Assembly (NCBI RefSeq): GCF_026262505.1
Contig: NC_067208.1
Location: 12,285,962-12,349,961 of the forward strand
Direction of reading: 5' to 3'
Length of the DNA: 64,000 nucleotides
DNA from: Trichomonas vaginalis G3
Lineage: Eukaryota > Parabasalia > Trichomonadida > Trichomonadidae
Shown here one piece after another: positions 1-64,000 of the stretch. The notes beneath the pieces are model-generated. The model did no database searches and was not told the DNA's origin. It saw only the letters and a program-made list of their open reading frames with translations. The first letter of the stretch is position 1. Each line of letters starts with the position of its first letter. The translations under genes and the position numbers were made by a program.

Positions 1-759
1 TAATCTTGAATTAGTTAAATACTTTCTTTCGATTGGAGCAAATATTGAAGCACAAGATAATGATGGATTTACTCCACTCAATTATGCTTCAATGAACGGC
101 AATTTAGAAATGGTAAAATATATTATTTCATGTGGAGCAAATATATAATGGAAGCACATCATTTATTTTGTGCTTCAGAAAAAGATCATCTTGATATCAT
201 TAAATATCTTATTTCAATTGGAGCCAACTTTGAATCCAAGAATGATAAGGGATACCCACCACTCTTATTTGGATCAAGAAATGGCAATTTTGATATAGTC
301 AAACAATTAATCACAATTGGAGCTAATAAGACAGAAATTAATTGCAATGGAGAAAATTCACTCATTTTGTCTGCAGCTGAAGGCCATCTTGAGTTGGTAA
401 AATATTTTATCTCCATTGGTGGTAATGTTGAAACAAAAGATAATAAAGGAAGAACTCCTCTAATTAGTGCATCAGCATGTAGCCATCTCAATGTAGTTAA
501 ATATCTTATCTCTATTGGAGCCAATAAAGAAGCAAAAGATATTCATGGAAGAACTCCCCTTATTTGTTCTTCAAGAAATGGTCATCTTGATGTAGTTAAA
601 TATCTTATTTCTTCAGGAGCTGATAAAATAGCATACGATCTAAGAGGAAATGATTCATATGCTACTTCACATGAGAATGTAAGAAAATTCTTTTGCTCAA
701 TAGGGCTTACTGCTGAGGCCACATTTCGCCGACAGGTTTTAGAAGCATTTAAAAAATAA
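1..759 (+). pseudogene. Ankyrin-repeat gene, 3' part, frameshifted
   Basis: This is the tail of a trichomonad ankyrin-repeat gene that enters from the left edge. One frame from base 2 gives a repeat-and-a-half (NLELVKYFLSIGANIEAQD, then TPLNYASMNGNLEMVKYIIS) and ends at TAA 146-148. The following repeats (HLDIIKYLISIGAN, HLELVKYFISIGGN, HLNVVKYLISIGAN, HLDVVKYLISSGAD) continue in another frame to the TAA at 757-759. Compared with neighbouring repeats, about 11 nt are missing and one T is added around 145-170, which explains the frame change. Translation could restart at ATG 130 or 148 and give a shorter ankyrin protein, but the junction looks like damage. Ankyrin repeats bind proteins; the partner is unknown. 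Confidence 0.7.
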
Positions 760-952
760 TAACTGAAAAAAATACAAATAATGAAAGATTTGATTAGTCT
801 ATAACAAAATTGTATCTCCCAATCACTTTAAAACTATATGTGATAAATTTTAAACATATTTTATATTGAATATGACGACTTAATTGTCCATGAATATGAG
901 CATAATCCATGGACAATGTTAGCTATTCATTGACTAAGCTTTGGTGCCATAA
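760..952. repeat. Spacer with a tccatgga-type palindromic repeat
   Basis: Non-coding. Bases about 885-945 resemble a palindromic element at 41982-42084: both have a TCCATGAA/TCCATGGAC motif, then ATGAGCAT, then GACTAAGCTTTG. This copy is degenerate. Confidence 0.45.
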
Positions 953-1030
953 ATAGTCGTCTAAGTTGATTTCTTCTTCTGTATTCTGAATTGGAAGTTG
1001 GAAATGGGGAAATCCTTGGTTTTGTGGAGA
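953..1030 (-). pseudogene. Fragment copied from the Q/N-rich gene (7413-7490)
   Basis: Seventy-eight bases align without gaps to 7413-7490, inside the large minus-strand Q/N-rich gene, with only about four or five substitutions. No other part of that gene is present here. The piece sits directly before an ankyrin relic, so it looks like a small inserted or captured gene fragment rather than a functional exon. Confidence 0.8.
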
Positions 1031-1046
1031 AAACAATTCATATCAT

Positions 1047-1364
1047 GGGAGAATATCTACTCTTGGCATAAATATTGAGGCAAGAAATTCTGAAGGACGG
1101 ACACCACTTTTATGCGCCTTAGATCATTATAATTTTGAAGTCATCAAATACCTAATCTCACAAGGTGCCAACATTAATGCGGCTGATTATCATGGAAAAG
1201 GTCTTCTTTCCTCCCCGAGAGATGAAATTTTTAATTATCTAACTTCTAATGTTTATATTGATAAAAACGAAAAAGGAAACAATGTATGTTTTGGAGTATT
1301 GTCTTTCCATCAAATAAATATTAATTTTTATTTAACTAAAAGATTTTTAACATCGAAACATTGA
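1047..1364 (+). pseudogene. Ankyrin-repeat relic without a start codon
   Basis: An open frame from about 1047 to TGA 1362-1364 encodes recognisable ankyrin sequence: GINIEARNSEGRTPLLCALD, then FEVIKYLISQGANINAADYH, followed by a decayed repeat (EIFNYLTSNVYIDKNEKGNN). There is no ATG in frame before the ankyrin part, and the upstream side is the foreign fragment at 953-1030. I read it as the 3' shard of a gene of the same family as 3955-5619, not as an expressed gene. It converges with the glycine-rich gene that ends at 1389. Confidence 0.65.
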
Positions 1365-1388
1365 ATTGATATTTTTAATTGAATGAAG

Positions 1389-2336
1389 TCAACTATTTAT
1401 GAGAAAAATTATGATATATGCAAAGAAAAAGCTATTTGAATATAAATTTTTAATACATGATGGAATATAATCAAGTAAGATTGTAGTTATCCGTATAAAT
1501 CCATTGCCATAATGACCAGTCTCGATAGATCCGTATGGAGAAGGCATTGAATGTTTGCCATCAATCATCTCTGTTCGTTCAAATCGATATCCTGAATAGT
1601 GAACTGAAACATCTCCTTGTGTTTTGAATTCTATTTGAGATTCAGTTGAATCTTCTAAAACAGATATGCACCCTAGATGACCACTGATGTAGCTGCTTCC
1701 ACCACCACCACCAAAATTACTAATTATATCAGAAGATCCACCTCCGAAATAACCAGAACCTCCTGAACCGTTCCCACCGGCATAATTGTCATCTCCAATT
1801 ATGCTGCTGTTCCCACCGCCATATCCAAAACCGCCTTTAACAAGTCCATCACCACCTTGAGTCTGCGTACCACCTTTGCCACGGTTATTTGTTGAGTTGT
1901 AGCCTATTAATCCACCACCGGGACCTCCTGAAATTCCTGAATCAGTACCTCCGGCACCTGCAGCAACGATAATGCGACTTTTCAGAGAGTCAAAATCATT
2001 ATATGTTCCTGAATTAAGTCTTACATCACTAGCTCCTCCTCCACCATATTGTCCAGGACCTCCACCTCCATATGAATATTTAATTTGCCATTGAATTCCT
2101 TTTGAACAAACATGTAAATAGAAATCTCGAGAACCGTTGAGGAAGAGATATCCTTTCACATAAGAACCGTTGATTGGAGGTATGTGTAATGGCTCATCGA
2201 TATACTCAGATGATGAGCAACCCCACAGTTCAAACAAGTAGTATCCTTTTTGTAATACAATGTGATATGGCTCAAAGGTGTAGTAATTAACACCTTTGAA
2301 TTCAAACTCTAGTTTCTTTTTGGTTGAGAATAGAAT
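1389..2336 (-). pseudogene. Glycine-rich (PF12810-like) surface-type protein, no ATG
   Basis: The minus strand is open from 2336 to TGA 1389-1391. The reading begins KKKLEFEFKGVNYYTFEPYH and continues IVLQKGYYLFELWGCS, the usual opening of the trichomonad glycine-rich domain (PF12810-like). Then come Gly clusters (YGGGGPGQYGGGGASDVR), SRIIVAAGAGG, GGGGGSSYISGHLGC and GHYGNGFIRI. The end has a hydrophobic stretch (FFFAYIIIFLINS) that could be a membrane segment. In related surface proteins a signal peptide precedes this domain. Here no ATG occurs between the in-frame stop at 2337-2339 and the domain, so the 5' end is lost or starts unconventionally. A head-to-head paralogue begins about 100 bp away and has the same defect. 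Confidence 0.6.
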
Positions 2337-2439
2337 TTAGTAGTTTAATCTATCACCAAGCATAAATTTAAATAAATATCTTTTGCTGTCATGACTGCAT
2401 TGTATTCCAGTCATATTTGAAAGTATGGAATGAACTTAA

Positions 2440-3543
2440 TACTCATCACTGAACCTGAAAGGATTTGCATATTACCTATATAACACAACAGGGAATGCTA
2501 GGGAAAGAGTCACAGAAGTAAAAGATTCATTTATTTTTGAATATCCATGTGATTCTATTTCCAAATGCGAACCATATGTCATTCAATTTCCGAAAGGTAG
2601 CTATAAAATCGAACTATGGGGATCATCAGGTGGAAGTGGACGAGAAAACAATTCTCCTGTCCTTTGTGAGAAGTCAGGTGGAAACGGATCATATGTTAAA
2701 GGTCATCTTCACCTCAGAACATTTAGTAAGTTTTATCTTTATTTAGGTTCTCGAGGCGAAGACCAATCAAAAACCGACGAATATTCCATTCCTGCGAAAG
2801 GTGGCTGGAATTTCGGTGGTGATGGCGGAATTGATAAGAATGACACAAAGTTTAAATCCACCTCAGAGAGTGGTGCAGGCGGCGGCGGTTCTGTTGACCT
2901 CCGCAATGAATATATCGACATCAACTCAGCTGCTATCGATCAATCTATTCTGACAAAATCTTTGAAATCTCGAATTATGGTCGCAGGATCTGGAGGCGGT
3001 GCTGTCTCAGATACAAATAGAAATGGTTTGCCTGGCGGTAAATTGTTTGCTTCGAACAATGGCGATTACATGTTCGGAGGTACACAAACTTCAGGCGAAT
3101 TGGGAATTGGCAAAAATGGTATCGATTCTGACAAAAATCAAGGCGGTTCCGGCGGTTGCGGCAGTGGATATAGAGGCTGTTATCACAATTTTCCCCTAGA
3201 TCTTACAACACTATCTGCATATGAATATGGCGGATCAGGAGGAAGTTCATATATAAGTGGCCATCCAGGGTGCATAAGTCCTCACTATCCATCAACTGCA
3301 GCAGCTGATGAATTTACTCCTTTCCATGAATCTCATTTTTATTTCACAAACACTTTAATGCGAAGTGGTGATGAATCAATGCCAGATCCGTTCCATGACA
3401 ATTCTATTATTGGTCATTATGGTCACGGAGTTTGTAGAATCAGATTTCTCTTTGATCCTTATTGTCAAACGCATTTCATCATTTTTCCTCATTACTTTTC
3501 ATTCTCTATATACATGATTTTATTTTGTTTAGTTTCTGAATAA
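2440..3543 (+). pseudogene. Glycine-rich (PF12810-like) surface-type protein, no ATG
   Basis: This frame is open from just after stops at 2431-2439 to TAA 3541-3543, about 367 codons. It opens the domain with FIFEYPCDSISKCEPYVIQF and KGSYKIELWGSSGGSG, then SGGNGSYVKGHLHL, SGAGGGGSVDLRNEY, SRIMVAGSGGGAV, GGSGGSSYISGHPGC and GHYGHGVCRIRF, and ends in a hydrophobic tail (IYMILFCLVSE). The order of motifs matches the minus-strand paralogue at 1389-2336. The first in-frame ATG lies well inside the domain, so no signal peptide is encoded. It is either a 5'-truncated pseudogene or has an upstream exon I cannot identify; no ACTAACACACAG acceptor is visible here. Confidence 0.6.
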
Positions 3544-3954
3544 AGCATATGATTAACATAATATCGATTGAAGCTAATATAAAACTCATTTTAAAAGACT
3601 TTTAAAGATTATTTTGATATGAAGATCAAAATTTTTATTTGCTGACAAGGTACACTATATAAGCATTGAATGAATGGAGCTCTATTCTGCAGCTCCACTA
3701 TGATATGAATTTTGTCACTTTTTGTGCTCATCGTGCTATGTAATATTTCAATTGTTGAATAATACAATTTTTAATAAATTCTTGAAATGTAATGTGAGGA
3801 AAAAAATAAATTGTATGGAAGTCAAAATAGCCTCTAAAATAAATGAAGAAGTAAGATATATATTTTATTTAGGCATATATATCCTTTAATATTTTAACAT
3901 GTGATATTGATAAAATATTCGAAGTCAAAACAGACTCACAAAAAAAATTATAAA
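3544..3954. other. Intergenic spacer
   Basis: AT-rich, no gene seen. A GTCACTTTTTGTGCTCATC stretch near 3714 resembles an initiator but is far from the next ATG. A TCACAAA at about 3936 lies 17 nt before the ATG at 3955 and is the better start-site candidate. Confidence 0.4.
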
Positions 3955-5619
3955 ATGGAAGATAGTCAAGAGAAGTGCTTTGAATACTTTGGCACTCACA
4001 TTAAGGACTATATCAAAGGAAACAAATTATTTCAACTCTTTGATATCGATGGAATTGAATTAATCTTTAAACATGCAAAGTTTAACGTCAATGATTACAT
4101 CTCTCTTCTGGAACAATCATATTCTACGAATCATTCAGGCAAACTTTCAGCCGTCGCCCTGAAGGCAAGCGTTTCAATAAATAATTTTGATGAAATCATT
4201 TCAACATTAAAATCTATTCGTCAATGTCTCAATCTCAGATTTTTTGCTGGCTTAATTGATTTTTTATATCAAACTGAAAATGAATTAATTGAAAAAACGA
4301 AACAAATAGCAGATTATAAAAAATCTGTAAATAATCTTATTCAAAATTTAAGAAATGACACAAACTGTAATCTTGTCAAGAAAAATTCTGACGAATTCGA
4401 TTATTCAATGGATTTTTTGCTCAAAATTATTGAACTAAGAGCTTTAAGAAATTATGAACAAACCTACAAATTCCTGTCTGAACTTTCAGAAGAAGAAGAT
4501 AAAACAAAATTTTCCAAAGCATGTGAAGCCGGATTATGTCAAATAGAAAGAATAAATAAATCATCAAAAAATTATATCCTCGAGGATGCATCGGAAAAAG
4601 GAAATCTCAAACTCGTAAAATTACTTCTTGATTGCGAAAATATTAAAAATACAAACTGCAATAGTATGAATGAATCATTGATTATTGCATCAAAAATGGG
4701 ACACAGAGAGATAGTAAAAGCTCTTATTTCCTTTGGTGCTGATAAAGAAACATGCGATAGTGAAGGAAAGACTCCATTTATTTATGCTTCTCAATTTGGT
4801 CAGCTCGGTGTAATAAAATATTTAAACATGATTGGTGCTAATAAAAATGCGAAAACACATTCTATTAACAAGGTGTGGGGTACTGTTCAAACAGGATATG
4901 GAAAAACTTCTTTAATGTTTGCGTCAAATGAAGGTCATCTTGAAGTTGTCAAATATCTTATTTCTATTGGAGTTAATATAGATGAAAAAGATGATGGTGG
5001 AAAAACATCACTCATTTATGCTATTGAATCTGGTCATCTTGATATTGTTAAATTACTTGTTCAAAATGGAGCAGATAAAGAAGTGAAAATCACCATCTCA
5101 TCAGGAGTATGGTCTAAAAGCGTGTTAATATCTCAAATGACTCCATTATGCATTGCATCAAAGAATGGCAATCTTGAAATTGTTAAATATCTTATCTCAA
5201 TAGAAGCTAACGAAGAAGCAAAGGATAAATATGGATGTACGCCACTTATTTGGGCATCAAAGAATGGTCATCTTGAAGTTGTCAAATATCTTATCTCAAA
5301 TGGAGCTGTGAAAGATGAGAGAGATAAAAATGGAAAATCACCTCTAATTTGTGCATCAGAAAACGGAAACATTGATGTAGTTCAATATCTAATTTCTTGT
5401 GGAGCAGATATGGAAGGAAGGGATGATGAAGGAAGAACCTCACTCATTATTGCAACGATAAGATGTCATGATAAAGTTGTTGAATATCTTACCTCCATTG
5501 GAGCTAATAAGGAAGCAAAGGATAATAGTGGTAAAACAGCCGATGATTATAAAAGAGAAGCTAGTCTGAGATATTGTACCTTCACCGCAGGCAGTTGGGG
5601 TTCTAAACACTGCAAATAA
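3955..5619 (+). CDS. Ankyrin-repeat protein (DUF3447-type), 554 aa
   Basis: An intact member of the trichomonad ankyrin superfamily. Residues 1-200 are the non-repeat helical N-terminal region typical of these proteins (YFGTHIKDYIKG, YISLLEQSY). From about residue 200 there are nine ankyrin repeats of about 33 residues and a partial tenth, with the signature GHLEVVKYLISIGxN; repeats 3 and 5 carry inserts (around NKVWGTVQTG and SSGVWSKSVL). I start at ATG 3955 because the upstream extension has no earlier ATG in this frame. Such proteins are scaffolds; the partner cannot be inferred. It is related to the damaged gene at 1-759, so this locus once held several copies. Confidence 0.85.
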   Translation: MEDSQEKCFEYFGTHIKDYIKGNKLFQLFDIDGIELIFKHAKFNVNDYISLLEQSYSTNHSGKLSAVALKASVSINNFDEIISTLKSIRQCLNLRFFAGLIDFLYQTENELIEKTKQIADYKKSVNNLIQNLRNDTNCNLVKKNSDEFDYSMDFLLKIIELRALRNYEQTYKFLSELSEEEDKTKFSKACEAGLCQIERINKSSKNYILEDASEKGNLKLVKLLLDCENIKNTNCNSMNESLIIASKMGHREIVKALISFGADKETCDSEGKTPFIYASQFGQLGVIKYLNMIGANKNAKTHSINKVWGTVQTGYGKTSLMFASNEGHLEVVKYLISIGVNIDEKDDGGKTSLIYAIESGHLDIVKLLVQNGADKEVKITISSGVWSKSVLISQMTPLCIASKNGNLEIVKYLISIEANEEAKDKYGCTPLIWASKNGHLEVVKYLISNGAVKDERDKNGKSPLICASENGNIDVVQYLISCGADMEGRDDEGRTSLIIATIRCHDKVVEYLTSIGANKEAKDNSGKTADDYKREASLRYCTFTAGSWGSKHCK

Positions 5620-6137
5620 TAAGTAAGCAGAATGTGAGATGACACAATATAAATTTTCATTTGATAGATTATATGTTAACATATTGGTCTTTTTGATATC
5701 ACAATATAAATCTTCGTTTGATAGATTTAATATTTGATAATAAATATTCATATTGCTGTAAATATATATCTACCATTGAGACTTCCAATTCCCAGAATTT
5801 ATATATATAATTAATTAATTTCTGGGTCCCAGTCCCAAAATTTAATTTCCAATTTAAAATTACATGAAAGGGTCTATTTGAATTACAATATATAAAATGC
5901 TATTATATCAAATGAATTCGACAAAAATATGTGGAAATCAAAACACTCAAATGACACGAAAAAAAATCTCAAATTGCATTTTAAAATGATTTTTGCAGTA
6001 TGATCAAATGTTATTTATTAAATATATGTGTTAGTTTAGATTCTCTGTGGAGAACTATAATTATGGTTGTAGTCGTTCTTTGTTCTTTCAAAAAACTAAT
6101 GCATTTTACAATTGTTATAGTATTTAATTAAAAACAT
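5620..6137. other. Intergenic spacer between convergent genes
   Basis: AT-rich, no gene. Two direct copies of CACAATATAAATnTTCnTTT followed by GATAGATT lie at about 5644 and 5699. Confidence 0.4.
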
Positions 6138-9100
6138 TTAAACTACAAAATATAAAATGACAACAAATATAAGTGCTATCATTAATAATATAACAAATGA
6201 AAGACCATAGACTTTGCTCCTTTTCTGCTGAATTGCAGATGTTTGTTCATTTTTGTTCTCAACTTTAGAAATAGGATTCTCAAGTTCAGGAGAAAGAAGA
6301 ATTCGCCTCTTCCTGACTTGTTCACTCAATGCGAACTTGTCTTCATTTATTGGCTGATACTTCGGCGGATTGTTTTTGTTTTCGTTGTCTGAACTCTCCA
6401 TCTTTGCACTAGATGAATCTGAACCAAGTCCAAGTGGAGATGTCAAACTAGAATTCCAAATAGGAACTTCTGAAAACTTTTCAGTCTTCACGGAATTCTC
6501 ATCAATCTTGGATTTGCTTTTCTGTGGAATATCTTTTTGGTCACTGTCAAAACCGCTGTCTTCTGTAGAATCAATTCCAATCAACTTCTGTTTTCCTAAA
6601 TTCATCAAATGATTGAAATTGGAAACAGGAGTTTGCGAGGAAGGATTGAACTGGTCTGGATGAAGCTGGAACTGACTAATCGGAAGAACAAATTCATGTG
6701 AAATGGTTTCTTTTGTGTCACTTTTTTCATCGTTAGTTTTCACTTCACTTTCTTCATGATGAACTGAATTCGAATTTTGAGAAGATTTCGGAGGTTGGAA
6801 AATTTCATCTTCTCTTGTTTCTTTGAAAACAGGAGGTGTGAAAGTGATGATTTCTTCTTTCTGCTGGTTGACAGGTGGTTTAAATATATTCAATGTCGTT
6901 GCAAAAGAAGAAAGAGGCTTCGAAGGAATAAATGTGCCATTTTGTGTTCGAGAAATAGGTTGGAAATCGAAATTTGACAACTTTACACCGGATGTTTGAC
7001 CATTTTGGAAAAAAGTTGTTCTTGAATCTTCCTGGAGATCATCTGGATTAAATACAAGTGATCTTGTCTTGTTCTGGATTGTCTCTCCTGTTGCTAATGT
7101 GATTCCATGAGAGCCAATTGTGATTTCTTTCTCTTTTTCTGGTGGGTTTTCTTCGTTTTGTTGGTGTTCGTTAGTTTTCGGTTTGGAAAGGTCTGAAACA
7201 ATGATGTTTAAGTCTGTTCTCCGCTCAACAACAACATTCTCGCCTGTTGTGACTTTCTGGACATTTGGATTAGATAAATTTATCTTCTTTTTCTTTGGAA
7301 TCTGTAATTCTTTGGCAACAATTGATTTTTTGACTGTATAGTCCTTCTTTCCTGTGGATTCTTCTTGCTTGATCTGTTCTTCTTCTTCACTGTGCTCTAT
7401 TTCTTGCTCAGGATAGTCATCTAAGTTGATTTCTTCTTCTGGATTCTGAATTGGAGGTTGGAAATGGGGAAATCCTTGGTTTTGTGGGGGAGGAACAAAG
7501 AAACTGTTGTTATATTGCATGGGATATGGTTGTTGGACTGGAATTTGGAATTGATTTGGATTTTGCATCTGAAATTGGTTCTGATTCTGAATAAAGTTCT
7601 GGTTTTGCATATTGAATTGGTTCTGCATAGGATATTGCATCTGATTTTGCATTGGAAACTGGTTTTGCATGGGAAATTGCATTTGATTCTGAATATTATA
7701 TGGAACTTGGTACTGATTTTGAACCATTTGACCTTGGATGAACTGGTTTGGTTGTTGCATCATCATTTGGCCTTGGTTTGGAACCATTTGTGGATTTTGT
7801 ATCATTTGTTGGTTTTGTTGAACGAATTGACCCTGTGGAACTTGTTGTGGAGGCATCACATTGGTCATTTGTTGAGGAATCATTTGGTTTTGTTGGAATT
7901 GTGGATTTGGTATTTGAGATATTTCCAGATTTTGTGGATTCTGCTGTTCAGGTTGGGTTACTTCAACAAGATGTTCTGATTTCGGAGGTTTTTCAACAGA
8001 AATTTTGCCATCTTTTGTTTCATTTGATTTTTGTTGCTGATTTACTTCTTTTTTAGCATTTGCTGGTTCTTGATTGTTCTTTTTAGCTGGTTTTGCTGCA
8101 ATATGCTTCTTCTCAGCCTTTGATTTTGAAATAATTTTGAAATTTTTAATAACTTTTTCTTCTGCATCAGCAATATCATCAGGATCGATTTCAAGCATTT
8201 CTTTGATCATTTCCTTTGGAATTCCGTTAATTATTTCAGCAGTTCTATCATCTTTGAAACAATCACTGACTTCTGAAGGTAATTCCATGGCATTCTCCTT
8301 TCTGAGCAGCATAAAGTCACTGTATGGATCGAAATTATCATCATCGTCCGCATCTTCTTGAAGATATTTTGATGAAGATTCAGATTGTTCGGTTGGCATC
8401 TCTTCTTCCTCGCCAATTACAATTTCCTTCTGACCAATAGTCGAAAACATGTAGTCTGGGAGCTTTCCGGACTCTTCTTTTTCTAATACATAAGATTGAC
8501 CTTGTGAATAGACAGAAATTGGTTCAGGACCTTCTATGACGTCCACAAGTATCTCATCTGGATCTGGCTGTGGGAAGTTTTTGAATTTCTCAGCTGCTTC
8601 AGGTGATGGCGGCGAAATTACTATTTGTTGGCCTTCATCGTCAACTTTTCTTTCAATTTCTTGCTCGTGGTCGATCTTTTCTTCATCGTTTTTCTCAATT
8701 TCGTTAATTTCAGGAATATCTTGCTTTTCTTCTTGTTTTTGCTGAGAAACTTCGTCAGGAACCTCTGTATGTATTGTTTCCGTTGATATCATTGGGGAAT
8801 CTTTCTCTTCAATTAACTTATTTAATTCATGAATGATTTCATCGCTTGGAACTGGTTGATTTTCAAAAACAACCTCTTTCTTGGGTTTCTCTTGCACTTC
8901 CTGTAGAATTTCGATGTCTTTTTCTGCTTTTTCGACAACAATTGAAGGAATATTTTCATTTTCTTGAGAAACTTGATTTTCTTCTTGTTTTACGTCTTGT
9001 TTCTTCTTTTCTATTGGTTGTTGTGTTACAATTTGAACGTTGAAGTCTCGTTTTTCGAGTTTTTTAACTTTCAAAGATTCTCCATTTTGAACAGCTCTTT

Positions 9101-9674
9101 GGACTTGTAATGTTGTGGATGTATTTAATGGTCCTTTGGTGGATATTAATTCAGTACCATTTGGCTTAATTACCTTGATGTTTTGTGATTTATAAGCATT
9201 TTTCGGATCGTTGATCAAATAAGCAAGATCTTTGGATTTTTTGAGCTTCTGACTGATTTCGTATTTCCTTTGCTCCTCGGCTGATGTGAATAACGTTTTA
9301 GATTTAATTTGATTTGAAATTTCTTTCAATTTTGGAGATGTAAATAGCTCTTTCTTGGGTGTATTTGGCTTTTTATCTGGTTTAGTGGTGAAATATTCCT
9401 TTTTATTTGGAGTTGAAGCTCTTTCAACGGTCATTGTTTGTTCTTGATGATTTTGTGGTTCATTTTGTGTTTTGGATAAGACAAATGTTCGTTTTTTCTT
9501 ATTTTGCGTATCATCTGCCTGTTGAAATTGATAATTCGGATCAAATGTTTGCTGTTGCATCATACTTGGATTATATGCTTGAGGATTATAACCTTGTATA
9601 TATCCAGGAGCTAAGTAATATTGATTTGGTGGCTGAAAATGGATAGGGTTAAAATTTCCGTGCCCTTGATCCAT
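6138..9674 (-). CDS. Large Q/N-rich, tail-anchored protein of unknown function, 1178 aa
   Basis: I do not recognise this protein. It starts MDQGHGNFNPIHFQPPNQYY and is largely low complexity: a basic Lys/Pro-rich part (about residues 60-250), an acidic Glu-rich part (250-430), an acidic patch (YLQEDADDDDNFDPYSDF) and then a Q/N/M-rich block at about 570-740 made of repeats such as QMQYPMQNQFNMQNQ. The extreme C-terminus is one hydrophobic segment, YGLSFVILLMIALIFVVILY followed by FVV, with no signal peptide. That is the layout of a tail-anchored membrane protein whose bulk faces the cytosol. The stop codon TAA is followed by A, giving the TAAA 3' signal. A 78-bp piece of this gene is copied at 953-1030. 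The Q/N block is prion-like in composition, but that is inference. Confidence 0.85.
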   Translation of the reverse strand: MDQGHGNFNPIHFQPPNQYYLAPGYIQGYNPQAYNPSMMQQQTFDPNYQFQQADDTQNKKKRTFVLSKTQNEPQNHQEQTMTVERASTPNKKEYFTTKPDKKPNTPKKELFTSPKLKEISNQIKSKTLFTSAEEQRKYEISQKLKKSKDLAYLINDPKNAYKSQNIKVIKPNGTELISTKGPLNTSTTLQVQRAVQNGESLKVKKLEKRDFNVQIVTQQPIEKKKQDVKQEENQVSQENENIPSIVVEKAEKDIEILQEVQEKPKKEVVFENQPVPSDEIIHELNKLIEEKDSPMISTETIHTEVPDEVSQQKQEEKQDIPEINEIEKNDEEKIDHEQEIERKVDDEGQQIVISPPSPEAAEKFKNFPQPDPDEILVDVIEGPEPISVYSQGQSYVLEKEESGKLPDYMFSTIGQKEIVIGEEEEMPTEQSESSSKYLQEDADDDDNFDPYSDFMLLRKENAMELPSEVSDCFKDDRTAEIINGIPKEMIKEMLEIDPDDIADAEEKVIKNFKIISKSKAEKKHIAAKPAKKNNQEPANAKKEVNQQQKSNETKDGKISVEKPPKSEHLVEVTQPEQQNPQNLEISQIPNPQFQQNQMIPQQMTNVMPPQQVPQGQFVQQNQQMIQNPQMVPNQGQMMMQQPNQFIQGQMVQNQYQVPYNIQNQMQFPMQNQFPMQNQMQYPMQNQFNMQNQNFIQNQNQFQMQNPNQFQIPVQQPYPMQYNNSFFVPPPQNQGFPHFQPPIQNPEEEINLDDYPEQEIEHSEEEEQIKQEESTGKKDYTVKKSIVAKELQIPKKKKINLSNPNVQKVTTGENVVVERRTDLNIIVSDLSKPKTNEHQQNEENPPEKEKEITIGSHGITLATGETIQNKTRSLVFNPDDLQEDSRTTFFQNGQTSGVKLSNFDFQPISRTQNGTFIPSKPLSSFATTLNIFKPPVNQQKEEIITFTPPVFKETREDEIFQPPKSSQNSNSVHHEESEVKTNDEKSDTKETISHEFVLPISQFQLHPDQFNPSSQTPVSNFNHLMNLGKQKLIGIDSTEDSGFDSDQKDIPQKSKSKIDENSVKTEKFSEVPIWNSSLTSPLGLGSDSSSAKMESSDNENKNNPPKYQPINEDKFALSEQVRKRRILLSPELENPISKVENKNEQTSAIQQKRSKVYGLSFVILLMIALIFVVILYFVV

Positions 9675-10426
9675 TTTTGAGAATTTTTTTTTACAATTTT
9701 TTGTTACATCTTCATTACTGTGATTGATTTACTTACTAATAGACAATGCAAAATTACAATATGGCTGTTATACTTGAGTACACATGATGAAAAAAACACT
9801 AAATCTTTCAAAATTTCCTTAATTGATAACATTTCATTTCGTAATTGTAAATAATATCGATATACAACATATGAGATTTTCTTACAATCAATAAAATGTT
9901 ATGATTTATTATACTCATAGACATCTAATTTATAAATCGAAAGTGTTTTTCATTATCCGAAAACTATTGAAACAAAAACAGCCCTTGACGTATAATTAGA
10001 TTCTACATTATAAGATATTTATAGAAATATGAAACTAGCCTGGAATTTGTTGCTTATTAAAATGATTAGTTATTTGAATGTGGAAACAAAGCATATTACG
10101 TAAATATGAATTTCTAAAATAGATATTGTTTAATAATGAGCTACATCAAGCATTTGTGCACAAAAATGTTCAATAGAAAAAATATATTTCACAAAAATAT
10201 CAAAATATTGCAATTTCTCAATAAGAATTCAATTTTATTTGGTATAAATTGAATAAATCATACATCAGATAGACTATAAATCCAAGGTTTATAGATGGCG
10301 TAAAATTTTCAAAGTCCGAAACGATGCATAGTTTATCGATAAAAAATATTTGTTATACTAATGTAAGTATATTTATTATGTTTTCAGAAGTATTGAGAAG
10401 TTCTGACGGTGATTTGCCAAAAGTGA
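9675..10426. other. Intergenic spacer between divergent genes
   Basis: AT-rich region between the Q/N-rich gene (-) and Sec61 gamma (+), holding both promoters. A TCAAAAA initiator-like sequence lies directly before the Q/N-rich ATG. A short palindrome (CTATAAATCCAAGGTTTATAG) lies near 10274. No gene seen. Confidence 0.4.
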
Positions 10427-10642
10427 ATGGAAGCACTCGATATTGTTGCCGCCCCAGCCACTAACTTTGTTAAGTCCTGCGTCAAGGTTCTCAAGCGCTG
10501 CACCCTCCCATCTACAAAGGTTCTTAAGGATTCAGCCTCAGCTTCAGCCGTTGGCTTCCTTATTCTTGGCTCCGTCGGTTTCATCTTCAAAGTCATCGCC
10601 TACCCAATCAACAACGTTATCATTGGTGGTATTGGCCAATAA
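10427..10642 (+). CDS. SEC61G: Protein translocon subunit Sec61 gamma (SecE family), 71 aa
   Basis: This is the small subunit of the ER protein-conducting channel, a single-pass tail-anchored protein that clamps the Sec61 alpha pore. The residues match the family along the whole length: FVKSCVKVLKRCTLPSTKVL corresponds to the amphipathic helix with the conserved FVKDSxRLVKRCTKPD-type motif. Next is the membrane helix AVGFLILGSVGFIFKVI and the conserved end YPINNVIIGG. Family members are about 68-80 residues, so the length is right. Codons are richer in G and C at third positions than surrounding genes, as expected for strong expression. The stop is followed directly by A (TAAATGA), giving TAAA. 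Confidence 0.93.
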   Translation: MEALDIVAAPATNFVKSCVKVLKRCTLPSTKVLKDSASASAVGFLILGSVGFIFKVIAYPINNVIIGGIGQ

Positions 10643-11059
10643 ATGATAGTTCGTGCAGGGTTCTCTTCTATTTGCTAAATAAATCCTTAGATATTACAGT
10701 AAATCGACTATTTTTATGTAAATATTATCCTCTACGATGTTACCTTATCATAGGTCCCTCATTTGGCCTACAAATGAATACCTTTCTAGATATAATTATG
10801 ATAAAATAACGACCAACTTATATTCTTTAGAATTGAATTTGCATTCTTAAGAGCAAAACCTAAATATAATTTAAACTGAATGATTATCAATCTAGATAGT
10901 TTCTATGTCACTTTTAGGTGCTGTGATTCTCTCTTGAGACATACTTGGATGAGTTCTATATATAACAAGTATGAATGAATTCTCGTTTACAGATATGCAA
11001 TGAACTTAAAAATAAAAGAACTTGTTCTTTCCACTAGTTTCTAAAAATGCTAAAAAAAG
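10643..11059. other. Intergenic spacer
   Basis: AT-rich; holds the Sec61 gamma 3' end and the tRNA-Asp downstream flank. No gene seen. Confidence 0.4.
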
Positions 11060-11131
11060 CTCGGTCACCGGGAATCGAACCCGGATCAAAAGAACGACAA
11101 TCTTACATGATAACCATTACACTATGACCGA
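11060..11131 (-). tRNA. tRNA-Asp (GTC)
   Basis: Read on the minus strand, the 7-bp acceptor stem TCGGTCA/TGACCGA, a D-arm containing AATGGTTA, an anticodon loop TTGTCGT (anticodon GTC after T33) and a T-arm CCGGG-TTCGAAT-CCCGG fold correctly. The discriminator base is G, the expected identity base for tRNA-Asp. The first anticodon-stem pair is a T-T mismatch. No intron; CCA is not encoded. Confidence 0.93.
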
Positions 11132-11862
11132 TTTACATTTTAACTTATTTAATAAATTATTTTCATTTTATACATAAACATTTAGCTTATATTCATTATG
11201 TTGTATCTTTGTTTTAAGGATGTCGTAGTATGAATCACTCTATTAAAAATTTGCTAATATATTAAAACTAATATTCTTTATAAAATAATATGATTATAAT
11301 AAATTAGATTAATGTGTTCGAAATACCCTCAATTTTTTACTTTTGCAACTCAATATTAGTTTTAATAATAAGAATGCATATATTTTTGAAGAAATCTCCT
11401 TAAAAATTTGCTAATTTCCATGAGATTTGATTATAATAAATTAGATTATATTTCGAACACATTAATCTAATTTATTAAACATTATAATTAAAGGTTCAGA
11501 CTTGGCAATTCTGTGTGCTTTAAGGAATGGTATAGTTTTAATTTGAAAATTTTGATCGTATGAAATTGTAACTTTTTCTGAGCATTCACGACTCTTCCTT
11601 TATGATATGGTGAAAGAATTTATCTAAAATTAGATAATGGATGCAAATATTTAGGTTTATCTCAATTATTCCGCATTGCTGATAATTTTTACATATCTCA
11701 GAATTTATAATAATCAGTAAATAAATGATTTGCATTGATGATGTTAATATATTTGAAGCATATGATAAGTTTCTGAAAATAAGAATCGACACATATAAAT
11801 TCAAAATGGCTTTAATAAACATACTGACTCTGCGCAATAAATCTATAAAATTATAGTAATTA
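11132..11862. other. AT-rich spacer with an inverted repeat
   Basis: No gene seen. About 25 bp around 11297-11320 (TAATAAATTAGATTAATGTG...) recurs inverted at about 11454-11478. A related sequence occurs near 15470-15505, so this is a short dispersed repeat. Confidence 0.45.
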
Positions 11863-11943
11863 TTTTCCATATGCATTTTTGAGAGTTAATGATTTTCTTC
11901 AGAGGATAGTTGTGCTGGAGTTGCGGGTTGGTTTTCAATGGTG
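11863..11943 (-). repeat. 81-bp duplicate of the 3' end of the 14246-15055 gene
   Basis: Identical over 81 bases to 14223-14303, which is the last 19 codons plus stop and 3' flank of the unknown-family gene. The two copies lie in direct orientation on either side of the 2.26-kb inverted-repeat element. Perfect identity means the duplication is recent. Confidence 0.9.
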
Positions 11944-12035
11944 GAGTGTGGTAGAATTTACGAAAAAGTGACACTAGAAAAGTGACACTTAACCTTAAAT
12001 TTCCAAACACTATTTTTTGATTGTATTTTGTTATT

Positions 12036-13112
12036 TATATATTTATATATGTATATTTATATATGTATATTTATATATGTATATTTATATATGTATATTT
12101 ATATATGTATATTTATATATGTATATTTATATATGTATATTTATATATGTATATTTATATATGTATATTTATATATGTATATTTATATATGTATATTTAT
12201 ATATGTATATTTATATATGTATATTTATATATGTATATTTATATATGTATATTTATATATGTATATTTATATATGTATATTTATATATGTATATTTATAT
12301 ATGTATATTTATATATGTATATTTATATATGTATATTTATATATGTATATTTATATATGTATATTTATATATGTATATTTATATATGTATATTTATATAT
12401 GTATATTTATATATGTATATTTATATATGTAATTTATATATGTATATTTATATATGTATATTTATATATGTATATTTATATATGTATATTTATATATGTA
12501 TATTTATATATGTATATTTATATATGTATATTTATATATGTATATTTATATATGTATATTTATATATGTATATTTATATATGTATATATTTATATATGTA
12601 TATTTATATATGTATATTATATATGTATATTTATATATGTATATTTATATATGTATATTTATATATATATATTTATATATGTATATTTATATATGTATAT
12701 TTATATATGTATATATTTATATATGTATATATTTATATATGTATATATTTATATATGTATATATTTATATATGTATATATTTATATATGTATATATTTAT
12801 ATATGTATATATTTATATATGTATATATTTATATATGTATATATTTATATATGTATATATTTATATATGTATATATTTATATATGTATATATTTATATAT
12901 GTATATATTTATATATGTATATATTTATATATGTATATATTTATATATGTATATATTTATATATGTATATTTATATATGTATATATTATATATATATTTA
13001 TATATGTATATATTTATATATGTATATATTTATATATGTATATATTTATATATGTATATATTTATATATGTATATATTTATATATGTATATATTTATATA
13101 TGTATATATTTA
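12036..13112. repeat. AT minisatellite, 14-bp then 16-bp units
   Basis: A nearly perfect array of TATATGTATATTTA (14 bp) to about 12700, followed by the 16-bp variant TATATGTATATATTTA to about 13110, with a few phase slips. None of the three plus frames contains a stop, which gives long spurious frames of Tyr, Ile and Phe ([12 protein letters not shown]). These are not genes. Confidence 0.97.
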
Positions 13113-13348
13113 AAAGACGGTGGTTCACCAACATGATTATGAAAATGATGTCCATTTACAAATCTGTATTGATTAGATTTCATTTCAAAGGTAAAGTTAG
13201 CACTACAACTTCCCCATCTACAGTAATGTCTAATAATTGTTACTCCATCTGAATTCAAATGCGAATCTTTCCGATAATTGCAGTTAGCACGCATCTCTGC
13301 TTGAACTCCATATTGAAGATAATGAATGAAATCAATATATGTTTTGTA
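13094..13348 (-). pseudogene. WRKY/FLYWCH-like zinc-finger relic of a MULE transposase
   Basis: The minus frame after TGA 13349-13351 reads YKTYIDFIHYLQYGVQAEMR, then [40 protein letters not shown] and [18 protein letters not shown]. The spacing C-x4-C-x21-H-x-H with RWGSC and HFHNH is that of the WRKY/FLYWCH/GCM-like finger that precedes the catalytic domain in many Mutator-like transposases. The frame then runs into the AT minisatellite, so the catalytic domain is gone. It has no in-frame ATG at the true N-terminus. Family assignment is by motif spacing only. Confidence 0.55.
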
Positions 13349-13477
13349 TCAGCAAGGGGTGCAGGAACGGATTGATTCATTTAAAAAATGAAAAAAGTGA
13401 GAATTGTAAATAATTAAGGTTAATATTGAATAAATAATACATCAAACTAGTTTTAGAGTTGATAGTAAGAAGCGAAG

Positions 13478-13929
13478 AACACTACCAGTAAGATACAGCA
13501 GTAGTAGCTGCTTCATGCTGCATTGAGTATTGTTGAATAATTTGAAGTAGTGGTTTTTGAAATCAGCACCCCTATGAGAGCGCTGGCGACCGAAACACCA
13601 CTAGTAAGATTGTGTATTAGAAACTGCTTCATGCTGTGTTGAGTAAGCTTCGATGTCTTTGTAGGATAGCTTTCTGAGAGCGAAACAAGATAGTGTTGAA
13701 AAAAAATTTTGAAAATCTGAGAGACTGTGCAAGAGCCAACGACCAAAACACTACCAGTAAGATACAGCAGTAGTAGCTGCTTCATGCTGCATTGAGTATT
13801 GTTGAATAATTTGAAGTAGTGGTTTTTGAAATCAGCACCCCTATGAGAGCGCTGGCGACCGAAACACCACTAGTAAGATTGTGTATTAGAAACTGCTTCA
13901 TGCTGTGTTGAGTAAGCTTCGATATCTTT
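13478..13929. repeat. 183-bp direct repeat, two copies 269 bp apart
   Basis: Bases 13478-13660 and 13747-13929 are almost identical (one difference seen, GATGTCT against GATATCT). Each copy itself contains two related halves sharing CTGCTTCATGCTG and TTGAGTA. A minus frame across them (13513-13785) simply translates this repetition, and I do not call it a gene. Confidence 0.9.
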
Positions 13930-14245
13930 ATCAGACCACCTTTAAATTAACCACTCACATTCTCACTGTGGTCCATCTAAAATTTGTAAACTTTATGACA
14001 TAAAATTATATTATATGCAGGATCCCACCTATTACTTAATCTTTTTGGAATAAATGCTTTATAATATTTATCAATTGATTGTAATTTTTTGTATAAAAAA
14101 AGTTTTTTATTTATATTAAAAATATATTCGGTTAATGATATTATCTTATAATTTGTAAATAAATCTAGTAATAAAATAACTTTAATAGTTGGTGTCACTT
14201 TTTCGAAAATTCTGGTTTTTTCTTTTCCATATGCATTTTTGAGAG

Positions 14246-15055
14246 TTAATGATTTTCTTCAGAGGATAGTTGTGCTGGAGTTGCGGGTTGGTTTTCAATG
14301 GTGCTATATCCATTGAAGAATGCATAGACTTTTGAAGAAATCTCCTTAAAATACCTGGTAATTAGCCATTGTCTGTTTTCTTGGTTCGGATTATTCTTTT
14401 TTTCCCATTCGTACTTGAATGCGTCATCTATATCAAGCTGTATATAGTCAGGATTAGAATTATCTGAATTGTATTGGAAACATAATTTAGTAAGACGGTA
14501 ATGTTCAACATTAAATTTTGAACAGACAAGGAATATAGAAGTATCTTTATCAGGATGGATCTTTGAAGCGAAGATACGGAAATATACGAATGGATGCCAA
14601 TCATAAAATGCATTCCTTAGTCTTTCTTCATTTTTAACAGGATGTGGTTCTTCAAATCGAATTTCATTGAGATCAAGATCTTTATTTGAATATCCTGTAA
14701 GTCTATGCAATACTTCTAAGAAAGGGAGGTCTGTCTTAATGTAGAATTGAACAAATACTTCACCTTTATATGAATATAATTTTTTCCCATAAACAAATGT
14801 AGCTGCAAGGATAGTTATAACGCCATCTTTTTTGTATGAAATCATAAAAGGTACATAGTCTTTATTATATTCATGATAAAAATTTGGCTTTTTAACTCCA
14901 AATTCTTCGGAAAAATTAATTAAAGCAAATTTGCTCTTGAGGATATCGACAATTTCTTTGTTTTGAATCCAAAAACAAAGCTTAGGAACGTTTCCTTCCA
15001 GTTCCCAAGGTAAAAAAAGCTTAGCTGGAAAACCAAAAGCCATAGGTTCGGACAT
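14246..15055 (-). CDS. Unknown trichomonad protein family, copy 1, 269 aa
   Basis: I do not recognise this protein. It is soluble: there is no signal peptide or membrane segment. Marked features are LPWELEGNVPKLCFWIQNKE near the start, a basic/aromatic centre (VPFMISYKKDGVITILAATF), LPFLEVLHRLTGYSN, KNEERLRNAFYDWHPF, IHPDKDTSIFLVCSKFNVEH and a C-terminal NNPNQENRQWLITRYFKE. The tandem paralogue at 15541-16312 conserves all of these, so the family is real and under selection. An initiator TCATTA lies 9 nt upstream of the ATG. The last 19 codons are duplicated at 11863-11943. Alternation of hydrophobic strands suggests a mixed alpha/beta fold, but no function can be assigned. Confidence 0.8.
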   Translation of the reverse strand: MSEPMAFGFPAKLFLPWELEGNVPKLCFWIQNKEIVDILKSKFALINFSEEFGVKKPNFYHEYNKDYVPFMISYKKDGVITILAATFVYGKKLYSYKGEVFVQFYIKTDLPFLEVLHRLTGYSNKDLDLNEIRFEEPHPVKNEERLRNAFYDWHPFVYFRIFASKIHPDKDTSIFLVCSKFNVEHYRLTKLCFQYNSDNSNPDYIQLDIDDAFKYEWEKKNNPNQENRQWLITRYFKEISSKVYAFFNGYSTIENQPATPAQLSSEENH

Positions 15056-15060
15056 TGAAA

Positions 15061-15066
15061 TAATGA
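15061..15066 (-). promoter_or_regulatory. Initiator (Inr) TCATTA of the 14246-15055 gene
   Basis: On the minus strand TCATTATTTCA precedes the ATG; taking A of TCA as +1 gives a 9-nt leader, as usual in trichomonads. Known for Trichomonas vaginalis genes; here inferred from match and position. Confidence 0.6.
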
Positions 15067-15540
15067 AAATTTTGACATCAAAAATTGTGAATTCATGATT
15101 TAAATTGTGAACTTTACAAAAGAAATTGTAATTACAGATTTATATAGTCATTAAATTCTTTTATTATTTACTTACCTTTTTCATAACTAAGGAATATTAC
15201 TTTTAAAGAAAATTGGGAAAAAACAGTCGATCCTTGGAATCATCAAGAGATAAAGAAGAGACCTAAAATGGTCCGTCCACACCCAGCACATTCATGGTGA
15301 TGCTCATGCAGTAATGAATCACATTAGATCGATTTCAACTTATTTGATGATTGGAAGAATTTTTAGTAGCATACACCTTGATAACATCTTGACCTATGTC
15401 AAGAATTGTCAAGTTATTCATAAAGCCTCATATCTCATATATATGAAATTAATATTCTTTATAAAATAACATATCGAACATATTAATCTAATTTACTAAA
15501 CATTTGTATTCATAAAAAGATTTTATACATTTTTTGATCC
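15067..15540. other. Spacer between the tandem paralogues
   Basis: No gene seen. Near 15465-15500 it repeats the CATATTAATCTAATTTA motif also found at 11455-11480. Confidence 0.4.
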
Positions 15541-16312
15541 TTATTGATTTTGAATTGTTTCGTATCCATTGAAGAATGCATAGATTTTTGAAGAAAATTC
15601 CTTAAAATACTTGGTAATTGGCCATTGTCTGTTTTCTTGGTTCGGATTATTCTTTTTTTTCCAAATCAACGCGGTACTGGTCGTAAAGATCAAGCTTGAT
15701 ATAGTCAGGATTAGAATCATCTGAGTTGTATTGGAGGCATAATGTACTAAGACGGCAATGCTCGACATTAAATTTTGTGCAAATAAGAAATATAGTAGTA
15801 TCTTTATCAGGATGAATCTTTAATTCGAAAAGACGCAAGTATGCCAACGGTGGGCAATCATAAAATGTATTCCTTAATCTTTCTTCATTTTTTAGAGGGC
15901 ATGGTTCTTCAAATTGAATCTGATTTAGATCAAGGTTTTGATTTGAATATCCTGTAAGTCTATCTAATACTTCTAAGAATGGAAGATCTGTGGTAATGTG
16001 GAATTTAACAAATACTTCGCCTTTATAGTCATATATTCTTTTTCCATAAACAAATGTAGCTGCAACAACAGTTATAACGTCACCTTTTTTGTAGGAAATC
16101 ATAAAAGGGATTCTGTCTTTAATATACTGATGATAAAAGCTTGCTTTTTTGACAGCATATACTTCCGAATAATTGATTAACGCAAATTTCTTCTTTATTT
16201 CATCGACAATTTCTTTGTTTGTAATGAAAAAGCAAAGCTTGGGGATGTTTCCCTTCCTTTCCCATGGCTTAAGAAGCGAAACTGGATATCCACAAATCGT
16301 TTCTTCTGCCAT
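15541..16312 (-). pseudogene. Unknown trichomonad protein family, copy 2, one-base frameshift
   Basis: Paralogue of the 14246-15055 protein, starting at ATG 16312 (MAEETICGYPVSLLKPWERK). It aligns along its length (NIPKLCFFITNKEIVDEIKK, IPFMISYKKGDVITVVAATF, LPFLEVLDRLTGYSNQNLDL, KNEERLRNTFYDCPPLAYLR). The first frame ends at 15647 after DLEKKE, while the expected tail (KKNNPNQENRQWPITKYFKE) continues in the next frame to 15541. The cause is a run of eight T on the plus strand at 15653-15660 where copy 1 has seven (14397-14403). It is therefore either a genuine frameshift pseudogene or a homopolymer sequencing error. Unlike copy 1, no TCATTA initiator precedes its ATG. Confidence 0.75.
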
Positions 16313-16561
16313 TAAAAAATTAAAATTTTCAGGATTCACTCTAACGATATAGAGTATACAAATTATAAATTCACAGAATTTTTTGCTTGAATGTCATTAG
16401 GTATTTAATATAATCGTTTTAAATCTATAAACTTAATCAAAATTAAAAATTTTATCAGAAATCTTTGTAGTCATTGTTTTCTAAATGTATAGCATGATAT
16501 TTTTTTTCACATAATGAAATGATGAGATAATTTAGTTGATAAAATGTAAATATATTTTTAA

Positions 16562-18106
16562 ATGTCCAATCAAGACATTCGTCCAATCAAATACAGTGAA
16601 CTGAGAAGTGTTATTCAATATCATATTGATTCATATAATGCATTGTATCAGTTAAAAATTGACAGAGAAGAAGATTTAAACTCAATTTACAAAATGATCA
16701 AAACAGAGCTGATTGATTCAAAGAAACATCCTCCCGAAAATATTATAAAAGACATTTTAAATATCATTGAGTACAATAATCGGTATACAAAGTCATACTT
16801 GAAACTTGCAAAACTCATTTCTGATGATTATCATGTAACAGATGTTTCTAATATTACAAATCTTTCTAACTACCTCTTTTATGAAGAATATGGAATTAAT
16901 TTGGACAAAACAAAAAAATTCGAAACAATTAACATACAAAACCTCAAAATTCATTCAGAAGATACAATTTTCAGAGCAATTATGGATAATGACTTAGAAA
17001 AATTCATTGCATTCACTGAAAGACAAGGATTTGATAAAGATCAAAAACTCAAGAGTAATTTGTATCCATATTCATCCTGGGGACATTCATTACTTGAATT
17101 ATGTTGTTACCATGGAGCAGTTGATTGTTTCAAGTTCTTAAGAACAGAATTTAAATCAGCAATAACTGATACATGTCTCAAATTTTCATTTTTAGGAAGA
17201 AGTAAAGAGAACTTGAGTGAATGTTTGAAATATCTGAAACCAAATGAATTTTGCATGAGATACGCAATTATTTCACACAACATTGATTTTGTTACATTTC
17301 TGATGAATGAATATAGTTTATATATCGACTTAGAATACTGTGCCGAACATAACAATATTGAATCATTTTTAGTATATTTTGATCAAACTAATGATGTTGA
17401 CAAATGTTTTGTTTATTCACCTATGTTTAATATTCCATCCTTTTGTGAATATTTCCTTTCACGTTGTAAATATATCAATACAAGAGTTAATGGATTAACA
17501 GCTCTTCACAGTACGACATGGAATAATTGTAAAGAAATTGCCGAACTTCTCATTTCGCATGGCGCATATGTCGATGTGAAAGACAACAATAAAAAAACCG
17601 CTCTTCATTATGCAGCATTGAATAATAGTAAAGAAATAGTCGAACTTCTCATTTCGCATGGTTCAGATATCAACGAAAAAGATAATTCCGGAAAAACCGC
17701 TCTTCATTATGCAGCACAAAAAGATTATAAAGAAATAGTCGAAATTCTTATTTCACATGGTGCAGATATCAACGAAAAAGATAATTCTGGGAAAATCTCT
17801 CTTCATTATGCAGCATGGAATAATTGTAAAGAAACTGTTGAACTTCTTATTTCACATGGTGCAAATATCAATGAGAAAGATGAAGATGGAAAAATCGCTC
17901 TTCATTATGCAGCACAGAAAGATTATAAAGAAATAGTCGAAGTTCTTATTTCACATGGTACAAATATCAATGAGAAAGATAATTCTGGAGAAACCGCTCT
18001 TCATTATGCAGAATGTAATCGTTGTAGAAAAACTGCCGAAGTTCTTATTTCGCATGGTGCAAATAGCTCTGATTGTAAAAACAAAGATATTTTTTGCCTA
18101 ATTTAA
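16562..18106 (+). CDS. Ankyrin-repeat protein (DUF3447-type), copy 1, 514 aa
   Basis: The intact member of a duplicated pair. Residues 1-310 form the trichomonad N-terminal region (MSNQDIRPIKYSELRSVIQY, HSLLELCCYHGAVDCFKFLR, EFCMRYAIISHNIDFVTFLM). Residues from about 313 carry six canonical ankyrin repeats of the form TALHYAAxNNxKEIxELLIS + HGADINEKD. The tail (SSDCKNKDIFCLI) has Cys at position -3, not -4, so it is not a CaaX box. Copy 2 (minus strand, 25891-30911) has the same N-terminus but ten repeats and is interrupted by transposons. This copy serves as the uninterrupted reference. Homology extends about 120 bp upstream and 75 bp downstream. Confidence 0.88.
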   Translation: MSNQDIRPIKYSELRSVIQYHIDSYNALYQLKIDREEDLNSIYKMIKTELIDSKKHPPENIIKDILNIIEYNNRYTKSYLKLAKLISDDYHVTDVSNITNLSNYLFYEEYGINLDKTKKFETINIQNLKIHSEDTIFRAIMDNDLEKFIAFTERQGFDKDQKLKSNLYPYSSWGHSLLELCCYHGAVDCFKFLRTEFKSAITDTCLKFSFLGRSKENLSECLKYLKPNEFCMRYAIISHNIDFVTFLMNEYSLYIDLEYCAEHNNIESFLVYFDQTNDVDKCFVYSPMFNIPSFCEYFLSRCKYINTRVNGLTALHSTTWNNCKEIAELLISHGAYVDVKDNNKKTALHYAALNNSKEIVELLISHGSDINEKDNSGKTALHYAAQKDYKEIVEILISHGADINEKDNSGKISLHYAAWNNCKETVELLISHGANINEKDEDGKIALHYAAQKDYKEIVEVLISHGTNINEKDNSGETALHYAECNRCRKTAEVLISHGANSSDCKNKDIFCLI

Positions 18107-18947
18107 TGAGTTTTTTTCACCCAATTTAGAAGATGATCTCAAGCGCTCCAAATTGAAGTTTATCTTATACTTCTTAGATGTTTGGTAATTAATACTCAAT
18201 GGATTTACTCTTTTATGAACTCCATTTTAAACAGAAGAATCATTGATCCTGTATTGGCGACATACGCAGCATATGGAATGCTGCAGTGCCCTCTACCACG
18301 AAAAATAGAAAGAACAAATTATAAAAATGACTAAGAGTTTGTATTATAATATATGAGCACATCAATTGGATTGATGAGAAGTGCATTTCTCTTAAATTGT
18401 GGAAGAGCTCGCATCTTATGATTATCTCATAAATGCTAAAGACTGCAGCATACCGAATATTGCTGTGGTCTCTACCACCAAAAAATGGTTACAGGACGGA
18501 ATCGAGAAATCAGGCAAGATGAAAAGTATTATCAGGAAGTAAAAACGAGATTTGGATTCTTTGAACCAAATAAAATGAAATTGTAAGTATATTGGTCGCT
18601 GAAACGGCTGGTATTCTATTTCTTTCTAAGATACATATATAATGCATGAGAAGGAGCAGCGATCAAAAATTGAGAGCTTTTTGCGGTTCTAACGGTTTTC
18701 AAATGGAACATGTTTTAGGTGAATTTATGACTTTCATGACTGCTGCACACGGTTTGAGCGATCCACTACACGCATACATGACCATTTCAATCATTATATT
18801 GGAGAATATCCAAGTTGAAACAAGATATTTAAAAATATCAAAAAGTTTTTCCTGATTACTGCTTGCAAATCGCTTCAGGACTAGGTACAGAGCTTGCACG
18901 CATGATATTTAGTTCAAAAAAATTAAAAATCCTAAAAAAGAAAAAAT
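18107..18947. other. Intergenic spacer
   Basis: Bases to about 18180 match the 3' flank of ankyrin copy 2 (CTCCAAATTGAAGTTTATCT). Near 18250-18300 and 18440-18490 there are two diverged copies of a GCAGCATA..GAAT...GCTG....TCTACCAC motif. No convincing gene; a 69-codon frame at 18646 has no recognisable features. Confidence 0.4.
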
Positions 18948-19021
18948 CTCCTCCCGTGTGGATCGAACACACGACTTCCAGATTAACAGTCTGACACTCT
19001 AACCAACTGAGTTAGGGAGGA
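18948..19021 (-). tRNA. tRNA-Asn (GTT)
   Basis: Read on the minus strand: acceptor TCCTCCC/GGGAGGA, D-arm with AGTTGGTTA closed by ACTC/GAGT, anticodon stem TCAGA/TCTGG with loop CTGTTAA (anticodon GTT), variable loop AAGTC and T-arm GTGTG-TTCGATC-CACAC. Discriminator G. No intron, CCA not encoded. Confidence 0.95.
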
Positions 19022-19205
19022 ATTTACATTTAGGAAATCTAACTCGTATATATCATATCTAATGAAAACTTGAAGAATAAATTTATGATTTTTTATTTCT
19101 TAGTTGGAACTAATAAAGAAGCATAAAGTATATTAGTAGATATTTCACCTATTGTTACATCAAATTATACTCAATTAAGAATTAATTAAAATAAAATATA
19201 TATTT

Positions 19206-22200
19206 TTACTTAGACATAAAGGCAACAAACATAGAGTGCATTGTCTTATCACCATTCCAAATTTCTTTTGGAACTTCATTTTCTCCTTCCATGCACAAAA
19301 TTGCTACATCTCTCCACAACTTTGGATTTGGAGGGACTCCGCTCTTCAATATTTCATGTTCTGACTTATTTATCTCTTCTTTCTTAATGTCTGACTTTGC
19401 CAAAATCGTTTGTGCAGCAGTAGAAACTTTCTTTGACTTGTAAGCCAAATTAAACATTTCATTTGTTGGTATTTTGACTCCCAGAGGCAAAGCATCAGCG
19501 CATATCTCTGCAACAACACCTTGTGATGACTTTTCGCTACTTCCCATTATGATGTTTCGACTAATGTTCATATTTTCATCGAAATTCTCTTCTTTCGTCT
19601 GGACATCAGCGCAGAAAACTTTAATTTCTCTGATGGAAATGATCTTAGAAACAAATATTTCTACTTTGACTGTCTTTCCGCACTCATTTTGTTTTAATGG
19701 GAACATAATATCTTTTTGACCATCATTATTAAATGGGAATGTAACTTTTCTGTTCTTCACAACTATTGTAACATCATCGAAAGATTGTTTCGACAAAATG
19801 AAGCCAATAACTTTTAATCCTTCATCGGCTTTCAAAATTAAGGACAAATAATTCTTTACATTGATGGAATCCGTGAACTTGACTGTATCATTTATGATTA
19901 CTGATCCGCGGCCGTTCTTATATGTGCTGTTTGTCCAAAAAGTCAGAGGAACTTCAACAACTTCCTCGGGGAAGTTGTCACTTTTGTTTGGTATATTTGG
20001 CCTTGAAATTAATTTTGGTTCTCCTTCAGCCAAAGTTCCTATTGTTCCATCTTCTAATACAACAATAAGTTTCTCTCCATCGGAGGCTATTCCTGCCACA
20101 TTATTTTCATGTATAGTTGTTGTGATAACCTTGTCATCAGCTATTTCAACAGTCATAATTGATTTTTTAGAAGTGAAAACGAAAATGTTTTCATGATGAG
20201 GAACTGTTGTGAAATACTGATATAATTCCTGGCAATTTATCTTGCAGCAATTATCGAAATCATCTGGTCTTGCTATTGTCAAAGAGTTCTCTGATGAAAT
20301 GAAAATGAGATTGGAATAAACTAATGATGACAAATTCAACGAAGAACTTCCAAAAGAAGGATTTGAAAACATGAAATTCTTTGGTCCATTCATATCCTGA
20401 GTTATTTGAACTTTTGCCATCGATCCATCCATGGAAGAAATGACTGCAACAGGTGTTTCGTTATCTACTATGAATGTGCATGAGTTTATCATCCTGTCTC
20501 TCGGCAACAAACAAATCATTGGAGACAAACAATCATCAGGAATGTTGTAAATTTTGACAAATTTGTTTGAAGTAACCGCCAAAAGCATTGGCATGTTTGG
20601 AATCCATTCCAAGGAAATCAGAGAGAAATCTAACTCAGAAGTCATTAATTGAACAGTATGTGTTCTATTGATACCAGTTTCATCAACATACAAAACATAA
20701 ACAACATCAAAACTACCAGCAGCTACGATATTTGGATCAAGATTTGATGCGGCCAAATAAGAAATTTGAGAGGACAAATCCAATCTCGATATTACTTCCA
20801 TGTTTTTAAGTAATTTTACTGATTTTCCATCTGCTACTAAAACACCATCGAGTACAGAAACAATAGGTAATCTCTTGTTGTTCATTCTTATTGATCTTCC
20901 CCATGTAGACAATCCTCCCAAAGCTCTTATTGTTTGAGCATTTTGTGGCAAAGAAACTTTCAAATTCGATGAAGAAACTGACAAATAAGGAACTTTTTTT
21001 TGTATTTGCATGTTCTTTATATCTATAGTTGTTATATCTTGTGTCAATCTGTTTTGTAATATCGCTGATTCCGAAATCTCTATTTCATCCATTGATTTAA
21101 CCATTTCTAACAAAGAATCAGGATTTGGACAATTTTGTTTGACATTTTCAACAAAATCGAATTTAGAAATTTGTGGATTTCCAAACAACGAAGGACCATG
21201 ATTTCCTGGATTTCCATGATTTTCAAATGGAGAATTTCCAGGATTTCCGTGATTTGCAAATGGAGAATTTCCTGGATTTCTAAACATCGAAGCTCCAAGA
21301 CCGAATTGTCCTGGGTTTGGTCTAACTGGCAAATTTCTTCTGTTTCCTCTGTGCATGAGTAAATCTCTTGTTGTCAATCTCGGTTCATCATCATTTTGGT
21401 TGTTTGGTTGACCGTCAGGACCAACTAAATATCTTCTTTCCATTCTCTGCATCAGAGCAATTTCGAAAGGAAGACCTTCCATTTGATCGACTTCTGGCAA
21501 ATGCTCTTCTTGCTCTTGTTCTTGTTCTTGTTCAGGAACAAATGTTTGTTCTTTGTTGTATAAACAATTTCCTGAATAATAACAATCGCAATAGAAATTA
21601 GAAGGTCTATGATATTCCAAGATATGTCCTTTATGACATGTCATTGCGCAATTAACACAACAACCCATTCCATCTATTAATCCACATGTATAACAATGGA
21701 AATATGGTTGAAGAAAGTCATTTCTGCCATGTTCAACACAGTTACAATGAATATTTTTCATTTCTTCTTCTGTTGGAATTTTCCAAAGTGAATTTTCTTC
21801 TTCTGGTTTTTTGCTTTCTTCTGACCAATCACAATCTATTTCTTTGATGTACTTGTTCTCTCGTGGTGCACTATATGTTGGTAAAAGTGACAAAACATTT
21901 GAGAGAAAATGTAAAGCTGAATATTTCACTTTTCCTTTCAATTTTGTATTTTCCAGGATTATTTTTGCGAAATTTGCTGTTTTTGGAATATCATTATAAA
22001 TGGCATCTATTGCGTTAGAGTTTTCTTGAAGTGTTGATGCCATTGCAACATAAATTTGTTCCAAAAACTTTATGTTTCTCGCAAAAGCCCTGAAAAATTG
22101 AGAACATTTTTCCAAATCATTACTTAAAATGAAAGTGAAGTATTTCATGACATCTTCTGATTTCAGATTAGTTAGAATATTATCACCACATACTTTAGTG

Positions 22201-23858
22201 ATGAAATTAACTTTCGAACACCTGTTTTCTTCAATCAAAATAGAGATTGCTTCAGAAGCTGTTGTTTTATATTCAGGATTCAATAAATTTGCAAAATTTC
22301 GAACATCTTTCAATGCTTCTTTTAGAGACTTCTTCCAACATATATCTATTAAACCACTGATCTTTTCACAGTCAATGTAATCTGATACTTGAAGAGGAAT
22401 TGAAGAAATTAATGAAATTTCTGCCAATTTTTTAAGTTCTTCTTCTGTTTTCAAAGAATTTGAACATAAAATTGCACAAATACATGCAACACAGACTTCG
22501 TTGTCTTTGATATCAAGTATATCTTCTATTTTTATTGTCTTCTTAGTCTTGTTAAGTTTGATTGGTTCAATAAAACAAAAATCGTCACATTTTGTTTTTG
22601 AAATAATGAAATCAAAACTTTTGTTGAAAACATTAACGGAAGAACCACCATTAAGAAGCTTGATGGCTGTAGATACAGTGATATCATCTGTTGGAGAGCT
22701 CTCATGGTTCATGGATTTGACAATTGTCTGAGAAAATGGATTTGACATCAAATTCCAGGAATTTTTAAGCTTCGATGCTTGGATAAGTGCGGGAATATTT
22801 CCTTTGTCGGCCCATTTGATGATTTCTTCAATGGAATCGGGTATATCTCGCTTGAAATTTGCAATAATAGGAATGTATTGTTCAATTTCAGGCGAATTCG
22901 TGTTGATAAGCTGGAATATCTCTTCATCGAACTTCTCCAGCTTGGTTGACATCGAAAATAGTAAGGCAAGTTTGACAGATGGCGTTGTATCAATGATATC
23001 TTTTGGTCGGAGGTTTATACCGTTCTTTAATGCACAAATGATGATGGATTCCACTGTGGCACCTTTAAGAAGCTTGTTGGTAGTGATTGGATTGCCACAA
23101 GCGTAACAGGCGGAGATTAATAAAATTTGATTGCTCGCCCTTGATTGAATGAGCTTAGTAAAGTAGAAATTATCGTATATTGGTGATTCAAAACCTTTGC
23201 CAATGAAATTACATACGCTTCCAACGCATAAAAAGTTAATTGACTGATTATTGTAAGTTGGCTTGAAAGCAAGCGATCTATCAAAGGAAAGAATGTCACT
23301 AACAATACTTTCTGGTTTGATCTTTGCGGCATAATAGTCGTTTTGTAAAAATGAAAATCCTGGCTTATTTTTATTTCGAAATTCTTTCAAAGAAGCATCT
23401 AATACCCAACAAATAATTTCTTTTGTATTGTAATATGGTGCTTGAAATAGTTTTCGCGCGAAATGAATGAGTTTTAATGGCTTTAAATTATTTTCTTTGA
23501 ATTTTAAGCCTTGAGGAACAATAACTTCTTCTGAAGGTATAGTTCCATGAGTCCAGGCAGAAATTCCCTCCCAGAAATCGAAATTTAAATAAATTGATAC
23601 TGATGATCTGATAAATTTGACTAAATAATACATTATTTCATCGTCATTAAATTTGAAATCAAAGTAATGAGATATGTTATAAGAAATAGAAAGCAAAAAT
23701 CGTAAAACTGAATCGATATCTCCTCTAATTTCCAATTTGTCTGTCTTTATTGCTGCGGCAGCGCAGAGATACTGTTTCATCTCTTCACTACTAAGACTTT
23801 TGAAGTCTTTTGAAAGAATTTCTGTAAAATGGGTCGATAGTTTCTCTTGTTCTAACAT
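19206..23858 (-). CDS. UBR4-like (BIG/Pushover/calossin) protein with UBR box, 1550 aa
   Basis: Residues about 698-755 form a UBR box, the zinc fold that reads N-degrons: HCNCVEHGRNDF, YFHCYTCGLIDGMGCCVNCA, TCHKGH and FYCDCYYSGNC. GLIDGMGCCVNCAMTCHKGH is the UBR4-type rather than UBR1-type version. The segment after it matches the WD-like region following the UBR box in UBR4, for example LISLEWIPNMPMLLAVTSNK then FVKIYNIPDDCLSPMICLLP. Between them is a low-complexity linker with three NPGNSPFxNHG repeats (about 856-892). Residues 1-690 are helical and probably an armadillo/HEAT-like scaffold. Animal and plant UBR4/BIG are over 5000 residues and end in the UBR4 E3 module; that module is absent here. 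Either this is a minimal UBR4 or the E3 function lies elsewhere. The stop is TAA followed by A. Confidence 0.8.
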   Translation of the reverse strand: MLEQEKLSTHFTEILSKDFKSLSSEEMKQYLCAAAAIKTDKLEIRGDIDSVLRFLLSISYNISHYFDFKFNDDEIMYYLVKFIRSSVSIYLNFDFWEGISAWTHGTIPSEEVIVPQGLKFKENNLKPLKLIHFARKLFQAPYYNTKEIICWVLDASLKEFRNKNKPGFSFLQNDYYAAKIKPESIVSDILSFDRSLAFKPTYNNQSINFLCVGSVCNFIGKGFESPIYDNFYFTKLIQSRASNQILLISACYACGNPITTNKLLKGATVESIIICALKNGINLRPKDIIDTTPSVKLALLFSMSTKLEKFDEEIFQLINTNSPEIEQYIPIIANFKRDIPDSIEEIIKWADKGNIPALIQASKLKNSWNLMSNPFSQTIVKSMNHESSPTDDITVSTAIKLLNGGSSVNVFNKSFDFIISKTKCDDFCFIEPIKLNKTKKTIKIEDILDIKDNEVCVACICAILCSNSLKTEEELKKLAEISLISSIPLQVSDYIDCEKISGLIDICWKKSLKEALKDVRNFANLLNPEYKTTASEAISILIEENRCSKVNFITKVCGDNILTNLKSEDVMKYFTFILSNDLEKCSQFFRAFARNIKFLEQIYVAMASTLQENSNAIDAIYNDIPKTANFAKIILENTKLKGKVKYSALHFLSNVLSLLPTYSAPRENKYIKEIDCDWSEESKKPEEENSLWKIPTEEEMKNIHCNCVEHGRNDFLQPYFHCYTCGLIDGMGCCVNCAMTCHKGHILEYHRPSNFYCDCYYSGNCLYNKEQTFVPEQEQEQEQEEHLPEVDQMEGLPFEIALMQRMERRYLVGPDGQPNNQNDDEPRLTTRDLLMHRGNRRNLPVRPNPGQFGLGASMFRNPGNSPFANHGNPGNSPFENHGNPGNHGPSLFGNPQISKFDFVENVKQNCPNPDSLLEMVKSMDEIEISESAILQNRLTQDITTIDIKNMQIQKKVPYLSVSSSNLKVSLPQNAQTIRALGGLSTWGRSIRMNNKRLPIVSVLDGVLVADGKSVKLLKNMEVISRLDLSSQISYLAASNLDPNIVAAGSFDVVYVLYVDETGINRTHTVQLMTSELDFSLISLEWIPNMPMLLAVTSNKFVKIYNIPDDCLSPMICLLPRDRMINSCTFIVDNETPVAVISSMDGSMAKVQITQDMNGPKNFMFSNPSFGSSSLNLSSLVYSNLIFISSENSLTIARPDDFDNCCKINCQELYQYFTTVPHHENIFVFTSKKSIMTVEIADDKVITTTIHENNVAGIASDGEKLIVVLEDGTIGTLAEGEPKLISRPNIPNKSDNFPEEVVEVPLTFWTNSTYKNGRGSVIINDTVKFTDSINVKNYLSLILKADEGLKVIGFILSKQSFDDVTIVVKNRKVTFPFNNDGQKDIMFPLKQNECGKTVKVEIFVSKIISIREIKVFCADVQTKEENFDENMNISRNIIMGSSEKSSQGVVAEICADALPLGVKIPTNEMFNLAYKSKKVSTAAQTILAKSDIKKEEINKSEHEILKSGVPPNPKLWRDVAILCMEGENEVPKEIWNGDKTMHSMFVAFMSK

Positions 23859-24644
23859 AAATAAAATTTTAAAATTTTTTTTTTCACAAGTGAATGGGAA
23901 AAAAATTTTGGAAGGAAAAAAAAAATGAACTCATACATTTTTATCAAAAATAATAGGGATTAATTATTTCCTTCTAACATCCAATAATCAATTAGTAGTT
24001 CTCGGAATTCTATTCGAGAATTGATATCAAAATCTAGCATTAGCTTCACTTCCTAGTAGAACTTATTCATGTATAAGATTGTAAAATTAATAATCATACT
24101 TATGATGATATCATAGCGAAATATTTAAATCTATTCTGATAAGTTCTTCATAGTTGCAATATCTACTCCGCATTATGTGTTACGAGGATTGCCTCAATAA
24201 TTTATCAATATGCAGTCTTTTGATGAAATAGGATAATCATATTGGCGAAATTGGGGAAAGCTACTCTCAATAGATTGTCTTGTTTGACATGTCTGCTTGA
24301 ATTTGAGCAATCATGTGTGTCCTCGTCATCACAATTGTTGGTTTTTTTATAAAAAAATCATCATCTTCAGGACTGATATAATGAATTTATGTCAGTGATA
24401 TAAAGATATGTTTAATGAGCTATATAGGATAAATGCATTTGATAAAGATTATATACTGGAAGAACTCCTCTTCAATATGCATTATAAAAAAATATTTTTT
24501 GTTGTGGAACCTATACTTTGAATAGATATCAATATTCCAAAGAAATGACAAAAACTATTAATAATTAAATACAAGTAATCAATGATATTTAATGATTGAA
24601 AAAAAAATTAAATATCCTTTAACTAAAACAGTGAATACTTTTAT
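23859..24644. other. Intergenic spacer
   Basis: AT-rich. A TTCACTTGTG initiator-like sequence on the minus strand lies near 23886-23895, about 30 nt upstream of the UBR4-like ATG. No gene seen. Confidence 0.4.
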
Positions 24645-25061
24645 TTAATTACGCTCCCCACGGATGCGCTGAGCGAGTTGAACATCACGTTCCATGATTG
24701 TAACTCTGTTAGCATGGATTGCGCAAAGGTTTGTATCTTCGAAGAGACCTACAAGGTAAGCTTCAGAAGCTTCTTGAAGGGCAGCAATAGCAGAAGACTG
24801 GAAACGAAGATCGCCACGGAAGCCAGAAGCGATTTCTCTGACGAGACGCTGGAATGGGAGCTTACGGATAAGGAGATCTGTGGACTTCTGATACTTACGG
24901 ATTTCACGAAGAGCGACTGTACCTGGGCGGAAACGGTGCTGCTTCTTAGCGCCCTGGGAATCGATTGTTGGTGTAGACTTACGAGCAGCCTTGGCACCAA
25001 GGGATTTACGTGGGGTCTTGCCACCTGTTGACTTTCTAGCTGTCTGTTTAGTACGAGCCAT
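24645..25061 (-). CDS. Histone H3, 138 aa
   Basis: Core nucleosomal histone. The N-tail [19 protein letters not shown] keeps K4, K9, S10, K14 and R17 (with T for A at 15), and ARKST at 26-30 keeps K27. The linker to helix alpha-N ([20 protein letters not shown]) is longer than in animals, which explains 138 rather than 136 codons. The fold is complete: [71 protein letters not shown] and the end RIRGERN. The stop TAA is followed by A. It is divergently paired with histone H4 across a 182-bp shared promoter, so the two are probably co-regulated. Confidence 0.97.
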
Positions 25062-25549
<488 letters not shown>

Positions 25550-25890
25550 ACATCTGTCTAATTGTTTTATTATTCTAATTTTTTTTCTTCATATCCGAAA
25601 TTTGTTTATTTGTTTTAAAATACTTATGTAAATTTTATCAATATTTAATGTAATAAAGTTATTTAATACGTAAGAATAGATGCTCCGCAGTCATTTTGAG
25701 TTAGCAATATTTTCAAAATCTGAGCAGAACAATAATTCGTAATGATACTTATGATATCCATAATAAAATCACCAATAATTTAAGAAGAATAAGATAAACT
25801 TCAATTTGGAGAGCTTAAAGTGAATTCTTCAATGGGACAAAAAGTAATCTTTTAAAAATATTGACGGCGAATGTGACTGTTTATTCAATT
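25550..25890. other. Spacer between convergent histone H4 and ankyrin copy 2
   Basis: Bases about 25795-25860 match the 3' flank of ankyrin copy 1 (inverted). No gene seen. Confidence 0.45.
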
Positions 25891-27788
25891 CTAGATATTT
25901 GCACCATGTGAAATAAGAACTTCGGCAATTTCTTCAAAATTTTTAATTGTTGCAATTTGAAGTGCGGTTTGTCCAGAGTTATCTTTCTCATTGATATTTG
26001 CGCCATGTAAAATAAGAAGTTCTGTCATTTCTTTAGGATAATAGCATGCTGCATGAAGAAGAGCGGTCTGTCCAGAATTATCTTTTTCGTTGATATTTGC
26101 ACCATGTGAAATGAGAAGTTCGGCTGTTTCTTTACAATTATTCCATGCTGCATGATGAAGAAGCGGTTTTCCTTCTTTATCTTTCTCATTGATATTTGCG
26201 CCATGTGAAATAAGAAATTTGGCGGTTTCTTTACTATTTCCTACTGTTGCATTATGAAGAGCAGTTTGTCCAGAATTATCTTTTTCGTTGACATTTGCAC
26301 CATGTGAAATAAGAAGTTCTGCTGTTTCTTTACAATTTTTACGTGCCGCATAATGAAGAGCAGATTGTCCAGAATTATTTTTTTCGTAGATATTTGCAAC
26401 ATGTGAAATAAGAAGTTCTGCCGTTTCTTTACTATTATATTCTGCTGCAAGATGAAGGGCGGTTTTTCCGTTGTTTTCCTTCTCATTGATATTTGCACCA
26501 TGTGAAATAAGGAGGTCGACTATTTCTTTACAATTTTTACGCGATGCATTATGAAGAGCGGTCTGTCCAGAATTATCTTTTTCGTTGATATCTGCACCAT
26601 GTGAAATGAGAAGTTCGGTTATTCCTTTACTATTATTCAATGCTGCAATATGAAGAGCGGTTTGTCCATAACTATCTTTTTCATTGATGTTTGCGCCATG
26701 TGAAATAAGAACATCGGCTTTTTCTTTACTATTATTCAATGCTGCATAATGAAGAGCGGTTTTACCATTGTTGTCTATCACATCAACAAATATGCCATGT
26801 GAAATAAGAAGTTCAGTTATTTCTTTACAATTATTCCATGTCGTACGGTGAAGAGCTGTTAATCCATTAACTCTTATATTGACATGATAACAACGTGAAA
26901 GGAAATATTCACAAAAGGATGGAATATTAAACATAGGTGAAAAAACAAAACATTTGTCAACATAATGGTTTCGATCGAAATATACTAAAAATGATTCAAT
27001 ATTGTTATGTTCGGCACAGTATTCTAAGTCGATATATAAACTATATTCATTCATCAGAAATGTAACAAAATCAATGTTGTGTGAAATAATTGCGTATCTC
27101 ATGCAAAATTCATTTGGTTTCAGATATTTCAAGCATTCACTCAAGTTCTCTTTACTTCTTCCTAAAAATGAAAATTTGAGACATGTATCAGTTATTGTTG
27201 ATTTAAATTCTGTTCTTAAGAACTTGAAACAATCAACTGCTCCATGGTAACAACATAATTCAAGTAATGAATATCCTTCATAAGAAGATGGATATAAATT
27301 GCTTTTGAGATTTTGATCTTTATCAAATCCTTGTCTTTCAGTGAATGCAATGAATTTTTCTAAGTCATTATCCATAATTGCTTTGAAAATTGTATCTTCT
27401 GAATGAATTTTGAGATTTTGTAGGTTATTTGTTTCTAAATTTTTTGTTTTGTCCAAATTAATTCCATATTCTTCATAAAAGAGGTAGTTAGAAAGATTCG
27501 TAATATTAGATACATCTGTTACATGATAATCATCAGAAATGAGTTTTGCAAGTTTCAAGTATGACTTTGTATACCGATTATTGTACTCAATGATATTTAA
27601 AATGTCTTTTATAATATTTTCGGGAGGATGTTTCTTTGAATCAATCAGCTCTGTTTTGATCATTTTGTAAATTGAGTTTAAATCTTCTTCTCTGTCAGTT
27701 TTTAACTGATACAATGCATTATATGAATCAATATGATATTGAATAACACTTCTCAGTTCACTGTATTTGATTGGACGAATGTCTTGAT
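25891..27788 (-). pseudogene. Ankyrin-repeat gene, copy 2, body separated from its start by transposons
   Basis: Near-identical to copy 1 (16562-18106) in the N-terminal region (DIRPIKYSELRSVIQYHIDS and onwards), but with ten ankyrin repeats instead of six (TALHNASRKNCKEIVDLLIS-type), ending ISHGANI at 25891. In copy 1 the protein begins MSNQDIRP. Here the codons after Asp5 are present at 27788 and below, while ATGTCCAATCAAGAC lies at 30897-30911, 3.1 kb away. The intervening DNA is a nested transposon cluster, and a stop (TAG) lies in frame just inside it. The gene is therefore disrupted unless translation begins internally, for example at the in-frame ATG near 27664. Confidence 0.88.
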
Positions 27789-28671
27789 AAAGGTGACCAA
27801 ACTATTTTTTGAAAGTCCGCCATAACTTTAATGGTACTATTTCAGCGTGTACAATGAATACAAAAATTCTAAGAGTGCCACATAAAATAGTACTTTAGAC
27901 TTAAGTTAATGCTACCAAGCAAATGTTAAAAAGATGACTTTAGTGTTTTGATAATCAAAGATTAAAATCATTATTGTCTAAATCAATAATCATAACGACA
28001 GAAGTTAATGTTTTTTCATCAGTGCTTTAAATCCACTTTTAAAAGTATACCTCAAAAATCAAAATATCAAAAAAAATTGGCCGATAGGTTTGGCTTTAAT
28101 TTTTGTCTGCTTTTATGATTTGATATGGATGTTATAATTTTAAAAGTTGAGCCAAATTCACCAATAGATTTTTGAGATTTGCAAATACTCAATAATTTTC
28201 AGCGTGTTATCTTTTATTAAAAGAACTATTTGGTTTCAGTATCATATAAATTGATATTTACTTTCTATTTGAACCTTCATTTAGCTAATGATTTAATAAT
28301 ACAGATTTCATCTAGTCCTTATAAGAGAATTTTGAATTTGTTATAATAAAAAAACAAACAGATATAGCTTACACTTCTATAATAAAGATACCTTTTATAG
28401 AAATCAGTATGAAATGTGTTTTGGCTTATTGGAAGCATATCAGACATAATCGCCATAATCAAAAAATCTATATACCCAATAAGTAATAAATTTGTCGATA
28501 TAGATTTTCCATAAAATTAGTTTTAGGGTTGTTAAAAATATCAAAAATTAGCGTTTTGAAGACACCATGGTGTCTTATAATTTTCCCTTCCTTATTGGCG
28601 TGTAGAAATAAATGCGCCAATAGATTGAAGAAGAAGAATTGTTTTTCTCTTAATGAACTTTAATCATTTTG

Positions 28672-30321
28672 ATATAAGAATATTGAAAACATTAATATAA
28701 TTTCGATTTCGGAAATTAAATTTCCAAATTTTTTGTCGATTTCGGAAATAACAGGATCCCGCATCCAACACGCAACAACAAAACACAAAACACACTTTTT
28801 GGTTCTTTCATCGTTTTAATCGTAATTTATGTAATACATGATTTGGATAAATTTTACAAAAATAGAACCTATATTATATTCTTTTCAAAGATTCTTACAA
28901 ATCATCAAAAATAATTGTATTTTAAAAAACGATCAAATTATCCTTTCATTATTTTAAACTTAAATTAGTTTTTATGATTGACTAAGGGTTTCGTTTTGCG
29001 AAAAAACGTACAATACGCAATTTCGCTAAAAAACATTTCGCTAGCAATTTCGACCTTTGACTCCACTCAAGACGTCACTTTTTTAATTTTGCGGTATCAT
29101 ATTTTTGGAAAATCTTTATGAATATTATATAAAAAGTCTCTTTAATATCTATATTTCATATTTTTATCGATTTTTAAAGTTTTTGCGAAAAGTATTCAAT
29201 TATTTTTGCTATTTTGTCGGGTAAATGTCAGATTTGCGACATTTTCTGATATGATATTCAGATTCTACGTTGATAATAATGCTCATAGAACCCTCTTGCT
29301 ATTGTGTCAAAATTGCGAAACCGATAGCAAAAATATCTCGCAATATCAAAATTGAGATATTGAGTGAATTATGCATTATAGAGATTAAAAATCTGATTTG
29401 TGAAAACATCTCATCAGTTTCTAGCTAATTCAAAAATCTTTACTATCTTATTCGATTAAAATGAAAAGGGAATAGTTTCATTATGCTTTAAATGACAGCC
29501 TTATAATATAATCATAGTTTTCGCTCAATATGCAGCATTTTTTTTTCGAAATCTATGGTCAATGTCCTAAATACTGATTGCTTTGCATTCATATCTCTTA
29601 CATTTTCTATACCCACATCACTATTCATTGCTATTCCTATCTTTTTCATTTTTGTTTGTTTCTCATAATTTCTCAAAAAACACGATAACTTGATATTTGT
29701 AAATATCATACTTTATAACGTAAATAAGAACTTGACCTATTAAGAAAAGCAGTAATGAAAAGAAAATCTGAAATTCATAAAAATTACAAGTTTCTGATGA
29801 CAATTAGCTTAATTAAACCAGGTACAAGATTATATAATTGTATTTTCTATCCAATTATCCATATAATATCTTATCCAGAAAAAATAACTTGATCAATACC
29901 AAATGATTTTTTAACTAGTAAATAAAGTATTTTCTTTACACACACATTGTATATCATAGTTTTTTTTTTTTTGGTTTCGCAAAACATCCAAAAACAAATA
30001 TGCTATAAAAGTGACAATTTTAGCAAAACGAAACCCTTAGATTGACTAAAGCAATCATATTTATTCATCATTAAATAAACAAAAAATAATATTTGAGAGT
30101 TATTTCAAAAAAAACACATTGAATTTATTAATTTGTCTCAATTTCAGTATTATAAATTTTTATAATTTCAATATTTTGAAATACACTTTTTAATATTTCA
30201 ATATTTATGATATTTCAATGTATTAAGTGGTCTCAAATTGAGCTTCTCAAATATAAGTTGGCCTATTCAAATAATAAAATTAAATAATATTTAAAATAAT
30301 AAATAAAAGTGATTGAGGTCA
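28672..30321. mobile_element. Insertion C within element B
   Basis: About 1.65 kb absent from the intact MITE copy, where GAACTTTA joins directly to AGCAAAACGG. Its ends (ATCATTTTGATATAAG and GATTGAGGTCAT) are not clear inverted repeats and no target duplication longer than a base is seen. It carries element D. No coding capacity seen. Confidence 0.6.
28985..30039. mobile_element. Element D: AGGGTTTCGTTTTGC transposon, innermost
   Basis: TAAGGGTTTCGTTTTGC at 28983 is repeated inverted, without mismatch, ending at 30039. A 9-bp direct repeat GATTGACTA flanks it (28976-28984 and 30040-30048). About 1.05 kb, no gene longer than about 65 codons, so non-autonomous. The first bases (AGGGTT) are shared with element B. 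Confidence 0.82.
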
Positions 30322-30896
30322 TAGCAAAACGGCTGTTTCAGTCATTAATTCTTAAAAATAAAAAGGGTAAAAACTAAATAAAATGGGTAAAATTCAATAG
30401 TGTCTGTGCTATCGTTCAATTTGAAGGTGTCTTTTGAAACCGCAAGACACATTGAATTTTTGAATAGTGTATTATGGTTTGACAGACACCAATGAAAAAA
30501 ATAAAATGATATTTATTTTAAATATATAAGATCCTTATATAAAATATAAATATTTTATCGTTTTATTTTCTTGTTTTAGAAATGTTTTTTATTGAAAAAT
30601 CAATAAAACTAACTCCAAAATAAAATTTTTGATCTAAAGACACTATGATGACACCAGGCAAATCTTCCAAGACACCTATCGTCGGGAATCTAACAACCCT
30701 AATTAGTTTTTAGTCTGATCTTAAAATAAATTTAATTTTTTATAAAAAAAATCACATTTAAAAGTACCTTTTTAGTAGCTCGAAATCCTGTTGGTGGATT
30801 TCGGGCGTACTTCAAAATTAGCTTTTCTTCTACATATGCAAGCTATATTTTAAATATGGGGCAAATCGGATCGGCGAAAGGAGTTTAGTTACCTTT

Positions 30897-30911
30897 GTCT
30901 TGATTGGACAT
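30897..30911 (-). pseudogene. Severed start (five codons) of ankyrin copy 2
   Basis: ATGTCCAATCAAGAC, identical to the start of copy 1, stranded upstream of element A. The promoter-side flank up to about 31025 also matches the upstream flank of copy 1 in inverted orientation. Confidence 0.9.
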
Positions 30912-31029
30912 TTAAAAATATATTTACATTTTATCAACTAAATTATCTCATCATTTCATTATGTGAAAAAAATATCATGCTATACATTTGGAAAACAATG
31001 ACTACAAAGACTTCTGATAATTTTTTTAA

Positions 31030-31650
31030 GGGGGTAGGTTTGAATAGTTTACATTTTTATAAAAAAATTATTATATCTCCACATCATTGAAATATTTTTT
31101 AATTCTGAGAAGTGCTATTGACGTACCTATGTCTAATTCATGAGTTGTATCAGTTTCATCATTTATGCTATTACACAAGTTGCTGACAGTTAGTTGAAAA
31201 AAAATTACGTAAATCTGCTATAACTTCTTCGATGTTGAGTATTTATCTGTAATAACAGCAGATATCATGGTTTGGAAAGATTCTCCAGAATCGTATTAGA
31301 CCAAAATTTTGAAATATGCCTTAAATTAATCTAATCTGAATCAAATTACTGGATTTGAAGACGAAAATTAAAATTCTAGTCTAATAAGATTCTGGAGAAT
31401 CTTTCCAAACCATGATATCTGCTGTTATTACAGATAAATACTCAACATCGAAGAAGTTATAGCAGATTTACGTAATTTTTTTTCAACTAACTGTCAACAA
31501 CTTCTGGAGTATTACAGTAATTGAAACTTATGTTACATATACATCAGATATAATATTGCTAATATCACTTGTCAGAATTAAAAAATATTTCCTCTATATG
31601 CAGAAAAAGCGTGTTTTTACTAAAAATGTAAACTTCACAATGTTACCCCC
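31030..31650. mobile_element. 621-bp MITE with TTAA target duplication (element E)
   Basis: It begins GGGGGTAGG and ends GTTACCCCC, flanked by TTAA on each side (31026-31029, 31651-31654). The ankyrin copy 1 flank has the empty site, TTTTTAATTTTGATTAAG, with one TTAA. A longer imperfect inverted repeat continues with GTTTACATTTTTA at both ends. TTAA targeting is the hallmark of piggyBac-type transposases. Inside is a near-perfect hairpin: about 31177-31320 against about 31365-31506. No coding region. Confidence 0.85.
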
Positions 31651-31654
31651 TTAA

Positions 31655-32628
31655 TTTTGATTAAGTTTATATAAAACGACACAATGATAATAATAAAAGC
31701 GAACTATCCATGTAAAAAATGTAATGTGTCTCATACATAATATTTTGTTTTAACATAACTCATTGCATTTATACAGTAATAAAGCACTTAAAGATATGAG
31801 CTCTCAATTTTCGACCCCCAATATACGTTTATTTTAGTTTCGGCATATTAACATGAAGCACGAGCCAAACCCTTAAAGACGTGTCCTCTAGTTTTGCCAA
31901 CTCTTTCATATATTGTAACTATTTTCAGGAAAAAACGCAAATTCAAAATTAGAAATTCACATTTAATCGAGTATAGTATTAAATTACTATCTTTCGTACA
32001 CGGACCAAGCAACAACTCAAGGTGCATGCTCATTACAGACAAAATCCCCTCTAGTGCACTTAAATTGGGTGAGTTAGCACCAAACAAGCCATAAGTTAAA
32101 GATCTGAACTTGCTCCAGACAATGTATCACTTTAGTTATGAATGCACCAGAAATCCGTCCCAAACTCATACATTTCTACGCTAATCACGATAATAAATAT
32201 ACTATTTTGTACTTTTTACAATAAATCTCTCTTTGTTACACTACAAAATTAATGTGCATTTCGTTGCACCAGTTTTGAATCTTGTTAAATAATGATTTTT
32301 GTTACTTTCATGATACAGTCCCATTTAGTAAACGGATTATTTACAAAATAAAAATAAAAAATATATTTTTTATTTACGATTTTTTATATTTGGATTTTTA
32401 AGGCATAATTTAGAAAATATTAATAATTTAATCGATTTGATATTAAGAAAGACATTTAAAATTCATAAAAGATCCAAATAATTTCATATCCAAAGTTATT
32501 AATATTTGAAGATTTGAGGAAAGAAAAGGAGAAATATTGCATATGAAATGTTTTCAAAAAATACATCAGAAATTGTAAAAGAATTTTAATAATTAATAAG
32601 ATTTGGATGGGTTAAAATTTGTGATGAA
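31655..32628. repeat. Spacer holding a diverged dispersed repeat
   Basis: Bases about 31745-32330 are homologous, inverted and diverged, to about 40490-40985. Shared stretches include AATAGTATATTTATTATC and GAGGACACGTCTTT (in the 40-kb orientation) and CGAAAATTGAGAGCT. A short minus frame (31848-32087) is not conserved in the other copy, so the repeat looks non-coding. Confidence 0.6.
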
Positions 32629-32836
32629 ACCACCCGATGCTAACTCACGCCACACATAGACAGAAGCATTCTATCACGCAACCACCCGATGCTAACTCAC
32701 GCCACACATAGACAGAAGCATTCTATCACGCAACCACCCGATGCTAACTCACGCCACACATAGACAGAAGCATTCTATCACGCAACCACCCGATGCTAAC
32801 TCACGCCACACATAGACAGAAGCATTCTATCACGAA
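32629..32836. repeat. 52-bp tandem repeat, four identical copies
   Basis: Unit begins ACCACCCGATGCTAACTCAC and ends TTCTATCACGCA. Copies start at 32629, 32681, 32733 and 32785. There are no unique spacers, so it is not a CRISPR array. Confidence 0.95.
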
Positions 32837-33000
32837 TCCACCCAATTTGACATTAATTTTTATTAATCTTATTTTCATTACTATATGCAACCAACCAATT
32901 TGACATTAATTTTTATTAATATATTTTTCATTACTATATGCAACCACCCAATTTGACATTAATATTCATAAATATATTTATCAAACTTATATGCACCCAA
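32837..33000. repeat. Left terminal tandem repeats (CCAATTTGACATTAAT unit)
   Basis: Three diverged copies of a 50-57-bp unit containing CACCCAATTTGACATTAAT, TATTAAT and TTCATTACTATATGCA. The same unit occurs in opposite orientation at 36890-37020, so the MULE pseudogene and its neighbour are bracketed by inverted repeats. Confidence 0.7.
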
Positions 33001-33097
33001 CGAATTTTCAAATTCCTATCAACCACTTTTTTATTTTTATATTTTACAATTCTTTTATATACAAATTTAATACAAAGTTTTTATTCACTCATCATCT

Positions 33098-34486
33098 CTA
33101 CTTCTTTATTATCTTCAATCTCATTCTAGCAGCTCTCGCATCTTTTACTTCCTTCATTAATTCAGGCAAGTATTTTTCCAACCAAATTTCTGGTTTATTT
33201 TGTAATGTAGATTCATAATTTTTTGATTGTTTTTCCAGAGAATTGATTAAATCTTTGGCATCTTGGAACGTTTCAAGATTATAAAGCAGTTTTACGACTA
33301 AAACTGCTTTATTTTTATCGTCAATATCAATAAATTCTGCGTATTTTGATATTTCGATCGGCGAACTCTTTTCTTTGTGATCCACGAGTTCATCCTGATC
33401 ACCTACATTTTTATCGATTGGGAATTCTATGATTTCACCTACGTTTTCTCCTATTTTCATAACATGTATGCCTGCAAAGGGAACATGACTCTTATTCATA
33501 AAGAAATCCTTGCAATATTTACAAGGATTCTTATCAGTATTAATATCATTATAGGAGAATCCGCAATGTATGCATTTTTCGTTTAACAAGTCATTCTTCT
33601 CGCGTTTTTGCTTATTAATGGGATCAATTGATTCATTAATCCTAATGATAGTATCATTCAGAATGAAATTGATCAAAGTAGAAAAGTTTCTTGCTTTTTT
33701 TTGCAAGTTCGTTAATGTGTCTATGCTTACCCTCTGCACTATTATTAGTGCTTATAGGTGGAATGCGGTGGTATGCTGCTAAATGCTCTTGATCTTTATA
33801 TATCTGCTTCCATTTTTCCAGCTGCTCATCTGATATATTCTTTGTAGCATACATTTTCTGAACCGATGGATCAAAACATTTGTAATTGTCCTCAAAATCT
33901 TGTGCCGATTTTGATAATAATACTATCAGAGCAAAAACATGTAGTAAAGTATTATTGCCCATGGTTCCGAGATAGTGCCTAATACAGATATAATTTTGGA
34001 AATGATTCGTATTCAAAAATTTTAAAACTCCAGTACCTAAATCGCTCATCCATTTGATTCTTGAAAAGTGCTCCATAATGTTTAATGATTTAAATTCAAT
34101 ATTCATGGCTGTAAGCCACCGTTGATAAGCAGCTGATGATTTGCTGCGCCCTATGTATATCCCTAGAGGGTAACCTCGCATATAGTAATTACCACGAGGA
34201 AAAATAAATATATATTTCGGCCATGAAAAAGTAGCATCTAAGTGAATTAAATTACACTCCAACGCCAAATTTCCTGATTCGCTTGGAATATATATAAGAA
34301 ATTCTATAGGATTTCCATTGACGAATAAACTATCACTTCTTATCGTTGTGCTATAATTTACATAAAAAATTTCCCGGGATATGAAGTTAAGATATCACCA
34401 ATCTCATTATCATGCTTTATTTTTTCCTGTATTTCATCTTGCAGAGGATGTCCTGGAGATCAACTTTCGTTATTTGAATGTACCAT
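33098..34486 (-). pseudogene. Mutator-like (MULE) transposase pseudogene
   Basis: The central frame carries the MULE catalytic core: LIHLDATFSWPKYIFIF (first Asp), GYPLGIYIGRSKSSAAYQRW, WMSDLGTGVLKFL (second Asp), YICIRHYLGTMGNN (C..H) and ISTNNSAEGKHRHI (NNxxEG). The next frame gives a C-terminal Cys cluster (CIHCGFSYNDINTDKNPCKY + C). It is broken three times: TGA at 34460-34462 after MVHSNNES, a frame change near 34361-34370, and another in a T8 run at 33694-33701 (seven would restore the frame). It lies near the left inverted repeat block (32837-33000), as transposases usually do. Function: cut-and-paste transposition, now dead unless the breaks are sequencing errors. Confidence 0.72.
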
Positions 34487-34525
34487 TTTAACCTCCCTGA
34501 AAACTCTTTGGGTAATTTTATGTTT

Positions 34526-36243
34526 TCATGTTTTTTGTACAGTAATCATCCACAACGTATCTGATACTTTTGAATATTCAAAGGATAATTTTGTCATACA
34601 ATGTGAAATTTTTAAAGGGGAATAATCTTCGTTTTGAAGTAGAAAATAATTTAAGTTTACAGATCGATCAGAACTTATATTGGAAAGGCCCAAATGAATA
34701 AATGCTGGCATTTGTTCCAAAAACTTCAATGTTTGTTCATAAGTTAACACATTGATATGAATACCAGGGCTTATTAGAATTAATTGCATTGATTTGAGTT
34801 TTTCAATATCAGTATTTTTAGAGCATTCAAAACAAATATGGCAACCATCTATTGTAATTGGAGACCGATCAACTGGAATTTTTTCTATGGATTCATGAAA
34901 TTGTTTGATCGCTGTAAATTTAATACCCATGATTTGTTCAAAATCTGCTTGAATTTTTTTGTCAGCTTTCAAACAAGCTTTTGCTAAAATTTCCAGAAGG
35001 TCATTGTTTTTTATTTGATTCAAAACATTAAAGTTCTTGTACATAAAATCATTATTTTGAATTAGGGCCTCATGGAAGATTAAATGAATCTTTAAACGAA
35101 TAACTTTGCTTTCATTCAAATTCATTACTGATATAATATTATTTGTTGAAACAATCGAAGAGAGTAATGGATTTCTAAATGTAGAAAATAACTCTGAGAT
35201 ATTGTATGCAAAAGATAAAACATACTTGATTTGGTTTGTAAATTGATAAGTCTGCAAATTGAATTTATCATTCATTTTGAAAATTGTTTCGTTTGGGCTT
35301 GACATTATCAATGCTTTCATGATTGGTGTAACATTATCTATATTACACGAATTTAAAATATTAATTGATTCAAATTTAACTGCTAGTTCATAGAAAGAAT
35401 ATTTACTATTATCCAATATAGATCTGATACGTATTTGATAATATTCTTCACCATTTTGATTTGTTTGATCTGAAATTAAAACATTAATAAAATCTTCGAT
35501 TGTTAAATCACACGATTTTCCTGAAAAAGCAAAAATATTCGAATATCTTTTATCGCCATTAATTATTGCTTGTATTAATGGTTTAGAAATTCCTGCTTTT
35601 GAGTATAATTCCTGGTCAAATGAAAAATTTTGTAAGAAACCTATAACCTGTGCATAAAATTTGGGGCGGGCAATTATAAATGCTTCTAAAAATTTAAGAA
35701 TATATTGTTCCCCTAGACGATGGATTTTGATTTTAATTTGACTGAGATCTGTTTGCAAATATTTTTCACTTATAATCATATTTACCATTTCTGTAAAAGC
35801 TTCAGCGGATTTCTGAAATTTAGGTGTTGTTTCATATGTTTGAAGATACTTTACTTCATCGCTATTCGAGATAAAACGCTCTTTGAGTTCCTCCAAATAA
35901 CAAATGATAGATTTATTTTCAAATCCAAATAATTTATGTCCAAAATTATATACATTCTTAATATTTCTGTTTAATTCTTTGATTTTTGAAACGATTTGTC
36001 CCCAAGGATATGATGGTGAATCTCCGACATATGCATTTGATAATGAATCCAAAACAGTGAATTTAGGTTTACCATCTTGATAAGTTATTTTATTTGTATA
36101 CCATTCTTTTTGATAGGGTTTATTGGAAAAATATCTGGATAAATTGTTGAATCAGAATTTACACTATTACATCTAATAGAACCCAACTGAATTAAAATCA
36201 AATCATCCGAAACATTTAATGGTAGATGAAGATGGTTTAGCAT
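34526..36243 (-). pseudogene. Unknown trichomonad protein, about 570 aa, one frameshift
   Basis: The gene begins at ATG 36243 with MLNHLHLPLNVSDDLILIQL and GSIRCNSVNSDSTIYPDIF. The frame then shifts in an A5 run (plus strand 36127-36131; one extra base would join it) to SNKPYQKEWYTNKITYQDGK and runs on unbroken for more than 530 codons to 34526. The body is helical (FIIARPKFYAQVIGFLQNFS, FYELAVKFESINILN), with a spacing that recalls degenerate ankyrin/DUF3447 helices. The end (IPVDRSPITIDGCHICFECS, LKSMQLILISPGIHINVLTY) is unlike any domain I know. The long second frame implies recent damage or a homopolymer error. It sits between the MULE and the right inverted repeats, so it may be captured cargo. 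Confidence 0.6.
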
Positions 36244-36464
36244 TAAAAAAATGTCACTTTTTTAAAATTTCGGATTTTTAAGAGTATGTTGAAAATTAAA
36301 CATACTCTTAATATATGTTAATAATTATCATTTGATAAAATTATTTAAATAGTAATCAAAATATTGTTATAAATATTAATGGAGTTGAAAAATTATGATC
36401 ATAAAAGTAAGATGTTAGCATCTAGCCTCAGTAGATACTAAGTCATATCAGAATAGACACATAT

Positions 36465-36805
36465 TCATCCTCAATTGACTCTTACTCATCTTCAATTGAT
36501 TCTCACAAATAATCAATTGATCCATTAATTATCATTCTCACTAAGATCAATTGATTCTTACTCATCCTTAATTGATTCTCGCTAAGAATCAATGATTCTC
36601 ACTATTCTTCAGAATTCAATTGATTCTCACTGATGTTCAGTTGAATCTCACTAATAATCAAATGATTCTCACTCATCCTCAATTGATTGTCACTTATTCA
36701 CAATTTATTCTTAAACAACCTTAATTAACTCCCAGTATTCTTCAATTGATTCTCACTAATTATAATTTGATTCTCAGTCATCCTCAATTTATTCTAACTC
36801 AATAA
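36465..36805. repeat. Degenerate ~27-bp repeat (TCAATTGATTCTCACT)
   Basis: Some twelve diverged copies of TCAATTGATTCTCACTnATnCT, with CAATTG in most. Confidence 0.8.
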
Positions 36806-36879
36806 GAATATGAATTTGTGATAATTAAAATATATTGATATGAATTTGTGAGAGTGTCTTTAATAAAGAAAAATTTGTC

Positions 36880-37035
36880 AAAGAACAATAATGTCAAATT
36901 GGGTGGGAGCATATAGTAATGAAATATTTATTGATAAATATTAATGTCATAATAATTGAGAGCATGTAGTAATGAAAAATTAATTGATAAATAATAATAT
37001 TAAATAGGGTGATTGCATTGATCAATACATATATA
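36880..37035. repeat. Right terminal tandem repeats, inverted relative to 32837-33000
   Basis: Copies of the AATTGGGTGGGAGCATATAG / TAATGAAA / TTGATAAATATTAATGTCA unit, the reverse complement of the left block. Confidence 0.65.
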
Positions 37036-37049
37036 TGAATGAATTTCGA

Positions 37050-39252
37050 TGTCAAACCGTCAGTCATATTGTCAGTCAAAACGTCAGTCATGTTGTCACT
37101 CAAACTATCAGTCTTATTCTCACTAAAACCATCAGTCATACACTCTCTTAAACTATGAGTCATATTGTCACCCAAACTCTCAGTCATATTCTAAATAAAA
37201 CCGTAAGTCATAGAGGCTGTCAAACCGTCAGTCATATTGTCGGTCAAACTCTCAGTCATATTGTCACTCAAACTGTCAGTCTTACTCTCAATAAAAAACT
37301 AATTCATAGTGTCTGTCAAACCACAGTCATATTGTCACTCAAACTGTCAGTAATATTCTAATTAAAGCCGTCAGTCATATTGTCAGTCAAACTGTAAGTC
37401 ATACACTCACTCAAATCAACAATCATATTGTCACTCAAACTATCAGTCTTATTCTCACTAAAACCGTCAGTCATATTGTCAGTCAAATCGTCAGTCATAT
37501 TGTCAGTCAAACTGTCAGTCATTCACTCACTCAAATCAACAGTCATATTGTCACCCAAACTGTCAGTCTTATTCTCACCCAAACCGACAGTCATATATTC
37601 ATTCAAATTAGCAGTCATATTGTCACCCAAACTGTCAGTCTTATTCTCACTAAAACCGTCAGTCATATTGTCAGTCAAACCGTCAGTCATATTGTCAGTC
37701 AAACTGTCAGTCATTCACTCACTCAAATCAACAGTCATATTGTCACCCAAACTGTCAGTCTTATTCTCACCCAAACCGACAGTCATATATTCATTCAAAT
37801 TAGCAGTCATATTGTCACCCAAACTGTCAGTCTTATTCTCACTAAAACCATCAGTCATACACTCTCTTAAACTATGAGTCATATTGTCACCCAAACTCTC
37901 AGTTATATTCTAAATAAAACCGTAAGTCATAGAGGCTGTCAAACCGTCAGTCATATTCTAACTAAAAAGCTAATTCATAGTGTGTGTCAAACCATCAGTC
38001 ATATTGTCACTCAAATTGTCAGTCTTATTCTAACTAAAAAGCTAATTCATAGTGTCTGTCAAACCGAAGTCATACACTCACTCAAATCAACAGTCATATT
38101 GTCACCCAAACTGTCAGTCTTATTCTAACTAAAACCATCAGTCATACACTCTCTTAAACTATGAGTCATATTGTCACCCAAACTCTCAATCATACACTCA
38201 CTCGAATCAACAGTCATAGTGTCTGTCAAACCACAGTCATATTGTCAGTCAAACTATCAGTCATATTCTAACTAAAACTGTAAGTCATCGTGTGTGTCAA
38301 ACAGTCAGTCATATTGTCAGTCAAACTTTCAGTCATACACTCACTCAAATCAACAGTCATATTGTCATTCAAACTATCAGTCTTATTCTCACTAAAACCG
38401 TAATTCATATTTTCACTCAAACCGTCAGTCATATTGTCATTAAAACGGTCAGTCATACACTCACTCAAATCAACAGTCATATTGTCAGTCAAACTATCAG
38501 TCTTATCCTAACTAAAACCATCAGTCATACACTCTCTTAAACTATGAGTCATATTGTCACCCAAACTCTCAATCATACACTCACTCAAATCAACAGTCAT
38601 ATTGTCAGTCAAACCGTCAGTTATATTGTCACTCAAACTGTCAGTCTTATTCTAACTAAAAAGCTAATTCATAGTGTGTGTTAAACTGTCAGTCATATTG
38701 TCACTCAAACTGTCAGTCTTATTCTAACTAAAACCGTAAGTCATAGTGTGTGTCAAACCGTCAGTCATATTGTCAGTCAAACTGTCAGTCATTCACTCAC
38801 TCAAATCAACAGTCATATTGTCAGTCAAACTATCAGTCTTATCCTAACTAAAACCATCAGTCATACACTCTCTTAAACTATGAGTCATATTGTCACCCAA
38901 ACTCTCAATCATACACTCACTCGAATCAACAGTCATATTGTCAGTCAAACCGTCAGTTATATTGTCACTCAAACTGTCAGTCTTATTCTAACTAAAACCG
39001 TAAGTCAAAGTGTCTGTCAAACCGTCAGTCATATTCTCAGTCATACTGTAGTTCATACTATCACCCAAACTGTTGTTCATACTGTCACTCAAACTCTAAG
39101 TCATATTGTCAGTCAAACTGTGAGTCATATTCTCTCTCAAACCTTGAGTTATACTGACAACCAAACCCTCATTCAAAATGTCACTCAAACTGTCAGTTAT
39201 ATTCCTAGACACATTCAAACTTTCAGGCATATTGTCAGCCAGATACTCAGTT
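37050..39252. repeat. 24-bp minisatellite (AAACTGTCAGTCATATTGTCAGTC)
   Basis: About 90 variable copies of CTGTCAGTCATATTGTCACT. The 24-bp unit is a whole number of codons, so open frames appear on both strands (SVILSVKL on plus; NMTDGLTD on minus). They are interrupted by variants, have no non-repeat domain and are not called as genes. Confidence 0.93.
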
Positions 39253-39878
39253 ATAGAGTCACTTTTTTGTCATTAATGAATTCAGTTATAGATTCAAACA
39301 TACATTCGGTCCAATATTGGATCATGCAGTTAATTCTACATTTTTTTAACTTGTAAGTCATTATTTATGAAAATATTTAAAATAGTGTAATTGCACAATG
39401 ATGTGCAGTATTATCTTTAATATTAATATTGTAATATGATATTAGATTTTATCATATGAGATATTAATATTGATTTATGGATCACTGCACAATGATGTGC
39501 AGTATTATCTTTAATATTAATATTGTAATATGCAATGTTATATTCTAATTTGAATGTTCCTTTTTAACCTCATGATTTCTTCTCACTGATCTGCCTTTTT
39601 ATGCAGCATTTTGTATTTAATCTCTCTTATCCTTTAGATTCTCTATGCTTTCCATCTTTCTAAACCAGATTCCATTGTTAATTCTTAAATTAACACAAAT
39701 CTTAAATTTCATATTAGTCATTGATCTGAAGTTATTGAAACATCTGACGTCTTTAGATTATCTTATCTAATATTAAAATGATTGATCTATTTACATTTTT
39801 AAAATAGTCCTAAAAAGTCTCAATATTTATAAAAGCATAATAAAATTAAATTTTTTAATATCATTTTGTAAATTATTC
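39253..39878. repeat. AT-rich spacer with a 46-bp direct repeat
   Basis: GCACAATGATGTGCAGTATT and the following 26 bases occur at about 39394 and again at about 39483. No gene seen. Confidence 0.7.
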
Positions 39879-39887
39879 GTTTACTTT

Positions 39888-40404
39888 AGGGTTGTTAGAT
39901 TCCCGACGATAGGTGTCTTGGAAGATTTGCCTGGTGTCATCATAGTGTCTTTAAATCAAAAATTTTATTTTGGAGTTAGTTTTATTGATTTTTCAATAAA
40001 AAACATTTCTAAAACAAGAAAATAAAACGATAAAATATTTATATTTTATATAAGGATCTTATATATTTAAAATAAATATCATTTTATTTTTTTCATTGGT
40101 GTCTGTCAAACCATAATACACTATTCAAAAATTCAATGTGTCTTGCGGTTTCAAAAGACACCTTCAAATTGAACGATAGCACAGACACTATTGAATTTTA
40201 CCCATTGTATTTAGTTTTTACCCTTTTTATTTTTAAGAATTAATGACTGAAACAGCCGTTTTGCTTAAAGTTCATTAAGAGAAAAACAATTCTTCTTCTT
40301 CAATCTATTGGCGCATTTATTTCTACACGCCAATAAGGAAGGGAAAATTATAAGACACCATGGTGTCTTCAAAACGCTAATTTTTGATATTTTTAACAAC
40401 CCTA
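39888..40404. mobile_element. AGGGTTGTTA-type MITE, intact copy (517 bp)
   Basis: Ends AGGGTTGTTAGATTCCCG and TTTTTAACAACCCTA, flanked by 9-bp GTTTACTTT at 39879-39887 and 40405-40413. It is collinear, inverted, with the two halves of element B. Subterminal GACACCATGGTGTC and GGTGTCTT motifs are present. No coding region. The 9-bp duplication suggests mobilisation by a Mutator-like transposase. Confidence 0.92.
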
Positions 40405-40413
40405 GTTTACTTT

Positions 40414-41671
40414 ATGGCATAGTCTTGAAAAAGTATCAAAAAACATTATCTTAATGGTCTCTAAAGAGGTTAAGTAGCATACACACAGATATGCTAATGT
40501 GGTAAAAAGAGATTTATTGCAAAAAGTCCAAAATAGTATATTTATTATCAAGATTCGCGTGGAAACGTACGAGTTTGAGACGAATAACTAACATTCTTAA
40601 ACATTTAGTAATACTCTGATAAGTACAAGTCCTTAGATGCGACATATGGCTTCTTTTGTTCTAACTTACCAAATTCAAGAACTCAAGTTGGCAGTAACTC
40701 TGTACTAAACATACTCTAAGAGCTTGTCATTATTCCGTGTATGACAAATCATACTTTAATGTTTTACTCGTTGAATAAAGAATGCTTGATTTTGAAATCG
40801 AATGTTTTTGCTTAAATAGTTCCAGATTCTTGAACTAGGGACGGAATTAGAGGACACGTCTTTGCTGGTTAGTCGCGTGCTTGATGACAATATGCTACAA
40901 TTATAATAAACGTACAAAAGGGACGAAAATTGAGAGCTTGTAACTTTCAACCAGTAATAAAGATACTAAATGCAGGTATCGGAGCATTTTATTAGATTCT
41001 AGATTGAAAGAACTCTCTTTGAAATGTGTGTGATCAATGTGAAATGATTTACCTTATCTTTGAATTAATTATTTTTGCAGTTTCCTTCTCTATATCATCA
41101 TCAACCTTATTAATTACATTAACAAGTGTCTAAGATAATTTTTACTCCAAATTGAGAAAGTAGGAAATAAAAAGGTACTGACACTTCAAATCTGTTAATA
41201 GTTTTTCAATGTGGTTAAGATGGAAGATAGTATGGAAAAATTCGTCTGTATGATTTTGAGTTAGGATGCACTGAAATATCTTTTATTTTTATATTATTTT
41301 AGCTAAAAATTTAAATTTTAACTCGAAAAAGCCTCATTTTGCGAAATTATAACGGCAAAAACGCATGTTTATTATATACAAGGCACGATATGAGCAAAAA
41401 GTGACAAAACTATCGATCAAAGGGGAGATAACAAAAGAAGCATTTCACAGAGGTAAGGCAATGGACAAAATCTACAGATATGAGGGAATTGATCCTAGAA
41501 TGACAAAATTATTCCTAGCATTTGCAAAGTTATCAATAGCATGGAATCTGACCTAAAAGGCAAAGATGTCGAAAGACAACTCTATTAACTTTTGATACTT
41601 TACAGACTTTTTCAATTTGTCCATTTAATTTTCAGAGGCTTTCAAAACAAAAATGCAAAAAAATTGAAAAA
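40414..41671. repeat. Spacer with diverged dispersed repeat, second copy
   Basis: Bases about 40490-40985 are the partner of 31745-32330 (inverted). The rest is AT-rich. A 63-codon frame at 41365 shows no recognisable motif and is not called. Confidence 0.5.
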
Positions 41672-41920
41672 GTGCAAAAAATGCGCAAAAACGATTATTT
41701 TACATTCAAACTGCGCATTATTTGTGCGTTTAAAAATCTATCCGTGTAAAGTAGTCAAAAGATGTAAGCATTTTTTCTTTAATATATTATACATATGCAA
41801 TTGTGGCTATACTTTATTAATGGTTTTGATTATTTATAATAGTCAACTCCAAACTTTTTCAAATGCGCAAAATATCCGCAGATTCAATTTTAAATAATCG
41901 TTTTTGCGCATTTTTTGCAC
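41672..41920. mobile_element. 249-bp element with 29-bp perfect terminal inverted repeats
   Basis: The first 29 bases (GTGCAAAAAATGCGCAAAAA and nine more) are repeated inverted, without mismatch, at 41892-41920. Subterminal TGCGCA motifs recur. No clear target duplication. MITE-like. Confidence 0.75.
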
Positions 41921-41981
41921 CCCATGTAAAACCCAAAAAGTGTATAAAGTATCAATATTTTTATGATATTTTTATATAATA

Positions 41982-42084
41982 GGCAAGTCCATGTACTGTT
42001 TTAATGTCTATGGACATGAGCATTATCCATGAACGAGGTTAACTATCCATAGACTAAGCTTTGTCCATGGACAATAATCAAAGT
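41982..42084. mobile_element. Short palindromic element with repeated TCCATGGAC motifs
   Basis: Ends GGCAAGTCCATG and (inverted) GGCAAGTTCATG, with several internal TCCATGGAC/TCTATGGAC copies of both orientations. A diverged relative lies at about 885-945. Confidence 0.55.
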
Positions 42085-42224
42085 CCATGAACTTGCCTAA
42101 TATTCATTTTGTTTTATTTATTTTATATTTTCTTCAAAGTTATATCTTTAAAAAGTCTGTATATGGTATGGAAAAATCAATTGAAGAAATAAAATGTTTA
42201 TTCTTAAATAATGCTGTTTATTTT

Positions 42225-43075
42225 CAATTCTTAGCACCATGTTCAACTAAGAATTTCACAATTTCAATTGAATTAGTTTTGATTGCAATAATAAGAGGGC
42301 ATTCATTAACATAGAGAGAACTTCATTATACAATGAGAAATGTGAAATGAATGAGAATGCAATAAAACAATGATAAATATGAAAAGAAAGAGAATCAAAT
42401 AATATAATGACAAATATGAAAAGAAAGAGAATCAAATAATATAATGACAAATATGAAAAGAAAGATAATGTAATAAAGCAATGATAAATATGAAAAGAAA
42501 GAGAATGTGATGAAACAATGGCAAATATGGAAAGAAAGAGAATTCTATAAAACATTGATAAATATGAAAAGAAAGAGAATAAGTTTTATGTTAGCATCAG
42601 CACCATGTTCAACTAAGAATTTCACAATTTCAATTGAATTAGTTTTGATTGCAATACTAAGAGGGCATTCATTAACATAGAGAGAACTTCATTATACAAT
42701 GAGAAATGTGAAATGAATGAGAATGCAATAAAACAATGATAAATATGAAAAGAAAGAGAATCAAATAATATAATGACAAATATAAAAAGAAAGAGAATGT
42801 CATAAACTAATGAGAAATATGAAAAGAATGAAAATGTCATAAAATAATGATAAATATGGAAAGAAAGAGAATAAGTTTTATGTTAACATCAGCACCATGC
42901 TCAACTAAGAATTTCACAATTTCAATTGAATTAGTTTTGATTGCAATACTAAGAGGGCATTCATTAATATAGAAAGAATTGCATTAAGCAATGACAAATA
43001 TGAAAAGAAAGAAAATGTGATGAAACAATGACAAATATGAAAAGAAAGAAAATGTGATGATTTTCATTTAGAACT
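42225..43075 (-). pseudogene. Three ankyrin-repeat shards inside a simple repeat
   Basis: About 90 bp near 42233-42318, 42588-42680 and 42880-42975 encode, on the minus strand, the same part of an ankyrin repeat (YVNECPLSIAIKTNSIEIVK, FLVEHGA). Between them are copies of a roughly 27-30-bp AATGATAAATATGAAAAGAA unit. This is one ankyrin fragment amplified together with a minisatellite; it is not expressed as a gene in any obvious way. Confidence 0.75.
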
Positions 43076-43246
43076 TTGTTTCATGAGTTTCTGGAACAAG
43101 ATAACATCTGAAACCTTTTGTGCGGGCAAAAGAAGGGATGTTTGTTGATTGAAAAATGCTCATTTAAAAGAAGTTCTGAAAAGAAATTTGGAGATGATTT
43201 GTGGGTTGTGTAAGGTGTAGGTGTTGTGATATATTTGGAATGGAAT

Positions 43247-46200
43247 GATCCTTACCTAAGTCATTGACTCATCCTTACCTCAGACAAAAAGTCATCCTTA
43301 CCTCAGTTATTGACTCATCCTTACCTCAGTCATAGACTCATCCTTACCTCAGTCATTGACTCATCCTTACCTCAGACAAAAATTCATCCTTACCTCAGAC
43401 AAAAATTCATCCTTACCTCAGACAACAACTCATCCTTACCTCAGTCATTGACTCATCCTTACCTCAGTTATTGACTCATCCTTACCTCAGTCATAGACTC
43501 ATCCTTACCTCAGACAAAAAGTCATCCTTACCTCAGTTATTGACTTATCCTTACCTCAGTCATTGACTCATCCTTACCTCAGTCATAGACTCATCCTTAC
43601 CTCAGTCATTGACTCATCCTTACCTCAGTTATTGACTCATCCTTACCTCAGACATATACTCATCCTTACCTCAGACAAAAAGTCATCCTTACCTCAGTTA
43701 TTGACTCATCCTTACCTCAGTCATAGACTCATCCTTACCTCAGTCATTGACTCATCCTTACCTCAGACAAAAATTCATCCTTACCTCAGACAAAAATTCA
43801 TCCTTACCTCAGACAACAACTCATCCTTATCTCAGTCATTGACTCATCCTTACCTCAGTCATTGACTCATCCTTACCTCAGACAACAACTCATCCTTACC
43901 TCAGTCATTGACTCATCCTTACCTCAGTCATTGACTCATCCTTACCTCAGACATATACTCATCCTTACCTCAGACAAAAAGTCATCCTTACCTCAGTTAT
44001 TGACTCATCCTTACCTCAGTCATAGACTCATCCTTACCTCAGTCATTGACTCATCCTTACCTCAGACAAAAATTCATCCTTACCTCAGACAAAAATTCAT
44101 CCTTACCTCAGACAACAACTCATCCTTATCTCAGTCATTGACTCATCCTTACCTCAGTCATTGACTCATCCTTACCTCAGACAAAAATTCATCCTTACCT
44201 CAGTCATTGACTCATCCTTACCTCAGTCATTGACTCATCCTTACCTCAGTCATTGACTCATCCTTACCTCAGACAAAAATTCATCCTTACCTCAGACAAA
44301 AATTCATCCTTACCTCAGACAACAACTCATCCTTATCTCAGTCATTGACTCATCCTTACCTCAGTCATTGACTCATCCTTACCTCAGACAACAACTCATC
44401 CTTACCTCAGTCATTGACTCATCCTTACCTCAGTCATTGACTCATCCTTACCTCAGACATATACTCATCCTTACCTCAGACAAAAAGTCATCCTTACCTC
44501 AGTTATTGACTCATCCTTACCTCAGTCATAGACTCATCCTTACCTCAGTCATTGACTCATCCTTACCTCAGACAAAAATTCATCCTTACCTCAGACAAAA
44601 ATTCATCCTTACCTCAGACAACAACTCATCCTTATCTCAGTCATTGACTCATCCTTACCTCAGTCATTGACTCATCCTTACCTCAGACAACAACTCATCC
44701 TTACCTCAGTCATTGACTCATCCTTACCTCAGACAAAAATTCATCCTTACCTCAGTCATAGACTCATCCTTACCTCAGTCATTGACTTATCCTTACCTCA
44801 GTCATTGACTCATCCTTACCTCAGTCATTGACTCATCCTTACCTTAGACAAAAAGTCATCCTTACCTCAGACAACAACTCATCCTTACTTCAGTCATAGA
44901 CTCATCCTTACCTCAGACAAAAAGTCATCCTTACCTCAGTCATTGACTCATCCTTACCTCAGTCATTGACTCATCCTTACCTCAGTCATTGACTCATCCT
45001 TACCTCAGACAAAAATTCATCCTTACCTCAGTCATAGACTCATCCTTACCTCAGTCATTGACTCATCCTTACCTCAGTCATTGACTTATCCTTACCTCAG
45101 TTATTGACTCATCCTTACCTCAGTCATTGACTCATCCTTACCTCAGACAAAAAGTCATCCTTACCTCAGTTATTGACTCATCCTTACCTCAGACAACAAC
45201 TCATCCTTACCTCAGTCATTGACTCATCCTTACCTCAGACAACAACTCATCCTTATCTTAGTCATTGACTCATCCTTACCTCAGACAAAAAGTCATCCTT
45301 ACCTCAGTCATAGACTCATCCTTACCTTAGACAAAAAGTCATCCTTACCTCAGTCATAGACTCATCCTTACCTCAGTCATTGACTCATCCTTACCTCAGT
45401 CATTGACTCATCCTTACCTCAGTCATAGACTCATCCTTACCTCAGTCATTGACTCATCCTTACCTCAGACAACAACTCATCCTTACCTCAGTCATTGACT
45501 CATCCTTACCTCAGACAAAAATTCATCCTTACCTCAGTCATTGACTCATCCTTACCTCAGTCATTGACTCATCCTTACCTCAGTCATTGACTCATCCTTA
45601 ACTCAGACAACAACTCATCCTTATCTCAGTCATTGACTCATCCTTACCTCAGTCATTGACTCAGTCATTGACTTATCCTTACCTCAGACAACAACTCATC
45701 CTTACCTCAGTCATAGACTCATCCTTACCTCAGACAAAAAGTCATCCTTACCTCAGTTATTGACTTATCCTTACCTCAGTCATTGACTCATCCTTACCTC
45801 AGACAACAACTCATCCTTACCTCAGTCATTGACTCATCCTTAACTCAGACAACAACTCATCCTTACCTCAGTCATTGACTCATCCTTACCTCAGTCATTG
45901 ACTCATCCTTATCTCAGTTATTAACTCATCATTACATCAGTCATTGACTCATCCTTACCTCAGTCATTGACTCATCCTTACCTCAGTCATAGACTCATCC
46001 TTACCTCAGACAAAAATTCATCCTTACCTCAGTCATTGACTCATCCTTACCTCAGTCATTGACTCATCCTTACCTCAGTCATTGACTCATCCTTAACTCA
46101 GACAACAACTCATCCTTATCTCAGTCATTGACTCATCCTTACCTCAGACAACAACTCATCCTTACCTCAGTCATTGACTCAGTCATTGACTTATCCTTAC

Positions 46201-49200
46201 CTCAGTCATTGACTTATCCTTACCTCAGTCATTGACTCATCCTTACCTCAGTCATGGACTCATCCTTACCTCAGTCATTGACTCATCCTTACCTTAGACA
46301 AAAAGTCATCCTTACCTCAGACAACAACTCATCCTTACCTCAGTCATAGACTCATCCTTACCTCAGACAAAAAGTCATCCTTACCTCAGTTATTGACTTA
46401 TCCTTACCTCAGTCATTGACTCATCCTTACCTCAGTCATTGACTCATCTTTACCTCAGTCATTGACTCATCCTTACCTCAGACAAAAATTCATCATTACC
46501 TCAGTCATAGACTCATCCTTACCTCAGTCATTGACTCATCCTTACCTCAGTCATTGACTTATCCTTACCTCAGTTATTGACTCATCCTTACCTCAGTCAT
46601 TGACTCATCCTTACCTCAGACAAAAAGTCATCCTTACCTCAGTTATTGACTCATCCTTACCTCAGACAACAACTCATCCTTACCTCAGTCATTGACTCAT
46701 CCTTACCTCAGACAACAACTCATCCTTACCTTAGTCATTGACTCATCCTTACCTCAGACAAAAAGTCATCCTTACCTCAGTCATAGACTCATCCTTACCT
46801 TAGACAAAAAGTCATCCTTACCTCAGTCATAGACTCATCCTTACCTCAGTCATTGACTCATCCTTACCTCAGTCATTGACTCATCCTTACCTCAGTCATA
46901 GACTCATCCTTACCTCAGACATTACCTCAGTCATTGACTTATCCTTACCTCAGTCATTGACTCATCCTTACCTCAGACAAAAATTCATCCTTACCTCAGT
47001 CATTGACTCATCCTTACCTCAGTCATTGACTCATCCTTACCTCAGTCATTGACTCATCCTTAACTCAGACAACAACTCATCCTTATCTCAGTCATTGACT
47101 CATCCTTACCTCAGTCATTGACTCAGTCATTGACTTATCCTTACCTCAGTCATTGACTTATCCTTACCTCAGTCATAGACTCATCCTTACCTCAGTCATA
47201 GACTCATCCTTACCTCAGTCATTGACTCATCCTTACCTCAGTCATTGACTCATCCTTACCTCAGACAACAACTCATCCTTACCTCAGTCATTGACTCATC
47301 CTTAACTCAGACAACAACTCATCCTTACCTCAGTCATTGACTCATCCTTACCTCAGTCATTGACTCATCCTTACCTCAGTATAACTCATCCTTACCTCAG
47401 TCATTGACTCATCCTTACCTCAGTCATTGACTCATCCTTACCTCAGTCATAGACTCATCCTTACCTCAGACAAAAATCATCCTTACCTCAGTCATTGACT
47501 CATCCTTACCTCAGTCATTGACTCATCCTTACCTCAGTCATTGACTCATCCTTACCTCAGACAACACTCATCCTTACCTCAGTCATTGACTCATCCTTAC
47601 CTCAGTCATTGACTCATCCTTACCTCAGTCATAGACTCATCCTTACCTCAGACAAAATCATCCTTACCTCAGTCATTGACTCATCCTTACCTCAGTCATT
47701 GACTCATCCTTACCTCAGTCATTGACTCATCCTTACCTTAGACTCATCCTTACCTCAGTCAACACTCATCCTTACCTCAGTCATAGACTCATCCTTACCT
47801 CAGACTCATCCTTACCTCAGTCATTGACTCATCCTTACCTCAGTCATTGACTCATCCTTACCTCAGTCATTGACTCAGTCATTGACTTATCCTTACCTCA
47901 GTCATTGACTTATCCTTACCTCAGTCATAGACTCATCCTTACCTCAGTCATAGACTCATCCTTACCTCAGTCATTGACTCATCCTTACCTCAGTCATGGA
48001 CTCATCCTTACCTCAGTCATTGACTCATCCTTACCTCAGACAACAACTCATCCTTACCTCAGTCATTGACTCATCCTTACCTCAGACAACAACTCATCCT
48101 TACCTTAGTCATTGACTCATCCTTACCTCAGACAAAAAGTCATCCTTACCTCAGACAACAACTCATCCTTACCTCAGTCATTGACTCATCCTTACCTCAG
48201 ACAAAAATTCATCCTTACCTCAGTCATAGACTCATCCTTACCTCAGTCATAGACTCATCCTTACCTCAGTCATTGACTCATCCTTACCTCAGTCATTGAC
48301 TCATCCTTACCTCAGTCATTGACTCATCCTTACCTCAGTCATTGACTCATCCTTATCTCAGTTATTAACTCATCATTACATCAGTCATTGACTCATCCTT
48401 ACCTCAGTCATTGACTCATCCTTACCTCAGTCATAGACTCATCCTTACCTCAGACAAAAATTCATCCTTACCTCAGTCATTGACTCATCCTTACCTCAGT
48501 CATTGACTCATCCTTACCTCAGTCATTGACTCATCCTTAACTCAGACAACAACTCATCCTTATCTCAGTCATTGACTCATCCTTACCTCAGACAACAACT
48601 CATCCTTACCTCAGTCATTGACTCAGTCATTGACTTATCCTTACCTCAGTCATTGACTTATCCTTACCTCAGTCATTGACTCATCCTTACCTCAGTCATG
48701 GACTCATCCTTACCTCAGTCATTGACTCATCCTTACCTTAGACAAAAAGTCATCCTTACCTCAGACAACAACTCATCCTTACCTCAGTCATAGACTCATC
48801 CTTACCTCAGACAAAAAGTCATCCTTACCTCAGTTATTGACTCATCCTTACCTCAGTCATTGACTCATCCTTACCTCAGTCATTGACTCATCCTTACCTC
48901 AGTCATTGACTCATCCTTACCTCAGACAAAAATTCATCATTACCTCAGTCATAGACTCATCCTTACCTCAGTCATTGACTCATCCTTACCTCAGTCATTG
49001 ACTCATCCTTACCTCAGTTATTGACTCATCCTTACCTCAGTCATTGACTCATCCTTACCTCAGACAAATCATCCTTACCTCAGTTATTGACTCATCCTTA
49101 CCTCAGTCAACACTCATCCTTACCTCAGTCATTGACTCATCCTTACCTCAGTCAACAACTCATCCTTACCTCAGTCATTGACTCATCCTTACCTCAGTCA

Positions 49201-50923
49201 AATCATCCTTACCTCAGTCATAGACTCATCCTTACCTTAGACAAAAAGTCATCCTTACCTCAGTCATAGACTCATCCTTACCTCAGTCATTGACTCATCC
49301 TTACCTCAGTCATTGACTCATCCTTACCTCAGTCATAGACTCATCCTTACCTCAGACATTACCTCAGTCATTGACTTATCCTTACCTCAGTCATTGACTC
49401 ATCCTTACCTCAGACAAAAATTCATCCTTACCTCAGTCATTGACTCATCCTTACCTCAGTCATTGACTCATCCTTACCTCAGTCATTGACTCATCCTTAC
49501 TCAGTCAAACTCATCCTTACCTCAGTCATTGACTCATCCTTACCTCAGTCATTGACGTCATCTTATCCTTACCTCAGTCATTGACTTATCCTTACCTCAG
49601 TCATAGACTCATCCTTACCTCAGTCATAGACTCATCCTTACCTCAGTCATTGACTCATCCTTACCTCAGTCATTGACTCATCCTTACCTCAGACAACAAC
49701 TCATCCTTACCTCAGTCATTGACTCATCCTTAACTCAGACAACAACTCATCCTTACCTCAGTCATTGACTCATCCTTACCTCAGTCATTGACTCATCCTT
49801 ATCTCAGTTATTAACTCATCATTACATCAGTCATTGACTCATCCTTACCTCAGTCATTGACTCATCCTTACCTCAGTCATAGACTCATCCTTACCTCAGA
49901 CAAAAATTCATCCTTACCTCAGTCATTGACTCATCCTTACCTCAGTCATTGACTCATCCTTACCTCAGTCATTGACTCATCCTTAACTCAGACAACAACT
50001 CATCCTTACCTCAGTCATTGACTCATCCTTACCTCAGTCATTGACTCATCCTTACCTCAGTCATAGACTCATCCTTACCTCAGACAAAAAGTCATCCTTA
50101 CCTCAGTCATTGACTCATCCTTACCTTAGTCATTGACTCATCCTTACCTCAGTCATTGACTCATCCTTACCTTAGACAAAAAGTCATCCTTACCTCAGAC
50201 AACAACTCATCCTTACCTCAGACAAAAAGTCATCCTTACCTCAGTTATTGACTTATCCTTACCTCAGTCATTGACTCATCCTTACCTCAGTCATTGACTC
50301 AGTCATTGACTTATCCTTACCTCAGTCATTGACTTATCCTTACCTCAGTCATAGACTCATCCTTACCTCAGTCATAGACTCATCCTTACCTCAGTCATTG
50401 ACTCATCCTTACCTCAGTCATTGACTCATCCTTACCTCAGTCATGGACTCATCCTTACCTCAGTCATTGACTCATCCTTACCTCAGACAACAACTCATCC
50501 TTACCTCAGTCATTGACTCATCCTTACCTCAGACAACAACTCATCCTTACCTTAGTCATTGACTCATCCTTACCTCAGACAAAAAGTCATCCTTACCTCA
50601 GACAACAACTCATCCTTACCTCAGTCATTGACTCATCCTTACCTCAGACAAAAATTCATCCTTACCTCAGTCATAGACTCATCCTTACCTCAGTCATAGA
50701 CTCATCCTTACCTCAGTCATTGACTCATCCTTACCTCAGTCATTGACTCATCCTTACCTCAGTCATAGACTCATCCTTACCTCAGACAAAAATTCATCCT
50801 TACCTCAGTCATTGACTCATCCTTACCTTAGTCATTGACTCATCCTTACCTCAGTCATTGACTCATCCTTAACTCAGACAACAACTCATCCTTATCTCAG
50901 TCATTGACTCATCCTTACCTCAG
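43247..50923. repeat. 23-bp minisatellite, 7.7 kb (TCATCCTTACCTCAGTCATTGAC)
   Basis: More than 300 copies of a 23-bp unit with a fixed CATCCTTACCTCAG core and a variable second half: GTCATTGACT, GTCATAGACT, GACAAAAAT/GT, GACAACAACT, GTTATTGACT. Blocks are duplicated at a higher order: the segment at 43862 recurs at 44368 (506 bp, 22 units), and the segment at 48066 recurs at 50513. Occasional 22-bp units and partial copies cause phase slips. Frames across it (THPYLSHRLILTSVIDSSLP) are by-products. Confidence 0.98.
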
Positions 50924-51072
50924 TCTCTCTCTTTGACATCCCACACTCAGTCTCTCTCTTTGACATCCAACACTCAGTCTCTCTTTGACATCCAACACTC
51001 AGTCTCTCTTTGACATCCAACACTCAGTCTCTCTTTGACATCCAACACTCAGTCTCTCTTTGACATCTAACA
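50923..51072. repeat. 25-27-bp repeat (CAGTCTCTCTTTGACATCCAACACT)
   Basis: Six tandem copies, the first two with an extra CT, joined directly to the end of the 23-bp array. Confidence 0.93.
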
Positions 51073-51375
51073 CGAATAAAATCTTTGATAACTCAATGAA
51101 TACTTGTCCAGTGATTCTGAATCTACACCGGCCAGAGATTCATATTTCGTTGCCAAATCGCGAAAATATTCATTATTGACAAAGTTATATCTATAATAGT
51201 ATTGAACTAAAATATGGTTTTGAAAATTTAATATAATAAAATCATTTTGAATTTAAATGTAAAGTTCTGGTAAGGAGTTAAATTAAGAAAGAATAATTGA
51301 GTAATTGAGAGATATTTGATAAGTTAGGGAGAAAATTTCACATACATTGAAGTAAATATATGTTATTGCAAGAGT
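51073..51375. other. Unique spacer between the opposed minisatellite arms
   Basis: About 300 bp of AT-rich sequence, no gene seen. Confidence 0.5.
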
Positions 51376-52155
51376 TAGGATGAGTCAATGACTGAGGTAA
51401 GGATGACTATTTGTCTGAGGTAAGGATGAGTCTATGACTGAGGTAAGGATGAGTCTATGACTGAGGTAAGGATGAATTTTTGTCTGAGGTAAGGATGAGT
51501 CTATGACTGAGGTAAGGATGACTTTTTGTCTAAGGTAATGATGAGTCTATGACTGAGGTAAGGATGACTTTTTGTCTGAGGTAAGGATGAGTCAATGACT
51601 AAGGTAAGGATGAGTTGTTGTCTGAGGTAAGGATGAGTCAATGACTGAGGTAAGGATGAGTTGTTGTCTGAGGTAAGGATGAGTCAATGACTGAGGTAAG
51701 GATGAGTCAATGACTGAGGTAAGGATGAGTCAATGACTGAGGTAAGGATGAGTCAATGACTGAGGTAAGGATGAGTCTATGACTGAGGTAAGGATGAGTA
51801 TATGTCTGAGGTAAGGATGACTTTTTGTCTGAGGTAAGGATGAGTCTATGTCTGAGGTAAGGATGAGTCAATGACTGAGGTAAGGATGAGTCAATGACTG
51901 AGGTAAGGATGAGTCTATGACTGAGGTAAGGATGAGTCAATAACTGAGGTAAGGATAAGTCAATGACTGAGGTAATGTCTGAGGTAAGGATGAGTCTATG
52001 ACTGAGGTAAGGATGAATTTTTGTCTGAGGTAAGGATGAGTCAATGACTGATGTAAGGATGAGTCAATGACTGAGGTAAGGATGAGTTGTTGTCTGAGGT
52101 AAAGATGACTTGTTGTCTCAGCTAAGGATGAGTTGTTGTATGAGGTAAGGATGAT
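51376..52155. repeat. Inverted arm of the 23-bp minisatellite
   Basis: The same unit as 43247-50923 but on the other strand (GATGAGTCAATGACTGAGGTAAG), about 34 copies with the same variant types. Together with the left array it forms a very large inverted repeat. Confidence 0.97.
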
Positions 52156-53070
52156 TTATTCTCTTCACTACCTATTACTGACGGGTCCATGGTAGTATTC
52201 ATTTTATTTTTATTGTTTTATTTTCCTTCAATTTCAACTCTAAGCATCAACTATCACACAATAGTTCCTCTACCTTACACCCAACCAATCCCATATTGAA
52301 TCTTAACTTTTCCTCCTGATATTGATAAAATAAATTTCAATTGTTCGTTTCCAGATCTTGTTAAAGAAAAAAAATTCACTCCTCTTAGATACAAAGAGAA
52401 CTACTCTATCTAAATTTTTCAAAAAATACATTTTCTTATTTTACATATTAAAAAGTACCAATTTTTATTTCAAAATTTGAAATTTATGATTTTTTTGGAA
52501 AACTTTTCGATTTTCTGACACGGTAGATGCTTTTTATTTTATACACTATGCCTAAAATTAATTTTCAAACTAAAAAAATCCTAATTAGATAATTTTTCAA
52601 ATATTTAATCAGTTAAATTGAATATTATTAAACTATGTTATTATTTAAATAATTTCCATCTTTTGTAATGCATCAGCACATTACCCGAAAACTTTTTAAT
52701 CATTCTAGAACAAACCAACATCGTATAATCCCATCATAGCTAATCATCCATTACAATTCTGCCTATTCAAGAGCTCGTGGTGAATTTCCTAAGTTCATTC
52801 CCATTCAAAATAAAGATATTCAACAAATTTCTTCCAAAAGAACTTCGTAAACTAACTAACAAGAATAACATCTTCCATTATTTTCAACATAAATACATTT
52901 TCAAAGAATAAAAAGTTCTTTAATGATTTTTTATTTGGTGAGAAATCTTGCAACATTATTCTTTCATACTCAACTTCAATACAACAACTAACATATGATA
53001 GTTGGAAAAAATCACATAATAGAGCAGGTAAGTATTGTGAAGCTGAACTTTTATTTATCTGGTGTGATAT
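52156..53070. other. AT-rich spacer
   Basis: No convincing gene or element seen. Confidence 0.45.
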
Positions 53071-53717
53071 GACCAAGCGAGGGACTCAGACTGCTGTATC
53101 TGTGGAGCAACATGACCAAGCGAGGGACTCAGACTGCTGTATCTGTGGAGCAACATGACCAAGCGAGGGACTCAGACTGCTGTATCTGTGGAGCAACATG
53201 ACCAAGCGAGGGACTCAGACTGCTGTATCTGTGGAGCAACATGACCAAGCGAGGGACTCAGACTGCTGTATCTGTGGAGCAACATGACCAAGCGAGGGAC
53301 TCAGACTGCTGTATCTGTGGAGCAACATGACCAAGCGAGGGACTCAGACTGCTGTATCTGTGGAGCAACATGACCAAGCGAGGGACTCAGACTGCTGTAT
53401 CTGTGGAGCAACATGACCAAGCGAGGGACTCAGACTGCTGTATCTGTGGAGCAACATGACCAAGCGAGGGACTCAGACTGCTGTATCTGTGGAGCAACAT
53501 GACCAAGCGAGGGACTCAGACTGCTGTATCTGTGGAGCAACATGACCAAGCGAGGGACTCAGACTGCTGTATCTGTGGAGCAACATGACCAAGCGAGGGA
53601 CTCAGACTGCTGTATCTGTGGAGCAACATGACCAAGCGAGGGACTCAGACTGCTGTATCTGTGGAGCAACATGACCAAGCGAGGGACTCAGACTGCTGTA
53701 TCTGTGGAGCAACATGA
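53071..53717. repeat. 43-bp satellite, 15 copies
   Basis: Unit GACCAAGCGAGGGACTCAGA followed by CTGCTGTATCTGTGGAGCAACAT. Fifteen copies without visible difference, far more GC-rich than the surroundings; a last partial copy (GACAAGG) marks the edge. Perfect homogeneity implies recent expansion or conversion. Confidence 0.97.
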
Positions 53718-54260
53718 CAAGGTGATTCAGTTTGCATTGATTGATAGTTCAATATCAGACCAATACTTCTCTTCCATGTTGCGGGCATGGCGAGGCATTT
53801 TCAAGATTGGTACCGAAATTGGCTACTATCCCTAAATGCAACAATCATAAATGACACTTTTATCAAAAAACGTGTTTAATTCAAATTTGGCGGGCTTTTG
53901 GTCGTAGATTAATTTAACTAATATGAATTTGGATTGTGCTTTCCTTATTGATGTAATGATATTTTCACTAATAAAAAATGAAATATACACAAGAAAAAAT
54001 TATTCAAAAATTATCATTGCATTTTATTTGAAGAAATTTTGAAAACACATCATACACATACTATAAATGAATATTATCATCTTAATTTTAATAAATTTCA
54101 TTTACTTGGAAAGATGCAAGATCATCTTGTACTTACTCTTCGATTTATTCCATGTAACTTCGCAGGTAATAATGGCGCACTTACCTCTATTTTGGATTTT
54201 TATAGTTTCCCTCAAAACACATTCTATGAACTTACGCTCGTATCGCGTTAAAAAATGTCG
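53718..54260. other. Spacer
   Basis: No gene called. The short overlapping frames near 54039-54264 have no recognisable features. Confidence 0.4.
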
Positions 54261-55013
54261 TTAAAATTGCCCACACGCCGAATCAGGAGTTTGACCAAAA
54301 TTTAATTTAAGATAGTTAGCAATTTCATTGTTTCGATATTTCAATGCTGTATTTATCATTTTATCAAATGGTTTACCTTCCTCTATCATTTGCATAAAAA
54401 TGATTTTATTTCCGCCTTGAACAGCATATTTTTCGGAGTATTCAGTGTATTGAGCACCTAAATTTTTCAAATAATTGAAACATAATTCTGATCCATATTT
54501 AATCGCACAATCAAGGGGTGTGATTTCATAATTTATTTTCTTATTAATATCAAGATTTGGGAATTTGCTCTTAAGATCATCAACTTTATTCCATGCAATA
54601 TAGTATAAAGGAGATTCTGTTGGATATAAATTGAGAATTTCTTCTTCTTTCTTTATAGGACTGAAGTGTTCAAATTTGAAACCTTTGTAATGTAGAAGTG
54701 TCGTTAATTTCACATTTTCCGGTTTGATAATGCATGAGAATTCGTTTAATATCTTTTCGTAAAGTTCTGCTAATAATTTAATATCTTTATCACGAAGTTG
54801 TGAAATAATATCAATCAGATGAAGTGACATTTGGATGGATATTTTGTTATTTGTAATGAGTTCTATAATTTGTGAAGATATATGTAGAATATTATTGGAA
54901 TTGATACTCCAAATCTTTTTTGATGCTTGATTAGGGTATTCAAATGCTTCAATTGGCTTGATGTCACTAAAATCGAATTCAGTTTCATTATTTGATTGCT
55001 CAGAACTTAACAT
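54261..55013 (-). CDS. Short DUF3447/ankyrin-like protein, 250 aa
   Basis: It has the organisation of trichomonad ankyrin proteins without the canonical repeat array. An acidic start (MLSSEQSNNETEFDFSDIKP) is followed by a helical N-terminal region (NNILHISSQIIELITNNKIS, LLAELYEKILNEFSC). Three weak ankyrin-like units follow: SPLYYIAWNKVDDLKSKFPN, ITPLDCAIKYGSELCFNYLK and MINTALKYRNNEIANYLK. Family members usually exceed 400 residues, so this is a short form or lost its repeats. A clean ATG and TAA and no internal break argue for a real gene. Partner unknown. Confidence 0.7.
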   Translation of the reverse strand: MLSSEQSNNETEFDFSDIKPIEAFEYPNQASKKIWSINSNNILHISSQIIELITNNKISIQMSLHLIDIISQLRDKDIKLLAELYEKILNEFSCIIKPENVKLTTLLHYKGFKFEHFSPIKKEEEILNLYPTESPLYYIAWNKVDDLKSKFPNLDINKKINYEITPLDCAIKYGSELCFNYLKNLGAQYTEYSEKYAVQGGNKIIFMQMIEEGKPFDKMINTALKYRNNEIANYLKLNFGQTPDSACGQF

Positions 55014-56563
55014 ATTTGATCCTAATCCAAAAAAAAGCTATCGTTCTTGCAACATCATCAAATTTTGAATAGTTTACGTTGAATTTTTTTAAATAATGAG
55101 TTTAGGACTGAATAAAACTCATCAAAAATTATAACTCGTCCTTGATGTGCATTTTATGCGCTTGTGCAGGATATGGATTCTGATTGAAGATTTCATTTTG
55201 ACGAATCCGTCTAAATTATGTGACTTGTACATAAAATGATTGAAGTTATCATGAAGATATCTGTGGAAAAGAATCTGGTCGGTCATTGATATTTCTCAAG
55301 AATCTCATAAGATTTATGAAGCTCAAACTATAGTTTAAACATGTATAAATGGCATGACTCAATTATACATGTGATGAATAACAAGATTATACTGTTATAT
55401 CTATATGTTATCCTATATGAGTCATGAAATATAAAAAAATTCACAAAATTTTATGTTTTTGACATATAACACATATGGGAAAGTGTCAAATTATCATTGA
55501 ATTATGTTTGATGAACAGAGTTTATTTGTATGAGGATGCTCAGATTAAGATTGTTTCAAATGTTCCCCATCTGATGTATTTGTTGTGGTATTGTACCCCA
55601 GATGAGGAACAAATACTTCAATCAACTTCAGATTGAAGAATAAAATCTTCAAAAACTCTCACAAGCAGTCTATCAGATGAAGATTAAAGTCAACCATCAG
55701 TTTGTGATTTAGGCTCTCATGCTTTATCAAGTATATATCACGTATATTTATATTACCAAACTATACATAGCATAACTGACACGTGCAAAACAACCATTTA
55801 CACATTTTTTGGTTTTCATATTTTATGAATCTTACAAATCTCTCATATATCAAACATTTTAGCATGAACACATCAAATATAATCCAGATTTTCGTATTCC
55901 AAACTCTTTCGACCAGAATGATGAATTTTGTTCAAAATCTTTCTTATGCAATTTCGCATTTAATCTAACTTTATGGTCGGAGACGATAGAGTTCGTTTAA
56001 ACGAATTTTTGGAAATAATCGCAAAAACTTGAGCTTAAAAATACTTCAGCAGGCAGATGAATGTTAGACGCGCATTAATAAGGGAATTGTTTGCGTCTCT
56101 TAGCATTAATTACAAATAATTGAAGGCAAAATTCGAAGTTATATTCTATCTCTATCTCTTTCTTCGGCAGAAATTGCTTCTTTCAATAAAGGAAGAAGTG
56201 GTTTTATTTTGTTTTTTGGAATTATTCCTTTAAACACTGAAAGGATCGAATACGCTAACGACTACGTCGATTCTAACTTTAGTGTTCTTTCGAAGAACTG
56301 CGTTGAAAGTATAGTATGCCAAAAAACCAGAATTTAAAGATATTTGTAAAACATCACTATTCTCGTAAAAATATTATACCACAAGGTTCAATCCTTGCAT
56401 TTTATAATGTATCATTGATATACGAGGTAATTTGAGAAGAATTTTAACTCATTTCTGTCTTTTTCAGGTGATTATATATTCATTTTTGTTTGATTTTGTA
56501 TTATGAATCATAATCTGCTATTAAAAGTAAACAATTTTAATATAAAACACTAAAGTATCTATG
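55014..56563. other. Long spacer with a possibly structured non-coding stretch
   Basis: No protein gene seen. Near 55560-55610 a GTTCCCCATCTG / CAGATGAGGAAC inverted repeat could form a hairpin. Bases about 56040-56310 are less AT-rich than the rest and contain several local stems (AGACGC...GCGTCT at 56066-56098; GTTCTTTCGAAGAAC at 56284-56298). I could not match them to a known RNA class. Confidence 0.35.
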
Positions 56564-56570
56564 TCACTTT
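56564..56570 (+). promoter_or_regulatory. Initiator (Inr) TCACTTT of the TAF6-like gene
   Basis: TCACTTTTTA lies so that A of TCA (56566) is 8 nt from the ATG at 56574. Confidence 0.65.
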
Positions 56571-56573
56571 TTA

Positions 56574-57926
56574 ATGGCGAACGAAGAGGAAGTAGCTTTT
56601 GACCTGTCAGTGCAGGCCATTTTTGATGAGAGGAATTTGATTGTTAATGATCGGGAAGTGTATATGCCAATTAAGAAAATGTTTGAAGCTTTTATAAAAA
56701 ATGTAGTATCACTTGGGATTAACTTTCAGAGACAATCACATTCTAAAAAGCTCACTGTCGAAAATGTTAATGATGCACTTGTAGCCTATAATTATAATCC
56801 GATTCTTGGATATCGAAATCGTAAAGGGATAAAATACGTCTCAGTAGGTCTTGTAGATGGTCAAGAAGTATATATACCCGAAGACAAGCAAATTGATCTT
56901 AATACATTCATTAATAAGCCACTTCCTCCCACTCCCATCGAAAAATTTTTTTCTTTTCATTGGCAAGCATGTTTAAAAGGTGTTCAGCCTCAAATACCAG
57001 AAAATATAGCGTACGTATTTCTTTGGTTTCTGGCTTGTTTTATTTTAAAATAAACCAGGAACCAAATTTTTTTTCAGAAACTAACACACAGAGAACAAAC
57101 CAGAGATTCTTATTCAGCTCCAATTACTGTTGGCCAACTACAGAAAGCTAAAATGACCGACCAATCCGTTCATATTATTTCATCAAGGAATGATGTTGAT
57201 ACAGATTTATACAATACATACATGAACATATTTAATAAGTCTCCTAGCTCTCCAGAAGTAGATGTACTTTGCAAAAACATGGAAAAAGACTCGGCAATTT
57301 CACCAATCTTGCCTTATATTATGCATGAATTATCCTCAGACTATACACAACACCAAGACTTGATTTTAAGAATTAAAATAGCAGAAGCTCTTATTCAAAA
57401 TAATTTTATTCCAATTGAAAATTACTTAATTAGCCTTATTAATCTAGCAATTACAGGAATTAATGAGACATCCTGTGAATTCATACCAATTAAAGACCTC
57501 GCAGCTAAATTTTTGGATAATTTGATCATAAAATTCACTCCTCAGTTTCCAACATTACGCCAGCGATTGGCCGACCATTTCTCTACAATTTTCCTTGATA
57601 AGATACAATTGAACATCGGCAGAAAGGTCGGTTCTGCGATCGCTCTTTCGTATATTGGACAAGAGATAGTGAAAGACGTAATTTTACCGAAAATTCCAGA
57701 GTTACTAGCAAGAATCTACCAGAGGAGAACAGTGGCCAACGAATTGGCCGATATATCAAAACTTAAGTCAATATTATTGAAGTTATCCGGAGAATGCTTT
57801 AACAGAGATACGTATGATGCAATACAGAAGACGGGATCACCTCGTCTGCCCCCAGAAATAGCTGAATTGTATAATAATTTGGCAACATATTTCGGATTGG
57901 ATCTTTTTATCTATTCTGCAAGATGA
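56574..57926 (+). CDS. TAF6: TAF6-like TFIID/SAGA subunit, two exons (56574-57010, 57092-57926), 423 aa
   Basis: Joining the exons across the intron at 57011-57091 keeps the frame (PENIA, then EQTRDSYSAPITVGQ). Residues about 5-75 are a histone fold (FIKNVVSLGINFQRQSHSKK + LTVENVNDALVAYNYNPI). The signature of TAF6 follows: a short beta-rich stretch (YVSVGLVDGQEVYIPEDKQI), the linker PLPPTP, then FSFHWQACLKGVQPQIPEN, matching HWLAxEGVQPxIPENP in TAF6. The C-terminal half is helical with HEAT-like repeats (LILRIKIAEALIQNNFIPIE, FPTLRQRLADHFSTIFLDKI), as in TAF6. TAF6 pairs with TAF9 in TFIID and SAGA. An in-frame stop at 57051-57053 is reached if the intron is retained. Little is known of TAFs in trichomonads. 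Confidence 0.85.
57011..57091 (+). other. Spliceosomal intron, 81 bp, trichomonad type
   Basis: Donor GTACGT at 57011-57016; fused branch/acceptor ACTAACACACAG at 57080-57091. This 12-nt motif is the known, invariant 3' signal of Trichomonas vaginalis introns. Removal of 81 bp rejoins the TAF6 frame at an Ala codon (GC|A). I saw no other copy of the acceptor motif in the window. Confidence 0.93.
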
Positions 57927-58100
57927 TTTTTAATATAAATAATAGATTTGTTTTCTTTCTAATACGTTCCCTTTTTATTTGGCCAAAAATTCAAAATCAT
58001 CTCAAAAATTGTTTTGTTAATTATTAAAAAATGTATATTGATATGCTTGTGTTAAATCAAAATAAAAGAATTTTTCGTAAACAGCTCTATTTTATAATAT

Positions 58101-58916
58101 TTATTCATTATTTTCTTCTTCATCGGAATCATTTTCTTGTTTCTTATCTCCAGTTTCATCCTGCTTCTTCTCTGAAGCCTCCATTGTTGGAGAAACGTAA
58201 AGTTCGAGAATATCTATTTTAATATCAGCTCCAAACTGTTCTGCAAGCTCTTTGACCACTTGTCTTAATGAGCCTGGTTCAACTTGAGCAATAACAGCGG
58301 TTTGGTTCAGATCTGATTTATCAACTTTTTCTACTAAAGGAAGCATGGATATCATCTTCTCTGCATGTTCAGGAGTAATGTAGAAAACTAGTCTGATCTT
58401 AGCACGTGCAGTTGGATAGTGTGCAGCCTTTAAATCACGAATAACTTTAAGTGCTTGAGTTTTGGCTGGTTTTGTAGGTTTAACTGAGAATCCTATCTCT
58501 TTCATTGCTCTTTCAACAGTCGATGGTGTTAGAGGACGTTCTGTATTTACATTTACACATTGTGATGCAACAATTGATGCAATATCCTTAGTAAGATTCT
58601 CAATAACAAGTTTCCTTTCTTTTTCTGCGAGTTTTAGTTTTCCTTGATCAAGAATTAAACGTAATGCTTTTTCCATATCATCAACTTCGAGTGTTTCTAA
58701 TACTTCTGACTGTTTAGCGAGCATTCCACGATCTACATTTGAGAAAATTGAATGTGATTGTACAACTTCATCAATATCTTTTTCCAGACCATTTCTCCAA
58801 CTTGTGACTTTGTTTGGAGTGACAGCAATTTCGAATTGCTTGCCATTCTTCTTCAGTTTGACAATAGAAACATTTGATAAAAGCTTTTGGCCAACTGGAA
58901 TGATAATATCAGCCAT
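58101..58916 (-). CDS. SBDS: Ribosome maturation protein SBDS, 271 aa
   Basis: SBDS works with the GTPase EFL1 to release eIF6 from the new 60S subunit. The three domains are present. The FYSH domain (about 10-95) includes VSIVKLKKNGKQFEIAVTPN, NGLEKDIDEVVQSHSIFSNV and RGMLAKQSEVLETL (family: KGxxAxxxxLxxxFG). The helical middle domain (about 96-170) has LDQGKLKLAEKERK and CVNVNTERPLTPSTVERAMK (family: NPxTxRPYTxxxIExAM). The C-terminal ferredoxin-like domain (about 170-245) begins KTQALKVIRDLKAAHYPTAR. A Lys/Glu/Asp-rich tail is added. ATG 58916 is the correct start. TAA is followed by A. Convergent with the TAF6-like gene. Confidence 0.93.
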   Translation of the reverse strand: MADIIIPVGQKLLSNVSIVKLKKNGKQFEIAVTPNKVTSWRNGLEKDIDEVVQSHSIFSNVDRGMLAKQSEVLETLEVDDMEKALRLILDQGKLKLAEKERKLVIENLTKDIASIVASQCVNVNTERPLTPSTVERAMKEIGFSVKPTKPAKTQALKVIRDLKAAHYPTARAKIRLVFYITPEHAEKMISMLPLVEKVDKSDLNQTAVIAQVEPGSLRQVVKELAEQFGADIKIDILELYVSPTMEASEKKQDETGDKKQENDSDEEENNE

Positions 58917-59060
58917 CAAAAAATCTCTAAAATCTTACGATTATTTTTCTCTCAATATTTCAAAGAATGATTTGTATGATTGAATTCTAGAAACAGAATG
59001 AGTGGAATTAAAATGTGGCCATAATGCATGCTTTTAGTTACGAAAATATGACATTTTACC

Positions 59061-59897
59061 ATGAAGTTCAAAATCATTCATATTATTCCATGCATTGCAA
59101 TCGTTATTTCAATATATGTTCACTTGAATTTAGCGTCTTTACGAAGAATTGATAAAGTGCGTTATACAAATTCATCTAGATATGCTTTTGCAACAGTAAC
59201 AACTCCTGCATTTTGCATGGGAGCAGTTGTTTTAGGATATACGCTTAGAAAATACAATGGAAATGACTATTCATACCTATGTTTAGTTACAAAGGATGTA
59301 AATTCTAAATGGAGAAGAATATTATCTCAATGGTGGCGAGTAGAGCAAGTTAATGATGCTAAACCATATTTGTGGTTTAGAAGATCTTGGATTAAACTGG
59401 AATTATGGACATTTACTGAATATGAAAAAATTGTATATTTAGATACAGATACTTTACCAACGCAAAGAATAGATGAACTATTTAATCATTCAGAATTATC
59501 ATGTGTTTCGGATCCAATGCCGCCACAGATCTGCAATACAGGATTATTAGTTTTAGAGCCGAATTTAACGACTTTCAAACATATGAAGAAGCTCTCTAAG
59601 GATTTGTATGCCAATAACCCACCTGGTGATCAAGGATTTATCAATTTCTTTTTTGGGCAATTTAATCCTCTTCCAACTCTCTATAATGTACCAAGACTAT
59701 TTGATACCAACTTTGAATTCCTTTATGAGCAAAAATTGATTAAAGTTGTCCACTTTGTCTGTAAAAAACCATGGAAATGTGGAAGAGAAGGTGTAGAAAC
59801 ATGCGGATGCGGTATGTATTCCCTAAACCAAGTTTGGTGGGATATATGGGATGAAGCATGCAAAGGGCATGAATGTTGGGAATTTTGGGGAGAATAA
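59061..59897 (+). CDS. Glycosyltransferase family 8 (glycogenin-like), type II membrane protein, 278 aa
   Basis: The N-terminus (MKFKIIHIIPCIAIVISIYV) is a single membrane anchor, followed by a luminal GT8 domain. Family motifs appear in order: YAFATVTTPAFCMGAVVLGY (nucleotide-sugar fold start), WTFTEYEKIVYLDTDTLP with the metal-binding DxD, ICNTGLLVLEPN, GDQGFINFFFGQFNPLP and VVHFVCKKPWKCG (the conserved H..G.KPW-type end). GT8 enzymes transfer sugars with retention of configuration; the glycogenin-like members use UDP-glucose or related donors, but the exact sugar cannot be read here. The anchor suggests Golgi or ER and so glycoprotein or glycolipid work. The Cys-rich tail (CGREGVETCGCGM) may be disulfide-bonded. 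Confidence 0.88.
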   Translation: MKFKIIHIIPCIAIVISIYVHLNLASLRRIDKVRYTNSSRYAFATVTTPAFCMGAVVLGYTLRKYNGNDYSYLCLVTKDVNSKWRRILSQWWRVEQVNDAKPYLWFRRSWIKLELWTFTEYEKIVYLDTDTLPTQRIDELFNHSELSCVSDPMPPQICNTGLLVLEPNLTTFKHMKKLSKDLYANNPPGDQGFINFFFGQFNPLPTLYNVPRLFDTNFEFLYEQKLIKVVHFVCKKPWKCGREGVETCGCGMYSLNQVWWDIWDEACKGHECWEFWGE

Positions 59898-60258
59898 TTT
59901 TTGTTATTCGAACAAATATTTAATTTATATGATATTGTTTGTAAATATTAGTGTTACTGACATAGAATGTATTTCCTCATGATGTGCGATAGCAATTCGA
60001 TGCGAAAAAGAGATTTGATTTTGAAATTTCATTGATTTTATTTTTTCATTTTATTTTTGGAAATAATATTCATATATCTAATATAAAATCATATAATAAT
60101 CATGAACTAAAAGGCGGATTCCATAAAAAATGTATAATTTTGTCACTTTTGTCAAAAATTTCCATTGCATGCCCAGTTTAATAACAACTCGCTATGAATT
60201 AATATTGAAAAATTTCATAAAAAAAGACAATAAGTCGAAAAACCGCTTTGAACGTTTT
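59898..60258. other. Spacer
   Basis: AT-rich, no gene. TCACTTTTGTC at about 60136 resembles an initiator but the one at 60259 is better placed. Confidence 0.4.
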
Positions 60259-60265
60259 TCATTTC
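60259..60265 (+). promoter_or_regulatory. Initiator (Inr) TCATTTC of the 60270 ankyrin gene
   Basis: TCATTTCTGCA directly precedes the ATG; A at 60261 would give a 9-nt leader. Confidence 0.6.
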
Positions 60266-60269
60266 TGCA

Positions 60270-61916
60270 ATGTTAGAAAACGCATCATATAATGAATTTT
60301 CTAACTGCGTAACAGATCAAATTCAAACTGAAAAGGATTTATTTGGATATATTACAGCAACCAAGCAGAAATTCGAAAATCTAACAAATATGCGCTATAA
60401 TTCGAATTTTGCCATACAAATTGAAAAACTACGTGAAATATACAATGGTGTTAACACTTCAAAAATATACACAGACCAATATCAAGAATCTTTTCAAGCC
60501 TTAAAAGACTTAAAGGCAACGGATTTCTCAAAAGTGGATCTTAATCTGGAGTTGCTTGTCAATGAAGAACCGTACGATGTTGTTACAATAGCAATTATTC
60601 TTGGAAATGAAAACGCGGTCACATATTTTTTCAAAAATCCTGAGTTTCAAGCTGATTACAAGACAGCTGCATATCATATAGTTACATGGCATAGGTATTC
60701 TATGCTCGATAAACATTTTCAATTATTAGAAAAATATATTACACCAGAAGTATGTATTGCAGGCTTTGATACCCGTCTATTAGCTGATTTGTATCTTAAG
60801 AAAGTCGATATGCTTAGTCCTAGGCTCGTGGATTTGGCTCAAACACAGAATAATTACGGATGTTTAGAAATATTAATGATGGCTGGAAATTCATCGGCAA
60901 TACTTACAGAATGTGATATTATTAATGAATTAATATCGCTAAAATACAATACTGCAGCAGACTTAATAATCAAGCAAGGATTTGATATTAATCGTAAAGA
61001 TACAGACGGCATGACACCATTAATTCGTGCTACATACGATAATGATCTTGAATCATCCGTTTATTTAGTAGAAAAAGGAGCAGACTTAGAAATTAAAGAT
61101 GTTGATGGAATGTCAGCTCTTGCAGTAGCTACGTACTATGGAAGCTATAAAATAGCTCAATACCTGATCGATAAAGGTGCAGACAAAGAATCAAAAAACA
61201 ATTCTGGTACGACTCCACTTTTGACAGCTTTATACAACGATGATAGAGACACAATTAAATTTATGATGAGGAATAATGCAAATTTGAGAGAAACTGTCAA
61301 TGGTTTTTGTCCAATTATCCATGCATCAAAAATGCAGAACTTAAATACAGTTTCATTCCTTTTTGCTAATGGTGCAAGTGTTAACAGTGTTGATGGAACA
61401 GGAAATACTCCTCTTTTGGCTGCTAGTGAAAACGCGTGTGAAGAAATTATTAAATTTTTAGGTCATAACGGAGCAAAGGTTGATACGAGGGATAAAAAGA
61501 AGAATACACCTTTAATTAAGGTCGCAATGTTCAGAAAAAGACAAAGTACCTTTGATATCAGAAAAGAAACCGAAAAAAGATATAATTCTGCAAAAATCTT
61601 GTTACATTATGGACAAAATGTAAACGATGTAAACGATGAAGGAAAATCGGCTTTACATTACGCTGTAGAAGTATCGGACATTTTATTAGTTAATTTGTTA
61701 TTAGAAAATGGTGCAAATATTAATTTACAGGATAAGCAAGGCAATACGCCATTATCTATTGCAATTGCTAACGATGATGTCGAAATGGCAAAAGAATTGC
61801 AGACAAAAGGTGCTACAATCGATAAAAATGCACTTGCTAAGGTTAGATCTCCTGAGATGAAATCATTTTTGCTCCAAGATGCTAATATCAAAAGCCAATG
61901 TTGTCTATTAATCTGA
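60270..61916 (+). CDS. Ankyrin-repeat protein with a C-terminal CaaX-like box, 548 aa
   Basis: Residues 1-235 are the trichomonad N-terminal region (NCVTDQIQTEKDLFGYITAT, YDVVTIAIILGNENAVTYFF). About eight ankyrin repeats follow (DGMTPLIRATYDNDLESSVY, GMSALAVATYYGSYKIAQYL, GNTPLLAASENACEEIIKFL, GKSALHYAVEVSDILLVNLL). Repeat 6 carries an insert rich in Arg and Lys (FRKRQSTFDIRKETEKRYNS). The last residues are KSQCCLLI. Cys at position -4 followed by Leu-Leu-Ile fits a CaaX box, with a second Cys before it. This predicts prenylation and membrane attachment, unlike the other ankyrin proteins in the window. Prenylation is inference from the motif. Confidence 0.85.
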   Translation: MLENASYNEFSNCVTDQIQTEKDLFGYITATKQKFENLTNMRYNSNFAIQIEKLREIYNGVNTSKIYTDQYQESFQALKDLKATDFSKVDLNLELLVNEEPYDVVTIAIILGNENAVTYFFKNPEFQADYKTAAYHIVTWHRYSMLDKHFQLLEKYITPEVCIAGFDTRLLADLYLKKVDMLSPRLVDLAQTQNNYGCLEILMMAGNSSAILTECDIINELISLKYNTAADLIIKQGFDINRKDTDGMTPLIRATYDNDLESSVYLVEKGADLEIKDVDGMSALAVATYYGSYKIAQYLIDKGADKESKNNSGTTPLLTALYNDDRDTIKFMMRNNANLRETVNGFCPIIHASKMQNLNTVSFLFANGASVNSVDGTGNTPLLAASENACEEIIKFLGHNGAKVDTRDKKKNTPLIKVAMFRKRQSTFDIRKETEKRYNSAKILLHYGQNVNDVNDEGKSALHYAVEVSDILLVNLLLENGANINLQDKQGNTPLSIAIANDDVEMAKELQTKGATIDKNALAKVRSPEMKSFLLQDANIKSQCCLLI

Positions 61917-62374
61917 TTTCTTATAATATATTTTAATAAAAGCTTTCTTGTTTTTTATGTCAATAATTTTAACTGTTTTTCCGATCTTTGGATTATGTTT
62001 TTGGATTGTTAACATTGAAAATCAAAAATTCATGGATTTATAAATGGATTGTTTGGATTTCACTTGATAAACTTGCATTTTCATCCAATAGATAAGCTTA
62101 ATCATAGTGTAGAAATTCTATTGGATGCAGTTTTTCATATTTGGCTACTACAATATTTTCATTTTTATCAGACTTTTCATCGTAAATTGATTTCTAGCCT
62201 GAATGGACTTTACATTTCATATTTCCAAGTAATGATCTTATTTTTCAATTCTCTCTCAATCCTGTGTCAAAACGTTTTGACATTTTGTCAAATCCTTGAT
62301 ATTCATGATTGCACCAAATTTTATATTGATTTTGAAATTTAGAAATCGGATGAAAAATCTGTCAAATCTGAAAA
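61917..62374. other. Spacer
   Basis: AT-rich; no gene called. A TCAAATCTG initiator-like sequence at 62362 lies 11 nt before the next ATG. Confidence 0.4.
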
Positions 62375-63442
62375 ATGCTTTTCCTGTTTCTAGTCTCATC
62401 GTTTTGCTGGACTGATCTTTTAATGACCACTGTCAGCAATATGGTGATGGATAAGATTGAATTAGAATACAAACAAAAGCTTGCAAGGACCTTTTTAAGA
62501 TCAGCTGATTATGATCTTGCTAAAAACCTCTCAAAACTTAGCACTTGGATGAACTATGTTGAAAGACCACCATTCAATCTTAAGTGCTTCAATCATTGGC
62601 ATTTTTCACGTGAACCATTTACACTTGAATCCAGAAATTATATTCCTCAATACAATGGTAAAGATAATCTTGTAGATGTCCTCAAGGAATCTGCTACTAA
62701 AATCTTTTTCCTCATACCTTCATCTCCTTTCATATTATCAACTCATCTGAAAGTTTTATTTGCAGGAGTACCTGATATCCACGCAACTATGCATACACAA
62801 GAATTCTTCTCCAATGATTTCCCAGATGGAGATAGAAATGGACAAGTTTTCTACGTAATGTACAATGGAACGAACACAAGCCTATTCGATGTATTAGAAT
62901 CAGGCTGTGGCCTTGATTCCCAAAAGCACGCAACATTTTCCCGTGATTTTTGGGAAGATGTAAGAAAACTCAAGGTTGAACTCTTTAAATCATGGGAAAC
63001 ACCTACTTTTTCAAGTACAGACTCGGTTGTTGAAGCAGCTAAAATTGAAAATAGAGAATATACAAAAGCAACAATTTATTCAAAGCTAAGACCAGGAGAT
63101 ACCATCTCAGATGAGTTCATTACAGAATGCCAGACAAGGACTAAGCAGCAAATCCTTAAATCCGCTGAGATATTATACCATATTACAGAAAACAAGATGA
63201 AGGAGTGGGAAATCTTTGATATACCAGATGGCCAAGAATTAACTGACGTCACAGCTGAAGATTCTTATGGAGACACAACTGAAGGATCTTCTACTTCGTC
63301 TACTTCTTCTACATTGGATGACATTGTAAGTTCAGAAACAATAGATAAGGACTTGACCCTATTTACTCTTTATATAACTTACTTCTTCATGATATTACCA
63401 TTAACTGTATTGCTTATTTGGAGAAAACATTACTCAAAATGA
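62375..63442 (+). CDS. S1/P1-nuclease-like protein, membrane-anchored, probably inactive, 355 aa
   Basis: A short signal peptide (MLFLFLVSSFC) is followed by WTDLL, so mature Trp1, a zinc ligand of S1/P1 nucleases, would be N-terminal as in active enzymes. Family landmarks follow: LSKLSTWMNYVE (usually SWAD), FNHWHFSREPF (the WHF/HF-I-D segment), VLFAGVPDIHATMHTQEFF (usually LVHFIGDxHQPLH) and NGTNTSLFDVLESG (usually DNLHxxWD). Against P1, Trp1, His60, Asp120 and His126 are kept, but His6, Asp45, His116, His149 and Asp153 are replaced (M, N, A, F, E). A Ser/Thr-rich stalk (TTEGSSTSSTSSTL) and a membrane helix (TYFFMILPLTVLLIW + RKHYSK) end the protein. It is probably a surface-displayed non-catalytic homologue; binding function is inference. 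Confidence 0.72.
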   Translation: MLFLFLVSSFCWTDLLMTTVSNMVMDKIELEYKQKLARTFLRSADYDLAKNLSKLSTWMNYVERPPFNLKCFNHWHFSREPFTLESRNYIPQYNGKDNLVDVLKESATKIFFLIPSSPFILSTHLKVLFAGVPDIHATMHTQEFFSNDFPDGDRNGQVFYVMYNGTNTSLFDVLESGCGLDSQKHATFSRDFWEDVRKLKVELFKSWETPTFSSTDSVVEAAKIENREYTKATIYSKLRPGDTISDEFITECQTRTKQQILKSAEILYHITENKMKEWEIFDIPDGQELTDVTAEDSYGDTTEGSSTSSTSSTLDDIVSSETIDKDLTLFTLYITYFFMILPLTVLLIWRKHYSK

Positions 63443-64000
63443 TCTTGTTTTTACATTATCAATTTTGAAAAAAATTTTTTAGTAAAGTTTATATAAAAGA
63501 TAAATTTTCTTACATGAATGTTTTATGTGATTTTACAGTTTGAATATCTGAGACCAATTCAAAAAATTATTTTTACCCCAACACATTTCAAGATTCTACA
63601 CAGCATTTTTATCTGGTTTGCTAATTTGAAAATAGTTTTTATTGATCCCAAATCTATTGACCTTAGATTTTTATAAATAAGCATTGAAATCTTGTTGGTG
63701 TCAAAGTATTCAGCATATCCATGTATTGCATAGATGTATCGATGTTATTATTTTTCATTTGTACTCTATAAATGCATTGCTAGTGCAATAAATTTATTGA
63801 TATGTTATTTCGGATAAAAATAGATGATGGTTGATATTATTTAGGAGATTTCAGACATGCAGATTATTTTTGTGATGTATTTGTTGAATATTGATGTAAT
63901 TTTTGCAAAATCATGAGTAATTTCAGTCATTTTTTTGGTTTTTTGTATAAAAAATGTGTTCAATATTACATAAACATATTCAAACAACTTTATTTATATA
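63443..64000. other. Spacer to the window end
   Basis: AT-rich, no gene or element recognised. Confidence 0.4.

Follow-up and report, generated by a model that had tools for sequence, protein, structure and literature searches.

The window analyzed here is a stretch of 64,000 nucleotides from Trichomonas vaginalis G3, lying in contig 6 of the assembly that was searched (180.85 Mb, 86 contigs). It carries an ankyrin/DUF3447 gene on the minus strand that is broken after codon 5 by nested transposons, an uninterrupted paralogue of this gene on the plus strand, and a free-standing short form of one of the transposons (Table 1). The contigs met in the searches include six of 20 to 40 Mb.

Table 1. 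Positions in the window of the severed gene, its paralogue, and the transposon layers
Feature	Position	Strand	Remarks
Uninterrupted paralogue	16562..18106	+	514 aa
Ankyrin/DUF3447 gene, downstream part (codon 6 on)	25891..27788	-	Frame open to stop
Ankyrin/DUF3447 gene, codons 1-5	30897..30911	-	First 15 coding bases, far side of nest
Target duplication of A	27781..27788, second copy 30897-30904	.	GTCTTGAT
Layer 1, A with inserts	27789..30896	+	3,108 bp (922 bp without inserts); ends AAAGGTGACCAAACT / AAAGGTAACTAAACT
Target duplication of B	28516..28523, second copy 30702-30709	.	ATTAGTTT
Layer 2, B-long containing D	28524..30701	+	2,178 bp; ends TAGGGTTGTTA
Target duplication of D	28976..28982, second copy 30040-30046	.	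GATTGAC
Layer 3, D	28983..30039	+	1,057 bp; ends TAAGGGTTTCGTTTTGC
"Insertion C"	28664..30323	+	B-long part absent from B-short, with D inside; 1-bp overlap at borders
TGTTT	30334..30338	+	5-bp overlap at which the two ends of its coding relative in L084 are joined in B-long
Free-standing B-short	39887..40404	-	518 bp; duplication GTTTACTT

The severed ankyrin gene

The paralogue reads ATGTCCAATCAAGACATTCG unbroken from its first base, and in the minus-strand copy the first 15 bases are separated from the remainder, which upholds the split after codon 5 proposed in a sequence-only reading of this DNA. As that reading also had it, GTCTTGAT flanks the insert on both sides, and the repeat corresponds to one copy in the paralogue, where the string occurs once. 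In the downstream part, the duplication places codons 4 and 5 and the final two bases of codon 3 before codon 6. When the genome is searched with the first part of the paralogue, the alignment to the severed copy stops at 27788. The two genes differ by 3.8% over 930 compared bases.

T. vaginalis genes reportedly have short 5' untranslated regions (PMC7370421, from part of the article), and since the start now lies 3.1 kb away, the promoter and the start have most likely been removed together, in which case the full-length product would be lost as well. The next in-frame ATG of the downstream frame, at 27663, corresponds to codon 45 and leaves a frame of 590 aa, 44 residues having been lost, which contains ankyrin repeats and DUF3447. 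The gene might still be alive, with the edge of A or a nearby start driving transcription and a protein shorter by 44 residues being made from 27663. The frame that stays open from codon 45, although the gene has diverged by 3.8% from its paralogue, would suit such a gene, but a recent insertion accounts equally well for an open frame, and we consider a live gene unlikely.

At the gene level, the effect is one broken member of a very large family. The ankyrin family gave 1,155 first-look candidates in the genome, of which the best 40 were scored, and a protein search with the downstream frame of the severed gene gave 6,839 matches. The best of the 120 listed has 67% identity over the whole query, and one of the matches listed reaches 77% over 63% of the query; a match of 82%, given with no source, is taken to be the window's own paralogue. 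A near-identical uninterrupted copy of the severed gene does not occur among the best 120 of the 6,839 matches.

Three layers and their boundaries

The nest is composed of three layers, which are, going inward, A, B-long, and D. The element ends were fixed from 20 fetched copies per family, taken from 40 loci scored per query; candidates at first look numbered 308 for A, 527 for B, and 806 for D. All 20 fetched A copies are 922 to 923 bp long, and their target duplications are exactly 8 bp in 17 cases, the others being one of 9 bp, one of 7 bp, and one with only a 4-bp match. For B, the duplication is exactly 8 bp in 18 of 20 copies (one has 7 bp, one has none), and 8-bp duplications are also found at the two window copies and at the loci L083 and L084. 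D is 1,051 to 1,061 bp long, with duplications of exactly 7 bp in 17 of 20 copies and none in the remaining three. The copies are not all independent events, since some of them share their flanking context: the 20 A copies show 15 distinct duplication strings, with five copies having AATTTTAT and the same flank in common, and the 10 B-long copies show 9, with one string common to L037 and L038.

These lengths of 8, 8, and 7 bp replace the 9-bp duplications that had been claimed at three layers. The repeated strings on which that claim was based, ATTAGTTTT and GATTGACTA, are present, but the conserved element ends account for their extra letters, the ninth ones falling within TAGGG and TAAGGG. 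A fourth layer, named insertion C, had also been described and turns out to be an internal part of B. B occurs in a short form of 515 to 518 bp and a long form of 1,095 to 1,117 bp (10 copies of each fetched), and all 10 B-long copies, with their 8-bp duplications, contain the C sequence in the same place between the B ends. B-short joins the outer parts of B with a 1-bp overlap (28663 and 30323 in the window), so that any duplication at the borders of C is at most 1 bp long, which looks like an internal deletion and not like an insertion with target duplication.

The locus L084 carries a 3,573-bp element (positions 151-3723) with the duplication ACTATATT and a 731-aa frame. Positions 1-756 and 752-1119 of B-long are 98.9% and 99.5% identical to the two sides of this element, respectively, and we take B-long and B-short to have arisen from a coding element by two successive deletions.

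Coding relatives and the question of superfamily

The ends of B, TAGGGTTGTTA at both, are 11 bp long and fit the short inverted ends (about 10 to 25 bp) of hAT elements, as do the 8-bp duplications and the coding relative in L084. Alone, the 731-aa frame matches the Pfam hAT family with an E value of 0.15, which falls below the cut-off. A profile of the two proteins P0121 and P0122, which are 99% and 30% identical to this frame, matches the hAT transposase Hermes with an E value of 5.5e-9. A structure model of the 731-aa transposase was dropped at a pLDDT of 40.

A coding relative of D is at L088, where an 839-aa frame lies in an element 85 to 92% like the non-coding parts of D. It has the exact end of D on one side only and is a relative of D, not its parent. 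The frame has no Pfam match of its own; the hAT domain PF05699 is precomputed for 4 of the 8 homologues listed for it, and a profile of the homologues matches Hermes with an E value of 7.5e-12. For the model of the D-relative protein P0123 (mean pLDDT 58), all 12 Foldseek matches at E<=0.001 are to Hermes, and the structures superpose loosely, with TM values of 0.36-0.38 by query and an rmsd of 11-23. The likeness to Hermes, for which a structure has been solved, is one of profile and fold for the relative of D and of profile for that of B, but the identity in the structural alignments is 14 to 18%. Compared with each other, the protein profiles of B and D align over 346 columns with a probability of 99.5%. 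Both the duplication length (8 bp in hAT elements, 7 bp in some annotated families) and the coding relative place D with hAT: two hAT elements of the same genome, L077 and L078, have 7-bp duplications as D does, and 7-bp hAT families are included in Repbase (seen in part). Judged by these comparisons, both B and D go back to proteins of the hAT type.

The elements resemble hAT MITEs formed by internal deletion, such as BuT2 (PMC3942097, seen in part), which have short ends (11-17 bp), duplicate 8 bp, occur in many near-identical copies, and derive from coding elements of 2.5-5 kb, compared with 3,573 bp for that of B. The 7-bp duplications of D set it apart from them.

For A, the picture is less specific. 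Its 8-bp duplications (17 of 20 copies) have the hAT length, but duplications of 8 bp are common to P and Merlin elements too and hence are not diagnostic, and its end AAAGG does not fit what we take to be the hAT end consensus. The ends of A are absent from 26 transposase loci (16 MULE, 10 hAT or hAT-like), scanned with 2 mismatches in the 16 MULE and 4 hAT loci and with 2-3 in L084-L088 and L091. When open stretches of at least 30 aa in A, B-long, and D were compared with 20 transposase loci for coding remnants, only B and D copies inside these loci matched. A B-like end in L073 was dropped, as it sits within a repeated stretch there. Genome profile searches gave 4 matches for hAT (PF05699), none for IS1595/Merlin (PF12762), none for P-type transposases (PF21787), where the controls likewise gave none, and 150 for MULE (PF10551), that is, all of the best 150 scored of 687 candidates. 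A is a transposon whose superfamily is not set by the duplication length, and it may be a MULE.

The nest had been ascribed to Mutator-like activity, with A, B, C, and D as four successive insertions in place. MULE transposases are common in the genome, as the PF10551 matches to all 150 scored of 687 candidates indicate, T. vaginalis MULEs have been published (PMC2725143, seen in part), and A itself could be one. Against this, the coding relatives of B and D are of hAT type, C lies within B in all 10 B-long copies, and none of the 16 MULE loci fetched had the ends of A with up to 2 mismatches. PF10551 has no match in the 731-aa or the 839-aa frame up to an E value of 1. TvMULE1-4 come from the same species and also have near-identical copies, but they have MULE transposases, unlike the hAT-type B and D, and their duplications measure 10-14 bp in the published table (PMC2725143, seen in part), versus 8, 8, and 7 bp here. 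We therefore regard a Mutator-like series of four insertions as extremely improbable. Among named families, a T. vaginalis table seen in part (PMC7845603) has hAT.1, hAT.2, hAT.3N1, and P.1N1, which are of the same species and are hAT or, by name, non-autonomous hAT and P elements. Compared by name alone, A, B, or D may be among these families or among the 43,572 features given as "repeat unknown."

Probable movement of B with D inside, and age of the nest

The order of insertion A, B, C, D had been thought directly readable from the nest. In addition to C not being a layer, the combination of B-long and D, here B(D), is found at a second locus: a query across the B/D junction gave 941 candidates, and among the best 40, which were scored, one other locus, L081, has the full junction. 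D sits there at the same base of B-long, in a unit of 2,170 bp with different flanks. Window positions 28523-30702 match positions 5318-3147 of this 9-kb locus, the similarity ending at the ends of B, and there is no other match between the 9-kb locus and the window beyond copies of B. At L081, AAATGGAA flanks the unit on both sides, but an additional T stands between the repeat and the element; unless this base is tolerated, AAATGGAA is not an 8-bp duplication, and the automatic count scores none.

Over 1,111 positions, the B parts of the window and L081 are free of substitutions, compared with 6 over 1,114 for the next nearest copy. Four B variants, located on both sides of D, are found only in these two among 14 B-long rows, and two D variants are exclusive to them among 21 D rows, with a third also present in one more row. 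Between the D parts there are 4 differences over 1,051 positions, all of them clustered in L081 at 29738-29742. This cluster makes L044 and L045, with 3 of 1,055, nearer to the D of the window by raw distance than L081 is, but the nearest copy to the D of L081 is that of the window.

Because L081 holds it between different flanks, B(D) probably moved as a unit, and the sequences suggest that it most likely formed once and then moved in this way. Gene conversion or segmental duplication could instead have spread B(D), as the genome has duplicated DNA (the five A copies with AATTTTAT and a common flank), and converting an existing B-long at L081 would likewise leave different flanks. The similarity stops at the ends of B, however, the flanking repeat differs, and the private variants are shared across B-long on both sides of D, which makes such an origin very unlikely.

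If B(D) moved as a unit, the entry of D into B may predate that of B into A, and the insertion order is not readable from the nest locus alone. B(D) may have entered A ready-made, the odds being about even with those of the reverse direction. In that reverse case, B-long would have inserted into A and D into B-long here, and B(D) would later have reached L081 from the window. The nested position is as expected from such a series, no substitution is private to the window copy among the B-long and D rows, and L081 bears private deletions and a small rearrangement. These more numerous private changes in L081 are compatible with either direction, several differences are single-base gaps and thus unsafe to polarize, and nothing is decisive against the in-place order, but a B(D) formed elsewhere fits equally well; we give the in-place order a substantial chance, somewhat short of even.

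The A/B junction is also found elsewhere. Among the best 40 scored of 560 candidates for a query across it, two other loci, L083 and L082, have full A/B junctions. In L083, an A with the duplication GAATTTTC holds two other inserts and a B-long that arrived independently, 12 bp from the window's site, with the duplication ATTTTCCA. The 210-bp fragment L082 has the same junction with one T fewer, and is the same event as the window's or one 1 bp off. The three junctions, including that of the window, lie within 12 bp of each other. There is a nearly even chance that B(D) is mobile in its own right, D riding on the machinery of B while keeping its own ends, and that B prefers the same region of A. 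A comparable idea is the hypothesis of the TvMULE authors that an unknown repeat carrying TvMULE1 transposed together with it (PMC2725143, seen in part). At the level of titles and abstract openings, with subscription journals largely excepted, neither this nest nor a B(D) composite is described.

The layers are near-identical to the other fetched copies, which makes the nest recent: across 21 copies of A, the mean pairwise difference is 0.21%, and the window's A departs from their majority sequence at 1 of its 922 positions. If both change at similar rates, the gene duplication, at 3.8%, is older than the nest. The best explanation, which we hold with high confidence, is a recent nest of the non-coding transposons A, B-long, and D in an ankyrin gene, with B(D) formed once and moved as a unit. 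The 922-bp, non-coding A would have inserted after codon 5 of one ankyrin/DUF3447 family member, duplicating 8 bp; within A came the non-coding, hAT-type B-long, and within B-long the non-coding D with its hAT-type relative. All three elements were presumably moved by transposases supplied in trans. The sequence-only reading had thus recognized a real nest and the right outer break, and its four layers, 9-bp duplications, Mutator-like activity, and readable order are not upheld.

The window's nest consists of recent non-coding transposons in a large gene family, two of the three being hAT-type, and is an ordinary, recent one, useful as a worked example. Most annotated T. vaginalis repeats are listed as unknown (PMC7845603, seen in part), and the analysis cleanly delimits three transposon families that are very young and have many copies. 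B is traced from a coding element of 3.6 kb to a form of 1.1 kb and on to one of 0.5 kb. It also indicates that nested layers can travel together, and nests are not to be read as dated strata until other copies have been checked.

Tandem arrays and a reading frame in the window

The 7.7-kb array has a 23-bp unit and a strong skew of C over G, and is followed by a shorter array in reverse orientation, with an almost identical unit. Just past these two lies the 43-bp-unit array. The open reading frames within the 14-bp array look like artefacts of the repeat. The 175-aa frame gave no match in Pfam at E values up to 0.01 or in NCBIfam at E values up to 0.1.

Features of the window (bare coordinates) and sites on contigs C2 and C5
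Feature	Position	Strand	Extent	Detail
14-bp-unit array	12038-13107		73 copies	A/T-rich unit
175-aa frame	33654-34181	-
Array, period in multiples of ~24 bp	37052-39203		2.2 kb	match 71-75%
23-bp-unit array	43248-50925		7.7 kb	unit ATCCTTACCTCAGTCATTGACTC
Reverse-orientation array	51377-52154		~0.8 kb
43-bp-unit array	53069-53718		~15 copies	match 100%
Full D with opposite-orientation shortened D	C2:4907727-4908035
Same	C2:4952266-4952575
Same	C2:4887589-4887898
Same	C5:3926470-3927531

Families A and B at other loci

A second nest (L083:1544-5497) combines A with an independent B-long, the ~1.1-kb form of B, and with inserts of 1.75 kb and 0.13 kb. At L082:3972-4181, a 210-bp A/B junction piece, cut on both sides and surrounded by unrelated DNA, resembles captured filler. 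Locus L073 carries two Mutator-like (MULE-type) copies (1865-4289 and 4771-7191), which are mutually inverted and 99.6% identical, and B-long begins at the end of one of them.

D copies beside inverted D pieces

At locus L060 and the four tabulated C2 and C5 sites, a full copy of the hAT-type element D directly adjoins a shortened D piece in the opposite orientation. The shortened end piece is ~310 bp and nearly identical in four of these D-pair sites. The arrangement is as it would be after repair or palindrome formation.
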